This document shows, piece by piece, positions 1 to 64,000 of a stretch of DNA of 64,000 bases. This DNA comes from Collybia mongolica (Eukaryota; Basidiomycota; Agaricomycetes; Agaricales; Clitocybaceae): positions 2,852,001 through 2,916,000 of the forward strand of contig JAAXNY010000010.1 of NCBI GenBank assembly GCA_013420905.1, written 5' to 3'. The notes beneath the pieces were generated by a model that ran no database searches, was not told where the DNA came from, and saw only the letters and a list, made by a program, of their open reading frames with translations. Every line of letters starts with the position of its first letter. The first letter of the stretch is position 1. Both the position numbers and the translations under genes were made by a program.

Positions 1-650
1 CAAACACCAGGTCAAGAATCGAGCCACGGAGCACTGCGTTATATGGCCGATGGGTGACCCCTCCCAAAGTCGGGGCCACTCTCTCCAGGTTAAGTTTTGC
101 AGCACACTCCATGAGCCTAGAGGCCATTGGGTGTTCGCATGTAAGTGTCGCATCCCAGTGAGATGAAGGGCAATTAAAATCCCCCCCCATATAACTCAAC
201 TCTGGTAGTGCGTCCAGGTGGTCTTCGATGTACCGAATGGCCGAGCCATTCTCATCGGAGTAGGTGTTCATCAGATGTATGGGGCCAAGATGCCCTTTTA
301 CAGTGATGACCATGACATCGCGATGATTCACAATGTCAGATCGGAGCTTAGGTTTGATCATGCGCATGGTGCGATTAACATAAGCAAGGACATGTGGCCT
401 TTCATTGGCCCCGTCAAACCCTTTAGGGTACATAGCTATCCAATCCGGGTGGTTCGGCAGCCCTTTTACAGGGACCCTGTCCTTCTCCATCAGGGAGGCA
501 GTGTATCTCACAGTGGACCATGGTGGTTCCTGGAGAAATAAGATATCTGAGATGGATTTCATATGTTCCAGAAGGTTGATTGTCCAATTGTGCTTGCATC
601 CCACATTTTGACAATAAATACGTAAAGTGTCTACAGAGGTTGTACTACGT
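1..650 (-). mobile_element. LINE-type retroelement ORF2, N-terminal endonuclease domain (partial, runs off window)
   Basis: Reading leftwards on the minus strand, one frame is open from about 620 to the window edge. It gives an exonuclease-endonuclease-phosphatase (APE-like) domain of the kind that opens ORF2 of non-LTR retrotransposons. Visible motifs in order are a start-region RIYCQNVGCKHNW, a metal-site ILFLQEPPW (about 540-511), and the catalytic GGDFNCP with a following HWD (about 190-150). In established LINE biology this domain nicks the target DNA and the reverse transcriptase follows. That part would lie beyond position 1 and cannot be seen. No frameshift is seen in the visible part, although the upstream ORF1 is broken. 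Confidence in the domain is high; activity of this copy is doubtful. Confidence 0.85.
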
Positions 651-843
651 ATGGGTCAATGACTGTCGAACTTCTCAAGGGTTCGCCCGGCGTCTAAGGA
701 GCCTGCCTCCTGTGATGTTGGGAAAAGGTGAGTTAGGGGTAGGAATGAAGCGTAACAGCTCATCACCTACCTTCTGTGCAGTATACTTGGAGAAGACCCA
801 CTTTGGATTGTAGCAGTTCTTCCAGAACAAGCAGATACGACTG

Positions 844-2583
844 TCAGTGACCTGCAGGGGTCGCCTCTTGAGGGGGGTTGGCCTTGGGCTGTTTTTTGCA
901 GCACGTGGCTAACATGCGGTGGTGGTTGGTTTCATGTGGGCCGGCACAGATGGAGCACAGCTGCGTCTTGAATGGACAAACCTCTGTGCAGTGTCCATAC
1001 CTCCAGCAGCGGGGACATATGGGGACTCCAACTTGCTTCTCAGTGGGCAGGATGGTGAGTTTCTTGGACCCGAGCATGAAGCTTCGGCCCTTGAGGCTAC
1101 GGAGGTGCTGTCCACCTCGCAAGTCATAGATATCGAAGAACACTGTGCCGGTGTCTGATGTCCGGGAGTTTCTTACCATCCGGGGCCTAGACCCTTGGTA
1201 GAAGTGGATGGCCTCACGCCAGGGGCATTTACCGAGGATCTCAGCAATGTTGTCTGGTGTGAGGGGAATGGGGGTACCATTGGCGGCATACTTGATGTGT
1301 GCTCCAAAGTAAGGGAAGTTGGGGATGCGAAGGAATGACTTGGATGAGCCTACTTCCACACGCGTTTCCACGGAGTTGTCTTTGCGTATCTTTTTAGCTG
1401 TGTTGCTAAAATAGGCATGCATGATCTGGATGTCATCTTCGACCGGCAAAACATCACACACAAGGGCCAGGCCCCCGAGGTGGTTTTGGGTCTCAGACAT
1501 GATGCGAATGGCTCTCTTATGAGTGCCAAGGTGAGAGTTCAGTGGCCCAACCACTGGCGTATCAGGCCAGTGGGTGGGGGGTGAAGTGATGATGACCACC
1601 TCCTTCCGGGAGGGGTCATGTGTGGTGGATCTCTTGCGTCGAGCTTTTGCTTGGGCCGAGTCCGAGGGGGTAGGGACAATATCACCAGACACGACCTGCT
1701 GAGCGCGCACAATGGAAGCGATGGGTGCTGAGGGAAAGGACTTGGCCATCTGGACAAGCCCTGCCTGAGCTGCGGCGGGGCCCTTTGCCTTCTTCGCAGA
1801 GGGAGGCTGAGGGGTGGAGATTGCAGCAGATGCTGCAGACGCAAAGGTCTTTGATCTAGGAGGAAGGGAATGCTTGATAGAGCGTGTGTATATGACTTTC
1901 TTGGAGGGGTGGCGAAGGCCAGCTGGGTCCGCAGTAGCATTGGTGGATTAAGGGGGCAGAGAGTGCCCAGGACGAGGTGGTCAGTTGGAAGGGATGGGGA
2001 CAGGGGCCGGAGGCGCCTGCACATGGAGACTCTCAATAAGGGCTTGGAGAGCAATGCTCTTGGACTCGGCATCTGCTGTAATGGCGTGTTCGATGAGGCC
2101 AGCTTCGGAGACTGTGAAGACAGCTTGGAGGAGCTCTTGGACGAGCTTGACTGAGGCCTTGTCTGGGACGCAATAGCCGTTGATGGCCCAGAGGTTGAGC
2201 ATCTCTGTGACATTGTGGATGGATGTAGTGGCAGCTTCAAGGTCGACTGGGACCTTATCCTTAGCACCAGAGGCATAAAATGTCTCCAGATCCTTAAACT
2301 CTTCCATGAAAGCATCCCCCTCTACCTCAGCCATGACAACGTCACGGTCTTGGACAGGAGCGGCAGGTGGTTCGGCGGGAGGGCCGGTAACAGTGGGGTC
2401 AGGGTTGGCGGCATTGTCATTGTCATTGTCCTCTACGATGGGTGCGGGAGTCGTGGGCCTGAAAAAGACCTGTGATGCAAGGGAGGGGCCTGCTTGAGGA
2501 TGCAGGCTGGCTACCAGCTTGGAGATGGGGGCTGGGGACATGGATCTGTGTAGAAGTTCGCGTAGATCTGGTGGTTTTGCCAT
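844..2583 (-). pseudogene. LINE-type ORF1 (gag-like, CCHC zinc knuckles), two in-frame stops
   Basis: A single 580-codon frame begins with MAKPPDLRELLHRS at 2583 and ends at 844. It is interrupted by a TGA at 1981-1983 and a TAA near 1948, which split it into two apparent ORFs of 200 and 301 codons. The distal part has a CX2CX4HX4C knuckle (CPRCWRYGHCTEVC) and a second CX2C...H cluster (CSICAGPHETNHH). These are typical of nucleic-acid-binding ORF1 proteins of fungal LINEs. Just past the ORF end the +1-shifted frame reads on with another Cys/Trp-rich stretch (CLFWKNCYNPKW, about 830-790), suggesting a further frameshift before ORF2. The order ORF1 then endonuclease supports one element in minus orientation. 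Function lost in this copy is an inference from the stops. Confidence 0.8.
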
Positions 2584-3957
2584 ATGGTCTGCCGATCACT
2601 GAGATCAGGTTGGAGGTTTGTCTTTGGCCATGGTATGACCACAGCAGTGTACGGGAGATCAGGGGATCAGAGGAGTTTTGAGGCAGCTGGGTGCGCAAGA
2701 CAGTATTGACAAGTAGACCGGGTGGCTGTGCACGTGGGAGTAACAAGTCAAGAAGCGATGCTACATGCAAGCATAAACACCTATTACCACTAAGTAATCT
2801 GTAATGGGCCATCAGGGTGGAGCTGTACACTAAGTTGCTCTCCAGGTCATATTACGGGTCTAGACTGCAGTCCAACAGTATTGTACTGTACCATGTCTGA
2901 ACCTGCCAACACCTTAAAGGTTTGCCTTCACTTGTTGGGGCATGGTCCCCTCCCTTCACATTGGTACCCCGTTCCACTCCTCCCCTGGTATTTTCAGGTT
3001 GCCCTGGAAACCCATTACTCCCCCCCAGTGTCAAAGATAAATGTCCAATCTAAATGAACGACCCATACCTCAAACCTGCTCCACCTCTCCTGAATCCCCC
3101 TATTACTTGCCCCCCTGTTCCACACTGCTCTCCCAAAGCAATGACTCCCCTCCAAAATGAGGCTGCCAAATCCCACCATTGGACAATAAACTGGCATTCT
3201 CCCCAAGAGGTGTGCTCTGTGCAGGGACAGTAGCTGATCAGGGGCCAGACCCCTTCCTCCTTTTGTATTTGGGTGTAGTGGTTAAGCAAGTATGAAAAAA
3301 TTGTCAAAAATGTTGGCAGTGATGCTCCCTAAGGATCTGCACAAAGCAGACTACAAGAGTTGTGGTGTCCTCATGTGGCCTGGTAGTTGATAAGGTGGAT
3401 GTGAACAGATTAGTGAAGCCCCCAGTACAGGCAAGATGAGATGACCCTGCAGGTAGTCAGGATCAGCTCTGATAAGTTAAAAATTTGGATATGGTGTAAA
3501 AGGATAGTGGCCCAGGCTGAAAGAGTGGTCTGATGAAAGGCAATCTCGATTAAGGATGAGGTGTTAGGTAGTTTAGGGACAACCTAGTGCAGGAGGGATG
3601 AATTCCCATGGTTGGATGGTGGTGGTAAAAGATCAAGAAGTGTCGGCTGAATTTCATGATCCAATGAGGACACAGTGGTGGTAGATGTGCACATATTCTT
3701 TACAAAGCAGTAGTACTATGTATACTTCCTGGGTCACTATGTAGGGAACAAACAATAACATGGTATGACTCATATTGTGACCCCTGTAATTTTAGGCATA
3801 TATTGGTACAACTGAAATTTCCATTCTGATAACCAATCAAACATTTTCTCTTTATCACTATTCTGCTGTGAAAATTCCCTTCTGAAGTTTACTTGTCTAT
3901 TGGTAAAAGTAAAGGGATTAGCCAAAAGAATAGTGTGAAAATAAAAATCAAGTTAAC
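2584..3957. other. No gene recognised; probable 5' flank of the LINE and 3' flank of the GTPase gene
   Basis: Six-frame reading shows only short overlapping ORFs without domain signatures. The part nearest 2600-2850 may be the LINE 5' region. No target-site duplication or clear element end could be recognised. Confidence 0.4.
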
Positions 3958-6900
3958 CTAATTGATTGGCCCAGATGGTTTCAAAAAGTGTGTCCTCAAA
4001 CTTTTCTCTGGCCCTGGTAGCAGCATCTTCCTTACCCTTGGCCCCCTCTTCCCAACTATAAAGAAATTAATCAGGATAAAGCCAAGATTGGAAAGAGATG
4101 TGCAACACTTTTTTGGACCAGAACCTTTGAACTTGGGCTGCTTGCTTGGAGAAGCAAGCATAGATGGCAGAGTAGATATGTCCACTTGATATTTGGAAAA
4201 GGCCTTTTGAACTGCCTCTGTAACTTTGCCACACTGCAGGGACTGTTGGTACAGAAAAATGGTAGCAGAAACAGTTTTAGCAGTAAACTTCTGCCCTTGG
4301 TTACATATGATAGTGAGGTGTTCTGCAATAATAGAAAGGGCTAAAAGATGATGAAGTTTCTTCAAAGTTGGGAAGTAAAGGGATGACAAACCACATGCAT
4401 AATTCACTAGTTGGATCTCAAGAGGAGATGAGAGATAGTCAAGCTATTAAAGGGCAGATAAGATGGTAAAAGCTTTGGAAAAAGGGTTAAAGTGGTGCAA
4501 CAAACCAGCTTTTCTAAGGACTGAGCAACTACGGTGCTTGACAATATCTATAATTGACAAAGAAGAAGTAGAATTGTATAAAAGTGCAAAGACTAGAACA
4601 TTGGCTACTCACTTCCTGCTGCATATATCAAGCTATGAGATGGGCTCATGAATACAGAGAAACATGGCCACTCACTTTCTGCAGCACACATCAAGCCATG
4701 AGATGAGCTGATACATGCAGAGAAACACAGCCACTCACTTCCTGCAGCACACATCAAGCCATGAGATGGGCTCATGGATACAGAGAAGCACAGCTACTCA
4801 CATACTGCAGCATGCATCAAGTCATGAGGCAGGCTCATGGATACAGAGATGCACAGCCACTCACTTCCTGCAGCACACATCAAGTCATAAGATGGGCTCA
4901 TAGATACAGAGAAGCACAGCCACTTACTCGCTGCAGCACACATCAAGTCATGAGGTGGGCTCATAGATACAGAGAAGCATAGTCACTCACTCGCTGCAGC
5001 ACTCATCAATCCATGAGATGGGCTCATAGATACAGAGAAGCACAGCCACTTACAAGCTGCAGCACACATCAAGCCATGAGGTGGGCTCATGGATACAGAG
5101 AAACACAGCCACTCACTTTCTGCAGCACACATCAAGCCATGAGATGGGCTTATGGATACAGAGAGGTACAGCCACTCACATACTACAGCATACATCAAGC
5201 CATGAGATGGGCTCATGGATACAGAGATGCACAGCCACTTACAAGCTGCAGCACACATCAAGCCATGAAATGGCCTCATGGTTACAGAGAGGCACAGCCA
5301 CTCACATCCTGCAGCACACATCAAGTCATGAGTGGGCTTATGGATACAGAAAATACAGTAACTCACTTTCTGCAGCACACCTCAAGTTATGAGATGGGCT
5401 CATGGATATGGAAAACCCCACCACTTACAAGCTTCACCATACATCAAGCTATGAGATGGACTCATGGATACAGAGAAACACATTAACTCACTTTCTGCAG
5501 CACACCTCAAGTTATGAGATGGGCTCATGGATATAGAAAATACCACCACTCACAAGCTTCACCATACATCAAACCATGAGATGGGCTTATGGATCCAGAG
5601 AAACACATCCACTCACATTCTGCAGTACACATCAAGTCATGAGGTGAGCTGATACATGCAGAGAAGCACAGCCACTCACTTCCTGCAGCATGCATCAAGC
5701 CTGCTGTGAGATGGACTCATAAATGCAAAGAAACACAGCCACTTACAAGCTGTAGCACCCATCATGATGTAAGATTGGCATATAAACACAAACAAAGGAC
5801 AGCTACTCACATTCTGCAGTACACACCAAGCCAATATATGCTCAATTAGATTGGCTCTTGGTCAGTTCAGAAAACACTTACCCACTGTTGCATTCACCCA
5901 TTCACATTTGTGAGATAGACTTACAAATATAATTGAATAATATCACCACTCACAGTCTGTAGTATCAAACACAAAACTTATCAGTTGTCTCCCACTACTT
6001 CCTTGGTCACTCTAGGTGTTTGTTAGTGTACTAAAAGCACCAAGATTCCTCTCTGACATCACTAACCACATAATGGGGAAAGTATATCATCACTGTTTCA
6101 AGCATGGGGACATAGGCATCCCTCTCCATTTGGGGCTTCAAACCCTCCTTTAAAATCCATCTATTTCAGCATTAATTAGCTATCATTACCCATCTGTATT
6201 TAAGGCACTCACTTAAGTGAGAATTTCATTGATGCCTCCAAGTTATTTTGCAGGGTTGAAACAAACACTGCTTGCAGAATATCACTATCAAGAACTGTTG
6301 CTGTGCTTTCTACCAGCTCCAGGCATTGTTGTTCTTGTTTGTTTAATTCTTGTATAGATGTTAGTATTTCTTTCTAATCAGATTATCATATTTGCTAACC
6401 TTGCAGGTACACATGACCCTGGGGTGGGTATTTCATCTCCTGCAGAACCAGGTGAGTGTTCTTCAAATTGTTCTGGACATACTCCAGTGCATGCTCCATT
6501 GCCTCATCAAAACTACAACCTTGCTCCTCCAATGCACTTATAGCCTTGATCTCAAGTGTCTCACACTTTGTAAACACAGCAATGAGTGGAACTGTTTGAC
6601 TGATCAGAATGACATGTAATGATTTAATATCACATATACCCTTGCCAGTGCCCACCCCAGAAAAGAACTGCTTTTCAGCATATGTGATAGGACGGTCATC
6701 ATCCATTGGGATGCAATACCTTACAAAATTATTGGATTACCTCCTGTGCACTTCCATAGTGAATTTTGTTATGTTGACATACCAGATAACATGAATCTGG
6801 TCACTGAGTTTCGTCGCCTTCGAGCGAGCCGATACAAAATCATTCACTTTTTTCAGTTCATCAACACCACCAGCTTCGAACCCTCGAGAATCATGAAAAA

Positions 6901-7294
6901 CAAAACCAGGGTTGCTGCGAAAAACCATCTCGTTCTCGACGTTATGGAGCCCACGCTGCATTACAGTTAGTCGTTTGCTATGAAGAGATTTATCAACAAC
7001 CAACGTATGCAGTGGGTTCAATCTCTGATACGTCAATCTGTGGTATCGCATGTGAATTTGGATGCATAGCGCTTGGGCCACCATTCTACTAACCTTTTGT
7101 CCGCCGTTGGTGTAGATCTCAGGATTGTCGGTTGTGTTACAGATTTTCTTGAGAATAGTTGTCTTTCCCGCGTTGGCTCGGCCAATGATGAGAACGCGGA
7201 ATCGCCCAGCTCTCGTTTTCAAATCCGCGCGCCTCTTTTCAACTGCCTGCATGTCGACGACAGCCGGGGCTTGTGAGCTATTTAACTGGGACAT
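3958..7294 (-). CDS. G-domain (P-loop GTPase) protein, many exons, 3' half through a microexon array
   Basis: The model starts at ATG 7294 (MSQLNSSQ). Exons read as 7294-7094, 7022-7005 (an 18-nt microexon), 6955-6783, 6719-6640, 6591-6400 and 6333-6213, all with matching phases and GT/AG ends. The P-loop GRANAGKT is at about residues 38-45. The G3-type DSRGFEAGG follows in exon 3, and TKCE in exon 5 occupies the G4 position. This combination matches the multi-copy G-domain proteins of Agaricomycetes, whose biological role is not established. Distal exons are 4547-4506 and 4443-3958, both open in phase 0; the last reads LKKLHHLLALSIIAEHLTI onward to a TAG at 3958. Between 6213 and 4547 lies an array of intron-like repeats. 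Exon 6 ends in phase 2, so at least one linking exon in 5960-6212 is unresolved. The G domain is certain; the 3' model is an inference. Confidence 0.7.
4607..5962 (-). repeat. Tandem array of 22 intron-like units (mostly 63 bp) separated by variable 3-nt putative microexons
   Basis: Units 1-12 (starts 4607 to 5300) have an exact 63-bp period. Units 13-22 (5361, 5423, 5486, 5548, 5611, 5674, 5741, 5815, 5876, 5948) vary from 61 to 74 bp. On the minus strand each unit reads acceptor (usually CTGCAG; also CAGCAG, CTGTAG, CTACAG, CAACAG or GTGAAG), then three nucleotides, then a perfect donor GTGAGT or GTAAGT. The donor consensus is kept in all 22 units, while the triplet takes many values (GAA, AAA, TAT, CGA, CTT, GAT, AAT, TGG, ACT). 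The remaining 60 nt has the size of a normal basidiomycete intron and holds a GCTTGAT branch-like stretch near its 3' end. Because several unit lengths are not multiples of three while the triplet stays three, simple protein repeats are unlikely. Splicing has not been observed. Confidence 0.8.
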
Positions 7295-9470
7295 ATGTAA
7301 CAGCCTCACATCCCATTTAGTCTTATAGACGTCATGTGAGGGTTGAATGGGTCACATACTGTGATACAGTATAGGTTGCTTTGTTGCAAAGGTGTTCAAA
7401 ATCGTTGAGAGCACAAGAGCGATCGAGTTATCGGAGGAGCGGATATCGATGATCTTCAAGTTCCACGCTCAAGTGACACGGGCGTCGTCTATTTGGCTCA
7501 CCTCCGAGTCCCGACGTATCCATCCTCTTCATGTCGCTCAGGCGGTCCTGCTCCTACGTGTGCATGAACATTGAGCACCCGTGTTATGGCACTAAATTTC
7601 GGACCGTCTATGCAGCTGAAGTACCTCTCAAGAATTTATCCAATTTGCCACCCGATTTCGAGGATTAAAGTCACCGACTGTCAGCACCTGATATTCCTAT
7701 CTATTGCGTTTATCTCCATCACACTCGTTCTTCGAAACATTGGAAATTAACCCACCCTTGGCTTCTCTGTGGGTTTCGATGCTTTTACCAATGTATGGAC
7801 ATAGACGTTTCAACAGCCTTACACATTTTCAACTAGTCGCCATATGCACCGCCGAGACACCGCAAGTATTGAGTATCTGGCTTGCTTGAATTTGAGGAAG
7901 GAATAGTCTTAGGTTCCTCATACATTTTGTGGCGTCGTAGGTTGACCAAATCGGATAGAATTGCAAGAGCCCCAAAGACTGCAGGAGCTGAAGCGCCAAA
8001 TGAACCACAAAATAGATGTCCTCCATCAGTGGTACAATATTACTCTTTTTAAGGTCAAATCATCAAGGTTGGAGGACAGATATTTGCTATATAGTGTCTG
8101 GTCCGGGCTTCTGGCGTGAGCCCAGATCCTCTTTTTTCCTGCTCTAAATACCGATTAACCTTGCAATGACTCCTCAGCTTTATCTTCCTTATTTCTCAAA
8201 GGTCTTCATCAGCCATGGACAACCTGGACATGACCACAGACGCCCTAACATGTGCCCCCGCCCCGACCCCCCCACACAACATCGAACTCTAGGCTACTTA
8301 CATCGTTCTTGCACCAGCTCAGCTTCAGCCACGTGGCCCATCCTGACCAATATTCGGGTTGTCCTATGAGGCGTGACCCAAGTGCGTTGTGTTCTTCACT
8401 CCCCTGACTCCGGACGTCTGATAACAACTTGGGCCTTACGAATGATGGGCTACAACGCTAGCAAATTTGTGATGCTACTGCTTCTGGTGTAACTGATGGT
8501 GAGAGCATCAGGACTCTACATACACAATGGATATCCTGACTCGTGATCACAGCCTTCTGACCGTGATCGCCCAACTCCCAATGTAGTTTCCTCCGCCCCT
8601 CGTCAGCACCATTCCTACTCCCATTGTTTTTGATCACGCCAGAATGGATGTGGGTCAAAAACCCGGACTCGACTCAGCGATATGCACACGCAAGGCGCCA
8701 TCTCATACATTATCATTACCGAATCCCCCCACGCCTGGTGCTACGTACGAACCTGAGCTGGAGCTGTTTGGGTCGTTGTTTGACTGTCTGTTCCTGCTCG
8801 TAGCGAAGGGTGCGAAGCTTTGGAGGTGAGGTAAGGAGCCGTTGGAGCGTTTCTGCGACTTGAAGAGACGATGCCTGCATGTATAGGGAACTGAGTGTGT
8901 TTGGATTACCCAGTGGTTCTATGTTTTTTCCGGCCACATTGTTGTAGTGTTGCAACAAATTGGCATCCAGTAGATGGGGACTAACCTGAGGTCCCTAGGC
9001 TCAGATCTAGCAGCACCGAATGTGGTGGCATGGTACTGGCATTGGTGTTGGTGTTTTTGCTGGCACTCGCATTATCATTGACAGAGAATCACACTCCGTT
9101 CAACTACAATACCACAACCAACAAAAAGGAATGGTTAATAACATCACTCAGAAAGCCCAGGTGACGAAGAAACAAACTCACAAACACCCGCCGTCCCGTC
9201 CACCCGCCCGACCCTCCAACCAACACCAGCCTCCACAAACCCACCCCGCACGCAGATCGGCGCGCGCAAGCGCAGGATGCCGGGCACGTATGACGGGCCT
9301 TCGCTGTCCCTACCCCGATCCCCGTTCTGGTTTCGATTTTGACTTCAGCGTTGGCCTTGGCCATGGTGCGGCCCCGCATCCCCTACAACAAGCCACCCAT
9401 TTCTCACCGTGACCTCACTGGTCCGCCCTCCCTTCGCCCCTCCCCTACCCCGTCGTCAACTAAACGCGGG
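7295..9470. other. No supported gene
   Basis: Short ORFs on both strands overlap without domain signatures, consistent intron boundaries or repeated structure. The stretch 7900-8050 on the minus strand is open (65 codons) but not recognisable. Nothing else is reported here. Confidence 0.4.
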
Positions 9471-9477
9471 AGGGAAG

Positions 9478-9982
9478 TCATGTCAGTTGAGCAATACGGT
9501 ACAGCATGGCAAGGGGCACACCTGTCGATAAATCAGGTACACCACAAACAAGCACAGCAGCCTCAGCACCGCGAGGTTCGTGAAGAACCTGCGCCACCGC
9601 TGCCCTGCCATGCGGCGTCCTTCTCCGATAGGTCGTCCTCATTCGCATCGTCGTCCAGCGCCGGGTCATACGCATATGCCACGGGCCCGCCCTTGTGCAC
9701 ACGCTCGGGGTTCACCAGGGCCACGCTTGCGGGGTACTTCGAATTAGACGACATGACGGAGTCACCGAAGATGGAGATCACGGATGTGCAGTTGGCTGCG
9801 CTGGCACTGGGCCCGTGTGCAGGGGACATAGACATGGGGAGGAGGAGGATGTCGTCCGAGGTGTCAGTGCAGCGGTAGAGAATCACCGGAGCCACGTGCA
9901 CTAGTGGCACTGTTGAGGACGTAGGTGGAGGGCATGACGAGAGCGCAGGACTCCTCTGACGGGATGCGGGTGACGTGGGCAC
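9478..9982 (-). CDS. Possible gene remnant encoding a Ser/Asp-rich protein with one membrane segment
   Basis: The minus-strand frame from 9982 to about 9610 reads a low-complexity but protein-like sequence (LLLPMSMSPAHGPSASAANC, later DPALDDDANEDDLSEKD). Shifting by one base near 9615, the next frame continues as RRFFTNLAVLRLLCLFVVYL, a convincing hydrophobic membrane segment, followed by a GT dinucleotide. The change of frame with no intron room suggests a frameshift or a broken gene. I do not recognise the family. The plus-strand ORF over the same interval (9339-9878) has poorer composition and is taken as its shadow. Confidence 0.3.
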
Positions 9983-10035
9983 TGCCGGAGGAGCCGGGGC
10001 GCGTAAAAGGCGAGGCGAGGGAGGGCTAGGCGGGG

Positions 10036-10272
10036 TTGAGTGGGGATGAGGACCAGGAGGAGGAGGCAGAGTGGGGTATGCGCAGGAAGCTAGGGTCTGC
10101 GTATGTAGAGGTGGACCCGTGGACTAATCAGGAGGAGAGGAGGGGCAGAGCGACGAGGAGGAGACAACTGGGGAGATTGGCTGAACTTAGTGCTCATCAG
10201 TTGTACTCAAAAGGCAAGTTAATCCACGTGTTCCTTGGTGAAAGTTCACTCAGTCAAGACTGCTCGAACTAA
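10036..10272 (+). CDS. Unrecognised charged ORF, uncertain
   Basis: A 78-codon plus-strand ORF is rich in Glu and Arg (GDEDQEEEAEWGMRRKLGSA then VDPWTNQEERRGRATRRRQL). Composition alone suggests coding, but there is no clear homology, no intron pattern and no continuation after 10272. It may be an exon of a decayed gene. Confidence 0.2.
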   Translation: MSGDEDQEEEAEWGMRRKLGSAYVEVDPWTNQEERRGRATRRRQLGRLAELSAHQLYSKGKLIHVFLGESSLSQDCSN

Positions 10273-11873
10273 TTTCGGATAAGTCCAACAAAAGAGATGA
10301 TCTTGAGACGATCAGGTCAACCCCCCCCCCCCCTCACAAGTCACTATATGTACAGAATTATAAGTGTTAGTATGTCGAATGGAACATATATACATTTGTA
10401 TATGTACTACATCATGAATCACGCAGTATGAGGCCACCAGGAGCCCAGAACAAGTTTGCGCGTCAATGATGCGCGTCACAATATGTCACATTCCGCGTCA
10501 AATCGCGGCATTTTCTCTTGGCCCATTGCGACGTTCTAGAGTTGTGGTAGGGTTCATTCGTGTTTGGTGAAGAGGCTATGGTCGGGTTATGGAATGCCAA
10601 CGTGAGTCCTCTTTCACCTTTTGAGATGAGGTGTGCGTGCTGATGAAGACTGTAGTAATGATACCGAGTACTCCGAAATCTTCACGATTCAATTATTCTG
10701 GCATTTTATGGTGGCCCCCTGACTACGACCCCGACGCTACCGCGCACTAAAACAGCCACGATGTACACTCACTGTCGAATAACCATCGTGATGTCGACCC
10801 CCTTGTACGACCCTCGATGTCAATTAAGCACCCTCCACTTTAAATTTAGTTCTAATATACACGTCCTGCCTTCTTTCAATGCCGGCCAAAGCCATATTTA
10901 GCAACTGAGGGAGACAGAAGATGGCTTTTGTTACATGCTGATAGTCAGGTACGTCTATTTCATTCATCTCGAATTTTTCAACGTTCGCGTGCTGACCATG
11001 AGCTTTCTTCCAGGATCACAGCGCAAGTTCACCTTATCAGCCCATTGGGCTGTAGGTCCATGAACTTCCCACCGTCTATCGCATAAGACCACCGATCTGC
11101 AACCCTCCTCAAGCTCACAACTCCACACCCCTTCACCTCACCAACCCAATCCCCGTGTGCCCGCAATCCTACCCTTCATCTCGTCCCGAAACGTTGGATA
11201 TTCCGATGGCCTGTTGACGCATACTCCGTGTTTCTCCACTGTATGAAGGTGCAGAACGGGCAAGCGGGACGAAATGACATGTCAGCTACGATCAATTCGG
11301 GTGGGAAGAGATACCTCTATGACGGCCAGGACACCGGCCTGCTGAGCTAGTTTCCTCAACGCCCATGAAATCCGGTTTCACTTCCCTCGTCATGGCCCCG
11401 GTATCCCACGGACTGGTGTCTGGGGGAAGCCCGTGAAGTTGGAATGCCCTCCTCTGGATATACAAAGTTATGACATTGCGACCTCAAAGCGGAATCCTAG
11501 TCGGGGAGGTGTTTCCGGGAGTATATGTAGCTGCAGACCGTAGTGCTGGACGGGGAAGCGCTGGTGGCGATTCTTGTGATTAGATGAGTATGTTGGAGTC
11601 AAACAGAAGCCGGTTGGGTGTGATAGGGCATTTCGAGCGCGACGCTTGTCATCCATAACCATCGGCGGGCTAAAACGGCCCCCGCCATAAAAGCTCGACG
11701 TCTTTGTCTCAACCCGGACTTGTCACTATGCTGCTGTGTGACACGTTTATGTCGTTAATTAACTTATATATTTACCGCACCCCTGAGCTTGAAGTGATCG
11801 AAGGGTATCGTTGATCTAGATCCTACATACAGCTGCTGATATATACCTACAAGTGGAGACGCATCCCAAAAGG
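10273..11873. other. Gene-free stretch with a poly-C run
   Basis: No ORF with recognisable content was found. A run of 14 C occurs at about 10321-10334. The sequence looks like ordinary intergenic or decayed DNA. Confidence 0.4.
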
Positions 11874-14128
11874 TTATAACTTCGCTTTCATCTTCTTCGC
11901 TGCCTGGTGCTCATACTTATCTTGCAGGACCCTCCTCAAAACCTTTCCCGTGGGCGACTTGGGGATCTGTAATGATGTGTCAACACGAGACTGACAAACG
12001 AACTGTGCCAGCCCGACATACCTGCCTCACAACCTCTATTCCTCCGCGGAGCCATTTGTACTTGCTGAGATTCTCTTGGTGCCAGCTCTCCAGCTCCTTG
12101 ATCACAGCAGCCGCGCCCATCTTCTTGCCGGGCTCGCCGAGCACGACCCATGCGCGCGGCACCTTCTCGTCCGATGTTCGTCCACCGCTGACACCAGCAA
12201 CGGTGGCGTCTGTGATGATACCCCCCGGGTGCGACAGAAGGACGTTTTCGATTTCTACGGGAGATACTTGAATTCCGGAAACTTTGAGAGTATCCTAATG
12301 GAAGCAACCGTGATAGATCAACAAAACGCTGAAAGGAAAAAAAAATAACTATCGCTCACCTTGGCTCGATCGGCAAAGCTGTCCATTAATTTTAGTTTCA
12401 GAAGTGCACTCGGCTCACGAGAGGACTCACAAGAAATATCCCTCTTCGTCTACTCTAAATTTATCCCCAGTCCGCAGCCAACCATCGACAAACGTCTCCC
12501 TCGTCGCTTTCTCATTATTCCAGTACCCAATAGCAACATTCGGACTCCTGAGATACAACTCCCCAACCTCGTTCACGTCGGCTTCCGACCCATCATCGCG
12601 CACGATGCGGCCCTCCATACCCGGGAGAAGAACACCCGTGCATCCCGTGATCTTTTTCATACGGCCCCCGAGGGTGCCGGGGTACGGCTGGGTGACGGCA
12701 GCAATGGTCTACAAGGCGCCCGGTCGGTGAAGACGTTCATTTCGGGGAAAACTTTAAATGGTAACTTACAGCTTCCGACATCCCGTATCCTGGGTATACA
12801 TACATTTAGCACCGCATTTTCTGGCCTATGTGGGGGGTGCACGCACCCTCTATGAAAGTCGTATCCGCGGGCACGAAAGATGTCAATTTTGCACACAGCT
12901 CTGGCGGCAAGTATGCGGCGCCGCTACCAAGAAATTGGACAGAGCTGAAGTCGACTTTGTGGATACTGGGATGGTTGACGAGTTGGTGGACGACTGAGGG
13001 AATCATGCCGATGGTTGATACGCGATACCTGGCAGGGAAGCGCAATTTATAAGTGACATCTTGGCGCATATACGAAATCCTGACTTTGGAATCGCCTTGA
13101 GCGCGACTTCGATGTCCCACCGCGCCATTATCAAAATCGTCCCGGGAGTAAGAAAAGCGCGGAAACAGTAGGAATGCAGGCCATAGGTGTGGTGGAGGGG
13201 TAGGAAACCAAGTCCAACGGGAATGCCTTCTGGCGTCTTAGGAGGTGGCGGCTGCAAGGTGCGAGTTAAGTGTCAGGCGATCACAGGAAAGGTAAATCTA
13301 GCGAGACAGCTGACCTGATAAACTTCGGCTACTGCCTGTCCCACAACTACGGACTGGGCAAGAGAGTATACGATATTTCCATGAGAAATCATAACAGCTG
13401 AGAAGGAAACGTGATGTAAGCTTGCTGTAATAGAGATCTAGCATTTAAACTCGGACCTTTTGGAAGACCACTCGTTCCACTGGAGAACACGAGATACGCA
13501 AGGGTATCCTTTTTCGCCGGCCGCGGCGCGACGTTTGGTATTTTCCGAGTTATGGAATCATCAATTAGTTCCGCGAAGCTCTTACGCCCCTTCGCCCTCC
13601 CTCCGAGAACATGGATCTTACTTGACGGTATCCCGGCTTTCTTCGCTACGGGCAAGAGCATCGGGAGGAGCCGCGCGTTCACGAACAGCCGCGTCGCCTT
13701 GGACAGCTCGAGGGCGTGTTTCAGCTCGAACGGCGTCGAGTACGAAGAGATCAGAGCAAATGGCGTCGTGATGGCGAGTAGGGAGTGTACTATTGTAATA
13801 TAGTCCTACTATCGGCATGAGGGTGCGTTCCGGGTATGAAAGGGATACGACCACGCACCATGGAATTATCGCTCATGATACCGACGATCTCGCCTTCGCC
13901 GCCTTCGAGGCCAAGCCCGCCTTCCGACACGGGTGCCCCCAACGCAGTCGCCCCCTGCCGGACCCGCTGGACAAACTCACGGTACGTCCTCTTCCTGCCA
14001 GTCTTCACGTCGATGTGCAGCGTGAAGTCCGACGGCCATTCCGCCTGATCTGGCCTGCCGAAGAACAGATGGTGGGCGTTAAGCTCTGGGGTCGGGGGGA
14101 CGTCAGGGTAGGGAGATTTGAGGTACAT
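11874..14128 (-). CDS. AMP-binding acyl/aryl-CoA ligase (4-coumarate-CoA ligase-like), 10 exons
   Basis: Exons: 14128-13859, 13805-13457, 13397-13315, 13251-13085, 13028-12847, 12789-12770, 12708-12431, 12378-12360, 12294-12022 and 11966-11874. All phases close and give 577 residues, the usual size for this ANL-superfamily enzyme. Such enzymes adenylate a carboxylic acid with ATP and then transfer it to CoA. Signatures in order are the phosphate loop LVFSSGTSGLPK joined across an intron to AVMISHGN, the adenine-site YGMSEA encoded partly by a 20-nt exon, the hinge-region WLRTGDKFRVDEEGYF, FADRAK encoded by a 19-nt exon, and the catalytic lysine region IPKSPTGKVLRR. It ends in KMKAKL, not an SKL-type PTS1, so a peroxisomal location is not indicated. 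The start MYLKSPYPDVPPT was chosen because the enzyme begins at once; an upstream ATG at 14413 is in frame but reads unlike the family. Substrate unknown. Confidence 0.9.
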
Positions 14129-14493
14129 CGCAGGGTACCGTTGGCGGCGACGACTAACGCCGGACCGCCACTTATATACGGACGGGTACAAGGCATGGTG
14201 AATTGTTTTCGAACAGGAGCCGGCATCTTGAGAAAGCCGTTTGCCGAGTAGCGACGTGCCGGTTCTGCTTCCGATCCACACAACCTTACACAGCTGACCC
14301 TTCACTGGACCCTTGGCACTCGCAATATGCCCCTGGTCCACTGTCTGTGGTGAATACTTTCTCACTGGTATGATGCTATTATTGTGTACGGCGTCCGGTC
14401 CATCCAATCCCATCCCTTTTTAGCGCGTAAGGGGTAATATATTCTTAAATCCGTGTAGGTGAAGCACATTTCCATTGGGGCATCTGATTTCGG

Positions 14494-16429
14494 TTAAAAC
14501 ACTCCAGATTCTCCCATCTCTCTCAACAAACCGTTCAGCGACATCCTGGCCATCATCATGTCAACCTCATCCATACTCTTCCCCGTATGTTCTGACTCTG
14601 GGCCGTCCTCATTCAAGGGAAAGAGGTCACTCTCCTTCTCAGGTTCGGCCCCGTCGACAACCCAAGGGCTAGCGCTGTCTTTCCAAAAGCTCCCGGTTAC
14701 GACCGTCAACACCATCTGGAGACCTTGCCCGTTTGCGATCGTGCTCTGTATTATGGTGAATTTACCTGGATTTTCCCTTGCCCGTTCGATGAGGGCGTCG
14801 TTCCTCGCCTCCGCGTTGGTAGACCCGTTTATCTCAGGAAGGTTCTTCTCGTAGTCCTCGAGGGGGGCGACTGAATATTTCGGTGGAAGCTTGGTGTAGT
14901 CAATGTAGATCATAAGAGCTGTTTTGGTCATCTCAGGATATCTCTCCGACGCAAGGCGACGAAGGCCAAGTAGATGGTTTCGGGCATCCCGGGTAAAGAG
15001 GTGGTGAAAGAATGCCGAATCAGTCTTTGAAATAGATTGGTATTTTCCTTCTGTAAACTCAGTGAGTGCATGGGCCACGATGGGAATTAGTGTGGGATGT
15101 ACCCAAACGTTCGCGTTGTTTTAGTTTGCACATAGTTTTATGCCCGCCTTCCTTCCATGCAGTAACTTGACACTCTTTGGAACAGTAGAGAGTGGTCGAA
15201 CATGAACCGCACTTTCGGAAATTGTTCTTGGCGTCAATTTTATGACACTGGTTGGTACTATGAAGGGGTGAAATCGAAAATGCGCGTAAAATGCGTACCT
15301 GGACATTATCACAGGTCGCGCCTTTCCCCTTCAGAGCGGTAGCCTGTAATGTCACCAAAAAGCGCTCTAGGGCTAATTGGCGGAAGTTGTTCCACGCATC
15401 CTTAGCCATACTCCCTTCGATTCGCTCTCTATGGGCCGATTCGTCCAGCTTCTTGATTGCCCTGTCCACTGACTGAATTACAGACCGATACACCAGATAT
15501 TTTGGGAGGATGTCCCTCACGATACACAGTATCATATCACAATCCTCAGGGTCCAGTTTGTGAAAATGCGGACTACTATCCATGAACGCTTTCAGAAGAC
15601 CCGCTTGGATGGACTGGCAGACCCATGAAAAGCCATCCGTGGATTCAAGGCAGTTTGCCAGGTAGCCAAAAGATGCCACCATAGTATTTAATAGCTCAAG
15701 ACCACCACTCTCGTTCAGCTTTTTCGTTGTATCTAGCGCGATTTTCGTGCACTGGGTAATTATGTTTGAGTTTAGAAAGGCATGGCGTAAGGGGTGGTCC
15801 GGCTCCCGGGATAGATGGCCTATTAGATCGAGATAGATCGTGACACGGGTCCCGTCCATGCGTGGGCCGTTGTTGAGCGCAGTTCGCAAGCGCGACAGCG
15901 CCAATTGAACGACGTTGTCTGTGCTTCCGCCGGCAGCCGCAACGACCCTGTCGACCGCGGGCCGCCTTTCATCGCGTAGAAGCCCATCCAACGCGGCCGA
16001 TGCACTTGGAATATCAATGATGGAAGGGACGTTGTGCTTATCCTCGAGGATCCACATCTGGGTAGCGATCTCGATACTCCCTCTGGTATCGCTCATGACC
16101 TTCCGGGCCTTGTCCGAGCGGCTCAGAGAGTACCACGTTGCAGTGATGACGTCAAGGTTCGACTTCTGCGTTTCGGCGCCCACAGCTGGACTTTGGAAGC
16201 GTCCTGCGAAGAAGAACGCGCTCCATTTGAATACCCCCGGCCAGGCTTGGATGATCTCGTCACCGTGATTGTCGTGGTTCTGCATCTGCAACGCGTTTGC
16301 GGCCTTGGTCAATCCGACCATGGACATGAAGGCACGGTCTGAGACGGGAGTACGTTCCCTGGCCAAAGAAGGTTCCGTTGGGCAAGCGTTGGCGTCTAGG
16401 TGGTGGAAGAAGACGCCGAGGATCCCCAT
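14494..16429 (-). CDS. MYND-type zinc-finger protein, 3 exons
   Basis: Exons read 16429-15299, 15247-15103 and 15050-14494. The N-terminal ~375 residues form a helical, armadillo-like or unassigned region (for example LALSRLRTALNNG, VRDILPKYLVYRS). The MYND finger starts with CDNVQ, is cut by a 51-nt intron, and continues as CHKIDAKNNFRKCGSCSTTL then YCSKECQVTAWKEGGHKTMC. This supplies the Cys/His ligands expected of this protein-interaction zinc finger. A C-terminal ~190-residue acidic region follows. The 51-nt intron (15298-15248) is open in frame, so retention would insert 17 residues inside the first zinc-binding pair. Large multigene MYND families are common in Agaricomycetes; the specific role is unknown. 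It is divergent from the RhoGAP gene. Confidence 0.85.
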
Positions 16430-16860
16430 AGACAGTAACTCTGGGGCCTGCGATTTGAGATCGGGTTGAATAATGTCAAAGCCAACACCATGGTTTGCGA
16501 CGTTGGTTCCGCACCTCCTGCCACAGGTTTGCGATTTCCATTAGGTCAACAAGGATACCTCGACGCGCATTGTCGAGTGACTATGTCGAACATGTATACA
16601 ACTCCTGAGAGGTCGGTCAAATTAAGCAAAACATACTCTCTTAGGATTCTGTTTGATCTTTCTCAAGGTCTTCACCGGGTACATTATATGAGTCGGGCCT
16701 GTTCAGCAAAAGAGAAATGTGGAACTGAAGGAGCCGAGGAAGAAGCGTCGGGCCTCGGATCGGGGTCCGAGATCATATCCACAATAGTTTACGTAACAAG
16801 AAACTTGGCGAAACCCCACGTTTTGACCGCGACCACCCTCCCGCTCGTACTCGCAGGGAA
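16430..16860. promoter_or_regulatory. Shared divergent promoter region between MYND and RhoGAP genes
   Basis: The 431 bp between the two opposing start codons holds no recognisable gene and must contain both promoters. No TATA box or defined operator could be assigned with confidence. Confidence 0.45.
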
Positions 16861-19408
16861 ATGCCCCCCAACCCTCTCAGTCTCAAGCAGAGGCTCGCAG
16901 CGCTTTCCAACTCCCCTTCGTCCCCGACCTCACCATATGGGCAAGAACCCCCGCGCTCACCGATAGGAACAAGACGGAAGCCTTTTTTCAACGCCCCGTG
17001 GGTGAAGCGGCAGCATGAAGCCGTCGTGGGGAACGGGGTGTACGGGGAATCGGAGATGGTGCAGCAAGTTATGGCGAAGATGATCTTCCAGGCCGGAGTG
17101 GACTTCGAGTGGGTGTCATAATGTTCTGGTTACTTATAATGTTCACTTGACCATCCGTGTGACTGCGTAGGACCCGACCAATGTATGTCGAATCTTACAC
17201 CGTCTCCGGCTGGGATGATAAAACGTCAAGGAAGGGTGGTCCTTAATGCATCTGCTCTACCAGATCCGCAGGAAGTTTCCTACGACTTGTTGCTTTCGTA
17301 CGTATGGTTAAGTGGCGTCTCAGTATCTACAATTAACATGCATGGTGCAGGCGAATACTCTCTTACCTTAACCTCTATGGTCAGTTCATACGAGCACCGA
17401 CCGTCAGATGGGATATTGAATGCGCCACATTAGTTGAATCTGATTATACCGTGGTGTTCTTCGCGGCAGGAGGGAAGCATACGCCAGGCTGGAACTGGGT
17501 CTGGAAAGCGTATCGTTGTTTGAGCAGGAAGTACCGAAAGAATCTGAAGCGGCTTGTACGTCATATTTCTTTCTATCTCCTTCAGCGACACTGATCCGTG
17601 ACCCTAGTATATCGTTCACTCCTCGTTCTTCTCGAAAAGTGTGTTTTCGGCTGTTCTTTGTTATCTCCGCAACGGGTCTGACCCAACTCAGTGTTATTCT
17701 CCCTGGCTGGCGCCATCATTAGGTACACTTTTTCTGTGACTTTTCTTGAAAGGTTTTCTAAATCCTGACCAGCCCCAAATTTTTCCGGAAACTACAATAC
17801 ATCACGACATTGTCGGAGCTGGCTCACCATATACCACTAACTCAGATAGATATCCCTCCTGCAGTATATCAGTATGTCTTGAATCCTAACATGGGGCAGT
17901 TGGAGCTTAACTGCCTGCAGAGAAAATTTAAAGCATGAGAGAAAAATTTCACTCCCTGTTCCGAACCGTTCTAGTATCTTCGGAGTTCCATTGGAAGAGC
18001 TGATGGGATATAATGGCGAGAAAGGCGGCATACCAAGAGTTGTTAAGGACGCGATTCAATTTTTACGGGAGACTGGTGCGTTTTGAAAATTGGCGAGTCT
18101 ACCTGGTGATGGATCTATTTTTGCAGGTATGATGGAGGAGGGACTTTTTAGACGGTCTCCACAATCAGTCATGTTAAGAGCCGCTCAGGATGCTTACGAT
18201 CGAGGTATGTAATTGAAAGAAATTTGTTGTATCGCTAACGCTCTCTCAAGGAAATGTAGTGTCTCTGAACACTTTCGGTGATCCTCATCTGGCTGCAGTC
18301 CTGTTGAAAAAGTACCTACGAGATCTCCCAGAACCCATATTCCCCGAAAGCCTCTACCCTATGATCAATCGATGTCCTCCGCCAACCAGTGATCCCAACG
18401 ATATGACCAGCATCAACTATATCCGCGAAACGTTACTGCCGGAAATACCACCTTGTTCATACATCCTCCTCAGCCATATCCTGCGTAGGTGGATCAAATA
18501 GACCCACTGTCTTTACTCACGCAATCTCCATAGATCTAATGCACGAGGTTTCTCTGCGTTCGGCATCAAACCGGATGGATGCATATAACCTGGCGGTTGT
18601 CCTTTCTCCAAACTTAGTGAAGGGCTCCAACGTCACTCGCGACGTCATGATGTGCGCTGTCCCAGGCGGACCTGCAATCTTCGAGTCGAACGCTCCTAAT
18701 CGACCCAACGCGGCCTCTATATCGGAGCACCGAACCACGCTTGGGACAGTTATATGTATCTGTATCCAGCGGTACTACGAGGTGTTCGACGAAGTGTGGG
18801 ACAGGAGCGAGGCCTTGCCCCCGTCCCAGTCATTCCAGGACAGTACAACGGGGTCCTCAGCGAGGAGCTCTACATCGGGCAGCCCCCAGCCTCATCGGAT
18901 CTCGTTCCACCCTGATGACGACGACTCCATCGACGACGCTATGCTGGTCATGCCCATCGGCCCCGGCCAGCAGAGTAACGGCAAACCCGGCGGACCGCCG
19001 AGCGCGTGGGGCGCAGCAGCAGCGACGGGAGGTGCTGGGCAGACATACCAACCGCGCCACCGGAGTAACTTGTCGGGTGGCTCCTCGTCGGGCGTGCGGT
19101 CGGTTCATACGACGTTTGGGGAGAATGGGAATGGCTCGATAGGCGGAGGCGCGGGGTATGGGTATCCGTCGATGAGCAAGGCGAAGTCGATGATAAGCAT
19201 TGAGAATAGGGGGGCTGCGGGGGGCGGGCGGAAGGGGTCGATTGCGGTTGGGCGCGGGACGACGAGGAAGTCGAGTGGGGCTGGGGTAGAGGCGATTGGT
19301 ATTACTGCTGAGGGCTTTTTTAGCGCTCCTAGTTCGGCACCGCCGGTCCCTCCTGTGCCACGCAGCAATGGCGTTGCGGTTAATGGTGGTGGTGGTGGTG
19401 GTACGTGA
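16861..19408 (+). CDS. Rho GTPase-activating protein with N-terminal CRAL-TRIO-like domain, 12 exons
   Basis: Exons: 16861-17108, 17171-17182 (12 nt), 17235-17297, 17351-17379, 17434-17555, 17608-17638, 17692-17722, 17773-17871, 17921-18075, 18127-18204, 18251-18484 and 18534-19408, giving 658 residues with consistent phases. The first ~80 residues are disordered. Then comes a lipid-binding CRAL-TRIO/BCH-like domain (VVFFAAGGKHTPGWNWVWKA, then IVHSSFFSKMLFSLAGA). The RhoGAP domain starts at FGVPLEELMG. It carries the arginine-finger segment EEGLFRRSP, the AVLLKKYLRDLPEP helix and NLAVVLSPNLVKGSNV. The Ser/Gly/Pro-rich tail of about 200 residues is probably disordered. This architecture matches p50RhoGAP/ECM25-type proteins that switch off Rho-family GTPases controlling polarity and actin. 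Exons 2, 4, 6 and 7 are only 12-31 nt. Confidence 0.9.
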
Positions 19409-19850
19409 TTGCAGTGGGATGTAATTTATTTAATATCTGTTACATTTGGCTTGCTTTATTTATTTCACTGGATTTCTTAGGCGGGTTGCGTATAAAACAG
19501 CTAATGGTCTTTATTATCCGGAAGGTTTTGTCGTCCAAGCGTAGGGGGAGGACTGTGACTGTTCTAACTGTTCTATGTGTACAGACCATTAGGAATCTAG
19601 CAAACCAACTCTTCAAGAACTACTGCGGAATCAAAGGGCCGCCTTCATTATCGGTACCTATATGCGTTACAAAACATAATCAACCATTGCAAAACGGTCT
19701 CCTCTACTGTAATTGGGAGCTTGCGGAGAAACAGACCTTTCATCTTTGACTCCAAGATGCAGAATATTACGGGAGGGCCCTAACCTCTTTTAAGAAGGAC
19801 CTACACGAAAGGGGCAAAAGGAGGTTAAACAGGCGCCACGCGTTATTAGA
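19409..19850. other. Intergenic, nothing recognised
   Basis: The only ORF of note (19405-19749, plus) is hydrophobic by chance and shows no family signature. The stretch separates the convergent RhoGAP and CxxC genes. Confidence 0.4.
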
Positions 19851-20405
19851 TCATATCCAACGCACTTTTCGTTTTTTCGCGCTGCGCGCTAATTTCATGA
19901 TGGAAGCTCCCTTCCTCTTGCCTTTCCTGCCCATACAGCCCCGCTCCTTGCACCGAACCACATTCTCGTTGGTGCCTTCGTCTTTTTCTTCCGCCATCTC
20001 GCCATCTTCAAAGTACTCCACTTCATCAGTGTTCGTGGTATGATACACGACATAACAGGGGTCCTCGGGCGCGCCATCGTCTTCGGGAAACTCGAAATCG
20101 CAGCACTCCAGAGTGATAGTCATCTCGTCAGAGCCAATATTCGTGGGTTCCGCGTAACCCACAATGTTGTGAGCTATTACACAGGCGTCTGGTCCGTTGG
20201 TATGATCGAAAAAGACCTCATGGCAGCGAACGCAGTGTTTTTCGACTGTAGCTGATTCGACTAAAGTCGTTAGCATGCTTGATAGTACCTTGAGGTCGCT
20301 TTCCGGGGCGCAGTGAGCAACGTTTCTTTCAAGTTTGCGGGTGTGGTCGATTGGGATTAGTGATTGTAGTTCGTCTGAAACCGAGTTCTTGGGAGCCATA
20401 GTCAT
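19851..20405 (-). CDS. Small Cys-rich hypothetical protein (CxxC plus Cys-Cys), 184 aa
   Basis: A single-exon ORF starts at MTMAPKNSVSDELQSLIP (an internal ATG two codons later is also possible). It has a probable zinc-binding core VEKHCVRCHEVFFDHTNG with downstream Cys and His, then an acidic middle and a basic C terminus ending KLARSAKKRKVRWI, which could act as a nuclear localisation signal. No named family is recognised. A broken inverted copy lies immediately to the right, and a weaker third relic lies near 23.05 kb. The aligned copies support that this is real coding sequence and not a chance ORF. Confidence 0.65.
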   Translation of the reverse strand: MTMAPKNSVSDELQSLIPIDHTRKLERNVAHCAPESDLKVLSSMLTTLVESATVEKHCVRCHEVFFDHTNGPDACVIAHNIVGYAEPTNIGSDEMTITLECCDFEFPEDDGAPEDPCYVVYHTTNTDEVEYFEDGEMAEEKDEGTNENVVRCKERGCMGRKGKRKGASIMKLARSAKKRKVRWI

Positions 20406-20669
20406 TCAATCCGGGTATGGGCGGTTGCGTACAAAAATAAGCAAATGATACTCAAATTTACCCGTATATGCGCGTTTTAAAGTCGAAAAAAAGCTAACCA
20501 CCGCAACTGTAGATAAAGATGAATGGTACGACACGACACGACGTCGAAAACTAGGCTGAATGACCCTACTGGTATATATTGAAATCCCAACGCGCCCACG
20601 TGCCGCTTGCATGACCAGATAATATATGACGTAGAAAGTTCCAGCACCTTTGCAACAGACATCCGTTAC

Positions 20670-21230
20670 CCAACTACATATGCCCCCAAACCCAGTTCAC
20701 AAGAACTACAGATACTGATCGAGTCGACAACCTCCACGAATGCCAAGAAGATCTCACTGCTGACGCCTCAAAGCACTACCCGGTCTCTCTGACGACCAGA
20801 TTACGGCCTTGCTCGAGGTATTCACATCTATACGGGAGTCAAGCAAAGTCGAAAAATACTGCGTCAGGTGCCATGAGCCATTTTACGATCATAGTAACGG
20901 TCTACGGGCATGTAAAATCAAACACGGTTCACGGAGCGATGAAGAGCGCACAGAGACTGGAGACGACGCTGTGACAATGACGCTGTTCTGTTGTGGGCTG
21001 GGGTACGATATGAAGAAGGACCGCCGAGGGGTTCTCTTTGCCATGTTTCTCCTCACGCCACGGACCCTACTGACGCTGAATATCACGAGGAGAATTGGAA
21101 AGAAACCGGAAATGAGAATGTGATGACATGCTAGGAGAAGGACTGCATGAAACCGAAACGACAGGTAGTGCCTCGGAAGCGAGTCCTGTGGCCGTCAAAA
21201 AGCGAAAGGGACGAGTTTTTTTCGTTCGGC
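20670..21230 (+). pseudogene. Broken inverted paralogue of the small CxxC protein
   Basis: Frame pieces align in order with the intact minus-strand gene. APKPSSQELQ corresponds to APKNSVSDELQ, VEKYCVRCHEPFYDHSNG to VEKHCVRCHEVFFDHTNG, and DPTDAEYHEENWKETGNENV followed by a stop and EKDCM to the acidic and Cys-containing tail. The start ATG is one base out of frame, a TGA follows the first piece at about 20790, another frame change occurs near 21050, and a TAG lies near 21131. The two copies point away from each other across about 260 bp. Confidence 0.7.
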
Positions 21231-22920
21231 CTTGTTGAATGAAAGCAATTAGTCTCTTTTTTTTTCTCAGGTTGGTGCATGAAGGAGAGAAGGGTCAGAA
21301 TTTGGCATATGACTTGTCGTATCGCAAGCATACTGATCAGAAGGTTAACTGGGGAGCTCGCACTGAACTATCAGAGTGATATGGGTATAGGCAAATACCC
21401 GCGTTGGACCTAGTGGTTGGATGCCCTGACTGTTTCGCCTATGCAAAGTCAGGTATGCAATAAGCTTCATTCAACAATTTGGATTCGCTCATGGGATCAG
21501 GTACCTCATGGAGATGATGCACGAGGCATCAGGTCTACTAAGGTTTGAACACCCCTGGCCTGGCCTGAAGGACCTGAGGATGCTGCGGGGCGCCTATGTG
21601 CAACTTGCGTGATGTCTTTGGCTCCCATTCACCGCTCCCAATGATGGGCCGATGTTCGTATTGAGGCCAATAAATTGAGGCTTGGACAGGCTTGGGCACG
21701 ACTTCATCGATCAGGCACGCGACGAAACGGGCCCAGAACGCACCCGTGTGACAGCCTCTCTATCAACATCGATGGCGCATCGATATAAACATGATGGATT
21801 TCATTACGCAGCAAGGGCGCGAAGCATCAAGATGCAGCCCTAACCAACCACTAAAACCTCCCCGATCAACTTTTGTAATAGGGTTCCGTTACTTTGTAAC
21901 CGGTCTACTTATTTCGGCCCTGCTCAGCATTCTAGGTGTCTGTGGCGTCCCGTTTTTTACGGAAACGGCGCGTCTACAACCGTACTTGTTCCAGGACCCT
22001 TCCAGCCATAGGTACCACCTCTAAACGGCGCCTACAACGCGACTTCCTCCGATGCCTACTCTGGAATGTCCATCCAATAACTGGTAATCTGGCCTCAGAT
22101 AAGGTACAAAAGCTCTTCCAAAGGTCCTTACGCTGTGCATCGGCATCGCCCTGAAAGAGCGGACGGTGTTACCCCGCAATCACAGTAGAGTGACATTACT
22201 TCCCTCAATCTAAATATGACGGATCAAAGAACCCCTCCAATAAGTCAGCACCCAAAAACACCTGGTGTCACCGCCGAACCGACTAGTCTCGCATCCCAGT
22301 GTTCGAAACATACGCTCAACTCTCATGTCATGCGCAATAACAGGAATAGCAAGATTATAAGTGCTGCGGCAAATGTGGTGTAAATACGTGTCTTTTGTGA
22401 CAGTAAGGGCGACGACAGTCATATGAGTATTGACCGTTCGATGTAGCATCAGCTCCTAAAACACTGTAAAAACACAATCCTCATGATGCACCCATCCCCT
22501 AACACTGACCCTCCCTTAGAACGTGTGTTCTGGGGAATATGACAGCGGTTGTATTGTCCTCCTACCTGATATACAGTGGCCTCGAAGGTATGTATAGCCA
22601 CACTAGCATGAGATGCGGTCGCTTACTTGCAAGCTGATTCTAGTGGCTTCGAGGTGCCAATCCTCGCTAAAAGATATATCTTATATTCATTACCCCAACA
22701 CAACTTCGTGAGGACAGGACCTCATCTAAACGGCACACCATGCCAACCAGCCTGTCTCCACCGATGCCTGGTGGCTCAGAATGTCATTAATCCTTCGCTT
22801 CGTTCCTTGTATCCTCGTCGTGGAAATGCACGCGGCCAGTCGATATCCGATCACTGGTGGACGTTTATGGGGAGGTAATTGGACTCACTTAACCCTGAGG
22901 CAGGTGTATTTGACTTACTA
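21231..22920. other. No supported gene
   Basis: Only short unrelated ORFs are present on both strands. A tRNA-like start near 21410 lacks a T arm. The region looks like decayed intergenic DNA. Confidence 0.35.
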
Positions 22921-22989
22921 GTGGTTCCAAAGTTCGCGACTGGACAAGACCTTATCGGGAACCAGAATGTACCCCAAGCACGCACGATT

Positions 22990-23250
22990 CCTCACACCGA
23001 TAAGCCCATCGATATTATTGAAGGCGACTACGCTTGGGTGTCACGACTATAATTTTTGGAGTCCGATGGGCATCCTGATGACTTCTGCATCATAAATTCT
23101 CATGCGACCAACCCCGACATCGCTGATTACCACGATGATGATTGGGAAGACAAAAACGTCAACGGCAACTATCTACGCCGCGATAGGAAGAAAGAAAGGG
23201 GAACGATAACAATAACATTCCAGGACAGAAAGGTGTCCATGTGAAAGAAT
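22990..23250 (+). pseudogene. Possible third relic of the CxxC protein C-terminal half
   Basis: The plus frame from 23056 reads ESDGHPDDFCIINSHATNPD then IADYHDDDWEDKNVN and a basic tail. This resembles the spacing of EDDGAPEDPCYVVYHTTNTD and the following acidic stretch of the intact gene. The N-terminal CxxC part is not found. Similarity is short and acidic sequence aligns easily, so this is tentative. Confidence 0.3.
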
Positions 23251-24341
23251 TCATCAAGGAATCACATGTACAATGGAAGGTCAAGCGATGGTAATCGAAT
23301 ACAGAGACAGAAGCATCCTAAAGGTCAACAGTCAGTATAACGTAACTTTCAAAGAGCCGCGATTTATGGATAAAACATACTCACGCTCACGCTATAATGA
23401 AATCAGTTCACCAAAATGTGTTCCAGGCGCCAAGATTCACGATTCGTTCCATTTTGAGTAGATGATTCCCAAGAACTCAGGACTTTGCTCGCCCATCACA
23501 GCCAAAACTTTGGAACGTCGTCTGGACCTTTCACACGAAGTTCGTGATCGGTATTTGTTGAGACCTTTCCACTTCCCACCGACGGTTTTCGTATGCACTC
23601 GCCAAGTTCAAACCACTCTTAGCAGCGTCGATGTGACTGTCTGCAAACTCAACTCGCGCATCTGAACGGGCAGGCGGTAGAGACGAGGCTCCACATCTGA
23701 AAGTATGTATCACAAGGACATCGTAAGTCAGGTGTGAGTATCATGCACTCTCTAGGCAGAGCACTAATCAAGTTATCACAGAAGCCACTTCAATGAGGAC
23801 CCCAAATCGCCTCATGTAACGGCGCCTCGTTCCAGTAATACTCCAATCACTCCGTTTCGCATGCCAGTGGTCCAATTTGAGACCGGGACAGCGCCTCCAG
23901 TGCAATAACTCTCGTTAGTCCGCTCGGATTCAAGATATGGGATCGATGAAGATATGAGATCGTTGAACATGTAGAACGTTGTTATCACCTCACCTACACG
24001 GGTGTATCGTAACGTAACCAGTCACTTCACCGCCAGATCTTTGTAGCCTCGTGTTCGTCAGCATTGCCATCACATGCGAAGTTCTCATCCTACAGTGGCC
24101 GCGTTCGGACACCACGAGAAGGATTGACGCCCAGACTCAAATTTACAGCAACAGAAGAGGAGACAGCGTGGGTGGAAAGCAGACATTATATGTTTCTAGT
24201 TTTGGGTTTGAATCGCGATAATTACATCAGATCGGTAATGGCAGGGTATTTAATCCGCGTCGCACTTATTTAGACTAATCGATTCTCTCTTCTCTTGCAG
24301 TCTTTTGACCATCTCAGTTTACCCTATCTGTCGAACTGACC
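23251..24341. other. No supported gene
   Basis: Short ORFs without signatures on either strand; no repeat or RNA gene recognised. Confidence 0.35.
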
Positions 24342-25076
24342 ATGACTTCTTCTAATGGTTTGCTTTCGTATTATCAAGTGTGTTGATCGTATAACTGATC
24401 AATGCGATACAGGCACATCACGCACTGAAATACGGGATCTGCATGCAAACCCGGAGCAATTCTCGCTCTTTATCCAGGTTATGAGAAACTTTACTGGCGA
24501 CATATGCCCAGGTGAGGGTCTTATTGTCGTCATCGATCAACTGGGTCCCTGTATTCACTAATCGTATCATTTAGTGTGTAACGCTGAAAGAATTCCCCCC
24601 TGCCTATGCGGACTATCTATTATTGAGGTTAGTCGATATATCACTCCGTAACACAACCCTAACGCTCATTGATCCGGGTGAACAGCCGGAGATTTCCAAG
24701 GAGGCCAGCCGAATAGTCAAAAATGTGAAGGCTGAGGACTGGCCTGCCGACACCACTGAATCCGCCACCGCCAAGTTCAAGGCTGAGGCTGAGACTAAAG
24801 AAACCAACACTACTCAAGAACGCTGGGAGAAAGCTGCGGCAGAACTCCGCATTCCGTGAGTCATCCTTTTGGTGGTGACGCAGGGGGCAACGCTGACTTT
24901 CCCTGATAACAAGATACTGGAACCGGCTAAAATCAGTTCCCCCCGTTCTCTTTGATGCTACACTTACTATAGCAATGCCTAATGGCTCTACTATAACAGT
25001 TGGTAACATCATGGTACCAGGTGTACGCGATAGACTCCCTTCCTCTGCCACTTCAGAAGATTTCCTCAAGACCTAG
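24342..25076 (+). pseudogene. Tyrosinase-like N-terminal fragment lacking the CuA histidines
   Basis: A start-like piece at 24342 (MTSSN) splices to 24413-24511, reading TSRTEIRDLHANPEQFSLFI, the typical N-terminal helix of fungal tyrosinases. A second exon, about 24620-24857, ends ERWEKAAAELRIP. It continues after a short intron as YWNRLKSVPPVLFDATLTIA and PNGSTITVGN, matching the region between the CuA and CuB sites (family form RxPYWDWA...PP...TIxxPxG). The expected copper-binding GYCxH/WHRP segment between these exons is absent, and the family YWDW reads YWNR. The later part ends in a stop at about 25076 without a CuB site. Tyrosinases oxidise phenols and tyrosine in melanin formation; this copy should be inactive. 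Confidence 0.5.
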
Positions 25077-25199
25077 CGGCCTAATCATCCTCCCCCCTCC
25101 TGCCAATTATACACCAACATACACAAAATCTGTATGCATGTACTAGATTACTCGAAGTTCATATCTGATCGTGTAGTGTTTGTCATCCAACCTGAGAAG

Positions 25200-26020
25200 A
25201 AAGTAAATATGAAGGTCCCCAGTAAGTAAGTTGTGTATATTATTGACAGTGTGGTTCCGTTCCAGATCAAATGACTATCACTTTAGTAGGGCTCGAGGAT
25301 CACAACAGTTCTATGCAATCCAAATCAATGCTCAGGACGTCAACGCTCCCGCGTTATTTTTTGCGAATTCTGCTTGTTCCCAACTGTGTCTGTCGCAAGA
25401 TGAAAGGGATTTTTTCGGCCTATCATCGGGGTCTAAGATTAAACACACTCCACTTCCGCTTGTAAGTAGCTGACTATTCGTGACTTGATCATGCCCAGTG
25501 CTGGGAACAATTCAACAACTGGAACTGCGGCGAAGCCATATGCGATGGTTTGAGGATGAATAGGGGAGGTGTTTCACCAATTCCGACAAAGTCGAACTGG
25601 AAGGCGAGGAATGAGGATATCTGTACCGATCCATCCTGTCGTGTTTGAATACCCCCAGACGGGACCGCTATCTTTTGTATTCATTAATGCTGCAGGACTA
25701 TCTCCGACATATACGCGGAAGCTGGCTGTTCCTCAATGGGATCGCGCTGGTAATACACCTCCTTCTCCGACACGTTCTCACTTGGTCCCCACAAGGAGGT
25801 CAGTCAGATGCTTGTGTCGAATCACACAGCTACCCCCCACCCCACAAAAGGTGTCTTCCTTCGAAACGGTGCGCGCAGCCTCCTTCCCCTCCCTGAAGAC
25901 CCAATTGAGAGTACTCCTTTTCGGTTCTCGACTTATCCTGTGGAGCCAAAATTTTCCCGACCATCGGAAACACGGCTCTCGGACTTTAGTGCCTGTCCTT
26001 TATTTCAATGGACCTTGGTT
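25200..26020 (+). other. Unassigned ORF-containing stretch
   Basis: Plus-strand ORFs at 25231-25473 and 25569-26138 overlap other frames and show no recognisable family. They might be decayed parts of the tyrosinase locus, but I see no diagnostic residues. Confidence 0.2.
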
Positions 26021-26026
26021 CAAATA

Positions 26027-26817
26027 TGGTGCACAACACCTAAACACCGCTACTTTTGGACAGCGGCCAAATTGGCCGCGGAAAATATTTTTACCGCCAA
26101 CCTCCCAAATTGTACTAGACGATGCAGAAAGACGCTAAATAACGCCACTTGATGGCGGTCCTCAAATTGTAGTATGGAGAGGGTCATGGGCATGTAGTTG
26201 TAAATACTGGTATATCGTAAGAAATCAACCCATTTTCTGAACAGCGATGGGGCGCAGCAAAAAGCATCTCAAACAATCCTTAGCGCGTGCTCATGAGGCG
26301 AAGCTTTACAAGGTGGTCTCTGGGTCCGGGTCGAACTTCACCGCGGAATACCCCCGGCCTCTCGATGTCGAAGTGGAAGATCCAGCTGACATACAATCTG
26401 CCAAAAGCCCTCGATTCAGTCAAGCTTACGACCATCCGAAAGTGGGAACATCGGATGATTCGATGGATGGATGCATACCGCGAGGGCCTGGCAGCCAAAG
26501 ATGCTCAATTGCATGTCCGGGCTTTCAGCTCAAGGAAGTATAAGTCTCATCGACGTGTTCCGGAGACGCTTGCACAGCGCTTTGACAAGTAGATAACGCT
26601 TATCTCATTATGTAAGCATCCCGATATAGTAAGAGGCCAAATCGATGTGACGAAAAAAAAAAAACTCCACCAATTTTAAGTATTTTCAAAATTGCTCTGG
26701 TAGAATTTATCCTCTCATCAAATGGAGCATTTTTACCAGACAGATAAGAAATTGGAGATTTTTTGCCGGGGGGATTTTTTTTGTACAAAAGTGGCGGTGT
26801 TTAGGTGTTGTGCACCA
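26027..26817. mobile_element. TIR-bounded DNA element (791 bp) with TA target-site duplication
   Basis: Both ends carry the inverted sequence beginning TGGTGCACAACACCTAAACA. It continues for about 35 bp with two mismatches (left CGCTACTTTTGG, right read inverted CGCCACTTTTGT). Each end is flanked by TA (26025-26026 and 26818-26819), as expected for a Tc1/mariner-like insertion. Inside, 26247-26592 on the plus strand is open in two frames. One ends IRKWEHRMIRWMDAYREGLA and KYKSHRRVPETLAQRFDK, which I recall, without certainty, from transposase-like proteins of mushrooms. The element is too short to encode a full DDE transposase, so it is probably a non-autonomous deletion derivative. Confidence 0.75.
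26287..26592 (+). pseudogene. Probable transposase C-terminal remnant inside the TIR element
   Basis: The frame holds LTYNLPKALDSVKLTTIRKW then EHRMIRWMDAYREGLAAKDA and ends RRVPETLAQRFDK before a stop at 26592. The basic-aromatic motif pattern fits a DNA-binding or C-terminal part of a transposase. No catalytic DDE segment is visible. An overlapping frame starts MGRSKKHLKQSLARAHEAKL at 26247, so a frameshift may separate two original parts. Confidence 0.4.
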
Positions 26818-26819
26818 TA

Positions 26820-28302
26820 TTAGTTTCAATCATAGAGCATGACCCCGGATCCGATCTGAACAGCCTCTTGCTACCCCTCACCGTCATGCAAATACCAATC
26901 AGGTCAGGCGACGATAAAAATGATTTATGGGAGGAGAAGGAATAAATCACCGTCTTGTGAGGGCCAGTGCAAGTACAGCATAGAGTTTCGACCTGAAAAA
27001 ATTAAACTGTATAAATAAAGGCCAATAATCCGGCAACTAAAATGAACGAATGCGACCACGGAAATAGCCGCAACGATAGATCCCAAATTTTAGCACAGGT
27101 GCTGGTGATTCGGCAAAACCTCCTTCTCATTTCGAACTCAGAACATAGGTTATTCCAGGGTGTCTGGAGCGATGCTTGTCTCATACTAAATCAACGAATC
27201 AACCACAAGAACAATGGAGGAAAATTTACCTATTAAGAACCCTTATCTGACCTATCATCCTGACGAGGACAGCCTTATGTCAAAAATTTTAACATCTCCA
27301 TAGCATCTAAATTAGCAAGTAAAATAAGTGAAGATATGAATTTTCTAACCCTGTCTAACCATCACCATCATGACGGCCAAGCCGCCACTACACCTCCCCC
27401 AAGCAAACTCTTCAAGAGTACCACGCTTACCATGTAGTAAAAAGCGACATTCTTCAAAAGAGACGTTTACTCTCCGGAGATGCCAAACAGGAGTCGACTA
27501 CCCGGGGTGGATGGAAGGGGCGGATGGGATGACACGGAAGTCCGCTTCTCTTACAGTTGGGCATCAATCGTACCTACATACGATGCGTTTCGGGATATCC
27601 ACTCCGCAGCCGCAGAATAGACCCAAAAGCCACCGACATGGCAAAACGGCATTCCAGGAAATTCATCTCTCAAACCTCCCCCATAGTTCTTTACCAATTT
27701 TCATGATACTAGCAACTACGAGGACAGTAGAGCTTCCTCGTTCCGCGTGTTCTCACCGTAATTTCGTCTCATATCTTTGGCTTAAGAAACCATGCTGCCT
27801 TGTCAAAAAAAAAAATAGCACAGCCACAAATCACGACAGGCACATCTCTCGCAATTGAGGTATGTTTACATAGAATCCGGCCTCTCCCGCCCATCATACT
27901 GGACTTAGATGGCTGACTGATGACTCTTCATCAGGGTGGTGATGTCGTACACATGGCTTATGGGATGGATCTGCCATTAAGGGTCGGTCTAATCCACCGA
28001 GGGTATCAAAGGTACCAACTTTATCTGAATTAAATGACCATCGGTGATGCGTCCGAACAATAGTTCGGGTTGCCCATCGATCAGGACAAGTAATCTTAAA
28101 GGGTTCAAGGAGATGCTGTGTCTATTCAATGCAGTCTTCTGTATGCCCAGTTCCCCTATTCCTGAAGGATTTGAGGGTGTGGGACGCTCAACGCATGGAA
28201 TGGTGTGAGTCTTTATGACCAAGTCGGCGGTTTATTTGGGAGTTATATTGCGTCAAACTCATGGTATATGCCTCGTAGCTCTTCCCTCTCCCCCACCTAA
28301 CA
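26820..28302. other. No supported gene
   Basis: The largest ORF (27370-27858, plus) has no family signature and weak codon coherence. A poly-A run of 11 occurs near 27807. No repeat was recognised. Confidence 0.35.
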
Positions 28303-29683
28303 ATGTCTTATGATGACCAAGTCTCGCAAGATCCTGTTATCTTGGCCATCATCGGCAAATTCTTCAAAGCTGAATCTATTGAGATTGCCACTTTCTATCT
28401 CATCTATGGTATGAAGTATGCCTCTTCGGTCCATATCTACGTAACTCACAGGATGTCTCACCTAGGTATATTCGTTCTCGTATTTGCGCAATCGACTGCA
28501 ATATTCCTGTATGTCCCGCGTATTCCTAGAAAGGCAGGGATAATGAGGCGAACTTGTAGTCGAAAGCACTTGTCAAGCCGTGCTCATATGTACATGTTCC
28601 TGACTAGCGCATCCTCTTTCATTCTGGCCACAGTTCAGGGGATAGCCCTTCTTGCAGATGCGTGGATTACGGCCCAAACGACGCTCGTTAAAAACCAAGA
28701 TGCATCTTTGGCCGAGAGACTGCAGCTCGCGGGCACTTCTCGGCGTACACCCACCTTGCTACTTGTTTGGACCTGTGCCTTTGGGGTAAGAATTCATGTG
28801 CACAAAGGTTGTACAAGACCCATAACTCATGCCTACCGTAGCCCGTCATAACTGATACTATCGTCATATGGAGAGCGTTCGTTCTCTTGAAGACTCAATT
28901 CAAGCGATGGTTAATTATCCTGCCGTTGCTTTTATTGTTGGGCTCAATTGGTACGCCGCTACTCTCCGCTATTCGCACCGTTTTTCACCGCAGATATTAC
29001 TTTAAGCCACGAGTCTTGCAAACGCCATACTTGCCGTGATGGGTGGTGACATTGACACCGGCGTGATAAACACAACTTATACGCTGGGTCTTCGCTTATC
29101 TCTTGCAACGAATGTTGTAGCCACGGCTCTCATCGGTTATATATACTGGTGAGTTCGTAATCCTTGAAGGTCCTTCAACATCTCAAGTGTTACAGGTTAC
29201 ATAGGAGGGACACAGAAGTGCTTTCGCGTAGGCCGACCCAAACGGTGCGCGTACTGGCCGTATTCTTCGAATCGGGTGTAGCATTTTGCATGCCCCAGGT
29301 ACGGCGTTAGCATACCCAGCCGAATAAAATTCTAAAGGGCACTCCGTCCTTAGGCTATTTACGTTTTCTTGAATTTGGTCCCGTCGGGTGATTTAGGCAC
29401 CATCGGAGAGAGCATCCGGCACGTCTTTACCATGGCATATTTCGCATTCGCGGTAAGTCTTTAAATCCGAACTCTCTACTTCCGTTATAATGGTGTCGAT
29501 CTATAGTGGATGTACCCGACGGTGGTCATCGTTCTGGTGAACAGACAGTATACACTGGACAACTATTTATTCGAAAGGTCCTTACCGTCAATGAATTACT
29601 ACCCCACAGGCCCCAATCGTACCGTTCCACCACGCCCTATATCGTTTGCTCGGCCGGGGCCTGCTGCGAGCCTTGGGGAATGA
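28303..29683 (+). CDS. Seven-helix-type integral membrane protein, 351 aa, 7 exons
   Basis: Exons: 28303-28408, 28466-28785, 28842-28950, 29007-29148, 29196-29298, 29354-29452 and 29507-29683; phases close exactly. Hydrophobic segments can be read as IEIATFYLIYGIFVLVFAQS, a second in MYMFLTSASSFILATVQGIA, a third in LLLVWTCAFGPVITDTIVIW, then WLIILPLLLLLGSI, LSLATNVVATALIGYIYW, LAVFFESGVAFCMPQAIYVF and FTMAYFAFAWMYPTVVIVLV. The total is seven. The C-terminal tail is short and Pro-rich. Multicopy 7-TM proteins of this general kind are widespread in Agaricomycetes, and receptor-like roles have been suggested but not shown. No frameshift or internal stop is seen, in contrast to its neighbours. 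Confidence 0.75.
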
Positions 29684-30753
29684 CTGAAGAAGATGAGGAG
29701 AAGACTAGTTCTGTAAGAATAATTAATTAGTGCTTAGAGCTTTAGAGGTGCATCCAACCGCGTCTCTTGTTGGATGTGTAGAGATTTTAGTCAATAATTC
29801 TTTTATTTTTTGTACGATAATGCATTTTTTTTTAAAAACGACAGCCCGGATCCTTGGACTTTGTGACACTTGCCTTGCACGGCAACTTACGAACATTCCT
29901 CCTGACTTCTAGTTTCAGTTTTTTAGTAAATCTGTATCGTGGTAAAGACTATGGGACAGGTGATTACATACCTATATATGACGATTCATTTCCCCCGCTC
30001 TCAAACTCTCGCATATTTCAGTTACCATGTCAATGTTCGAAATGCTGCCGTATCGGGGATCTACCCACCACCCATCTACCTTGTCCGACGGCATCTGGCG
30101 TTATCATGATCGGCCCATTCTCCAAATCTTTGTGTACGCAAATTTCACTGAAGACCCCATGCATCAGCGCTCCGTGCCATGATTCGCAGGCGCCCCGCGG
30201 AGGTATGTCGCATTTTGCCCAAGCTCCTAAGTCCTCTTCCTTCCCATGCGATAGCTGACATCAGAACAATCGCTTCGAACCCCAGCGGTGTTTTTCAATT
30301 GCCGTTTGAGCAGATCCCGGAGGGTTTGTTATCAGACCATCAAGCTATATACGACATGGCCCTGTGGATTTCGCCGATCTCAGAAGTGTTTGGGATGATC
30401 CCAAAAATATCAAACAAAACCTAATCGCTGTGTGAGTTCTAGCTATCCATTTATCATTCTGTACCTCTAAACTAGATACCAGCAGCGCCTGCCGACGCCC
30501 TAAATCAATTATGATGGCTTTGATCCGCTATGCAGTGCAAACACGCCACTTTCAATACTTGAGATTGCTTCTTATTCCGTGAATCCATTGGCCACGAAAA
30601 GACGAGTCGATGGAACTGAGCAGTGCTCAGATTACCCTTACTCTGAATAAGTGCCAGCTGCGATCATGGACGTCCAAAAACACGATATTCCTTGTACTTG
30701 ACCCTCTTGATACCGGCTTTCACAATCATTCCCTATATTTAACGTCCTATCAG
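29684..30753. other. Unassigned stretch between membrane protein and tyrosinase C-terminal exon
   Basis: A plus-strand piece at 30260-30420 reads IADIRTIASNPSGVFQLPFE followed by QIPEGLLSDHQAIYDMALWI and looks like coding sequence, but I cannot assign a family and its flanks are broken. No tyrosinase copper-binding histidine cluster is seen here. Confidence 0.3.
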
Positions 30754-31471
30754 AGACGTTTCTGTCGACAAGCCAGCGACTGAAGACGAACGCGCTCAGC
30801 ACCTGAGAACTCTCCAGGCCTACTTTAGACAAGATCCCGTCGTCGAGCGAGCCAGAGTTATAACGCCGATGAAACAGGCGTTGTTCACAGATGTGAATAG
30901 AGAGGCTCTCCCTGAGGGCTTTGAGTCCGTGCAGAATTTCCGCCAGTTTGCGATTACGGTGGAGGTGTTTGAACACGCTTTTGAGGGTTCCCATTTCCTC
31001 GAGATCGCATATACGTCCAAGGACGGGAAAAGCTATCCCATAGGGGCCACAGCCATCCTGAGCCGCAGTCACGGCACCCGGTGCGCAGCGTGCCGCGCGC
31101 GCCAGCATGAAAACTCGAAAGTCCATGATGTAATCCACATTCCCCACGAAACTGTAGCCGCGATCATCATCGACAATGACCTCAACGACCCAAAGACCAG
31201 CGACGACACGCTTAGCCAAGCCATCCGTAAAAGTTTCAAGGCGCATATAGTCTCTCCCAGTGGGGCCACCAAAGCCGAGGCGTTGCTTGGAGTGGGGGTC
31301 CGGGACGGTTGGAAGCCTATCGATGAAGCCATTCGCCCGCAGCTGCGCCTTGCTTCTGCCAATGCCTGTGCTATTCGAGACGTGAATGAGGAGATCTTAC
31401 ACCCATGGGAATACTATGATTGGAGAGATCATGGCACCTTTTTGGAAGATGAATGGGTCGTCGCTGTCTAA
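30754..31471 (+). pseudogene. Tyrosinase C-terminal half (orphan exon)
   Basis: An open stretch starts behind a CAG acceptor at 30753. It reads DVSVDKPATEDERAQHLRTL, then FRQFAITVEVFEHAFEGSHF, then the IGATAILSR...CAACRARQ...VIHIPHETV region. The order of FRxF, F-x-GS, a small Cys-x2-Cys cluster and an IPxE/L helix is that of the C-terminal shielding domain of basidiomycete tyrosinases. The domain continues to EYYDWRDHGTFLEDEWVVAV and a stop. No copper-binding catalytic domain is found immediately upstream. The exon is itself uninterrupted over 718 bp, so the loss may be recent, or the remaining exons are too diverged for me to see. Confidence 0.5.
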
Positions 31472-32338
31472 ATCTGCTCATAATTTGCAACCCTTTTCGA
31501 AACGCGGTGGGTGGTTTTTGCCTTTGTTCCCGATCCTTCGCCTTTCTGCTCAAGCGCTTCCTGTATACTGATACGATAGAAATAACAAAATATCATTCCC
31601 CGTACAAATAGTAGTTATGGACCTTGTACCTGTAAGAATTATGAAAATCTTGTCGTTTCACACTTCAGGTTGTGCCCAATTTACAAATGAGTCGACGCTG
31701 GTTGTCGCTGATGCTGTTACTGTTGCGAGCGGTAGAGTTCGTGTCGTCTGATGATTTTGAGTACATGTCAATAGACTTAGTTATCAATGAAAGCCGGAAC
31801 TTTGATTTCACATTTTCTACTGAGTTCGTCCACGTGACCGGTTGAGACAGCTGATTTTCGAACTGAACATAGTAAACAAACCAGGTTTTCTTCACTCTAT
31901 TGCTCGCCCCAACCTCCACAATAATACAAGTCGGGCAGAATCCTTTGCGTATCGTCGTGCATAACAAAAAGCGTGAAATTGACTCCAAACAAAGCGGATC
32001 CCTTTCGGTCCGGTGACGGGAGGAGCGGACCGCCCGTGTGTTGATTTTCTCCTCTCCACAATTACTCCAAAAGGTCGTTTTTCTCACCATGATGATAGAA
32101 GAACCACGTTCGCGGCGAGATTGGTTACTCGCCAAACTACCAAAAGACTCCAGACCCGTGCTTAACTTAATTGGAGGAGACTTGGAAGGGAGGCTGTTGA
32201 TTTTCTGGAACTCTCGACGTTTTGGACAGCATCGAAATTGCACATACCCCGGACCGACCGAGTATCACGCTCGCAATATAAGTATTTGACGGTCTATTCA
32301 CCGAACCTGACTCGACGCACGACATTCACAACGGTATC
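31472..32338. promoter_or_regulatory. Intergenic region upstream of GUT2
   Basis: About 870 bp without a convincing gene. A minus-strand ORF (31665-32243) has no family signature. The interval must include the GUT2 promoter; no specific site is assigned. Confidence 0.35.
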
Positions 32339-35008
32339 ATGTCCCGACTGCTCCGCGCTGTCTTTTCGCGGAGGACATTTGCGATCGCAACTGGAGGAAC
32401 CGCACTGGCAGCTGGTGGTGGATATTGGTATCTTAACTCTGGTCCCGCGTACCCACTTTCGACGAGGGAGACCCGCCGCCCACCACCGCCATGGACTCCG
32501 CCATCCAGGTCGGATATGTTAAAGACGTTAAAGGCGAGTGGGGCCATCAAGACCACGGCGGGGGACGGGGGGGAGTTTGACCTGCTCATTGTAGGAGGAG
32601 GTGCGACGGGGGCCGGCGTGGCAGTGGATGCAGCAAGTCGTGGCCTCAAAGTCGCGTTAGTGGAGAGGGATGATTTTAGTGCTGGTGCGTCACCCCCACC
32701 CTCCGTTCAAGTCCATCAACCGACCTTTTCGTGTTTGTAGGAACTTCGTCTAAATCGACCAAACTCGTCCATGGTGGCGTGCGCTATCTTCAGAAAGCGG
32801 TGTTCGAGTTGGATTACGATCAGTACAAGCTTGTCAAGGAGGCTCTGCATGAACGGAAAATATTCTTGCAGACCGCACCGTACCTCTCTGCGATGTTGCC
32901 GATCATGTTACCCATTTACAAGTGTGTGATTTCGTCATATTCTTGCCCTTCTTTCTGACCTTGTGCAAAAGGTATTGGCAAGTCCCATACTACTGGGCTG
33001 GATGCAAAATGTACGATGTGTTGGCAGGAAAGGAAAACATGGAAACGTCATACATCATGAGTAAAGGAAAGGCCCTTGAGACGTTTCCCATGCTCAAATC
33101 GGACGGTCTTGTCGGCGCTTTGGTTTATTATGATGGTGAGGAGATGGCTTCGCCCGCCCATTCGCTAATTTCTGACATCTGTCGTTAGGACAACACAATG
33201 ACTCGAGGATGAATATCGCCCTGATCATGAGCGCTGTGAAGCACGGTGCTACGGTCGCTAACTACTGCGAAGTAACCGAGCTCCACAAGTCATCATCTGG
33301 GAAACTCAACGGCGCTCGGCTTAAAGACAATCTGACAGGCGAGGAATGGAATATCCGTGCAAAGGTACGTAATCTCTTCGTCTCTTCACTTCCCCTGCCA
33401 ATTTGTTCTTCAGGGAATCATCAACGCCACTGGGCCTTTCTCTGATACACTGCTTACCCTCGATGACCCAACGCACAAACCTATCGTTCAACCCTCGTCC
33501 GGCATTCACATAACTCTACCTAACTACTATTCACCACGCAAAATGGGTCTCCTCGATCCGGCAACCTCAGATGGACGTGTCATCTTCTTCCTCCCTTGGC
33601 AGGGTAACACGATTGCCGGGACAACAGACTCGCCTGCCTCTGTAGAACGTGAGCCACGGGCCACAGAAGACGAGATTCGTTGGGTCCTTGAGGAAGTACG
33701 GCGGTATCTATCACCGGACATTAAAGTTCGCAGGGGGGATGTCCTGAGTGCCTGGAGTGGTTTGCGGCCGCTGGTAAGGAACCCGAGTGCTGCGAGCACG
33801 GAGGGCCTCGTCCGAAGCCATATGTTGCATGTCAGTGCGAGTGGACTCCTGACGATCGCCGGAGGTAAATGGACAACGTATAGAGCAATGGCTGAGGAGA
33901 CTGTCGATATGGCTGTTGATGTCTTCCAGCTAGGTGGTCGAGTGACAAACGGATGCGTGACCGATACACTGAGACTTGTGGGCAGCGATGGGTGGAGCAG
34001 GAATATGTTCATTGGGTTGATTCAACGGGTGAGGAATACCCCTGATCGGTATTGTTTCAGAGGATACATTACTAACACCGTGTTTTAATCAGTATGGGTT
34101 GGAAACGGAGGTAGCCCGGCACTTATCGGATAATTATGGAGACCGTGCATGGACGGTGTGTTCTCTGACAGATCCTACTGAGAAGAACTGGCCTCGATAT
34201 GGAAAGCGCCTTTCTGCCCAATATCCTTGTACGTCATCCCTCCGGGCCACCTCAGTCAAATCCTCATTGGTACCCTAGTTATTGAAGCTGAAGTCCGCTA
34301 CGCGGTGCACCATGAGTACGCACAAACCGCCGTCGATGTCCTCGCGCGGCGCACACGCCTGTCTTTCCTTAATGTGCACGCTGCGCTCGAGGCGCTCCCG
34401 CGGGTGGTCGACATCATGACAGACGAGCTCGGCTGGTCGTGCGCGGAACGCAAGGCCCAGATTGCACAAGCTGTCGAGTTCTTCGGCTCGATGGGGCTGG
34501 CGCCGGGCGCCGTGACAAAGATGCCCGAGCCGGTGCCTAGAGGGTGGGCGGAGAAGGCCTGGAGCACACTTACGAGCGGCTCGTGGATGTTGGGCCGGGG
34601 CGGGAAGGAGGCAGGGTACAGTTATACTCGTGCGAGATTCGAGGCGGGAGAGTTGGCAGCGCTCCAGAGTGCGTTTGCGCGAAACGCGAGCGTTAGGGGT
34701 GTTGATGGAGAGATGAATGTGAAGGCTGGAAAGGTGGCGGAGGTGTTGAGGGATGTGCCAGGCTATGCGGGGATCTCGGAGAAGGAGTGTTTGTATGTGC
34801 TTGAAGAGGCTGGGTTTGGCGCGGGCGCGGAAATTGGGTTCCACGAATTCGTTGAGGTGTGTAATGTGGTGCCTGCTCTGAAGCTTGCATTCTGATGTTG
34901 GGTTGCATCTAGGTCTGCGGAAACTTGAAGGAGATTGCTTTTGCCCCTGCTCCTGGAAAGCAAGAAAGGTTGAGTATCCCCGTCGAAAAGAGTGGTGGAG
35001 GAATATAA
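32339..35008 (+). CDS. GUT2: Mitochondrial FAD-dependent glycerol-3-phosphate dehydrogenase, 8 exons
   Basis: Exons: 32339-32684, 32741-32921, 32972-33135, 33189-33364, 33414-34028, 34093-34228, 34279-34856 and 34913-35008, giving 763 residues. The enzyme oxidises glycerol 3-phosphate to dihydroxyacetone phosphate and passes electrons to ubiquinone at the inner mitochondrial membrane. The N terminus MSRLLRAVFSRRTFAIATGG is basic and followed by a short hydrophobic stretch, fitting a presequence and anchor. The FAD-binding Rossmann motif is DLLIVGGGATGAG, followed across an intron by GTSSKSTKLVHGGVRYLQ. GNTIAGTTDSPASVEREP and TIAGGKWTTYRAMAEETVD are further family blocks. The C-terminal ~110 residues resemble the degenerate EF-hand region of mitochondrial GPDHs. 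The last exon (CGNLKEIAFAPAPGKQERLS) was chosen because reading through its intron ends early at 34895. Confidence 0.95.
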
Positions 35009-36612
35009 TTAAGGACATGCCGGCAGTGCACTCACAAGCCAGGTTGAATTTGGACCTCCTGAAACTACCCTTCGATGTGATATCCGCCGTTTAGGGGTTC
35101 GGCGAGGGACTATCCGGAAGGACTTGGTCATAGGCTGTACTACGTCTTCTATTACATAGGAATAACTCCTTGTATATAGTGTACGTTGGAACTACATCCT
35201 ATCTAGAGCTTTGCCTTTAAAACGTTCGCTATAGGGTACTTCCTATTTCACAGTATATTCATAGCCTATGAAATTCTTTGAGAAAGCTTGACAATCTATT
35301 TGTTGATATCTATTCTGGGGACAGCAACTCCGTTGTTACCAGCGGATTTATCCTACGTATGCGGACTGGATGGAGTTGTATGTCTAGATGCAATCCGTAA
35401 CTGCAGTGTGCGACTGCACATGCCGTTAATTTCGAAGAGGATCATCGTCCCCCCCCCACGGGGTTTATTCTTTTCGTCGCTTGTTTAGAATGACTTTGGT
35501 GGAATGAAAAATGAGTTCAGTGTGGATCTAGAAACAAGTAAGCAATGTACATCACTCGGAGAATGCTCGACGGAGATCGTAGGGGGCGGTCCAGATGTTA
35601 TGTTGTTATCTATTTTGAGCGGATCAGGCACGTAGGCGCGGTTGTAGTTTGTGCCTCGGAGTGGTCTTTTGTCGTCAACACGTCAAACATCCCTCGCGTT
35701 GCCATCGATTCCCATTGAATTTTTTCGAACGCGCGCGCACGAACCCTACGGTCAATGGAGGAAGGTACTCATCGTCCTCACCTCATTAGCTGCCGGAAAA
35801 GAAAATTTATCGCTATGATCAACCGTGGTCGGCCGGTTCCGGGTTGAGAATTCACCGACTTCTCCCAGATGTTGAGAATGCTTGACGAGCACCACTCTAG
35901 TCCCCACGTTGGAGGAACTCGGGATACGTCAAGGCGCCATCACAGGGTGACTGGAACATCAATAGTGAGAAGTCAACGTTTTTTCTCAACCAACCAATCG
36001 GGGCGGATGGACATCCATGAGATACCGAAAGACGTGGGTGTAACGGGTCAAACACAAATAGATGGGACCGAGGGGACTGTTGACTGAGTTTTGCCTCAAT
36101 GATTCAAGGCAATGCTATTTAAGCAGACAAGTAATATGGTCGAGGACTCGAGGTCCTAGAAAAATGGAGCTGGAACAGAGTCTGGCCCATCATGATGGGC
36201 TATGATGGTCGACGGAGCGTCATTGTGAGGCACCTGAGTGTTGTCTGACTGCCAATCTGGCGCGCATCGACCTGCCATATTGCTTGGCAGCCCGCATCAG
36301 AGATGGAGCTGTCACAATTCACAACCCCCGAGGACCCACCGCCGCCCAATATCGAAAGCCATGTCTCCTTTTGCACAGCCGCTTCGCCCGTGCTCGGAAC
36401 AATGTCTTAATTTGGCCTTGAAACAGGCTAAGCTTGCCCTGTCAGGATAGTCTGCGGTCCAAGATGAGGGTCGAGGCCGCTCCATATCACTACATGGCAA
36501 TTATACCACCGACTCTTATAAGTACACCGAGTGCTTTTGGTTTCGCCTTTCAACTTTTCGTTATTGGTTTGCCTACACTACGCACCCTCGCTGGGTGATT
36601 TATCCAATCACC
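35009..36612. other. Long intergenic region, no gene recognised
   Basis: About 1.6 kb with only short unrelated ORFs. It contains the upstream region of the SHO1-like gene, with AT-rich segments near 35150-35330. No RNA gene or repeat was found. Confidence 0.4.
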
Positions 36613-39600
36613 ATGTCTAATGGTCTGAACCCTGTCAGGCCTCTGGCGCGGAACTATTTTTTCCTCGCAACACTCATTTTGGGTATTGTGCGTCATCCGA
36701 TAACTCATTGATCAGCTGAAAATTACTGATAATAAAAAATATATTCAGCTGTCATGGGGGCTTTCTCTGGTCGCCCAATCGTTTGTAGTTGCCACTAGTA
36801 AGCCTTGAAATCCTTTTATTGGTCTTCTCAGCTAACCTTTACTATTGACAAGTTGGCAATGCTCCCGTCGGGACCCTCTGGTTTGCAGCTGCTCTCCAGA
36901 TAATAATAATCTTCGCTCTCCTCCTCTCTCTCCTCTCCAACACCCTGTCAACTCACCGTCACCAACTATCTACATTCACTATCCTTACAATCCTACTCGC
37001 AGCCATTGGCGTGAACAATAATCTCTACGATTCTTTAACCTCGCAAAAGATCACAGCAGCAGCATGGATCATCACAGCCGTCATAGACGGCCTTTGGGTC
37101 TTATTTTTTACTATGGAGCAGGAGTCTCCTCTCGTTAAGGTATTCATGGCGCTTGGCGCTTGCAGCGACGATAATGGTCAGGACGAAGATGCGCAAACCA
37201 GCATTCACCAGGTCAATATTGGAAATATCAGGAATAATAATAACAATAATATTGCAATGGAAGCCGAGCAAGGAGTTGTCGAGAAACTACCAGCCATCAC
37301 CCGTGTCACTACCAACGTACGCTCGTCTATGGCTCCTCCAACCAGGGCACGCAGAGGCACTAATGCTCAACTTCAATTGCCCCTCGGCACTCCTGGTACT
37401 CAAACGCAACTCACAGCAGTCGCACGGTCAGGTCCACGGACATCCCCAAGCCCCAGTGGCTCCAGGACATCGTTCGCTAGCCCCAGTCACATGCGATCTT
37501 TTCCAATTACCCCACGGTCACCTAGGACAACTGCTATCAATCAAAGGGATGTTTTCGCTCGCGAGCCCAGCAGCACCCGCGTCCCTCTCGGACACAACCG
37601 CCGACACTCCTCAGTCAGCCACGGTCCCCAATCTCCCAGCCACAGCGCTCAATCATCACTCGGAAGCTCCGGCGCCCAGTCTGAACTTTCCCAGCAAATG
37701 TCCGAGCTGGAACTCGAAATGGAATACATTCCCTTGAACGCACCCGGCGTAGAATCTATCCAGATGTCCGAACTCAAGCGATCCATCCCCTTGAACGCCC
37801 GCCAATTAGAATCTACCCCTGTCAATGGCACCTTCCCACTCAGTGAGCGCGAATTGGAAGCTCTCCCGATGAACACACGCGGCACCCGCTCGATCCCGTT
37901 GACTGAGCTTGCTACCGTATTCGATGTGGCAAGCAAGAACCTCCCTGGTGCTAATGGAAACGGAATCAATAGGTTATATAGCGAATCTAAGCGCACCTCC
38001 CGTGTCCTGCTTGATGGCAAGCGCGGCTCCGGTATATGGTCGGCCAAGGCCTGGGAAGACGCTGCAGCTCAAGCTCGCGCGGGGCAGGCGGCCAAAGCTT
38101 CCGCAGAGGCCAAGGATCGTGAGATCAAGGCTGCTGAGGAGGCAAAGGCCCGCGAGATCAAAGCTGTTGAGCAAGCAAAGGCACTCGCGGCTCTCGAGAG
38201 GCCGCGCGCACCGTACAAGGCTGAGGCTTTATTCTCCTGTAAGTCCTCGATCTAGTCCGACATTCTGACCCTTCGATCAAACATTCCTCGTTTAGATACT
38301 GGCACCTCGGATGACCCCTCTGAGCTTTCTTTCAAGAAAGGCGAGGTCTTGGACGTCTTCAACAAATCCGATCAATGGTGGGAAGCACGAACGGCTGATG
38401 GCAAACAAGGAAGTGCGTTTGCTTACGTTCATTCATCGTGATTCGTTGCTCAATGTATTTTAGTCGCCCCGTCGAACTATCTTAAGGTTATCTGGCGCAT
38501 TTCCCTCGTTGAATCCAGGCGCAATAGTGCTGTGGTCGAATCAAGGCGTAACAGTAACACCGAATCACTCCGTCGATCCCGTCGGGAGAGTGTCATGGAT
38601 TCCCGAAACAGCATCTTGTGGGATGCCGGACGGGACAGTGCGATCATCGAGAACGTCACCCACGCTGTTGCCGCCGATGCGACGACTCTGGAAGCTGTCA
38701 GCATTCCCAAGATCGTGGTCGACACCTCATCTAGGGTCCATGAGCTGTATCCATACAAGGCAGAAGCACTCCACTCATGTACGAATCTCACTTCATTAGG
38801 TCATGCACTGGCTGATTAACAACGTGGAAACATAGACGCTGGTGACTCCGAAGACCCTTCTGAGCTTTCATTCAAGAAAGGCGAGGTTTTGGATATTCTT
38901 ACTAAATCTGACCAATGGTGGGAGGCACGTACCTCCAATGGAAAGAAAGGTAGTGAGTACAGCAATCAGCTTAACATTGTTTGTCCATTCGTTGACGATA
39001 TTCTAGTTGCACCGTCGAACTATCTCAAACTCGTAACAGGCCGCCTTGATACCGTCATTGAGGTTGACCCTACCCCTTCGGCCGTCGCATCTCCGACAGA
39101 GACTGAGCCTGCTACTATCACAAATGTTATTTCGGAGCCACAAGAAGTATATCTCTACAAGGCAGAAGCTCTCTTTGGCTGTGCGTTCGGCTCCTCATTC
39201 TAATCTAGTCATTACTGATTCGGCGTTATAGACACGGCATCCCCCGATGATTCGACCGAGCTCTCGTTCAAGAAGGGAGAGTTACTCGACATCCTCACAA
39301 AGTCAGAACAATGGTGGCAGGCAAGGAAACAGGACGGGACACGAGGCAGTGAGTAATGCAACCTCCATGCATTTTTCCACTTTCTGACTAGTTTCTAGTT
39401 GCACCTTCAAACTACCTCAAGCTCGTGTCTACCGCTCCCACAAGCCCGATCCAGGAAACCAAAGCTGCGGCCCCGGAGACGATTTCTGTCACAGATATAG
39501 ACCCACAGGAAATCTATCCGTACAGAGCTGAAGCCCTCTATGCTTGTGAGTGGACTTTGAGCGATTCGGGTTGCCTTGGTGAGAACTAACTGTCTCATAC

Positions 39601-42600
39601 AGATTCGGCATCGTCAGACGACCCAGCTGAACTTTCATTCAAGAAAGGGGAAGTTCTTGACATTCTCAACAAGTCGGAACAATGGTGGGAGGCCCGAAAG
39701 TTGGACGGAACCAAAGGAAGTAAGTGACTCGACGGTTTCCATGGCAGGAGTGACACTGATATTTCGGCAGTTGCGCCCTCGAATTACCTCAAGATTACAT
39801 CTCGCATCTCCTCTGTACTGGTATCTGAACCAAAGGAGATCCCACTGGCAACGGCAAACATAACTTCGGCAATCCAAGATCCATATCCTTTCAAGGCGGA
39901 GGCGCTTTACTCTTGTGAGGCTGTTAACGCTTGTTCCCTGGGTTGAGACCTATCTAACGGTATCAACAGACACTGCATCTCCGGACGACTCGACGGAACT
40001 TTCATTCAAGAAAGGAGAGGTTCTTGACATTCTTACCAAGTCGGAACAATGGTGGGAAGCTAGAAAGTTGGATGGTACCAAAGGAAGTGAGGAGCCCAGT
40101 CATTTGATCCTCAAACCTGCGCTAATTATCGATTTTTTTCAAGTTGCTCCGTCGAACTACCTGAAAGAAATCACGCCAAAGGAGGATGCCCCTCTTAGCG
40201 CTACACCCGCTCAGGCCACGGAAATCACACCTCAGGAAATCTACCCTTACAAGGCGGAGGCCCTCTACGCTTGTATGCCTATTAGTTACACTCTATTATC
40301 TTAGTGCTCAGTTCATTTACAGACACTGGATCTCCCGATGATGCCACTGAGATATCTTTCAGGAAAGGAGAGATTTTGGATGTTATGACCAAATCCGATT
40401 TGTGGTGGGAAGTACGGAAATCCAATGGGACCAAGGGAAGTGAGTAGTGGCAGAAGAAGTCTTACCTGTCGGGCCATACTTATCAACCTCCTCAGTCGCA
40501 CCATCAAACTATCTCAGGGTTGTATCTCGCGTTCGTTCGATCCTCCCTCTTAACACCAGAGCGGTACAACAGGCTAGCCCATCTACAGAAGCCCCAAAGA
40601 CACCGACATCTGTGACCGCGACCCAGGAGGTGTATCCTTACAAGGCAGAAGCTCTCTTTGCTTGTAAGTCATTCAAGATTCATCTGAATCTGTTCACCTA
40701 TGCAATTCGCAGACACTGGCTCCCCCGATGACCAGAGTGAGCTCTCATTCAAGAAGGGAGAGGTTTTGGACATTCTCACCAAATCCGACCTTTGGTGGGA
40801 GGCAAGGAAATTGGACGGTACAAAAGGAAGTCAGTGTTGCGTTTCTCCGTATAACACGGCCCCTTTCATTGATACTGATACATCGTTATTACATCAAGTT
40901 GCTCCCTCCAACTACTTGAAAGACCTTAGCGTCTCAGTACCAGACTCTACTGTGGTAACCCATGCCCCGAGCGTTGAATCCGTGGTCTTAGAAGCGTACC
41001 CATATAAGGCCGAAGCACTTTTCAATTGTAAATAATTTTCTTGGCGCCACTCCAACTCAGCCTTACCCAGAGTCTTACAGATATTGCATCGCCCGATGAT
41101 TCGACTGAAATATCGTTCAAGAAAGGAGAGGTCCTTGATATTTTGACAAAATCGGATCTATGGTGGGAAGCGCGGAAATCCGATGGCACAAAAGGAAGTG
41201 AGTTATGACATGTGTTATGATCCTTCTCCATGAGCGCTCATCCATTCCTCCGCCTTCCTCAGTTGTGCCTTCCAACTTCCTTAGGTCAATTGAGGATGTC
41301 ACACCAAAGGCTACTAGCGATGAAACAAACGGAACATATCCTTATAAGGCCGAAGCACTCTTCGCATGTGAGCAGTCTCTTAGGTGACTTGGAACATACT
41401 CACGTAGTTTATGGATTTAGACACCGCATCCCCTGAAGATTCCACAGAACTATCCTTCAAAAAGGGAGAGCTTCTTGATATTCTTACGAAATCGGACCTC
41501 TGGTGGGAGGCAAGGAAAGCAGACGGCACGAAAGGAAGTAAGTCGGATTTGTCGTTCCGAATGATGAATGAGCCTAAACCCGCTTAGTCGCACCCTCTAA
41601 CTATCTCTTGGAAATCGGCGTTACTGCTCCCAAAGCACTAAATACAGTGGAGCCATATTTGTTCAAGGCCCAAGCGCTATACGCATGTATGTAATCATCT
41701 CTCTTGTCAGTGTTCTTTTCTGATTAGCTGGTATTTAAACAGATACCGCGTCCCCCGACGACTCTACTGAATTATCATTCAGAAAAGGAGAGATGCTCGA
41801 GATCCTTACCAAGTCCGATCTCTGGTGGGAAGCGAGAAAGGCTGATGGTACAACGGGAAGTAAGTTGCAGCGACCGTATATACGTTATGCCAAATACGAA
41901 CTCTACTCCCCCAGTTGCCCCTTCCAATTACCTCCTAGCAGTTGAGGGTAGATCTCAGCAGTCAACAGACGTTGCGGCAACCGTGGAACGTATCGAACAG
42001 GCCGAAGCCTTGTTTACTTGTGAGTTAGCTCATATTCAATCTCGCGTTGCTGCTAACTGATGTTACAGACACCGCATCCCCTGATGACCCCACTGAATTG
42101 TCTTTTAGGAAATATGAAATACTTGACATCCTTTCCAAGTCGGATATATGGTGGGAAGCAAGGAAGGCTGACGGTACTCAAGGCAGTAAGTTCTACGAAG
42201 TTCCGTGGCGATCACATTTTCAGTTGACTACTACTTATTTCATCAGTTGCTCCGTCAAACTACCTAAAGACTATTACAACGGCACCAGCTCAGTCAAACA
42301 ATATTACGGAAACAGAATCAGGGGTGCTCGAGGTTTATCCTTTCAAGGCCCAGGCGCTCTATACGTGTAAGCTAGGAGTTCGGGAAATTATTCATACTAA
42401 CAACCACATGATAGATACTGCCTCGCCAGATGACTCGCTAGAACTTTCATTCAAGAAAGGGGAAGTTCTTGACATCCTTACGAAGTCTGACCTTTGGTGG
42501 GAGGCCCGAAAACTTGACGGTACAAAAGGCAGTCAGTATTTTTCACTTTGTTATCTGGGTATGGCTACTGAACGGTTGCGTCTCGATTTCTGCAGTTGCC

Positions 42601-45600
42601 CCTTCGAACTATCTACAAGCAATTGAGAACGAAACTTCTAATATAACGTCGATTCCGACAGCACTCGAAGTCTACCCATACAAGGCGGAAGCTCTCTATG
42701 CTTGTAAGTGACTAGTCCTTTTTCCATGCGTGAGGGCCTCGAATTACAATAAACTACCAGATTCCGCGTCGACTGATGACTCGACCGAGCTTTCCTTCAG
42801 ACAGGGCGAAATTTTGGATATCCTCACGAAATCTGATTTGTGGTGGGAGGCCAGAAAGCAAGACGGCACAACCGGGAGTATGTTTATCACTGGTGTACAT
42901 GTCAAAATTAGTCCTGACCTTCGTTCACACAGTTGCCCCATCAAATTACTTGCTGGCCATTGACAATAAACCTTCCGCCGCAGCAAAAGATCTGTCTGAG
43001 GATATTTATCCTTACAGGGCAGCAGCACTTCATGCCTGTGAGCGGAATCCTTTCATTCTCGACTACTATTTATATAATTCTCGCATACAGACACAGCTTC
43101 GCCAGATGACCCGAACGAGCTTTCGTTCAAGAAAGGTGAAATCTTGGATATCCTCACGAAATCGGATCTGTGGTGGGAGGCCAGGAATATGAACGGTATC
43201 AAAGGAAGTGGGTAGCCTCAAATTTCGCTTTTCGTTCAAATAGTCCTCAAATGTTTCGGCAGATGCTCCGTCGAATTATCTTGTGGCCTTCGAAGACGCC
43301 CCTACCCTAGCCCTCGCGGCCCCTACCAGTAATGCCGCGCAGATACTATCTAAAGGAGTACATCTTGATAAAGCAGAAGCACACCATGCGTGTATGTGTT
43401 GTATTGCAGTCATGTTAGACTCGGGCGCTAATTCCCAACAGACACCGCCTCTGCCGAAGACCCAACTGAACTGTCTTTCCGAAAGGGAGAGTGTCTTGAT
43501 ATCCTTAGTAAGTCAGACCTATGGTGGGAAGCAAGGAAATCGGATGGAACGGAAGGAAGTTAGTCGTTTCTCTGTTTAGACTAGCCTTGTGTGCTGATGG
43601 GTGTTGCCGTAGTTGCGCCTTCAAACTACTTGAAGCTTCTCACTAGCGAATCCGTGAAGATGGAAAATAGCCAGGTTACGGTATCACCACATGAAGTTTA
43701 TCCTTTCAAGGCGGAGGCAATCCACGCATGTCCGTCTTCCAATTTTGCATCCGTATACAGATTTAATTATGTGACCTTAGACACAGCGTCTGCTGAAGGT
43801 CCATCCGAACTTTCCTTCAGAAAGGGAGAGGTCTTGGATATTCTTACCAAATCAGACCTCTGGTGGGAAGCCAGGAACTCACAGGGAAGGAAAGGAAGTT
43901 CGTGACATCTCTTTCAATGACGTTTGCTTTCATGATGACCTAACTTGTTTTAGTTGCACCGTCAAATTATCTACAACTCATCCTTGACTGGAACGCAAGC
44001 CCCGTGGTATCAACGCCGATATCAGATATGACAATATATCCGTACAAAGCAGAAGCTCTTCACGCCTGTATGTGGGCCTAGTCCTTCAGCCTTCGATTGC
44101 TTACCCGGCCACAGATACTGCATCATCCGAAGACTCTACTGAACTCTCTTTTAAGAAGGGTGAGGTACTTGACATCCTGACGAAATCGGACCTCTGGTGG
44201 GAAGCGAGGAAATTGGACGGCACAAAAGGAAGTGAGTACTTTCCTTCATAATTCACAAATATTTCATTTCGAGACTCATTCCTTCTTTTTGCAGTCGCAC
44301 CTTCCAACTACCTTGAATTGACATCTCTCGAAAGTGCTTTAACCGTTGAACCTGGTGCAATGCAGACCCGACAAATTGCCAAAGCAGAAGCACTCTACGC
44401 TTGTCAGTCGTTTCATTCTTCATACCTTTCTTCCTACTGACTGACTGTGCAAACCTTTCAGACACCGCATCTGTGAATGATGAAACCGAGCTTTCGTTTA
44501 GAAAGGGTGAAGTCCTCGATATCCTGACTCTAGCAGACCTCTGGTGGGAAGCTAGGAAGACTGATGGAACGATCGGCAGTAAGTGGCCTACTCTCGAGTC
44601 GGGGATTATTTTCGGAAGCCTCACTCTACTACCACACCAGTCGCGCCCTCAAACTATCTCAGTCTCATCGCCACCACAAGTTCATTATCATTGGATGAGG
44701 TTACGCTGACTGAAGAGGTTTACCCGTACCGCGCACAAGCTCTTCATGCCTGTCAGTCTTCAGCCGTACTTGTATTCCATATTACTCATATTGTTTTACA
44801 GATATCGCGTCTGTGGAAGATCCGGCCGAACTTTCGTTTAGGAAGGGTGAAATCCTCGAAATCCTAACCAACTCTGACCTGTGGTGGGAGGCGAGGAAGG
44901 CTGACGGAACGAAAGGAAGTTAGTCGCCCGTTTCATCCTACTTGTCACAAGCACTTACGGTTTCACCCTTAGTTGCGCCCTCAAACTACCTGCAACTAAT
45001 TGGTAGCTCAATATCCTTTGAGACAGTAGAACAATCGTCGACAGCGCTGGAAAACTATCCTTATCAGGCCGAAGCACTTCATGCCTGTGGGTGCTTTTAT
45101 TTCACACACAACATCACCCTAACCCGAGGACAGATACTGCATCATCGGATGACCCAACTGAGCTCTCTTTTCGGAAGGGCGAGGTTCTTGATATTCTCAC
45201 CAAGTCGGACCTATGGTGGGAAGCTAGAAAGTCAGACGGGACCCGAGGCAGTACGTTGCTCATATGGTGCCTCTTCTTCAGCCTCGCTCACTGCGCAACC
45301 TAGTTGCACCATCAAACTACCTAAAGCTCATGACCAGCCTTTCTACTAGCACCTCCGAAACAGCTATTAATGTTATTCCTGAAGTGTATCCCCACAAGGC
45401 AGAAGCCCTGTATGCTTGTACGTGCATAAACTTTACCACCATCGATCAACTGATTTAACCCTTTTTATGTAGACGTCGGTTCGTCAGATGACGAGAACGA
45501 GCTTTCATTCAGGAAAGGGGAGATTTTGGATATCCTGACCATCGGTGATCTGTGGTGGGAAGCGAAAAATTCTGTTGGCAAGAAAGGAAGTCAGTATAAC

Positions 45601-47602
45601 CCACCACTGCTATCTCGATCCAGGTTTAACATAATTATAGTCGCCCCGTCCAACTATCTCAAACTCGTTTCATCAAGTTCAACAGGCGAAAATGAGGTAG
45701 CGTCTGTTGAGAACTATCAAGATTCCTGTGCGAACGAAGAGTGTCAAGCAGAAGCCCTCTATGCCTGTCAGTGGTTTTTCCCCCTTTTTACCGTGGTCTT
45801 ATTGAATATTCGCGTAGATACTGCATCGGCTGCTGACCCCGCCGAAGTGTCATTCAGGAAGGGAGAGATGTTTACTGTTATCTCAAAATCGGATCTATGG
45901 TGGGAGGTCAAGAAAACTAGCGGGCAGCGAGGCAGTGAGAAACTTTCTTTCTGCATCTCGATATTGATGTTCACCAAATTTCTTTCCTAAGTTGCCCCTT
46001 CCAACTTCTTGAAGCTTGTGAAACCCGTCGCTGCCGAATCTGAAGTAATTGCAGCATCCGAGGAAGTCTATCCTTACAAGGCGGAGGCACTTTTCGCATG
46101 TGCGTCTTCTTCGACTTCGTTGTTAAGCTTTTAGGACATTTCTGATAAGAAAATTACAGATACTGGCTCCCCAGACGACCCAACAGAGTTGGCGTTCAGG
46201 AAGGGTGAGATCCTTGAAATTCTCACGAAGTCAGACCGTTGGTGGCAAGCGAGAACGTTGGACGGCAAGAAAGGCAGTAAGATTCTTTCTCCACATATTG
46301 CTGTCAATGCCTGACGTTCGTTTCGCAAGTCGCTCCCTCGAACTACCTACGAGAAATCTTAACTATGCCTGTTACCCTCGCAAGCTCCTCGACCAGTGTC
46401 GAAAGCGAGAATGCAGTCGCCATGAAACCGGAAGCCCAGGCTGATGAATTTTACCCCTACAAGGCTGAAGCACTCTTCGCTTGTGGGTGTTTTGTTCCAG
46501 GATTTTCAGGTGTATTGCTCACTGTCCGACATGTAGATGCAGGCTCTTCTGACGACCCTCGTGAACTTTCGTTCAGAAAGGGAGAAATCCTAGATATTTT
46601 GACGAAGTCAGACATGTGGTGGGAAGCCAGAAAGTCAGATGGAACAAAAGGAAGTGAGTGTTGACCCAAACATTCTCTCCTTGTTTTTGTATTTAACGGC
46701 CCGTTAGTTGCACCTTCGAATTTCCTAAAGATCAAATCACGTGTTTCGTCAGGCATGCTACTAAACTCGCAGAGGCTCAGCGTGCTGGATTTCTCCAACA
46801 TTAGACTACCGAACACCAACAATGCTGCTCCAACACCGGTTGCTTCTTCAAGTCAAGCACCTGCGCCTATATCAGTATCATCAGCAGCCATCACCTCGAT
46901 GAGTGCTGAACTCGTCAATATCAAGCCCGACGATGAGGAATTCTATCCATACAAAGCGGAGGCTCTCTATTCTTGTAAGCCGACTTGACCTTTCTCACAC
47001 AATCTATTCTCACAGTGTGCGATAGATGATGCTTCGTCAGAGGACCCAAGAGAACTCTCCTTCAGGAGAGGTGAAGTGCTCGACATCTTGACCAAGTCTG
47101 ATCAATGGTGGGAAGCAAGGAGGTCGAATGGTCAGAAAGGACGTGAGTACCATTCATTTCGAAATGGTATCATTGAAGTTGATGTGTCACGCCAGTTGTC
47201 CCATCGAACTATATGAAGATCAAGGCTCGTGTTTCATCTGTGCTCATGGGTCGACGCATGAGCACCATGGATTGGTCTGCTCGTGCTAATCCCGAGGCGA
47301 GCTCTCAAGCTTACCCTTACAAAGCCCGCGCCATGTATTCCTGTGAGTGCTCACCGACACCCCCCCGCCGCTCTTACCAATACCCGGAATTTTTATAGAT
47401 ACAGCATCACCAGAGTACCCAAGCGAGCTGTCGTTCAAAAAGGGGGAAATCCTTGAAATTTTGACAAAGGATGATGAATGGTGGGAAGCGAGGAAATCGG
47501 ATGGGAGCAAAGGCGGTAAGTAGCGTACACGTTTTTGTGTCCACCCATTGATTGTTCTTTTCAGTTGCTCCATCTAACTATTTGAAAGAAATTGTCTCAT
47601 GA
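36613..47602 (+). CDS. SHO1-like four-TM protein with 26 tandem SH3 domains (giant, about 55 exons)
   Basis: Exons 1-3 are 36613-36687, 36749-36797 and 36853-38238. They encode four hydrophobic segments (NYFFLATLILGI-LSWGLSLVAQSFVV, TLWFAAALQIIIIFALLLSL, LSTFTILTILLAAIGV, ITAAAWIITAVIDGLWVLFF) with the topology and sequence flavour of the fungal osmosensor Sho1. A ~300-residue linker follows, Ser/Pro-rich, with SIPLN-type repeats and a charged Ala/Lys/Glu helix near 38050-38210. Then come 26 SH3 domains of the form [48 protein letters not shown], counted by the WW pair at 38376, 38916, 39312, 39683, 40050, 40403, 40793, 41161, 41501, 41823, 42149, 42495, 42841, 43171, 43522, 43861, 44195, 44542, 44882, 45214, 45553, 45898, 46240, 46617, 47106 and 47479. 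The last ends NYLKEIVS-stop. Estimated product is roughly 2,700 residues. Sho1 normally has one SH3, which recruits the HOG-pathway MAPKK through a proline motif. Confidence 0.88.
38296..47602 (+). repeat. Tandem SH3-coding exon-pair array (26 units, about 350 bp each)
   Basis: Each unit consists of a short core exon of ~117 nt (examples 38296-38412 and 38836-38952), from the last Tyr of ALYxY to the Gly before APSNYL, and a second exon of ~130-315 nt from IAPSNYL through a variable linker to the next YPYKAEAL. Every intron I checked splits a codon after its first base (T|AC or T|AT, and A|TT or A|TC), so both exons are symmetric 1-1. Introns of 45-75 nt differ in sequence between units, so most duplications are not very recent. 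Units 11, 15, 18 and 22 have eroded YPYK segments (for example ERIEQAEALF, HLDKAEAHHA, QIAKAEALYA, EECQAEALYA). Confidence 0.85.
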
Positions 47603-48066
47603 TCGTTGCGATCGTGGGCAATCTGTTTGATTCCATCCAAAAATGGCATAGAGGTTTCTTTCTCTCCATAACCACGTTCGTTTCTTGTTATACACAGCAA
47701 ATCGTATTTTTATGCCACCAGCGGATCGGGAACTGGCTGGTGGTCTGCTCATATATTAATCTGATGCATTACCATAATACACCAATCGCACTCTCGTTAG
47801 CATTATTAGATATCCTCCTGTCTCTACTCACACATTGTACTTTATATTGACACAATCATCAATCTCTATTTATCTGGATTCTGCGCACCCGGGAGAAGAC
47901 TAGGTGGTCGTTGGAGCTTTTGTCCTCCTCATATAACAAACAATCCTTCGTGTGTTCCACATATTCGAACGAATGATGAAAGTTTTATGACAGCGCATGT
48001 ATCCTTGCTGAGTCAGTCGCACCGCTGCAATCTCACTGGCACGTGGTCTTCAGGCTCTAAAACCAC
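47603..48066. other. Intergenic, nothing recognised
   Basis: AT-rich region between the SH3 array gene and the first kinase unit, without coding signal. Confidence 0.4.
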
Positions 48067-48138
48067 ATGCGGTCACGTGTCATTTACACGCTAAGATTTT
48101 GTTTACGACATACCGTGACTGACGTTGCGAGAACCCCA
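48067..48138 (+). promoter_or_regulatory. Conserved upstream block, kinase unit 1
   Basis: About 70 bp shared almost unchanged by all four kinase units. It includes GCGGTCACGTGTCATTTACA with a CACGTG E-box at 48074-48079, TAAGATTTTGTTTACGACAT and GTGACTGACGTTGCGAGAAC just upstream of the start codon. Conservation in a non-coding position suggests promoter function, although recent duplication alone could explain it. Confidence 0.5.
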
Positions 48139-48146
48139 CGTTCATC

Positions 48147-49667
48147 ATGATTGAAGACAAGATTCAGGTAGCATGTTGTTCACCTCACATGTCTTGAATC
48201 TATTGACTTCGTAGTCAGATTCCGTTTTCTCTGTCAATTAATCCGGCAATGGAGACTGAGTTCAATTTTCAACAAAGGCTTCAGTTCTGGAATACAGTTG
48301 TACGACCTTGGCTTCAAGGCCACGGATACACCATGTACGAAATTGACCCCGATGAAGAGATGCCGTTTTGGACCTGGTCCTGGCCATCAGAAATGGGGGA
48401 TGCGCCCGACGAAAGTGGTCCATACGCCCTTTATGACAGAGTGCCAGATGCAAGCATCCTGTTGGAACTTGGAGAGTATCCACCTCCATATGCTGTGGAC
48501 TTTATGGTAGGCAACAGAGGCACTGTACAAACATCAACTCCTAACATATTCGGATGCAGGGACGCGTATGTTATGCACAGGATCGGCGTCACCACCATGT
48601 TGCTCTCAAATTGGTTGAACGTGACAGCAGTGAGATTCAAGTTCTTCAAAGGATTTTGGAGATACAGAGGTTATATCCCGACAATGTCCTACCTGGAGTA
48701 GTTCCCATCCTTGATCTAATGCAGTTTGGTGGACACTGGCTCGTTGTAATGCCACGGTTCGTGCATTCACCACCATGTGAATGATGATATTATATCTCGC
48801 CTTGTAGTTGGGGCGTGGCCTCAATGGCCCCTTGGTTCAAATCTACTCGAGAAGTTGTGGTGTACATACGTTCCTTATTGGAAGGCCTGGCATCCTTACA
48901 CTCCCACCGGATCGTACATGAGGTACGCATCTTCGTCCGTCTCTTATTGCCCCCTACTGAAGGTTCTTGTAGGACCTTGCCGAACGAAATGTCTTGATTA
49001 ACCATTTTCCGTTCTCTGAAAACTATGACGTGTCCATGAGACCGGATCTACGCCGGGAGTGTCGGGCCAAGTATGCTATATTCGACTTTGACTTATCAAG
49101 GATAATCCCACCAGACAGAGATCGTTTGAGCTACAAGGAATGCCCCATCCCAACCTACGAAGTGCATCAACGAGACGACCTTCAATCTGGACAATATGAT
49201 TACGATCCTTTTGCTTGTGACGTTGCTCTACTCGGACTGTTCCTATCCCGAACTTTTGATGTGAGTAGTTTGTTGATCTATATATTTTGTAACTAACTAA
49301 CTACAATTAGCACTTGACACCTGTCTTGCCTATTCTGGCCCCCTTGTTTGATGGATTGCTAACATGGCAAATAGAGAAGCGTCTTACTGCACGACAAGCA
49401 TTGCATTTCTTCGACGATTTGAGCTCTGAGCTTTCTGCAAGTCAGTTGGAGTGCATTCCCCCACCCTTCGACTACTCCATAGTCTCCGTCGATCGCTGGG
49501 CCGGCCTTCAAGATGACTTTTTGAAAAGATGGGCAGATGTCCGTGCCCCACCACTGCCTTGGCAAATGAAGCTATTACGCTTTATTTGCAAGAATGGCAT
49601 AGGCGCATTCACTATACGGCTGATACGGAGGGTAATTGACACCATAAAGGGACGATTCAGACCTTAG
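48147..49667 (+). CDS. Kinase-like protein, tandem copy 1 (421 aa, 6 exons)
   Basis: Exons: 48147-48167, 48219-48506, 48560-48756, 48808-48922, 48973-49260 and 49311-49667. The N-terminal ~100 residues (FNFQQRLQFWNTVVRPWLQG) precede a protein-kinase-like fold. VALKLVERDS carries the candidate ATP-binding lysine, EIQVLQRILE the helix-C glutamate, and VVMPRWGVASMAPWF the hinge. HRIVHEDLAERNVLIN is the catalytic loop with HED in place of HRD, and AIFDFDLSR occupies the DFG position as DFD. The C-lobe includes DYDPFACDVALLG and the helix EKRLTARQALHFFDDL. Substrate and pathway are unknown. The downstream neighbour on the opposite strand is convergent and duplicated with it. Confidence 0.85.
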
Positions 49668-49813
49668 CACTCAGTTCTTTACCGTATCAGACACAGACGA
49701 TCGTGCTGCGAGCTATTGTACTAGTTGCGCATCATTTACAAGCACTTTCAAACTAAACACCCCGAACCACCAGGTTTCTGAACTACTCGATATATGTTGT
49801 GAGCCGCTGAAAC

Positions 49814-50544
49814 CTAGGTTGACGCCACTGGTGCTGTTTCGAATGCGCTGTGCTCGAGACGATGCCGACCACTTTTGAAAGCCTGTCTATGCTCGACTAG
49901 ACTAGCTTGGTATTTGTACTTTCCTCCAGTCTGTTCGAGGGATCGATATCAGTCCATGAATAATGCCGAAAGTATACAATGTACCTGCAGCGAATACGGT
50001 CCCGCAGTTAAGAAGATTTTGGTTCCCCGTACAAGGTCGTAGTATGTATTAAGGCCAAGTTTGGGATCCTTGATCTTACACTTCATATCTTCCCCAAGAT
50101 AACAGGTTGTCTGAGCTCGAGGTGTCACCGTTTCGCGTAGCGCTGGGTCGCCTCGTAATAATTTAGTCTCAATTGGGTCAGCAGCAACTGGGAGCCAGGT
50201 TTCGACGATTTCTTCGACAATCGCTTCGAATTTGTAGCAGATATCGTTGAGGAGTGGCTCTGATCCATCTTCCTGGGCGATCTATGGCATTGGATTTTCT
50301 CAGTCCACACCCACGCTTCAAAGCGAGATACTTACCGAGGTTCGCCGATTTTTGTGGTTGTCAATTATCTTGACACGCGTGCCAGCAGGGATGACTGAAA
50401 GATCTGTGGCAACAGCATCCCGTTGTAGGACAACAATGGAACCAACCTTGGGCATATTTATCAATAAAATGAGGGAGAACGGATCACAGCACCTACATCG
50501 AACTTGTCAGCTGCGGCGAGATGGGTAACATTTTTTTCGCTCAT
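49814..50544 (-). CDS. Unrecognised 190-aa protein, convergent partner of kinase copy 1 (4 exons)
   Basis: Exons 50544-50497, 50446-50336, 50281-49985 and 49930-49814 close in phase and start MSEKNVTHLAAADKFDVGSI. The protein reads VVLQRDAVATDLSVIPAGTR, later GSEPLLNDICYKFEAIVEEI, then YDLVRGTKIFLTAGPYSLQ and a final exon with HRLEHSAFETAPVAST. No membrane segment, signal peptide or known motif is seen. Two further copies beside kinase copies 2 and 3 align along the whole length but are broken, which supports this reading. The intergenic distance to the kinase stop is 146 bp, tail to tail. Confidence 0.6.
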
Positions 50545-51515
50545 GATTGATGATAAGAGGTATTATTTGCCCCATATCATCCACGAGTGCTGTATTATAA
50601 AGTTATCGACAAGCGCCGCTTCAATTGGGACATGAGCACCTGAAACTCAAAGGCCATACCACATCCGTATATTGTTACCGTTGGCTGAGTTCAGAGATCG
50701 GGAGCTGAATGTTGGTTGACGGAATTCTCCACCAATGGAACTCTCTCCAGGGATCTATGAACAAACAAGTGAATTCGACGTGACATAGCCTGCCCAAAAA
50801 AGGAGTTGAGATCGTCGTCGCAAAGACAAGATAGGGTACTTCAGCATTATCCATCAAACGATAACCCCAATTAACGTAGGGTCATCCACTGATGAAGCGG
50901 CGATCTCCCAAAACGCATGGACCTCCAGCAAACGCACTCAAATGACGCAGCTAATCGTAAGTACCCCTCCTATTCCTGGCCCATGCCTGAGAAGCTGTTG
51001 AAACCATCAACGATAAACCGAGCAGATGGGATCTATCAAAAAATTTAGTATGAATGAGCCCATTGCAAATTTCAGGTTCAGCGTTGCATCGTAACTTAAT
51101 GCCCACGCTGTGTACAGAATGCAAGACGGTTCCCTATTTCGGAGTGTAGTTCATCTCGTGTTTGTGGTCTGATCGAGCATGCCGTGGCAGTGGCGGAAAG
51201 GTTTGGGAAAAGGCTTTGACGGCTCATAGTCGTATCAGAGTGTTCCAGAACTCGGGGGTTTTGTTCTTGGAAGTCAAAACCCAGAGACGCATGAGAACAA
51301 CTTGAAATTCTGTATCAAACTTCACCTAGTGATATTGGCAGATTCTGGTGAATAACAAGTACTTGAATGGTTTCAAACTTCTTTATCCGAGGAGTTAACC
51401 ATATTATCAAGAGTTGTAAACGGAATTGTCGCTTCCCTGTAATCGCCTTGGAATCAGTTGCACCGCTGCAATCTCACTGGCAGGTGGTCGAGTCAACTTC
51501 GGAACTCTGAAACGA
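50545..51515. other. Inter-unit spacer
   Basis: The part up to about 50900 is shared with the other spacers, for example CACCTGAAACTCAAAGGCC followed by a tract repeated near 54060 and 57405. The 51111-51200 stretch recurs near 63083-63170. No gene recognised. Confidence 0.45.
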
Positions 51516-51592
51516 CACGCGGTCACGTGTCATTTACACACTAAGATTTTGTTTACGACATACCGTGACTGACGTTGCGAGAACCCCAGATT
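51516..51592 (+). promoter_or_regulatory. Conserved upstream block, kinase unit 2
   Basis: Same block as in unit 1, with the CACGTG E-box retained at 51524-51529 and the TGACTGACGTTGCGAGAAC segment immediately before the start codon region. Confidence 0.5.
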
Positions 51593-51596
51593 CACC

Positions 51597-53118
51597 ATGG
51601 TCGAAGACAAGGTTCAGGTAGCACGCCACTCATCTCAAATGGCTTGAATCTACTGACTGCGTAGTCAGATTCCATTTTCTTTGTCAATTAGTCCGGCAAT
51701 GGTGACTGAGTTCAACTTTCGACAAAGGCTTCAATTCTGGAACATAGTCGTACGATCCTGGCTTCAGGATCACGGATACACCATGTACGAAATTGACATC
51801 TTCGAAGAGATGCTGGAGTGGACCTATTCCTGGCCATCAGACATGGGAGATGCGCCCGACGAAAGTGGCCCATATGCCCTCTATGATGAAGTGCCCAATG
51901 CAAGCACCCTGTCGAAACTCGGGGTATATCCACCACCATATGCCGTGGACGTTATGGTAAGGAGCAGAGGCACTATGTACACTTCAGCTCTCTACATACT
52001 CAAATGCAGGGACGCGTATGTTATGCACAGGATCGGCGTCACCGCCATGTTGCTCTCAAATTGGTTGAATGTGACAGCAACGAAATTGAAGTTCTTCAAA
52101 GGATTTTCGAAAAACAAAAGTTATATCCTGACAATGTCCTGCCTGGAGTTGTTGCCGTCCTTGATCTAATGCAGTTTGGTGGACACTGGCTCGTTGTAAT
52201 GCCACGGTTCGTGGGTTCCCCAACATGTGAATGATGATGTCTTATCTCACCTCGTAGTTGGGGCGTGCTCCCAATGTCCCCTTGGTTCGGTTCTGTTCGG
52301 GAAGTTGTGGCGTACATACATTCCTTATTGGAAGGCCTGGCATCCTTACACTCCCACCGAATTGTCCACGAGGTACGCATCTTCGTTCATTTTTAACAAT
52401 GATATGCTGAAGGTCCTTGTAGGATCTTGCTGACCGAAATATCCTGATTAACCATTTTCCGTTTTCTCCGGCCTTGGACACGACCATGAGGTTGGATCTA
52501 CGCCAGGAGTGTTTGGCCAAGTATGCTATATTCGACTTTGACTTATCAAGGATAATCCCACCAGACAGAGATCGTTTGAGCTACAAGGAATGCCCCATCC
52601 CAACTTACGAAGTGCATCAACGAGATGACCTTCAATCTGGGCAATACGATTACGATCCTTTTGCTTGTGACGTTGCTCTACTCGGATTGTTCCTATCTCA
52701 AACTTTTGATGTGAGTAGTTTGTTAAATCTATGCGTTTTTCAAGTAACTAATTACAAGTAGCACTTGACACCGATCTTACCCATTATGGCTCCCTTGTTC
52801 GATGGAATGCTAACGTGGCGAATAGAGAAGCGTCTTACCGCACAAGAAGCATTGCATTTCTTCGACGATTTGAGCTCTGAGATTCCTCCCAGTCAATTGG
52901 AGTGCATTCTCCCACCCCGTGATTTCTCCACAGATACCATTGATCGCTGGGCCGGCCTTCCAGAGGGCTTTTTGAAAAGATGGGCAAGTGTGCGTGCCCC
53001 ACCACTGCCTTGGCAAATGAAGCTTTTACGTTTCATCTGTAAGAATGTTGTAGGCGCATTCGCTACACGGCTGATACGGAGGGCGATTGACACTTTAATG
53101 AGTCGACTCAGATTTTAG
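51597..53118 (+). CDS. Kinase-like protein, tandem copy 2 (421 aa, 6 exons)
   Basis: Exons 51597-51617, 51669-51956, 52010-52206, 52258-52372, 52423-52710 and 52762-53118 have exactly the lengths of copy 1. The key residues are kept: VALKLVECDS lysine, EIEVLQRIFE glutamate, HRIVHEDLADRNILIN loop and AIFDFDLSR. It is the most diverged copy in the N-terminal exon (IDIFEEMLEWTYSWPSDMG). No internal stop was found, so it should be functional if expressed. Confidence 0.85.
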
Positions 53119-53269
53119 CACTTAGTTCGTCTGCCGTGTCAGACCCAGGTGGGCCTGCCACAAGTTGTCGTACATGTTGTACATCAATGATCAGCGCTTT
53201 CAAACTCGACACCCTAAACTAGGAGGTTCCTGAGCTACCTGGTACTCGATACGTGTTACTACCTAAACT

Positions 53270-53996
53270 GACACCACAGGTGCTAACCCGAATGCACTGT
53301 GCTCAAGACGATGTCTACCACTTTTAGAAACCTGTCTATGCTCAATTTCAACAGGTCTAAAGGTGTACCTTCCTCCAGTCTGTAAAAATCCACATCAGTC
53401 CATGTATGGTGCCGAAAGCATACAATGCACCTGAGGCGAAAAAGGTCCTGCAATGATGAGTACTTTGTCTCCCCGTACAAGGTCGTGGCGGGTAACAAGG
53501 CCAATTTTAGGGTCTTTGATCGTACACCCCATGTCTCCCGCAAGATAACAGACCCCCCCAAGCCGAGGTGTCACAGTTTTGCGTAACGTAGGGTCTCCTC
53601 GTAACAATTTAGTCTCAACCTTTTCGACGGCAACTGGGAGCCATGTTTCGACGATTTCCTCAGAAACTGCTTCAAAATTATAGCAGATATCGTCGATGAC
53701 TGGCTCCGATCCATGTGCCTGGGCGATCTATGGCATTAGATTTTATCAGTCCTCACCCAGACTGGGAAGTGAGATGCTTACCGAGGTTCGCCGATTTTTG
53801 TGGTTGTCAATTCTCTTGACACGGCTACCAGCAGGGATAATTGAAAGATCTATGGCAACAGCATCCCGTTGTAAGGCAACAATGGAACCAATATTAGGCA
53901 TAGTTATCAATAAAATGAGGTAGGAGGACGGATCGCAACATCTACATCGAACTTGTCAGCTGTGGCGAGATGGGTAACGTTTTATTCGCTCATGAT
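53270..53996 (-). pseudogene. Broken copy of the 190-aa partner gene (unit 2)
   Basis: Exons 2-4 align well (IGSIVALQRDAVAIDLSIIP; IAQAHGSEPVIDDICYNFEA; TGGRYTFRPVEIEHRQVSKS). The start exon reads MSE followed by TAA. The acceptor before exon 2 has changed from AAG in unit 1 to AAT. The body is otherwise open, so loss seems recent, or an internal ATG (MPNIGSIVALQ) is used. Confidence 0.6.
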
Positions 53997-53999
53997 TGA

Positions 54000-54855
54000 T
54001 GAAATCATCCACGAGTGCTGTATTTTAAAGTTATCTACAAGCGTCGCTTCAATTGGGATATGAGCACCTGAAACTCAAAGACCATACCACATCCGTATAT
54101 TGTTACCGTTGGCTGAGTTCAGAGACCGGGAGCTGGATGTTGATTGACGGAATCCTCCACCAATGGAACTCTCCCCAGGGATCCATGAACAAAACAAGTC
54201 AATTCAACGTGACAAAGCCTGCCCCAAAAAGCAGGTAGAAATTGCTGTAAGAACAAGATAAGGTACTTCGGCGTTATCCATCACACAATGGCCCAAATTA
54301 ACGTAAAATCGTCGAATGATGAAGTGGTAATCTCCCAAGAAGTGTGGACCTCCATCGAACGAGTTCTATATAGCGCAGCTAGTTGTGAGTGCCCCTCATA
54401 TTCCTGGTCCATGCCTAGGAAATTTCCAGGGGGATTGATGATAGACTGTGTCATAGTTAGTGATGGAATTTATCAGCAAGGGGGTGTTGGGACGAGAATC
54501 CCAAACACCAGTTGGGGTGGGGGTCTGCTGCAAGCCGAATTTTTTTCTGACTTGGGCTAACATGGTCTGGAGGAGCCATTGCTGAACGTTAGAAGTGCCT
54601 CATTTACCTCAATGACAACAAGAAACAGCTTCACTTGTAAATAGTTCATAATACAAGCTTTTTTTTTTGCGTTTGTTACATCAGTAGGAAGCACAGCACA
54701 AGGCACAATGCTGAAGAAGAAGACACTGGAACTGGGTCCTGTGATTTCCATGCTGTTATTTGGAGGAAACAGTCCTTTATTTTTTGGTAATCCCCCCAGG
54801 AATTATTGAGGAAACCATAATAAGTAGCACTCCAGCCATTTCACGTGGGAACACG
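54000..54855. other. Inter-unit spacer
   Basis: The first part is shared with the other units. From about 54290 to 54800 the sequence is unique to this unit and holds a poly-T run near 54660; no gene is recognised. Confidence 0.4.
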
Positions 54856-54932
54856 ACACGCGGTCACATGTCATTTACACACTAAGATTCTGCTTACGAC
54901 ATACCGTGACTGACGTTGCGAGAACCCCAGAT
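54856..54932 (+). promoter_or_regulatory. Conserved upstream block, kinase unit 3
   Basis: The block is kept, but the first E-box is CACATG. A different CACGTG lies just upstream at 54842-54847. Confidence 0.45.
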
Positions 54933-54937
54933 TCACC

Positions 54938-56457
54938 ATGGTCGAAGACAAGATTCAGGTAGCATATTGGTCATCTCACATGTCTTGAATCTGCTGACTT
55001 CGTAGTCAGATTCCATTTTCTTTGTCGATTAATCCGGCAATGGAGACTGAGTTCAATTTTCAGCAAAGACTTCAGTTCTGGAATACAGTCGTACGACCTT
55101 GGCTTCAAGGCCACGGATACACCATGTACGAAATTGACCCCGATGAAGAGATGCCGTTTTGGACCTGGTCCTGGCCATCAGAAATGGGGGATGCGCCCGG
55201 CGAAAGTGGTCCATACGCCCTCTATGACAGAGTGCCAGATGCAAGCACCCTGTTGGAACTTGGAGAGTATCCACCTCCATATGCCGTGGACGTTATGGTA
55301 GGTAATAGAGGCACTGTATAAACATCAACTCCTAATATATCGGATGCAGGGGCGCGTATGTTATGCACAGGATCGGCGTCAACGCCATGTTGCTCTCAAA
55401 TTGGTTGAACGTCACAGCAATGAGATTCAAGTTCTTCAAAGGATTTTGGAGAGACAGAGGTTATATCCCGATAATGTCCTACCTGGAGTAGTTCCCATCC
55501 TTGATCTAATGCAGTTTGGTGGAAACTGGCTCGCTGTAATGCCACGGTTCGTGTGTTCACCACCATGTGAATGATGATATTATATCTCGCCTTGTAGTTG
55601 GGGCGTGGCCTCAATGGCCCCTTGGTTCAAATCTGCTCGAGAAGTTGTGGTGTACATACATTCCTTATTGGAAGGCCTGGCATCCTTACACTCCCACCGG
55701 ATCGTACATGAGGCACGCATCTTCATCCGTCTCTTATTACCCCCTACTGAAGGTTCTTGTAGGACCTTGCCGAACGAAATGTCTTGATTAACCATTTTCC
55801 GTTCTCTGAAAACTATGACATGTCCATGAGACCGGATCTACGCCGGGAGTGTCGGGCCAAGTATGCTATATTCGACTTTGACTTATCAAGGATCATCCCA
55901 CCAGATAGAGATCGTTTGAGCTACAAGGAATGCCCCATCCCAACCTACGAAGTGCATCAACGAGACGACCTTCAATCTGGCCAATATGATTACGATCCTT
56001 TTGCTTGTGACGTTGCGCTACTCGGACTGTTTCTATCCCGAACTTTCGATGTGAGTAGTTTGGTGACCTATACATCTTGCAAGTAACTAACTACAACTAG
56101 CACTTGACGCCTGGCCTGCCCATTCTGGCCCCCCTGTTTGATGGAATGCTGACATGGCAAATAGAGAAGCGTCTTACTGCACGACAAGCATTGCATTTCT
56201 TCGACGATTTGAGCTCTGAGCTTTCTGCAAGTCAGTTGGAGTGCATTCCCCCACCCTTCGACTACTCCATAGTCTCCGTCGATCGCTGGGCCGGCCTTCC
56301 AGAGGACTTTTTGAAAAGGTGGGTCCATGCGCGTGCCCCACCGCTGCCTTGGCAAATGAAGCTTTTACGTTCCATTTGCAAGAATGGCGTAGGCGCATTT
56401 GCTATACGGCTCATACGAAGGACGATTGACGCTATAATGGGACGATTCGGAATGTAG
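54938..56457 (+). CDS. Kinase-like protein, tandem copy 3, with altered exon-4 splice donor
   Basis: Exons 54938-54958, 55010-55297, 55350-55546, 55598-55712, 55763-56050 and 56101-56457. This copy is closest to copy 1 (identical DPDEEMPFWTWSWPSEMGDA). Catalytic residues are intact. The donor after exon 4 reads GAG|GCACGC where the other copies have GAG|GTACGC. This may reduce splicing or require a GC-AG intron. If the intron is retained, the frame soon ends. Confidence 0.75.
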
Positions 56458-56619
56458 CATTCAATTTCTTATCCGTGTCAGACCCAGATGGGCCTGCCAC
56501 GACCCATTGTGAAAATTGCTTTATCATTGATTAGCCTTTCCAAACCAAACACTCTGAATCATGGAGATCCTGAACTTCCTGGTACTTGATACGCGTTGTG
56601 AGTCACTGATGCCTAAACT

Positions 56620-57325
56620 GACGCTACGGTTGCTAACTCGAATGCACTGTGCTCAGGACGATGCCTACCACTTCTAGAGACCTGTCTACGCTCAGCTTGA
56701 GCAGCCTGAAAGTTGAACCTTCCTCCAGTCTGTAAAATTCCACCTCAGCTCATGTATAGTGCCGAAAGCATACAATGCACCTGTACCAAAAAAGGTCCCG
56801 CAGTTATGAGTATTTTAGCTCCCCGTACAAGGTCGTGGCCTGTACGAAGGCCAATTTTGAGATCTTTGATCATATACCACATATCTCCCGTAAGATAACA
56901 GATCATTTCAGGTTCAGGTTTCACAGTTTCGCGCAACGCAGGGTCGCCTTATAATAATTTAGTCTCAATCGTTTCGACGACTTCCTCAGAAATTGCTTCA
57001 AATTTATAGCAGATATCGTCGAGGAGTGGCTCCGATCCATCTGCCTGGGCGATCTATGGCATTAGATTTTCTCAGTCCACACCCACATTGGGAAGCGAGG
57101 TGCTTACTGAGGTTCGCTGAATTTTGTGGTTGTCCAATCATCTTGACACGCGTGCCAGCAAGGATAACTGAAAGATCTACGGCAAAAACATCCCGTTGCA
57201 GGACAACAATGGAACCAACCTTAGGCATATTTATCAATAAAATGAGGGATGAGAACGGATCACAACACCTACATCGAACTTGTCAGCTGTGGCGAGATGG
57301 GTAAAATTTTCCTCGTTCATGATTG
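56620..57325 (-). pseudogene. Broken copy of the 190-aa partner gene (unit 3)
   Basis: Homology covers the start exon (MNEENFTHLATADKFD), exon 2 (VGSIVVLQRDVFAVDLSVIL) and exon 3. One extra G after VKM shifts the frame, and a TAA stands in place of the Arg codon in KLLRGDP. It is therefore more decayed than the unit 2 copy. Confidence 0.7.
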
Positions 57326-57610
57326 ATGATAAAAAGGTGTTATTTGCCCCATATCATCCACAAGTGCTGTATTATCGACAAGCGCCGCTTCAATTGGGAC
57401 ATGAGCACCTGAAACTCAAAGGCCATACCACATCGGTATATTGTAACTGTCGGCTGAGTTCAGAGACCAGGAGCTGAATGTTGATTGACGGAATCCTCCA
57501 CAATGGAACTCTCCCCAGGGATCCATGAACAAAACAAACAAGTCAATTTAACGTAACAAAGCCTGCCCCGAAAAGTGCTAGAGATTGTTGCTGTAAGTAG
57601 CACACGTGGG

Positions 57611-57680
57611 AACACGACACGCGGTCACATGTCATTTACACACTAAGATTCTGTTTACAACATACTTTGACTGAGAACCA
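57611..57680 (+). promoter_or_regulatory. Conserved upstream block, kinase unit 4
   Basis: Block partly kept: CACATG in place of CACGTG. The TGACGTTGCG segment found in the others is deleted, leaving GACTGAGAACCACG before the start. Confidence 0.4.
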
Positions 57681-57685
57681 CGTTC

Positions 57686-59211
57686 ATGATGGTCGAAGAC
57701 AAGATTCAGGTAGCTTGTTACTCATCTCACATGACTCGACTCTACTGAATTTGTAGTCAGATTCCATTCTCTTTGAACAGGTCAATTAGTCCGGCAATGG
57801 AGACTGAGTTCAATTTTCAACAAAGGCTTCAGTTCTGGAACACAGTCGTACGACCTTGGCTTCAAGGCCACGGATACACCATGTACGAAATCGATCCGGA
57901 TGAAGAGATGCCGGTTTGGACCTATTCCTGGCCATCAGAAATGGGGGATGCGTCCGACGAAAGTGGTCCATACGCCCCCTATGACAAAGTGCCTGAATCA
58001 AGCATCCTGTTGGAACTTGGGGAGTATCCACCACCATATGCTGTGAACGTTATGGTAAGCAGCAGAGGCACTATGTACACCCACTCCTTATACTCAAATG
58101 CAGGGACGCGTATGTTATGCACAGGATCAACATCTTCGCCATGTTGCTCTCAAATTGGTTGAATGTGATAGCAATGAAATTAAAGTCCTTCAAAGGATTT
58201 TCGAAAAACAAAGGTTATACCCCGACAATGTCCTACCTGGAATAGTTCCCATCCTTGATCTAATGCGATTTGGTGGACACTGGCTCGTTGTAATGCCACG
58301 GTTCGTGGGTTCCCCAGCATGTAAATGATCATGTCTTATCCTAGCTTCTAGTTGGGGTGTGGTCTCAATGTCGCCTTGGTTCAAATCTGTTCGGGAAGTT
58401 GTGGTGTACATACGTTCCTTATTGGAAGGCCTGGCATCCTTACACTCCTACCGTATCGTCCATGAGGTACGCATCTTCATTTATTTCTTACAATAATCCG
58501 CTGAAGGTTCTCGTAGGATCTTGCTGAACGAAATGTCTTGATTAACCATTTTCCGTTTTCTCCGACCTTTAAAACGTCCATGAGGCCGGATATACGCCGC
58601 GAGCGTCGAGTCAAGTATGCTATATTCGACTTTGACTTATCAAGGATCATCCCACCAGATAAAGATCGTTTGAGCTACAAGGAATGCCCCATTCCAACCT
58701 ACGAAGTGCATCAACGTGACGATCTTCGATCTGGGCAATACGATTATGACCCTTTTGCTTGTGACGTTGCCCTACTCGGACTGTTCCTATCTCGAACTTT
58801 TGGTGTGAGTAGTTTGTTAGTCTATGCCTCTTGCAAGTAACTAACTATGACTAGCACTTGACACCTGTCTTGCCCATCATGGCCCCCCTGTTTGATAAAA
58901 TGCTAACATGGCAAACAGAGAAGCGTCTTACCGCACAAGAAGCATTACATTTTTTCGATGATTTGAGCTCTGAGCTTCCTGCAAGTCAATTGGAGTACAT
59001 TCTCCCACCCCGTGTTTTCTCAACAAATTCCATCGATTGCTGGGCTGGCCTTCCCGAGGACTTTTTGAGAAGGTGGTCCGATGTGCGTGCCCCACCGCTG
59101 CCTTGGTACATAAGGCTATTACGTTTTATTTGCAAAAATAGTGTAGGCGCATTCGCTACACGGCTGATACGGAGGGCGATTGACGCCATGATGGGTCGAC
59201 TCAGATCTTAG
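57686..59211 (+). CDS. Kinase-like protein, tandem copy 4 (424 aa, 6 exons)
   Basis: Exons 57686-57709, 57761-58054, 58104-58300, 58352-58466, 58517-58804 and 58855-59211. It differs from its paralogues by ATG-ATG at the start and a 6-bp insertion in exon 2 (FSLNRSISPAME). The kinase signatures are retained (VALKLVECDS, YRIVHEDLAERNVLIN, AIFDFDLSR). The partner gene that follows the other three copies is missing here; sequence jumps 3 bp after the stop into the start region of a partner copy. Confidence 0.85.
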
Positions 59212-59217
59212 CCCTCA

Positions 59218-59330
59218 GCGTGGCGAGATAGGTAAAATTTTCCTCGCTCATGATTGATGATAAAAGGTGGTAATTGCCCCATATCATCCACGAAAGCTGT
59301 ATCATAAAGTTACTTACCAAGCGCAAATAT
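59218..59330 (-). repeat. Residual 5' end of a partner gene copy at the duplication breakpoint
   Basis: The stretch GTGGCGAGATAGGTAAAATT, CCTCGCTCATGATTGATGAT and the following ~60 bp match the start exon and upstream flank of the partner genes of units 1-3. The gene body is absent. The match ends where the terpene-synthase fragment begins, marking the right edge of the kinase cluster. Confidence 0.65.
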
Positions 59331-59900
59331 ATACAGCTCCTGCTTCAAACTGCGCTCCTTTGAATCCGCCATTGCGTCCATCAGGCTATTTTCGTACATT
59401 TGCGAGAGAAATGAGAGGCTGCCGTGCATAGAAAAGCCTTCCTGTTCTCTTCTGCCCGTTTTTCCTCAACATGGTACGAATATAAATCATTGACCAAAAC
59501 TCCGTGACTACCAGCTGCATTGATGACGCTGTGAAATACTTCGTCAGCTGATAGCCAAGAGGACATTACCAACCCTCGAGCCCAAAACGTATTTGCAATG
59601 TCAACCTAAGGTGCTAGTAAAAGCGCTGATCAAATATGCTGCTCACATAGCCACATCCTCCATCGTTACTTCGATATTTCAAAAACTCGTCAAAATCTAG
59701 GGACAGGCCCTATCGTTGCTTGTTTAGAACCCGTAGCTTTGGTATAGGTTAGTGTACGTGTTACGACCGACTGTCCCATATCCCGCAAGGCTAGGTCCCC
59801 AATGGACATAGCCTGGTCGATCAAGTTGTATGCAAGGCTCTCTCGATCGGTCGATATAACCTTCGCAAGCCGAGTAAAATATTTCTTTGGCTACAAACAC
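59325..59900 (-). pseudogene. Terpene-synthase fragment (copy 1)
   Basis: Reading leftwards, exons give KKYFTRLAKVISTDRESLAY (about 59890), then FDEFLKYRSNDGGCGY, then VDIANTFWARGLVMSSWLSA, and then GSHGVLVNDLYSYHVEEKRA. The last contains the NDxxSxxxE metal-binding motif of class I terpene cyclases. A one-base shift after EENR breaks the frame. A TAG precedes the FDEFLKY exon, and the C terminus stops at the kinase-cluster boundary. The aspartate-rich N-terminal motif is not securely found. The family cyclises farnesyl-type diphosphates in the cytosol; this copy is inactive. Confidence 0.65.
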
Positions 59901-59930
59901 GAAAAAGAAAACGAAATAGAAAGGGACCAA

Positions 59931-61766
59931 TTAGCGTTGACGAATGAATGCGGAGTAGAGATGGGATCACTTCGGCTCAATCAACAAATCGTCATACAGA
60001 AAAGGAACGTCAAGAGTGCCATCCCGACCTCTGCGTCGTCTTCTGAAGCAGGTCCTCAAGATCTTCTTGACAGGTAGCTTAGATGAACGTGAGCTCGCTG
60101 GTTAGGGGGTCGAAAATGTATAGGTCATTTGAGTGATATCGTTGGGTATGCCTAGAGATGCCAGTTGGGTTGACTTCTATACTAGAACAGCTGATCACAC
60201 TCTGCGACAATTGAAGTTAGCACACAAATAGCTACCTCATGACATGAACTAGGTCAAATTTCGCAGCCAAATTGTCGCAATCAATATTTTTCATCCCCAG
60301 GTCTTAATATCTCGGAGTTAAAACACAGCGCACCTGAATTGCGCAAGGATACGTTGTATACGTATACTTTATATCGTAGAGGGTAGGCATGAGTGGAGAC
60401 GGGATGTACCGCTGAGATTCCGATGGCCTATACATTGAGGGCTCGCTGCGAGGAGCTACAGCAAGCCTGAGTGAGGTTAAATCAAGGTCAGGATAGTTAT
60501 TTTAGCTGCCTGAAGCAAAAGAGAATCCGTACCGTAATATCGCCGGCCTGGGACTTTATGTGGTGCCAGATATACATAGTGAATAATAAACAAAAGGCAG
60601 AAGGCCCAAGTGGTTGTATATTGGGAGAAACCCCGTCCAGTGCCACTGTGTGTCCTTCCATGCGACGCAGATCATTGTCCTAACGTGTCACGCGGGGATG
60701 AAGATTTCAGTTCCCCGAAAGTTTCGGCTTGTTGGGCTGGGCTGCTCTCGATAGCCTTTGTAAGCAATACGTTATGTGTAGGACCTGGGAACGGAATTAA
60801 AAGAGGGATGTGACTTTGAGCCAAAGGAGTAGGCTTGTTTTGGTCACAGCGTGCGACAAGTAGCGAAGTGGGGGAGTGGATTTCGTGAATGGTTTGTCCC
60901 TGAGGTAGTGAATTGCTTTGAATTGGCAGATGGGAGACTCCAATGTGTGATTTAGAAACACCAGCTCTTCATGGTCCGTGAGATTCAGCTCACATTTATG
61001 GCAGTAGTAACCACCCTCAGCACAAATCCACCCTTGAGGTCCCCCCGAGCTAGCTCAGACGGAGTGGCAGTGAATATCGGGGGACCTTGGACGAACGCAA
61101 AATGCAGGATCAGTCCCAAAGAAAGATGTTCGCGAGAATGTCACTGGCACAAATCTCCGGAGCGTGCTCCCCAAGAAAACGGCATCGTAAGGCACCGGGG
61201 AAGAACAGCTGAGCGTGTGGCGGTGGAAAGCTGGTTGTCTCCGACATGGAAAACTGAGCGCTGCAAGCACCTTTATCCTTGTTGCAAATTGTGTGCTACA
61301 GAAGAGATGTTTGCGCACTTCTAGCGGATATTGGAGTCGGCGGCTTCATTCAGGTGAGGGTTGGGGTGGTGCCCAACGATCATGAGTGGTCCATGACTCC
61401 ATGAGAGGCGCTACGTGCTGATCGGTTCATCCCTCTCACAGGTGTAGTTTTCTTCGGCATACCTCCGTCGCGCCTGAGTGCTTCACACCACCAACCCCTA
61501 CAAACTTTGACTCCTCCGACATGCTTGATTCACGGTTGGGTGACATTTGAGAGTCGCTGAGATGATGTTGTGAGAAGGCAGGCGCGCGATGCACAAGAAA
61601 TCGGACAAGGTTTGCAGGAAGGATAAAAGTGTGAAAATGCACTGCAGGTTGGCAGTAGGCTAAAATTGAACAATTCCGTTAACCGATCAAATTACGCACT
61701 TCAGGCTCGTATGTACGATCGTTTCTTTTTTAAGTAGAGATATTTTGACTGGTATATAGCCCTCCT
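59931..61766. other. No supported gene
   Basis: The 60.1-61.7 kb stretch holds short ORFs without signatures. A minus-strand piece near 60000-60040 reads VPFLYDDLLIEPK-stop and might be an old aspartate-rich exon of the terpene-synthase fragment, but its surroundings are not recognisable. Confidence 0.3.
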
Positions 61767-62978
61767 TCATGTGAAGATAATGCCGTTGTTATAAATCACA
61801 TCTTCATGAATCACAGAATGAACGTTATTGTATCTGCGACAAACAGTTGACCACTTCAGGCTGCCAGTCACAAATTCTGTGAAAGCTTCTGCAACCTGAC
61901 CAAACACCTCCAAATCTTCAGTATTGGACGAATACTTCGATTGCAGCTCCCTCACTCTATCCTCAAATCTGATTTCGTGATCGGTGATATGCTTCCCCAA
62001 CCGAACCATCACATCCGACAGGCCCACATCACATCACCTTGCGATAAGATTGCAGATAGCGTTGTATAGGATATACCTGTGTGGTCCCGGGGTCGAATCA
62101 GGATCCATTGGTGGTGTTGTATTGTTCTCGCTTTCTTGAAACTGTTTCAACTCCCATCGGTAGGAATACATATCATTGACAAGCATCTCATGTCCACCAG
62201 CCAGTATCTCGAGTGAGCGAAACTCCGCATCCTGGGATAAACGCTGACTTGGTTCAATGTCAAGCTCCCAGTATAAAAGACCCATCGTGAACCTATAAAT
62301 GCAAGGAAAAGAGGAAATTGAAGTTCGGAAGAATCTAGTGGTGGGCGGACAGCTCACCAAAATCCCCCTTCAAAAATCCGATATTCCAGGTATTTATCAA
62401 ACCCCTGCATTACGCGTTTTCTACGCTCCTCATGATGATTGCCTGCCGCAACCAAGTAAAGATAAGTCTCGTTAAACACTCTCTGGGCACGCTTTTTCGA
62501 TGACTCGTCTCCGATGGAGCGAATTCTAGTACATAAGTCATGTACCACAGTTTCGACTGGGTCCGTAGGAGCTCAGCCGGCCATGATAACGTCTCTCAAC
62601 CTTTTGACAGATTCTTTGGCCTAACAAAAGTGACCTCAGCCACATATGATCAGTCGATCTTATGCTCACCTGCCTCCACAACTCCCATCGCTTCCAAAAT
62701 ATCATCATAAACGAAGAAAAAGGTAACCCACGCAGAAGCTAATTCTGCACGTTCCTCAGGAGCATTGGGGCACACTAGTACGCCCCATTGCTCTATATCC
62801 TGATTCGCGTAGGCTTCCTTCTCCTCAGAGGACGTCCACGGCCAGCGGTCTCTGTAATATCCCCGCACTCTCTCGACAACCCTCTCAAGATAAGGAGCGC
62901 TGTCGGGCGCGGGCCAGCAGAAGTAAAAACTGGTTTTATGATGAGGAAGTCTGAAGCTAGGCTGGACATTGTGGGTTA
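61767..62978 (-). pseudogene. Terpene synthase (copy 2) with two in-frame TGA codons
   Basis: Exons can be followed from RLPHHKTSFYFCWPAPDSAP through RVRGYYRDRWPW, the aspartate-rich motif FFFVYDDILEAMG (ending 62670) and SVKRLRDVIMAG. After that come VVHDLCTRIRSIG and FDKYLEYRIFEGGFWFTMGL. The metal-binding MLVNDMYSYRWE and the C-terminal WSTVCRRYNNVH complete the family order. All main motifs of a sesquiterpene-type cyclase are present. A TGA at 62573-62575 and another at 62034-62036 interrupt the frame, and no plausible intron removes them. The N-terminal start exon is not identified. A pseudogene is most likely; assembly error is possible. Confidence 0.75.
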
Positions 62979-63578
62979 AGGGTAAAGCCCGGAGGCTTCA
63001 AGGTGAACGGTCGCTGGGTCCTATACCTTCGTGTCCTACTACACGTGGCAATTAAGCCAATAATGGTGTCGACCCTTGTGTTGTGTACAGAAATGCAGGA
63101 CAGTTCCCCATTTCGGAGTGTAGTTCATTTCGTGTTTGTGGTCCGATCGAGCGTGATGTGGCAGTGGCGCCAAGGTGGCAGCGGTTCAGTATTGAAATAA
63201 TGGTTTCTTGCTTTGGTTTACCGAGGGAAATTGAACGCGGGCCACGTCACAATAGCACGAACTCACACAACATTAACAGTCCAAACTCGATGTGACACTA
63301 GATACATCCTTGGATATTTTTTAGATAGATTCTTCGCTTGTTTCGGAAGCATCAAACATCAGGAATCGTCGGAGGTTTCTTCCTCCTGGAAGGAACGATG
63401 CTTTCCACTCTCTACATTTAATGTACAGTTGTCCCACATGCCCAAACAAATGTGTTCTAACAAAGGTCTACTCGGCCCCTTGCTGGATTATGTATCTACA
63501 CATGTGCATGTCAAGTACAAAATTTGAATCGATTATTTATTTTGGTATCCAAATTATACATTGTACAGTGCTTTCCAT
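62979..63578. other. Spacer with a repeat shared with the kinase cluster
   Basis: 63083-63170 is about 85% identical by eye to 51111-51200 (core TTTCGGAGTGTAGTTCAT). No gene recognised otherwise. Confidence 0.5.
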
Positions 63579-64000
63579 CTATTGAGTCTTCACCTTATTC
63601 TCAGATACGCTATTGTACCGTCCGCAATAACCCGACCAAATAAAATTTCCCCCAATTACATCCGTGAGGGCATTGGAGAAGTTTTCGATGATTCTCAGAT
63701 GCTCCAGCAAGTCACTATGATTGTCCTTCAACCTCTCCAACACCATCATATACAGCTCCTCCTGCTTCAGAATGCGCTCTTTTAGATTAGCCATTGCATC
63801 CAACAGGCTAATTTCGGACTTCTGCAAGAGAAATGAGAGGCTGTCATACATCGAAAAGCCTCCCTGTGTTTCCTCTGCCCGTTTTCTCTCAACACGGTAC
63901 GAATATAAGTCATTGACCAAAACTCCGTGACCACCAGCTACATGGGTGAGGTTTTGAAATACTTCGTCGGCTGATAGCCAAGAGGGCATTACCAACCCTC
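63579..64000 (-). CDS. Terpene synthase (copy 3), C-terminal part, continues beyond the window
   Basis: The visible last exon is fully open for more than 138 codons. It contains LVMPSWLSADEVFQNLTHVA, the NSE-type motif VNDLYSYRVE, a helical stretch SISLLDAM-type LLQKSEISLLDAMANLKERI, and the C-terminal WSGYCGRYNSVS with the conserved RY pair. It stops with KVKTQ at 63579. It is closest to the broken copy 1 (WLSADEVF..HGVLVNDLYSY). The N-terminal aspartate-rich domain lies outside the window. This is the only one of the three copies without a visible defect. Confidence 0.8.
   Translation of the reverse strand, partial: GLVMPSWLSADEVFQNLTHVAGGHGVLVNDLYSYRVERKRAEETQGGFSMYDSLSFLLQKSEISLLDAMANLKERILKQEELYMMVLERLKDNHSDLLEHLRIIENFSNALTDVIGGNFIWSGYCGRYNSVSENKVKTQ

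Follow-up and report, generated by a model that had tools for sequence, protein, structure and literature searches.

Does the gene at positions 36613 to 47602 of a 64,000-nucleotide window of the Collybia mongolica genome (contig JAAXNY010000010.1, positions 2,852,001 to 2,916,000) encode one membrane protein of the Sho1 type with 26 SH3 domains, as a preliminary description had proposed, and, if so, how did such a protein arise and what might it do? The gene, here termed Sho1-L, lies on the + strand, as do all of its features given below, and was modeled with 55 exons and a frame that is open throughout. The coding sequence of 8,046 nt runs from an ATG at 36613 to a TGA ending at 47602, exactly the interval proposed, and the predicted product of 2,681 aa agrees with the ∼2,700 residues expected. 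All 54 introns are of the GT-AG type and are 47 to 69 nt long.

Exon 1 (36613..36687) holds the start codon, the N terminus, and the first half of TM1, and P0001, from another species, opens with the same N-terminal residues. The remainder of TM1 is encoded by exon 2 (36749..36797; 49 nt), while exon 3 (36853..38238) encodes TM2 to TM4, a long cytosolic linker, an A/K/E-rich stretch, and the first strand of SH3 no. 1. Hydropathy and alignment to the ordinary Sho1 of the same genome place TM2 (aa 52 to 70), TM3 (aa 80 to 96), and TM4 (aa 108 to 126) at 36882..37106. Of the four membrane segments claimed previously, hydropathy shows TM1, TM2, and TM4 clearly and TM3 only weakly (19-residue mean of 1.36 and 17-residue mean of 1.91), but TM3 does align with its counterpart in the ordinary Sho1. 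The linker contains a single class I-type RxxPxxP motif, RSFPITP (37494..37514; aa 256 to 262), which is conserved as RSFP[IT]TP in four of four sequences; motifs of this type are no commoner in the linker than in shuffled versions of it (P = 0.18). The A/K/E-rich stretch that precedes the array (38061..38207; aa 445 to 493) contains 33-nt repeats (Tandem Repeats Finder [TRF], 38106 to 38182) and, from its composition, is probably a helical spacer.

The array itself (38202..47584; aa 492 to 2676) consists of 26 central SH3 exons of exactly 117 nt that alternate with 25 linker exons of 99 to 315 nt, all of them, central and linker, of phase 1-1. The longest linker exon (38464..38778) leads from SH3 no. 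1 to SH3 no. 2 and carries RRNS, RRNS, and RRES sites, which are conserved in Collybia nuda. The last exon (47565..47602) encodes the end of SH3 no. 26 and the stop codon, and the protein terminates directly after this domain. In Pfam terms, aa 1 to 552 match SH3 families alone, and the remainder of the protein is array.

The domain count is the same by three routes: the sequence pattern on the gene model, PF00018, and an SH3 consensus query each give 26 domains at this locus, corresponding to 26 of the 51 PF00018 matches found in a six-frame search of the genome (a lower bound) and to 26 of 35 consensus matches. The WW pair described for every domain is present in 26/26, and the PSNYL motif described for nearly all is exact in 22/26, with PSN in 26/26. 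Because each of the 25 linker exons is free of stops, in frame, and divisible by 3 in length and bridges neighboring SH3 domains, from the end of one to the start of the next, a chance origin of the model can be rejected. It is highly improbable that the array is an artefact of assembly or gene modeling standing for a smaller array or for several genes. The gene model deposited for C. nuda omits the TM exons and goes out of frame, but the units are too unlike one another for misassembly. Identity between units does not exceed 77% (mean, 67%) in the SH3-coding DNA, and their introns are barely more similar than shuffled sequences (means of 0.61 and 0.62 versus 0.59 and 0.61), with maxima that are no higher. 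TRF reported only the 33-nt repeat before SH3 no. 1 and none of the array units. In addition, the stop-free linker exons tie adjoining units together, the 46-Mb assembly comprises only 26 contigs, and units 1 to 11 occur in the same order in a second species. Unit divergence, shuffle-like introns, the TRF result, and the same-place pairing of units 1 to 11 with those of C. nuda rule out misassembly.

The preliminary description had asked whether a normal Sho1 exists elsewhere in the genome and whether other Agaricomycetes have multi-SH3 Sho1 homologues. An ordinary Sho1 of 338 aa with one SH3 is present on another contig (G000:C6:3994250-3995480) and shares 85 to 88% identity with the four Sho1s from other species used for comparison. 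Sho1-L is therefore not the only Sho1, and calling it “the” osmosensor of this genome is unsupported. The claimed descent from Sho1, in contrast, is borne out. The TM region of Sho1-L matches that of the ordinary Sho1 in a whole-genome search (40% identity; E = 1.0e-20) and in direct alignment (38% over 134 residues), and among solved structures its SH3 consensus matches yeast Sho1 best (2VKN; E = 5.9e-15). Both genes have first intron phases of 0, 1, 1, and 1, and the ordinary Sho1 has, in the same phases, a 49-nt exon 2 and a 117-nt central SH3 exon; its SH3 domain is interrupted by two introns of phase 1. On this homology, Sho1-L is a paralogue that has diverged from the fungal Sho1 gene. 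It departs from canonical Sho1 in domain number, as each of the 57 fetched database Sho1s with a TM match outside the Sho1-L group has a single SH3. In a tree of N-terminal regions, the three Sho1-L sequences lie on a branch of length 10; the TM domain is so divergent that conserved oligomerization or osmosensing cannot be assumed.

The earlier statement that Sho1 proteins with multiple SH3 domains were not known is contradicted by C. nuda BDZ94DRAFT_1054728 (P0123; 1,406 aa), deposited as a hypothetical or SH3 domain-containing protein, and also by Rhizophagus proteins that their sources name Sho1 and that have two SH3 domains. P0123 is 85% identical to Sho1-L, with linkers 1 to 10 and units 1 to 11 in the same order, and on this alignment it is the Sho1-L orthologue; Sho1-L is not unique. 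The deposited model starts within the linker, without the TM segments, and its frame is lost after unit 11: 11 of its units are in frame and two further units are matched in another frame, its tail corresponding to Sho1-L aa 1482 to 1606 (units 12 and 13) in the +1 frame (E = 2e-47). Such a loss of TM exons and frame indicates that annotation of these genes is error-prone, and since the deposit is an incomplete model, the family may be underrecognized in databases. In the SH3 tree, each of the 11 in-frame units of C. nuda is sister to the Sho1-L unit of the same number, and the 37 array SH3s of the two species form one group (one change; weak support of 74). Direct comparison pairs C. nuda unit 1 with Sho1-L unit 1 (0.96).

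Sho1-L units share a mean amino acid identity of 69%. The synonymous rate was not computable (saturated or failed) for 265 of 325 unit pairs; the remaining 60 have a median dS of 2.1 and a median dN/dS of 0.095, with a maximum of 0.25. High synonymous divergence, low dN/dS, and shuffle-like introns indicate a selected array rather than an artefact; by these estimates the array is old, and every unit is maintained separately under purifying selection. Absence of internal stops and a dN/dS of about 0.1 where measurable rule out a pseudogene, synonymous divergence and intron dissimilarity rule out recent amplification, and the one-to-one pairing with C. nuda rules out concerted evolution for units 1 to 11.

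Ligand positions were mapped in yeast Sho1 numbering from the spacing in an excerpt of PMC4904012 and an alignment to 2VKN. W338 and G346 are present in 26/26 units, D317 in 24/26, and R342 in 24/26 (Lys in the other two), and position 355 is Tyr in 23/26 and Phe in 3/26. Y311 and P352, ligand positions of SH3 domains in general, are also invariant (26/26 each). The core ligand residues Y311, W338, P352, and Y/F355 are therefore kept in all 26 units, and all six scored positions are Sho1-like in 18/26. Judged by sequence only, each chain carries several ligand-competent SH3 domains. Position 309 is His in seven of the 26 units (2, 14 to 17, 19, and 20); a change at this position reduces ligand affinity in yeast Sho1, according to the excerpt of PMC4904012, and the units therefore need not all bind equally.

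The limited scans for partners found none. The Pbs2 gene of this genome is located at G000:C4:2829623; [RKS]xLPxxP is absent from the three forward frames of the 1.2 kb before and into its kinase region (L054 2098-3300, with a provisional 5′ end), and the frame taken as the N terminus has one PxxPxK. The KPLPPLP pattern has five matches genome-wide, the same number as the reversed control. A yeast-like Sho1-docking motif was not found in the Pbs2 stretch covered by these scans. Self-binding through excess PxxP is rejected, as PxxP counts in the linkers of Sho1-L (3 and 2) are near expectation (1.7 and 2.4). The Pfam models Opy2 and PF14847 (Ras_bdg_2, tried for Ste50) had no match, and their controls were likewise silent. 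Excerpts of PMC4904012 and PMC6288190 report a Sho1 branch apart from HOG in the basidiomycetes Wallemia and Cryptococcus.

Several Sho1-type SH3 domains also occur together in other fungal proteins: nine in Leucogyrophana P0124, five in P0003, four each in Lactarius P0004, Desarmillaria P0006, and Gigaspora P0008, and two each in Rhizophagus P0018, P0022, and P0024. P0124 combines its nine with a HET domain, P0127 has NACHT plus two SH3s, and kinase-like domains were found on seven of the 120 matches listed and on three of 10 in another protein search. Gigaspora P0008 is a partial protein with hydrophobic segments, whose TM region does not match the Sho1 TM profile significantly (E = 7). Units often, but not always, cluster by protein in the SH3 tree, which suggests separate expansions. 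The N-terminal protein search scored 7,998 candidates sharing the most words, and ordinary Sho1s were missed. No paper on a many-SH3 Sho1 or on Sho1-type SH3 arrays was found by title or abstract among the matches listed in open-licence PMC.

The membrane-tethered multivalent scaffold envisaged in the preliminary description is the best reading, because of the Sho1 descent, the 26 SH3 domains, and their predicted ligand-competent surfaces. The SH3 domain is a textbook docking module, and single SH3-peptide contacts are weak. We consider it rather probable that Sho1-L is a membrane-anchored, high-valency docking scaffold that arose when an exon pair was duplicated in tandem and in frame. A tandem duplication would have fused the SH3 coding end, before the stop, to the linker ahead of the SH3, giving a two-exon repeat unit; as both exons are of phase 1-1, the frame survives any multiplication of the unit, which would have expanded to 26 copies. 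Skipping of exon pairs, with a change in SH3 number, would be compatible with the frame as well. The protein would sit in the membrane through its Sho1-type TM domain, with 26 similar SH3 domains facing the cytosol on flexible linkers, and would collect proline-motif partners by avidity and cluster them, possibly as a condensate. Its regulation may involve the basic RRxS sites of the linkers, and osmosensing itself probably falls to the ordinary Sho1. According to PMC4411306, yeast Sho1 forms planar dimers-of-trimers and acts as a scaffold; similar oligomerization of Sho1-L would raise local valency further.

Other readings accommodate part of this evidence. The array could have expanded neutrally, in a ratchet-like manner, by unequal crossing-over, with a few SH3 domains that matter and others tolerated as passengers or spacers. 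The unit structure is prone to in-frame multiplication, Sho1-type SH3 arrays also occur in other contexts, and one SH3 evidently suffices in the 57 Sho1s compared. Passengers would decay, however, whereas the ligand core is kept in every unit despite saturated or near-saturated synonymous divergence, and units 1 to 11 correspond one to one across two species without loss, gain, or homogenization (units 14 to 26 lie outside this comparison); we therefore regard neutral expansion as unlikely, although it is the most serious of the alternatives. A structural tether, in which a long beaded chain bridges a gap from the membrane and any ligand binding is a side effect, would suit both the run of spaced domains (roughly 2,180 residues) that follows the A/K/E-rich stretch and the failure of the ligand scans (KPLPPLP at control level genome-wide and [RKS]xLPxxP absent from the Pbs2 stretch). 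Such a spacer would not need W338, P352, or the other binding residues, yet these are as invariant as residues of the fold, and we consider this reading improbable.

A role in self/non-self recognition or defence, with the array as a recognition or decoy module, is suggested by the Sho1-type SH3 arrays on kinase-like, HET, and NACHT proteins of Agaricomycetes, but seems very unlikely. Sho1-L itself has only SH3 families in Pfam terms, between-species comparison of units shows conservation rather than hypervariability, and Sho1-L units separate, with weak support, from those of the kinase-like, HET, and NACHT proteins in the SH3 tree. Of the five papers listed on this link in open-licence PMC, none concerns SH3 arrays by title or abstract.

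The 26 near-equivalent, separately conserved SH3 domains of this predicted membrane protein constitute an extreme natural experiment in valency, permitting a direct test of selection on copy number and avidity versus single-domain specificity, with the ordinary one-SH3 Sho1 of the same genome as a built-in control, and the symmetric exon pair makes it clear how such arrays can arise. More tentatively, a duplicate osmosensor may, in one mushroom lineage, have become a membrane-bound polymer of 26 almost equivalent SH3 domains that nucleates a switchable signaling condensate tuned by linker phosphorylation. Were this so, and were oligomerization Sho1-like, each complex would offer well over a hundred docking sites, and Sho1-L would be nature's equivalent of the engineered SH3/proline-motif polymers with which phase separation is studied.

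Sho1-L resembles fungal Sho1 in having four N-terminal TM segments, a linker that is presumably cytosolic, and C-terminal SH3 of the Sho1 type, but it is a second Sho1 gene and has 26 SH3 domains rather than one. Compared with the ordinary Sho1, it carries a long Ser/Arg-rich linker and an A/K/E-rich stretch, and its TM domain is only 38% identical. The tandem SH3 domains of other multi-SH3 fungal proteins match the Sho1-L array profile, but copies are fewer, and hydrophobic TM-like segments are confined, among the proteins named, to those of Gigaspora and Rhizophagus. The multi-SH3 scaffolds of animals are, to our knowledge, soluble proteins. Like Sho1-L, they hold several SH3 domains on one docking-scaffold chain, as far as excerpts describe them: six in human DNMBP/Tuba and five in ITSN1/2 (PMC10453029), and three in CIN85, in which natural SH3 multivalency drives condensates (PMC10786037). 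Unlike Sho1-L, these scaffolds have 3 to 6 SH3 domains and no near-uniform array behind a four-TM domain.

Sho1-L of Collybia mongolica (window 36613-47602, + strand) is a real and unusual gene, both old and under selection: it encodes a Sho1 paralogue whose number of SH3 domains is extreme. As modelled from the DNA, it comprises 55 exons and 54 introns, the latter all GT-AG and 47 to 69 nt long, and its 8,046-nt coding sequence (2,681 residues) has a single stop, at its very end. The start codon is supported because P0001, a database protein whose source label lgn we take to denote SRA assemblies, opens with the same 25 residues. The 26 SH3 domains claimed in the preliminary description were borne out by sequence pattern, by a six-frame search with PF00018 (26 of the 51 matches in the 46-Mb genome) and by searching with an SH3 consensus (26 of 35 genome matches), and each unit (one SH3 domain with its exon pair, numbered 1 to 26) scores 100 to 125 bits against a profile built from the units. 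Of the four N-terminal membrane segments also described there, TM1, TM2 and TM4 are clear and TM3 is weak.

In the gene model, each unit consists of two exons. The central SH3 exon is exactly 117 nt in all 26 units, while the linker exon (99 to 315 nt) carries the end of one SH3 domain, a linker of 14 to 86 residues and the start of the next SH3 domain; all 25 linker exons lack stops, continue the reading frame and have lengths divisible by 3. Both kinds of exon are phase 1-1, and the reading frame is therefore preserved at any number of exon pairs. An A/K/E-rich stretch with 33-nt repeats precedes the array.

Sho1-L is a paralogue, not the sole Sho1 of the genome. The preliminary description had asked whether a normal single-SH3 Sho1 exists elsewhere, and a whole-genome search with the TM region gave one match outside Sho1-L, on contig C6 (40% identity, E 1.0e-20), where an ordinary Sho1 gene (G000:C6:3994250-3995480; five exons, 338 residues, four TM segments, one SH3 domain) is located. 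This protein, 88% identical to Hypsizygus Sho1, groups with the ordinary Sho1s of Agaricomycetes, and its TM part is 38% identical to that of Sho1-L; the gene's 49-nt exon 2 and 117-nt central SH3 exon match those of Sho1-L in length and phases. Judging from exon structure, the most economical origin of the array would be a duplication with a new joint, fusing the SH3 coding end to the linker preceding the SH3 domain, followed by unequal exchange.

SH3-coding DNA is at most 77% identical between any two units (mean, 67%), mean protein identity between units is 69%, and the introns are barely more alike than shuffled introns. dS was incomputable (saturated or calculation failed) in 265 of 325 unit pairs; the other 60 have a median dS of 2.1 and a median dN/dS of 0.095 (maximum, 0.25). 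The Collybia nuda orthologue, P0123 (BDZ94DRAFT_1054728), is 85% identical to Sho1-L, and its units 1 to 11 and linkers 1 to 10 (10/10) each best match their same-numbered counterparts. In a tree of 93 SH3 domains of ≥48 residues and ≥40 bits (59 columns; shorter or weaker domains of the chosen proteins excluded), all 11 C. nuda units are sister to the same-numbered Sho1-L units. This one-to-one pairing indicates that at least units 1 to 11 predate the species split and have since escaped homogenisation. The deposited P0123 model starts inside the linker, without the TM exons, and exits the frame after the 11th SH3 domain, its tail matching Sho1-L units 12 and 13 in the +1 frame (E 2e-47); judged from the protein alone, this exit would reflect either an erroneous splice prediction or a genuine frameshift.

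Binding positions were mapped from residue spacing and a 2VKN alignment, with the yeast Sho1 SH3 residues drawn from the accessible text of PMC4904012. D317 is kept in 24 of 26 units, as is R342 (Lys in the other two); position 355 has Tyr in 23 units and Phe in the other three, and position 309 varies among Tyr (11 units), Phe (8) and His (7). W338, P352, G346 and Y311 are invariant; P352 and Y311, general ligand positions of SH3 domains, were added to those of PMC4904012. Eighteen units are Sho1-like at all six scored positions (309 Y/F, 317 D, 338 W, 342 R/K, 352 P, 355 Y/F). Binding residues are conserved to about the same degree as fold residues, which favors ligand binding and argues against the array being a mere spacer. 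The His309 units (2, 14 to 17, 19 and 20) may bind ligand more weakly or differently.

Each database search scored about 8,000 candidates of ∼300 to 3,045 residues that had words in common with its query. With the window included, the Sho1-L gene is seen among these in what are apparently four related species: that of the window, C. nuda and the sources of P0001 and P0002, which are N-terminal parts of Sho1-L without a complete SH3 domain. By profile counting, the highest SH3 numbers among 132 fetched proteins were 11 (the incomplete P0123), 9 and 7. The Sho1 TM domain was matched in 59 of the 132, namely, P0001, P0002 and 57 ordinary Sho1s, every one of the latter with one SH3 domain.

Sho1-type SH3 domains without the TM domain occur on kinase-like proteins of other Agaricomycetes (7 among the 120 listed of 421 matches in one search and 3 of 10 in a second; P0007, P0010, P0015, P0017, P0020, P0023, P0038, P0125, P0128 and P0131), on the HET protein P0124 (nine) and on the NACHT protein P0127 (two). 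Such fusions, often with the SH3 domains in tandem, were seen in genera including Mycena, Marasmius, Exidia, Leucogyrophana and Favolaschia; no description of them was found among the matches listed from titles and abstracts of open-licence PMC literature. They are probably of several origins. Units often cluster by protein in the SH3 tree (P0006, P0007, P0009), those of P0124 being scattered, which points, with low support on 59 columns, to repeated and separate expansion. In Glomeromycotina, Gigaspora margarita P0008 and Rhizophagus irregularis P0018, P0022 and P0024 have two to four Sho1-type SH3 domains, the R. irregularis proteins with five or six hydrophobic segments, in contrast to four in Sho1.

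A Pbs2 orthologue lies at G000:C4:2829623 (81% identity in the kinase stretch), with a proline-rich N-terminal frame. No [RKS]xLPxxP was found in any forward frame of positions 2098 to 3300 of this locus, which run up to and into the kinase region; the presumed N-terminal frame there contains no [RK]xxPxxP and one PxxPxK. The yeast-like KPLPPLP pattern gave five genome matches, equal to the reversed control. The Sho1 branch is reported to be separate from HOG signalling in Wallemia and Cryptococcus in the accessible portions of PMC4904012 and PMC6288190, respectively. Basic sites of the RRxS/T type are in mild excess over shuffles in both the N-terminal linker (4 versus 0.9; P 0.011) and the inter-SH3 linkers (4 versus 1.0; P 0.018); the four N-terminal sites recur in 4/4 sequences, C. 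nuda retains all three of those in linker 1, and a regulatory role for a basophilic kinase is plausible. The N-terminal linker's single RxxPxxP is likewise kept in 4/4, although the whole of this linker is well conserved.

Exons resembling an FAD-dependent glycerol-3-phosphate oxidase/dehydrogenase (33336-34895, +; DAO and DAO_C) end ∼1.7 kb upstream of Sho1-L. In yeast, the HOG response yields glycerol; the proximity of the two genes may be chance. Other window ORFs carry a MYND finger (15059-16540, −), RhoGAP-like (18407-19408, +) and Arf/GTPase-like (6737-7351, −) stretches just below the cut-off and, by eye, a Cys/His stretch resembling a retroelement zinc knuckle (844-1947, −; no Pfam match).

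The sequence of Sho1-L shows 26 intact SH3 domains strung out after a TM domain of Sho1 type, and we infer that the protein would gather proline-motif partners at the membrane through avidity. Precedents are yeast Sho1, with its scaffold role and planar oligomers (accessible text of PMC4411306), and CIN85, which forms SH3-driven condensates and whose valency is altered by phosphorylation next to a proline motif in a linker (accessible text of PMC10786037).
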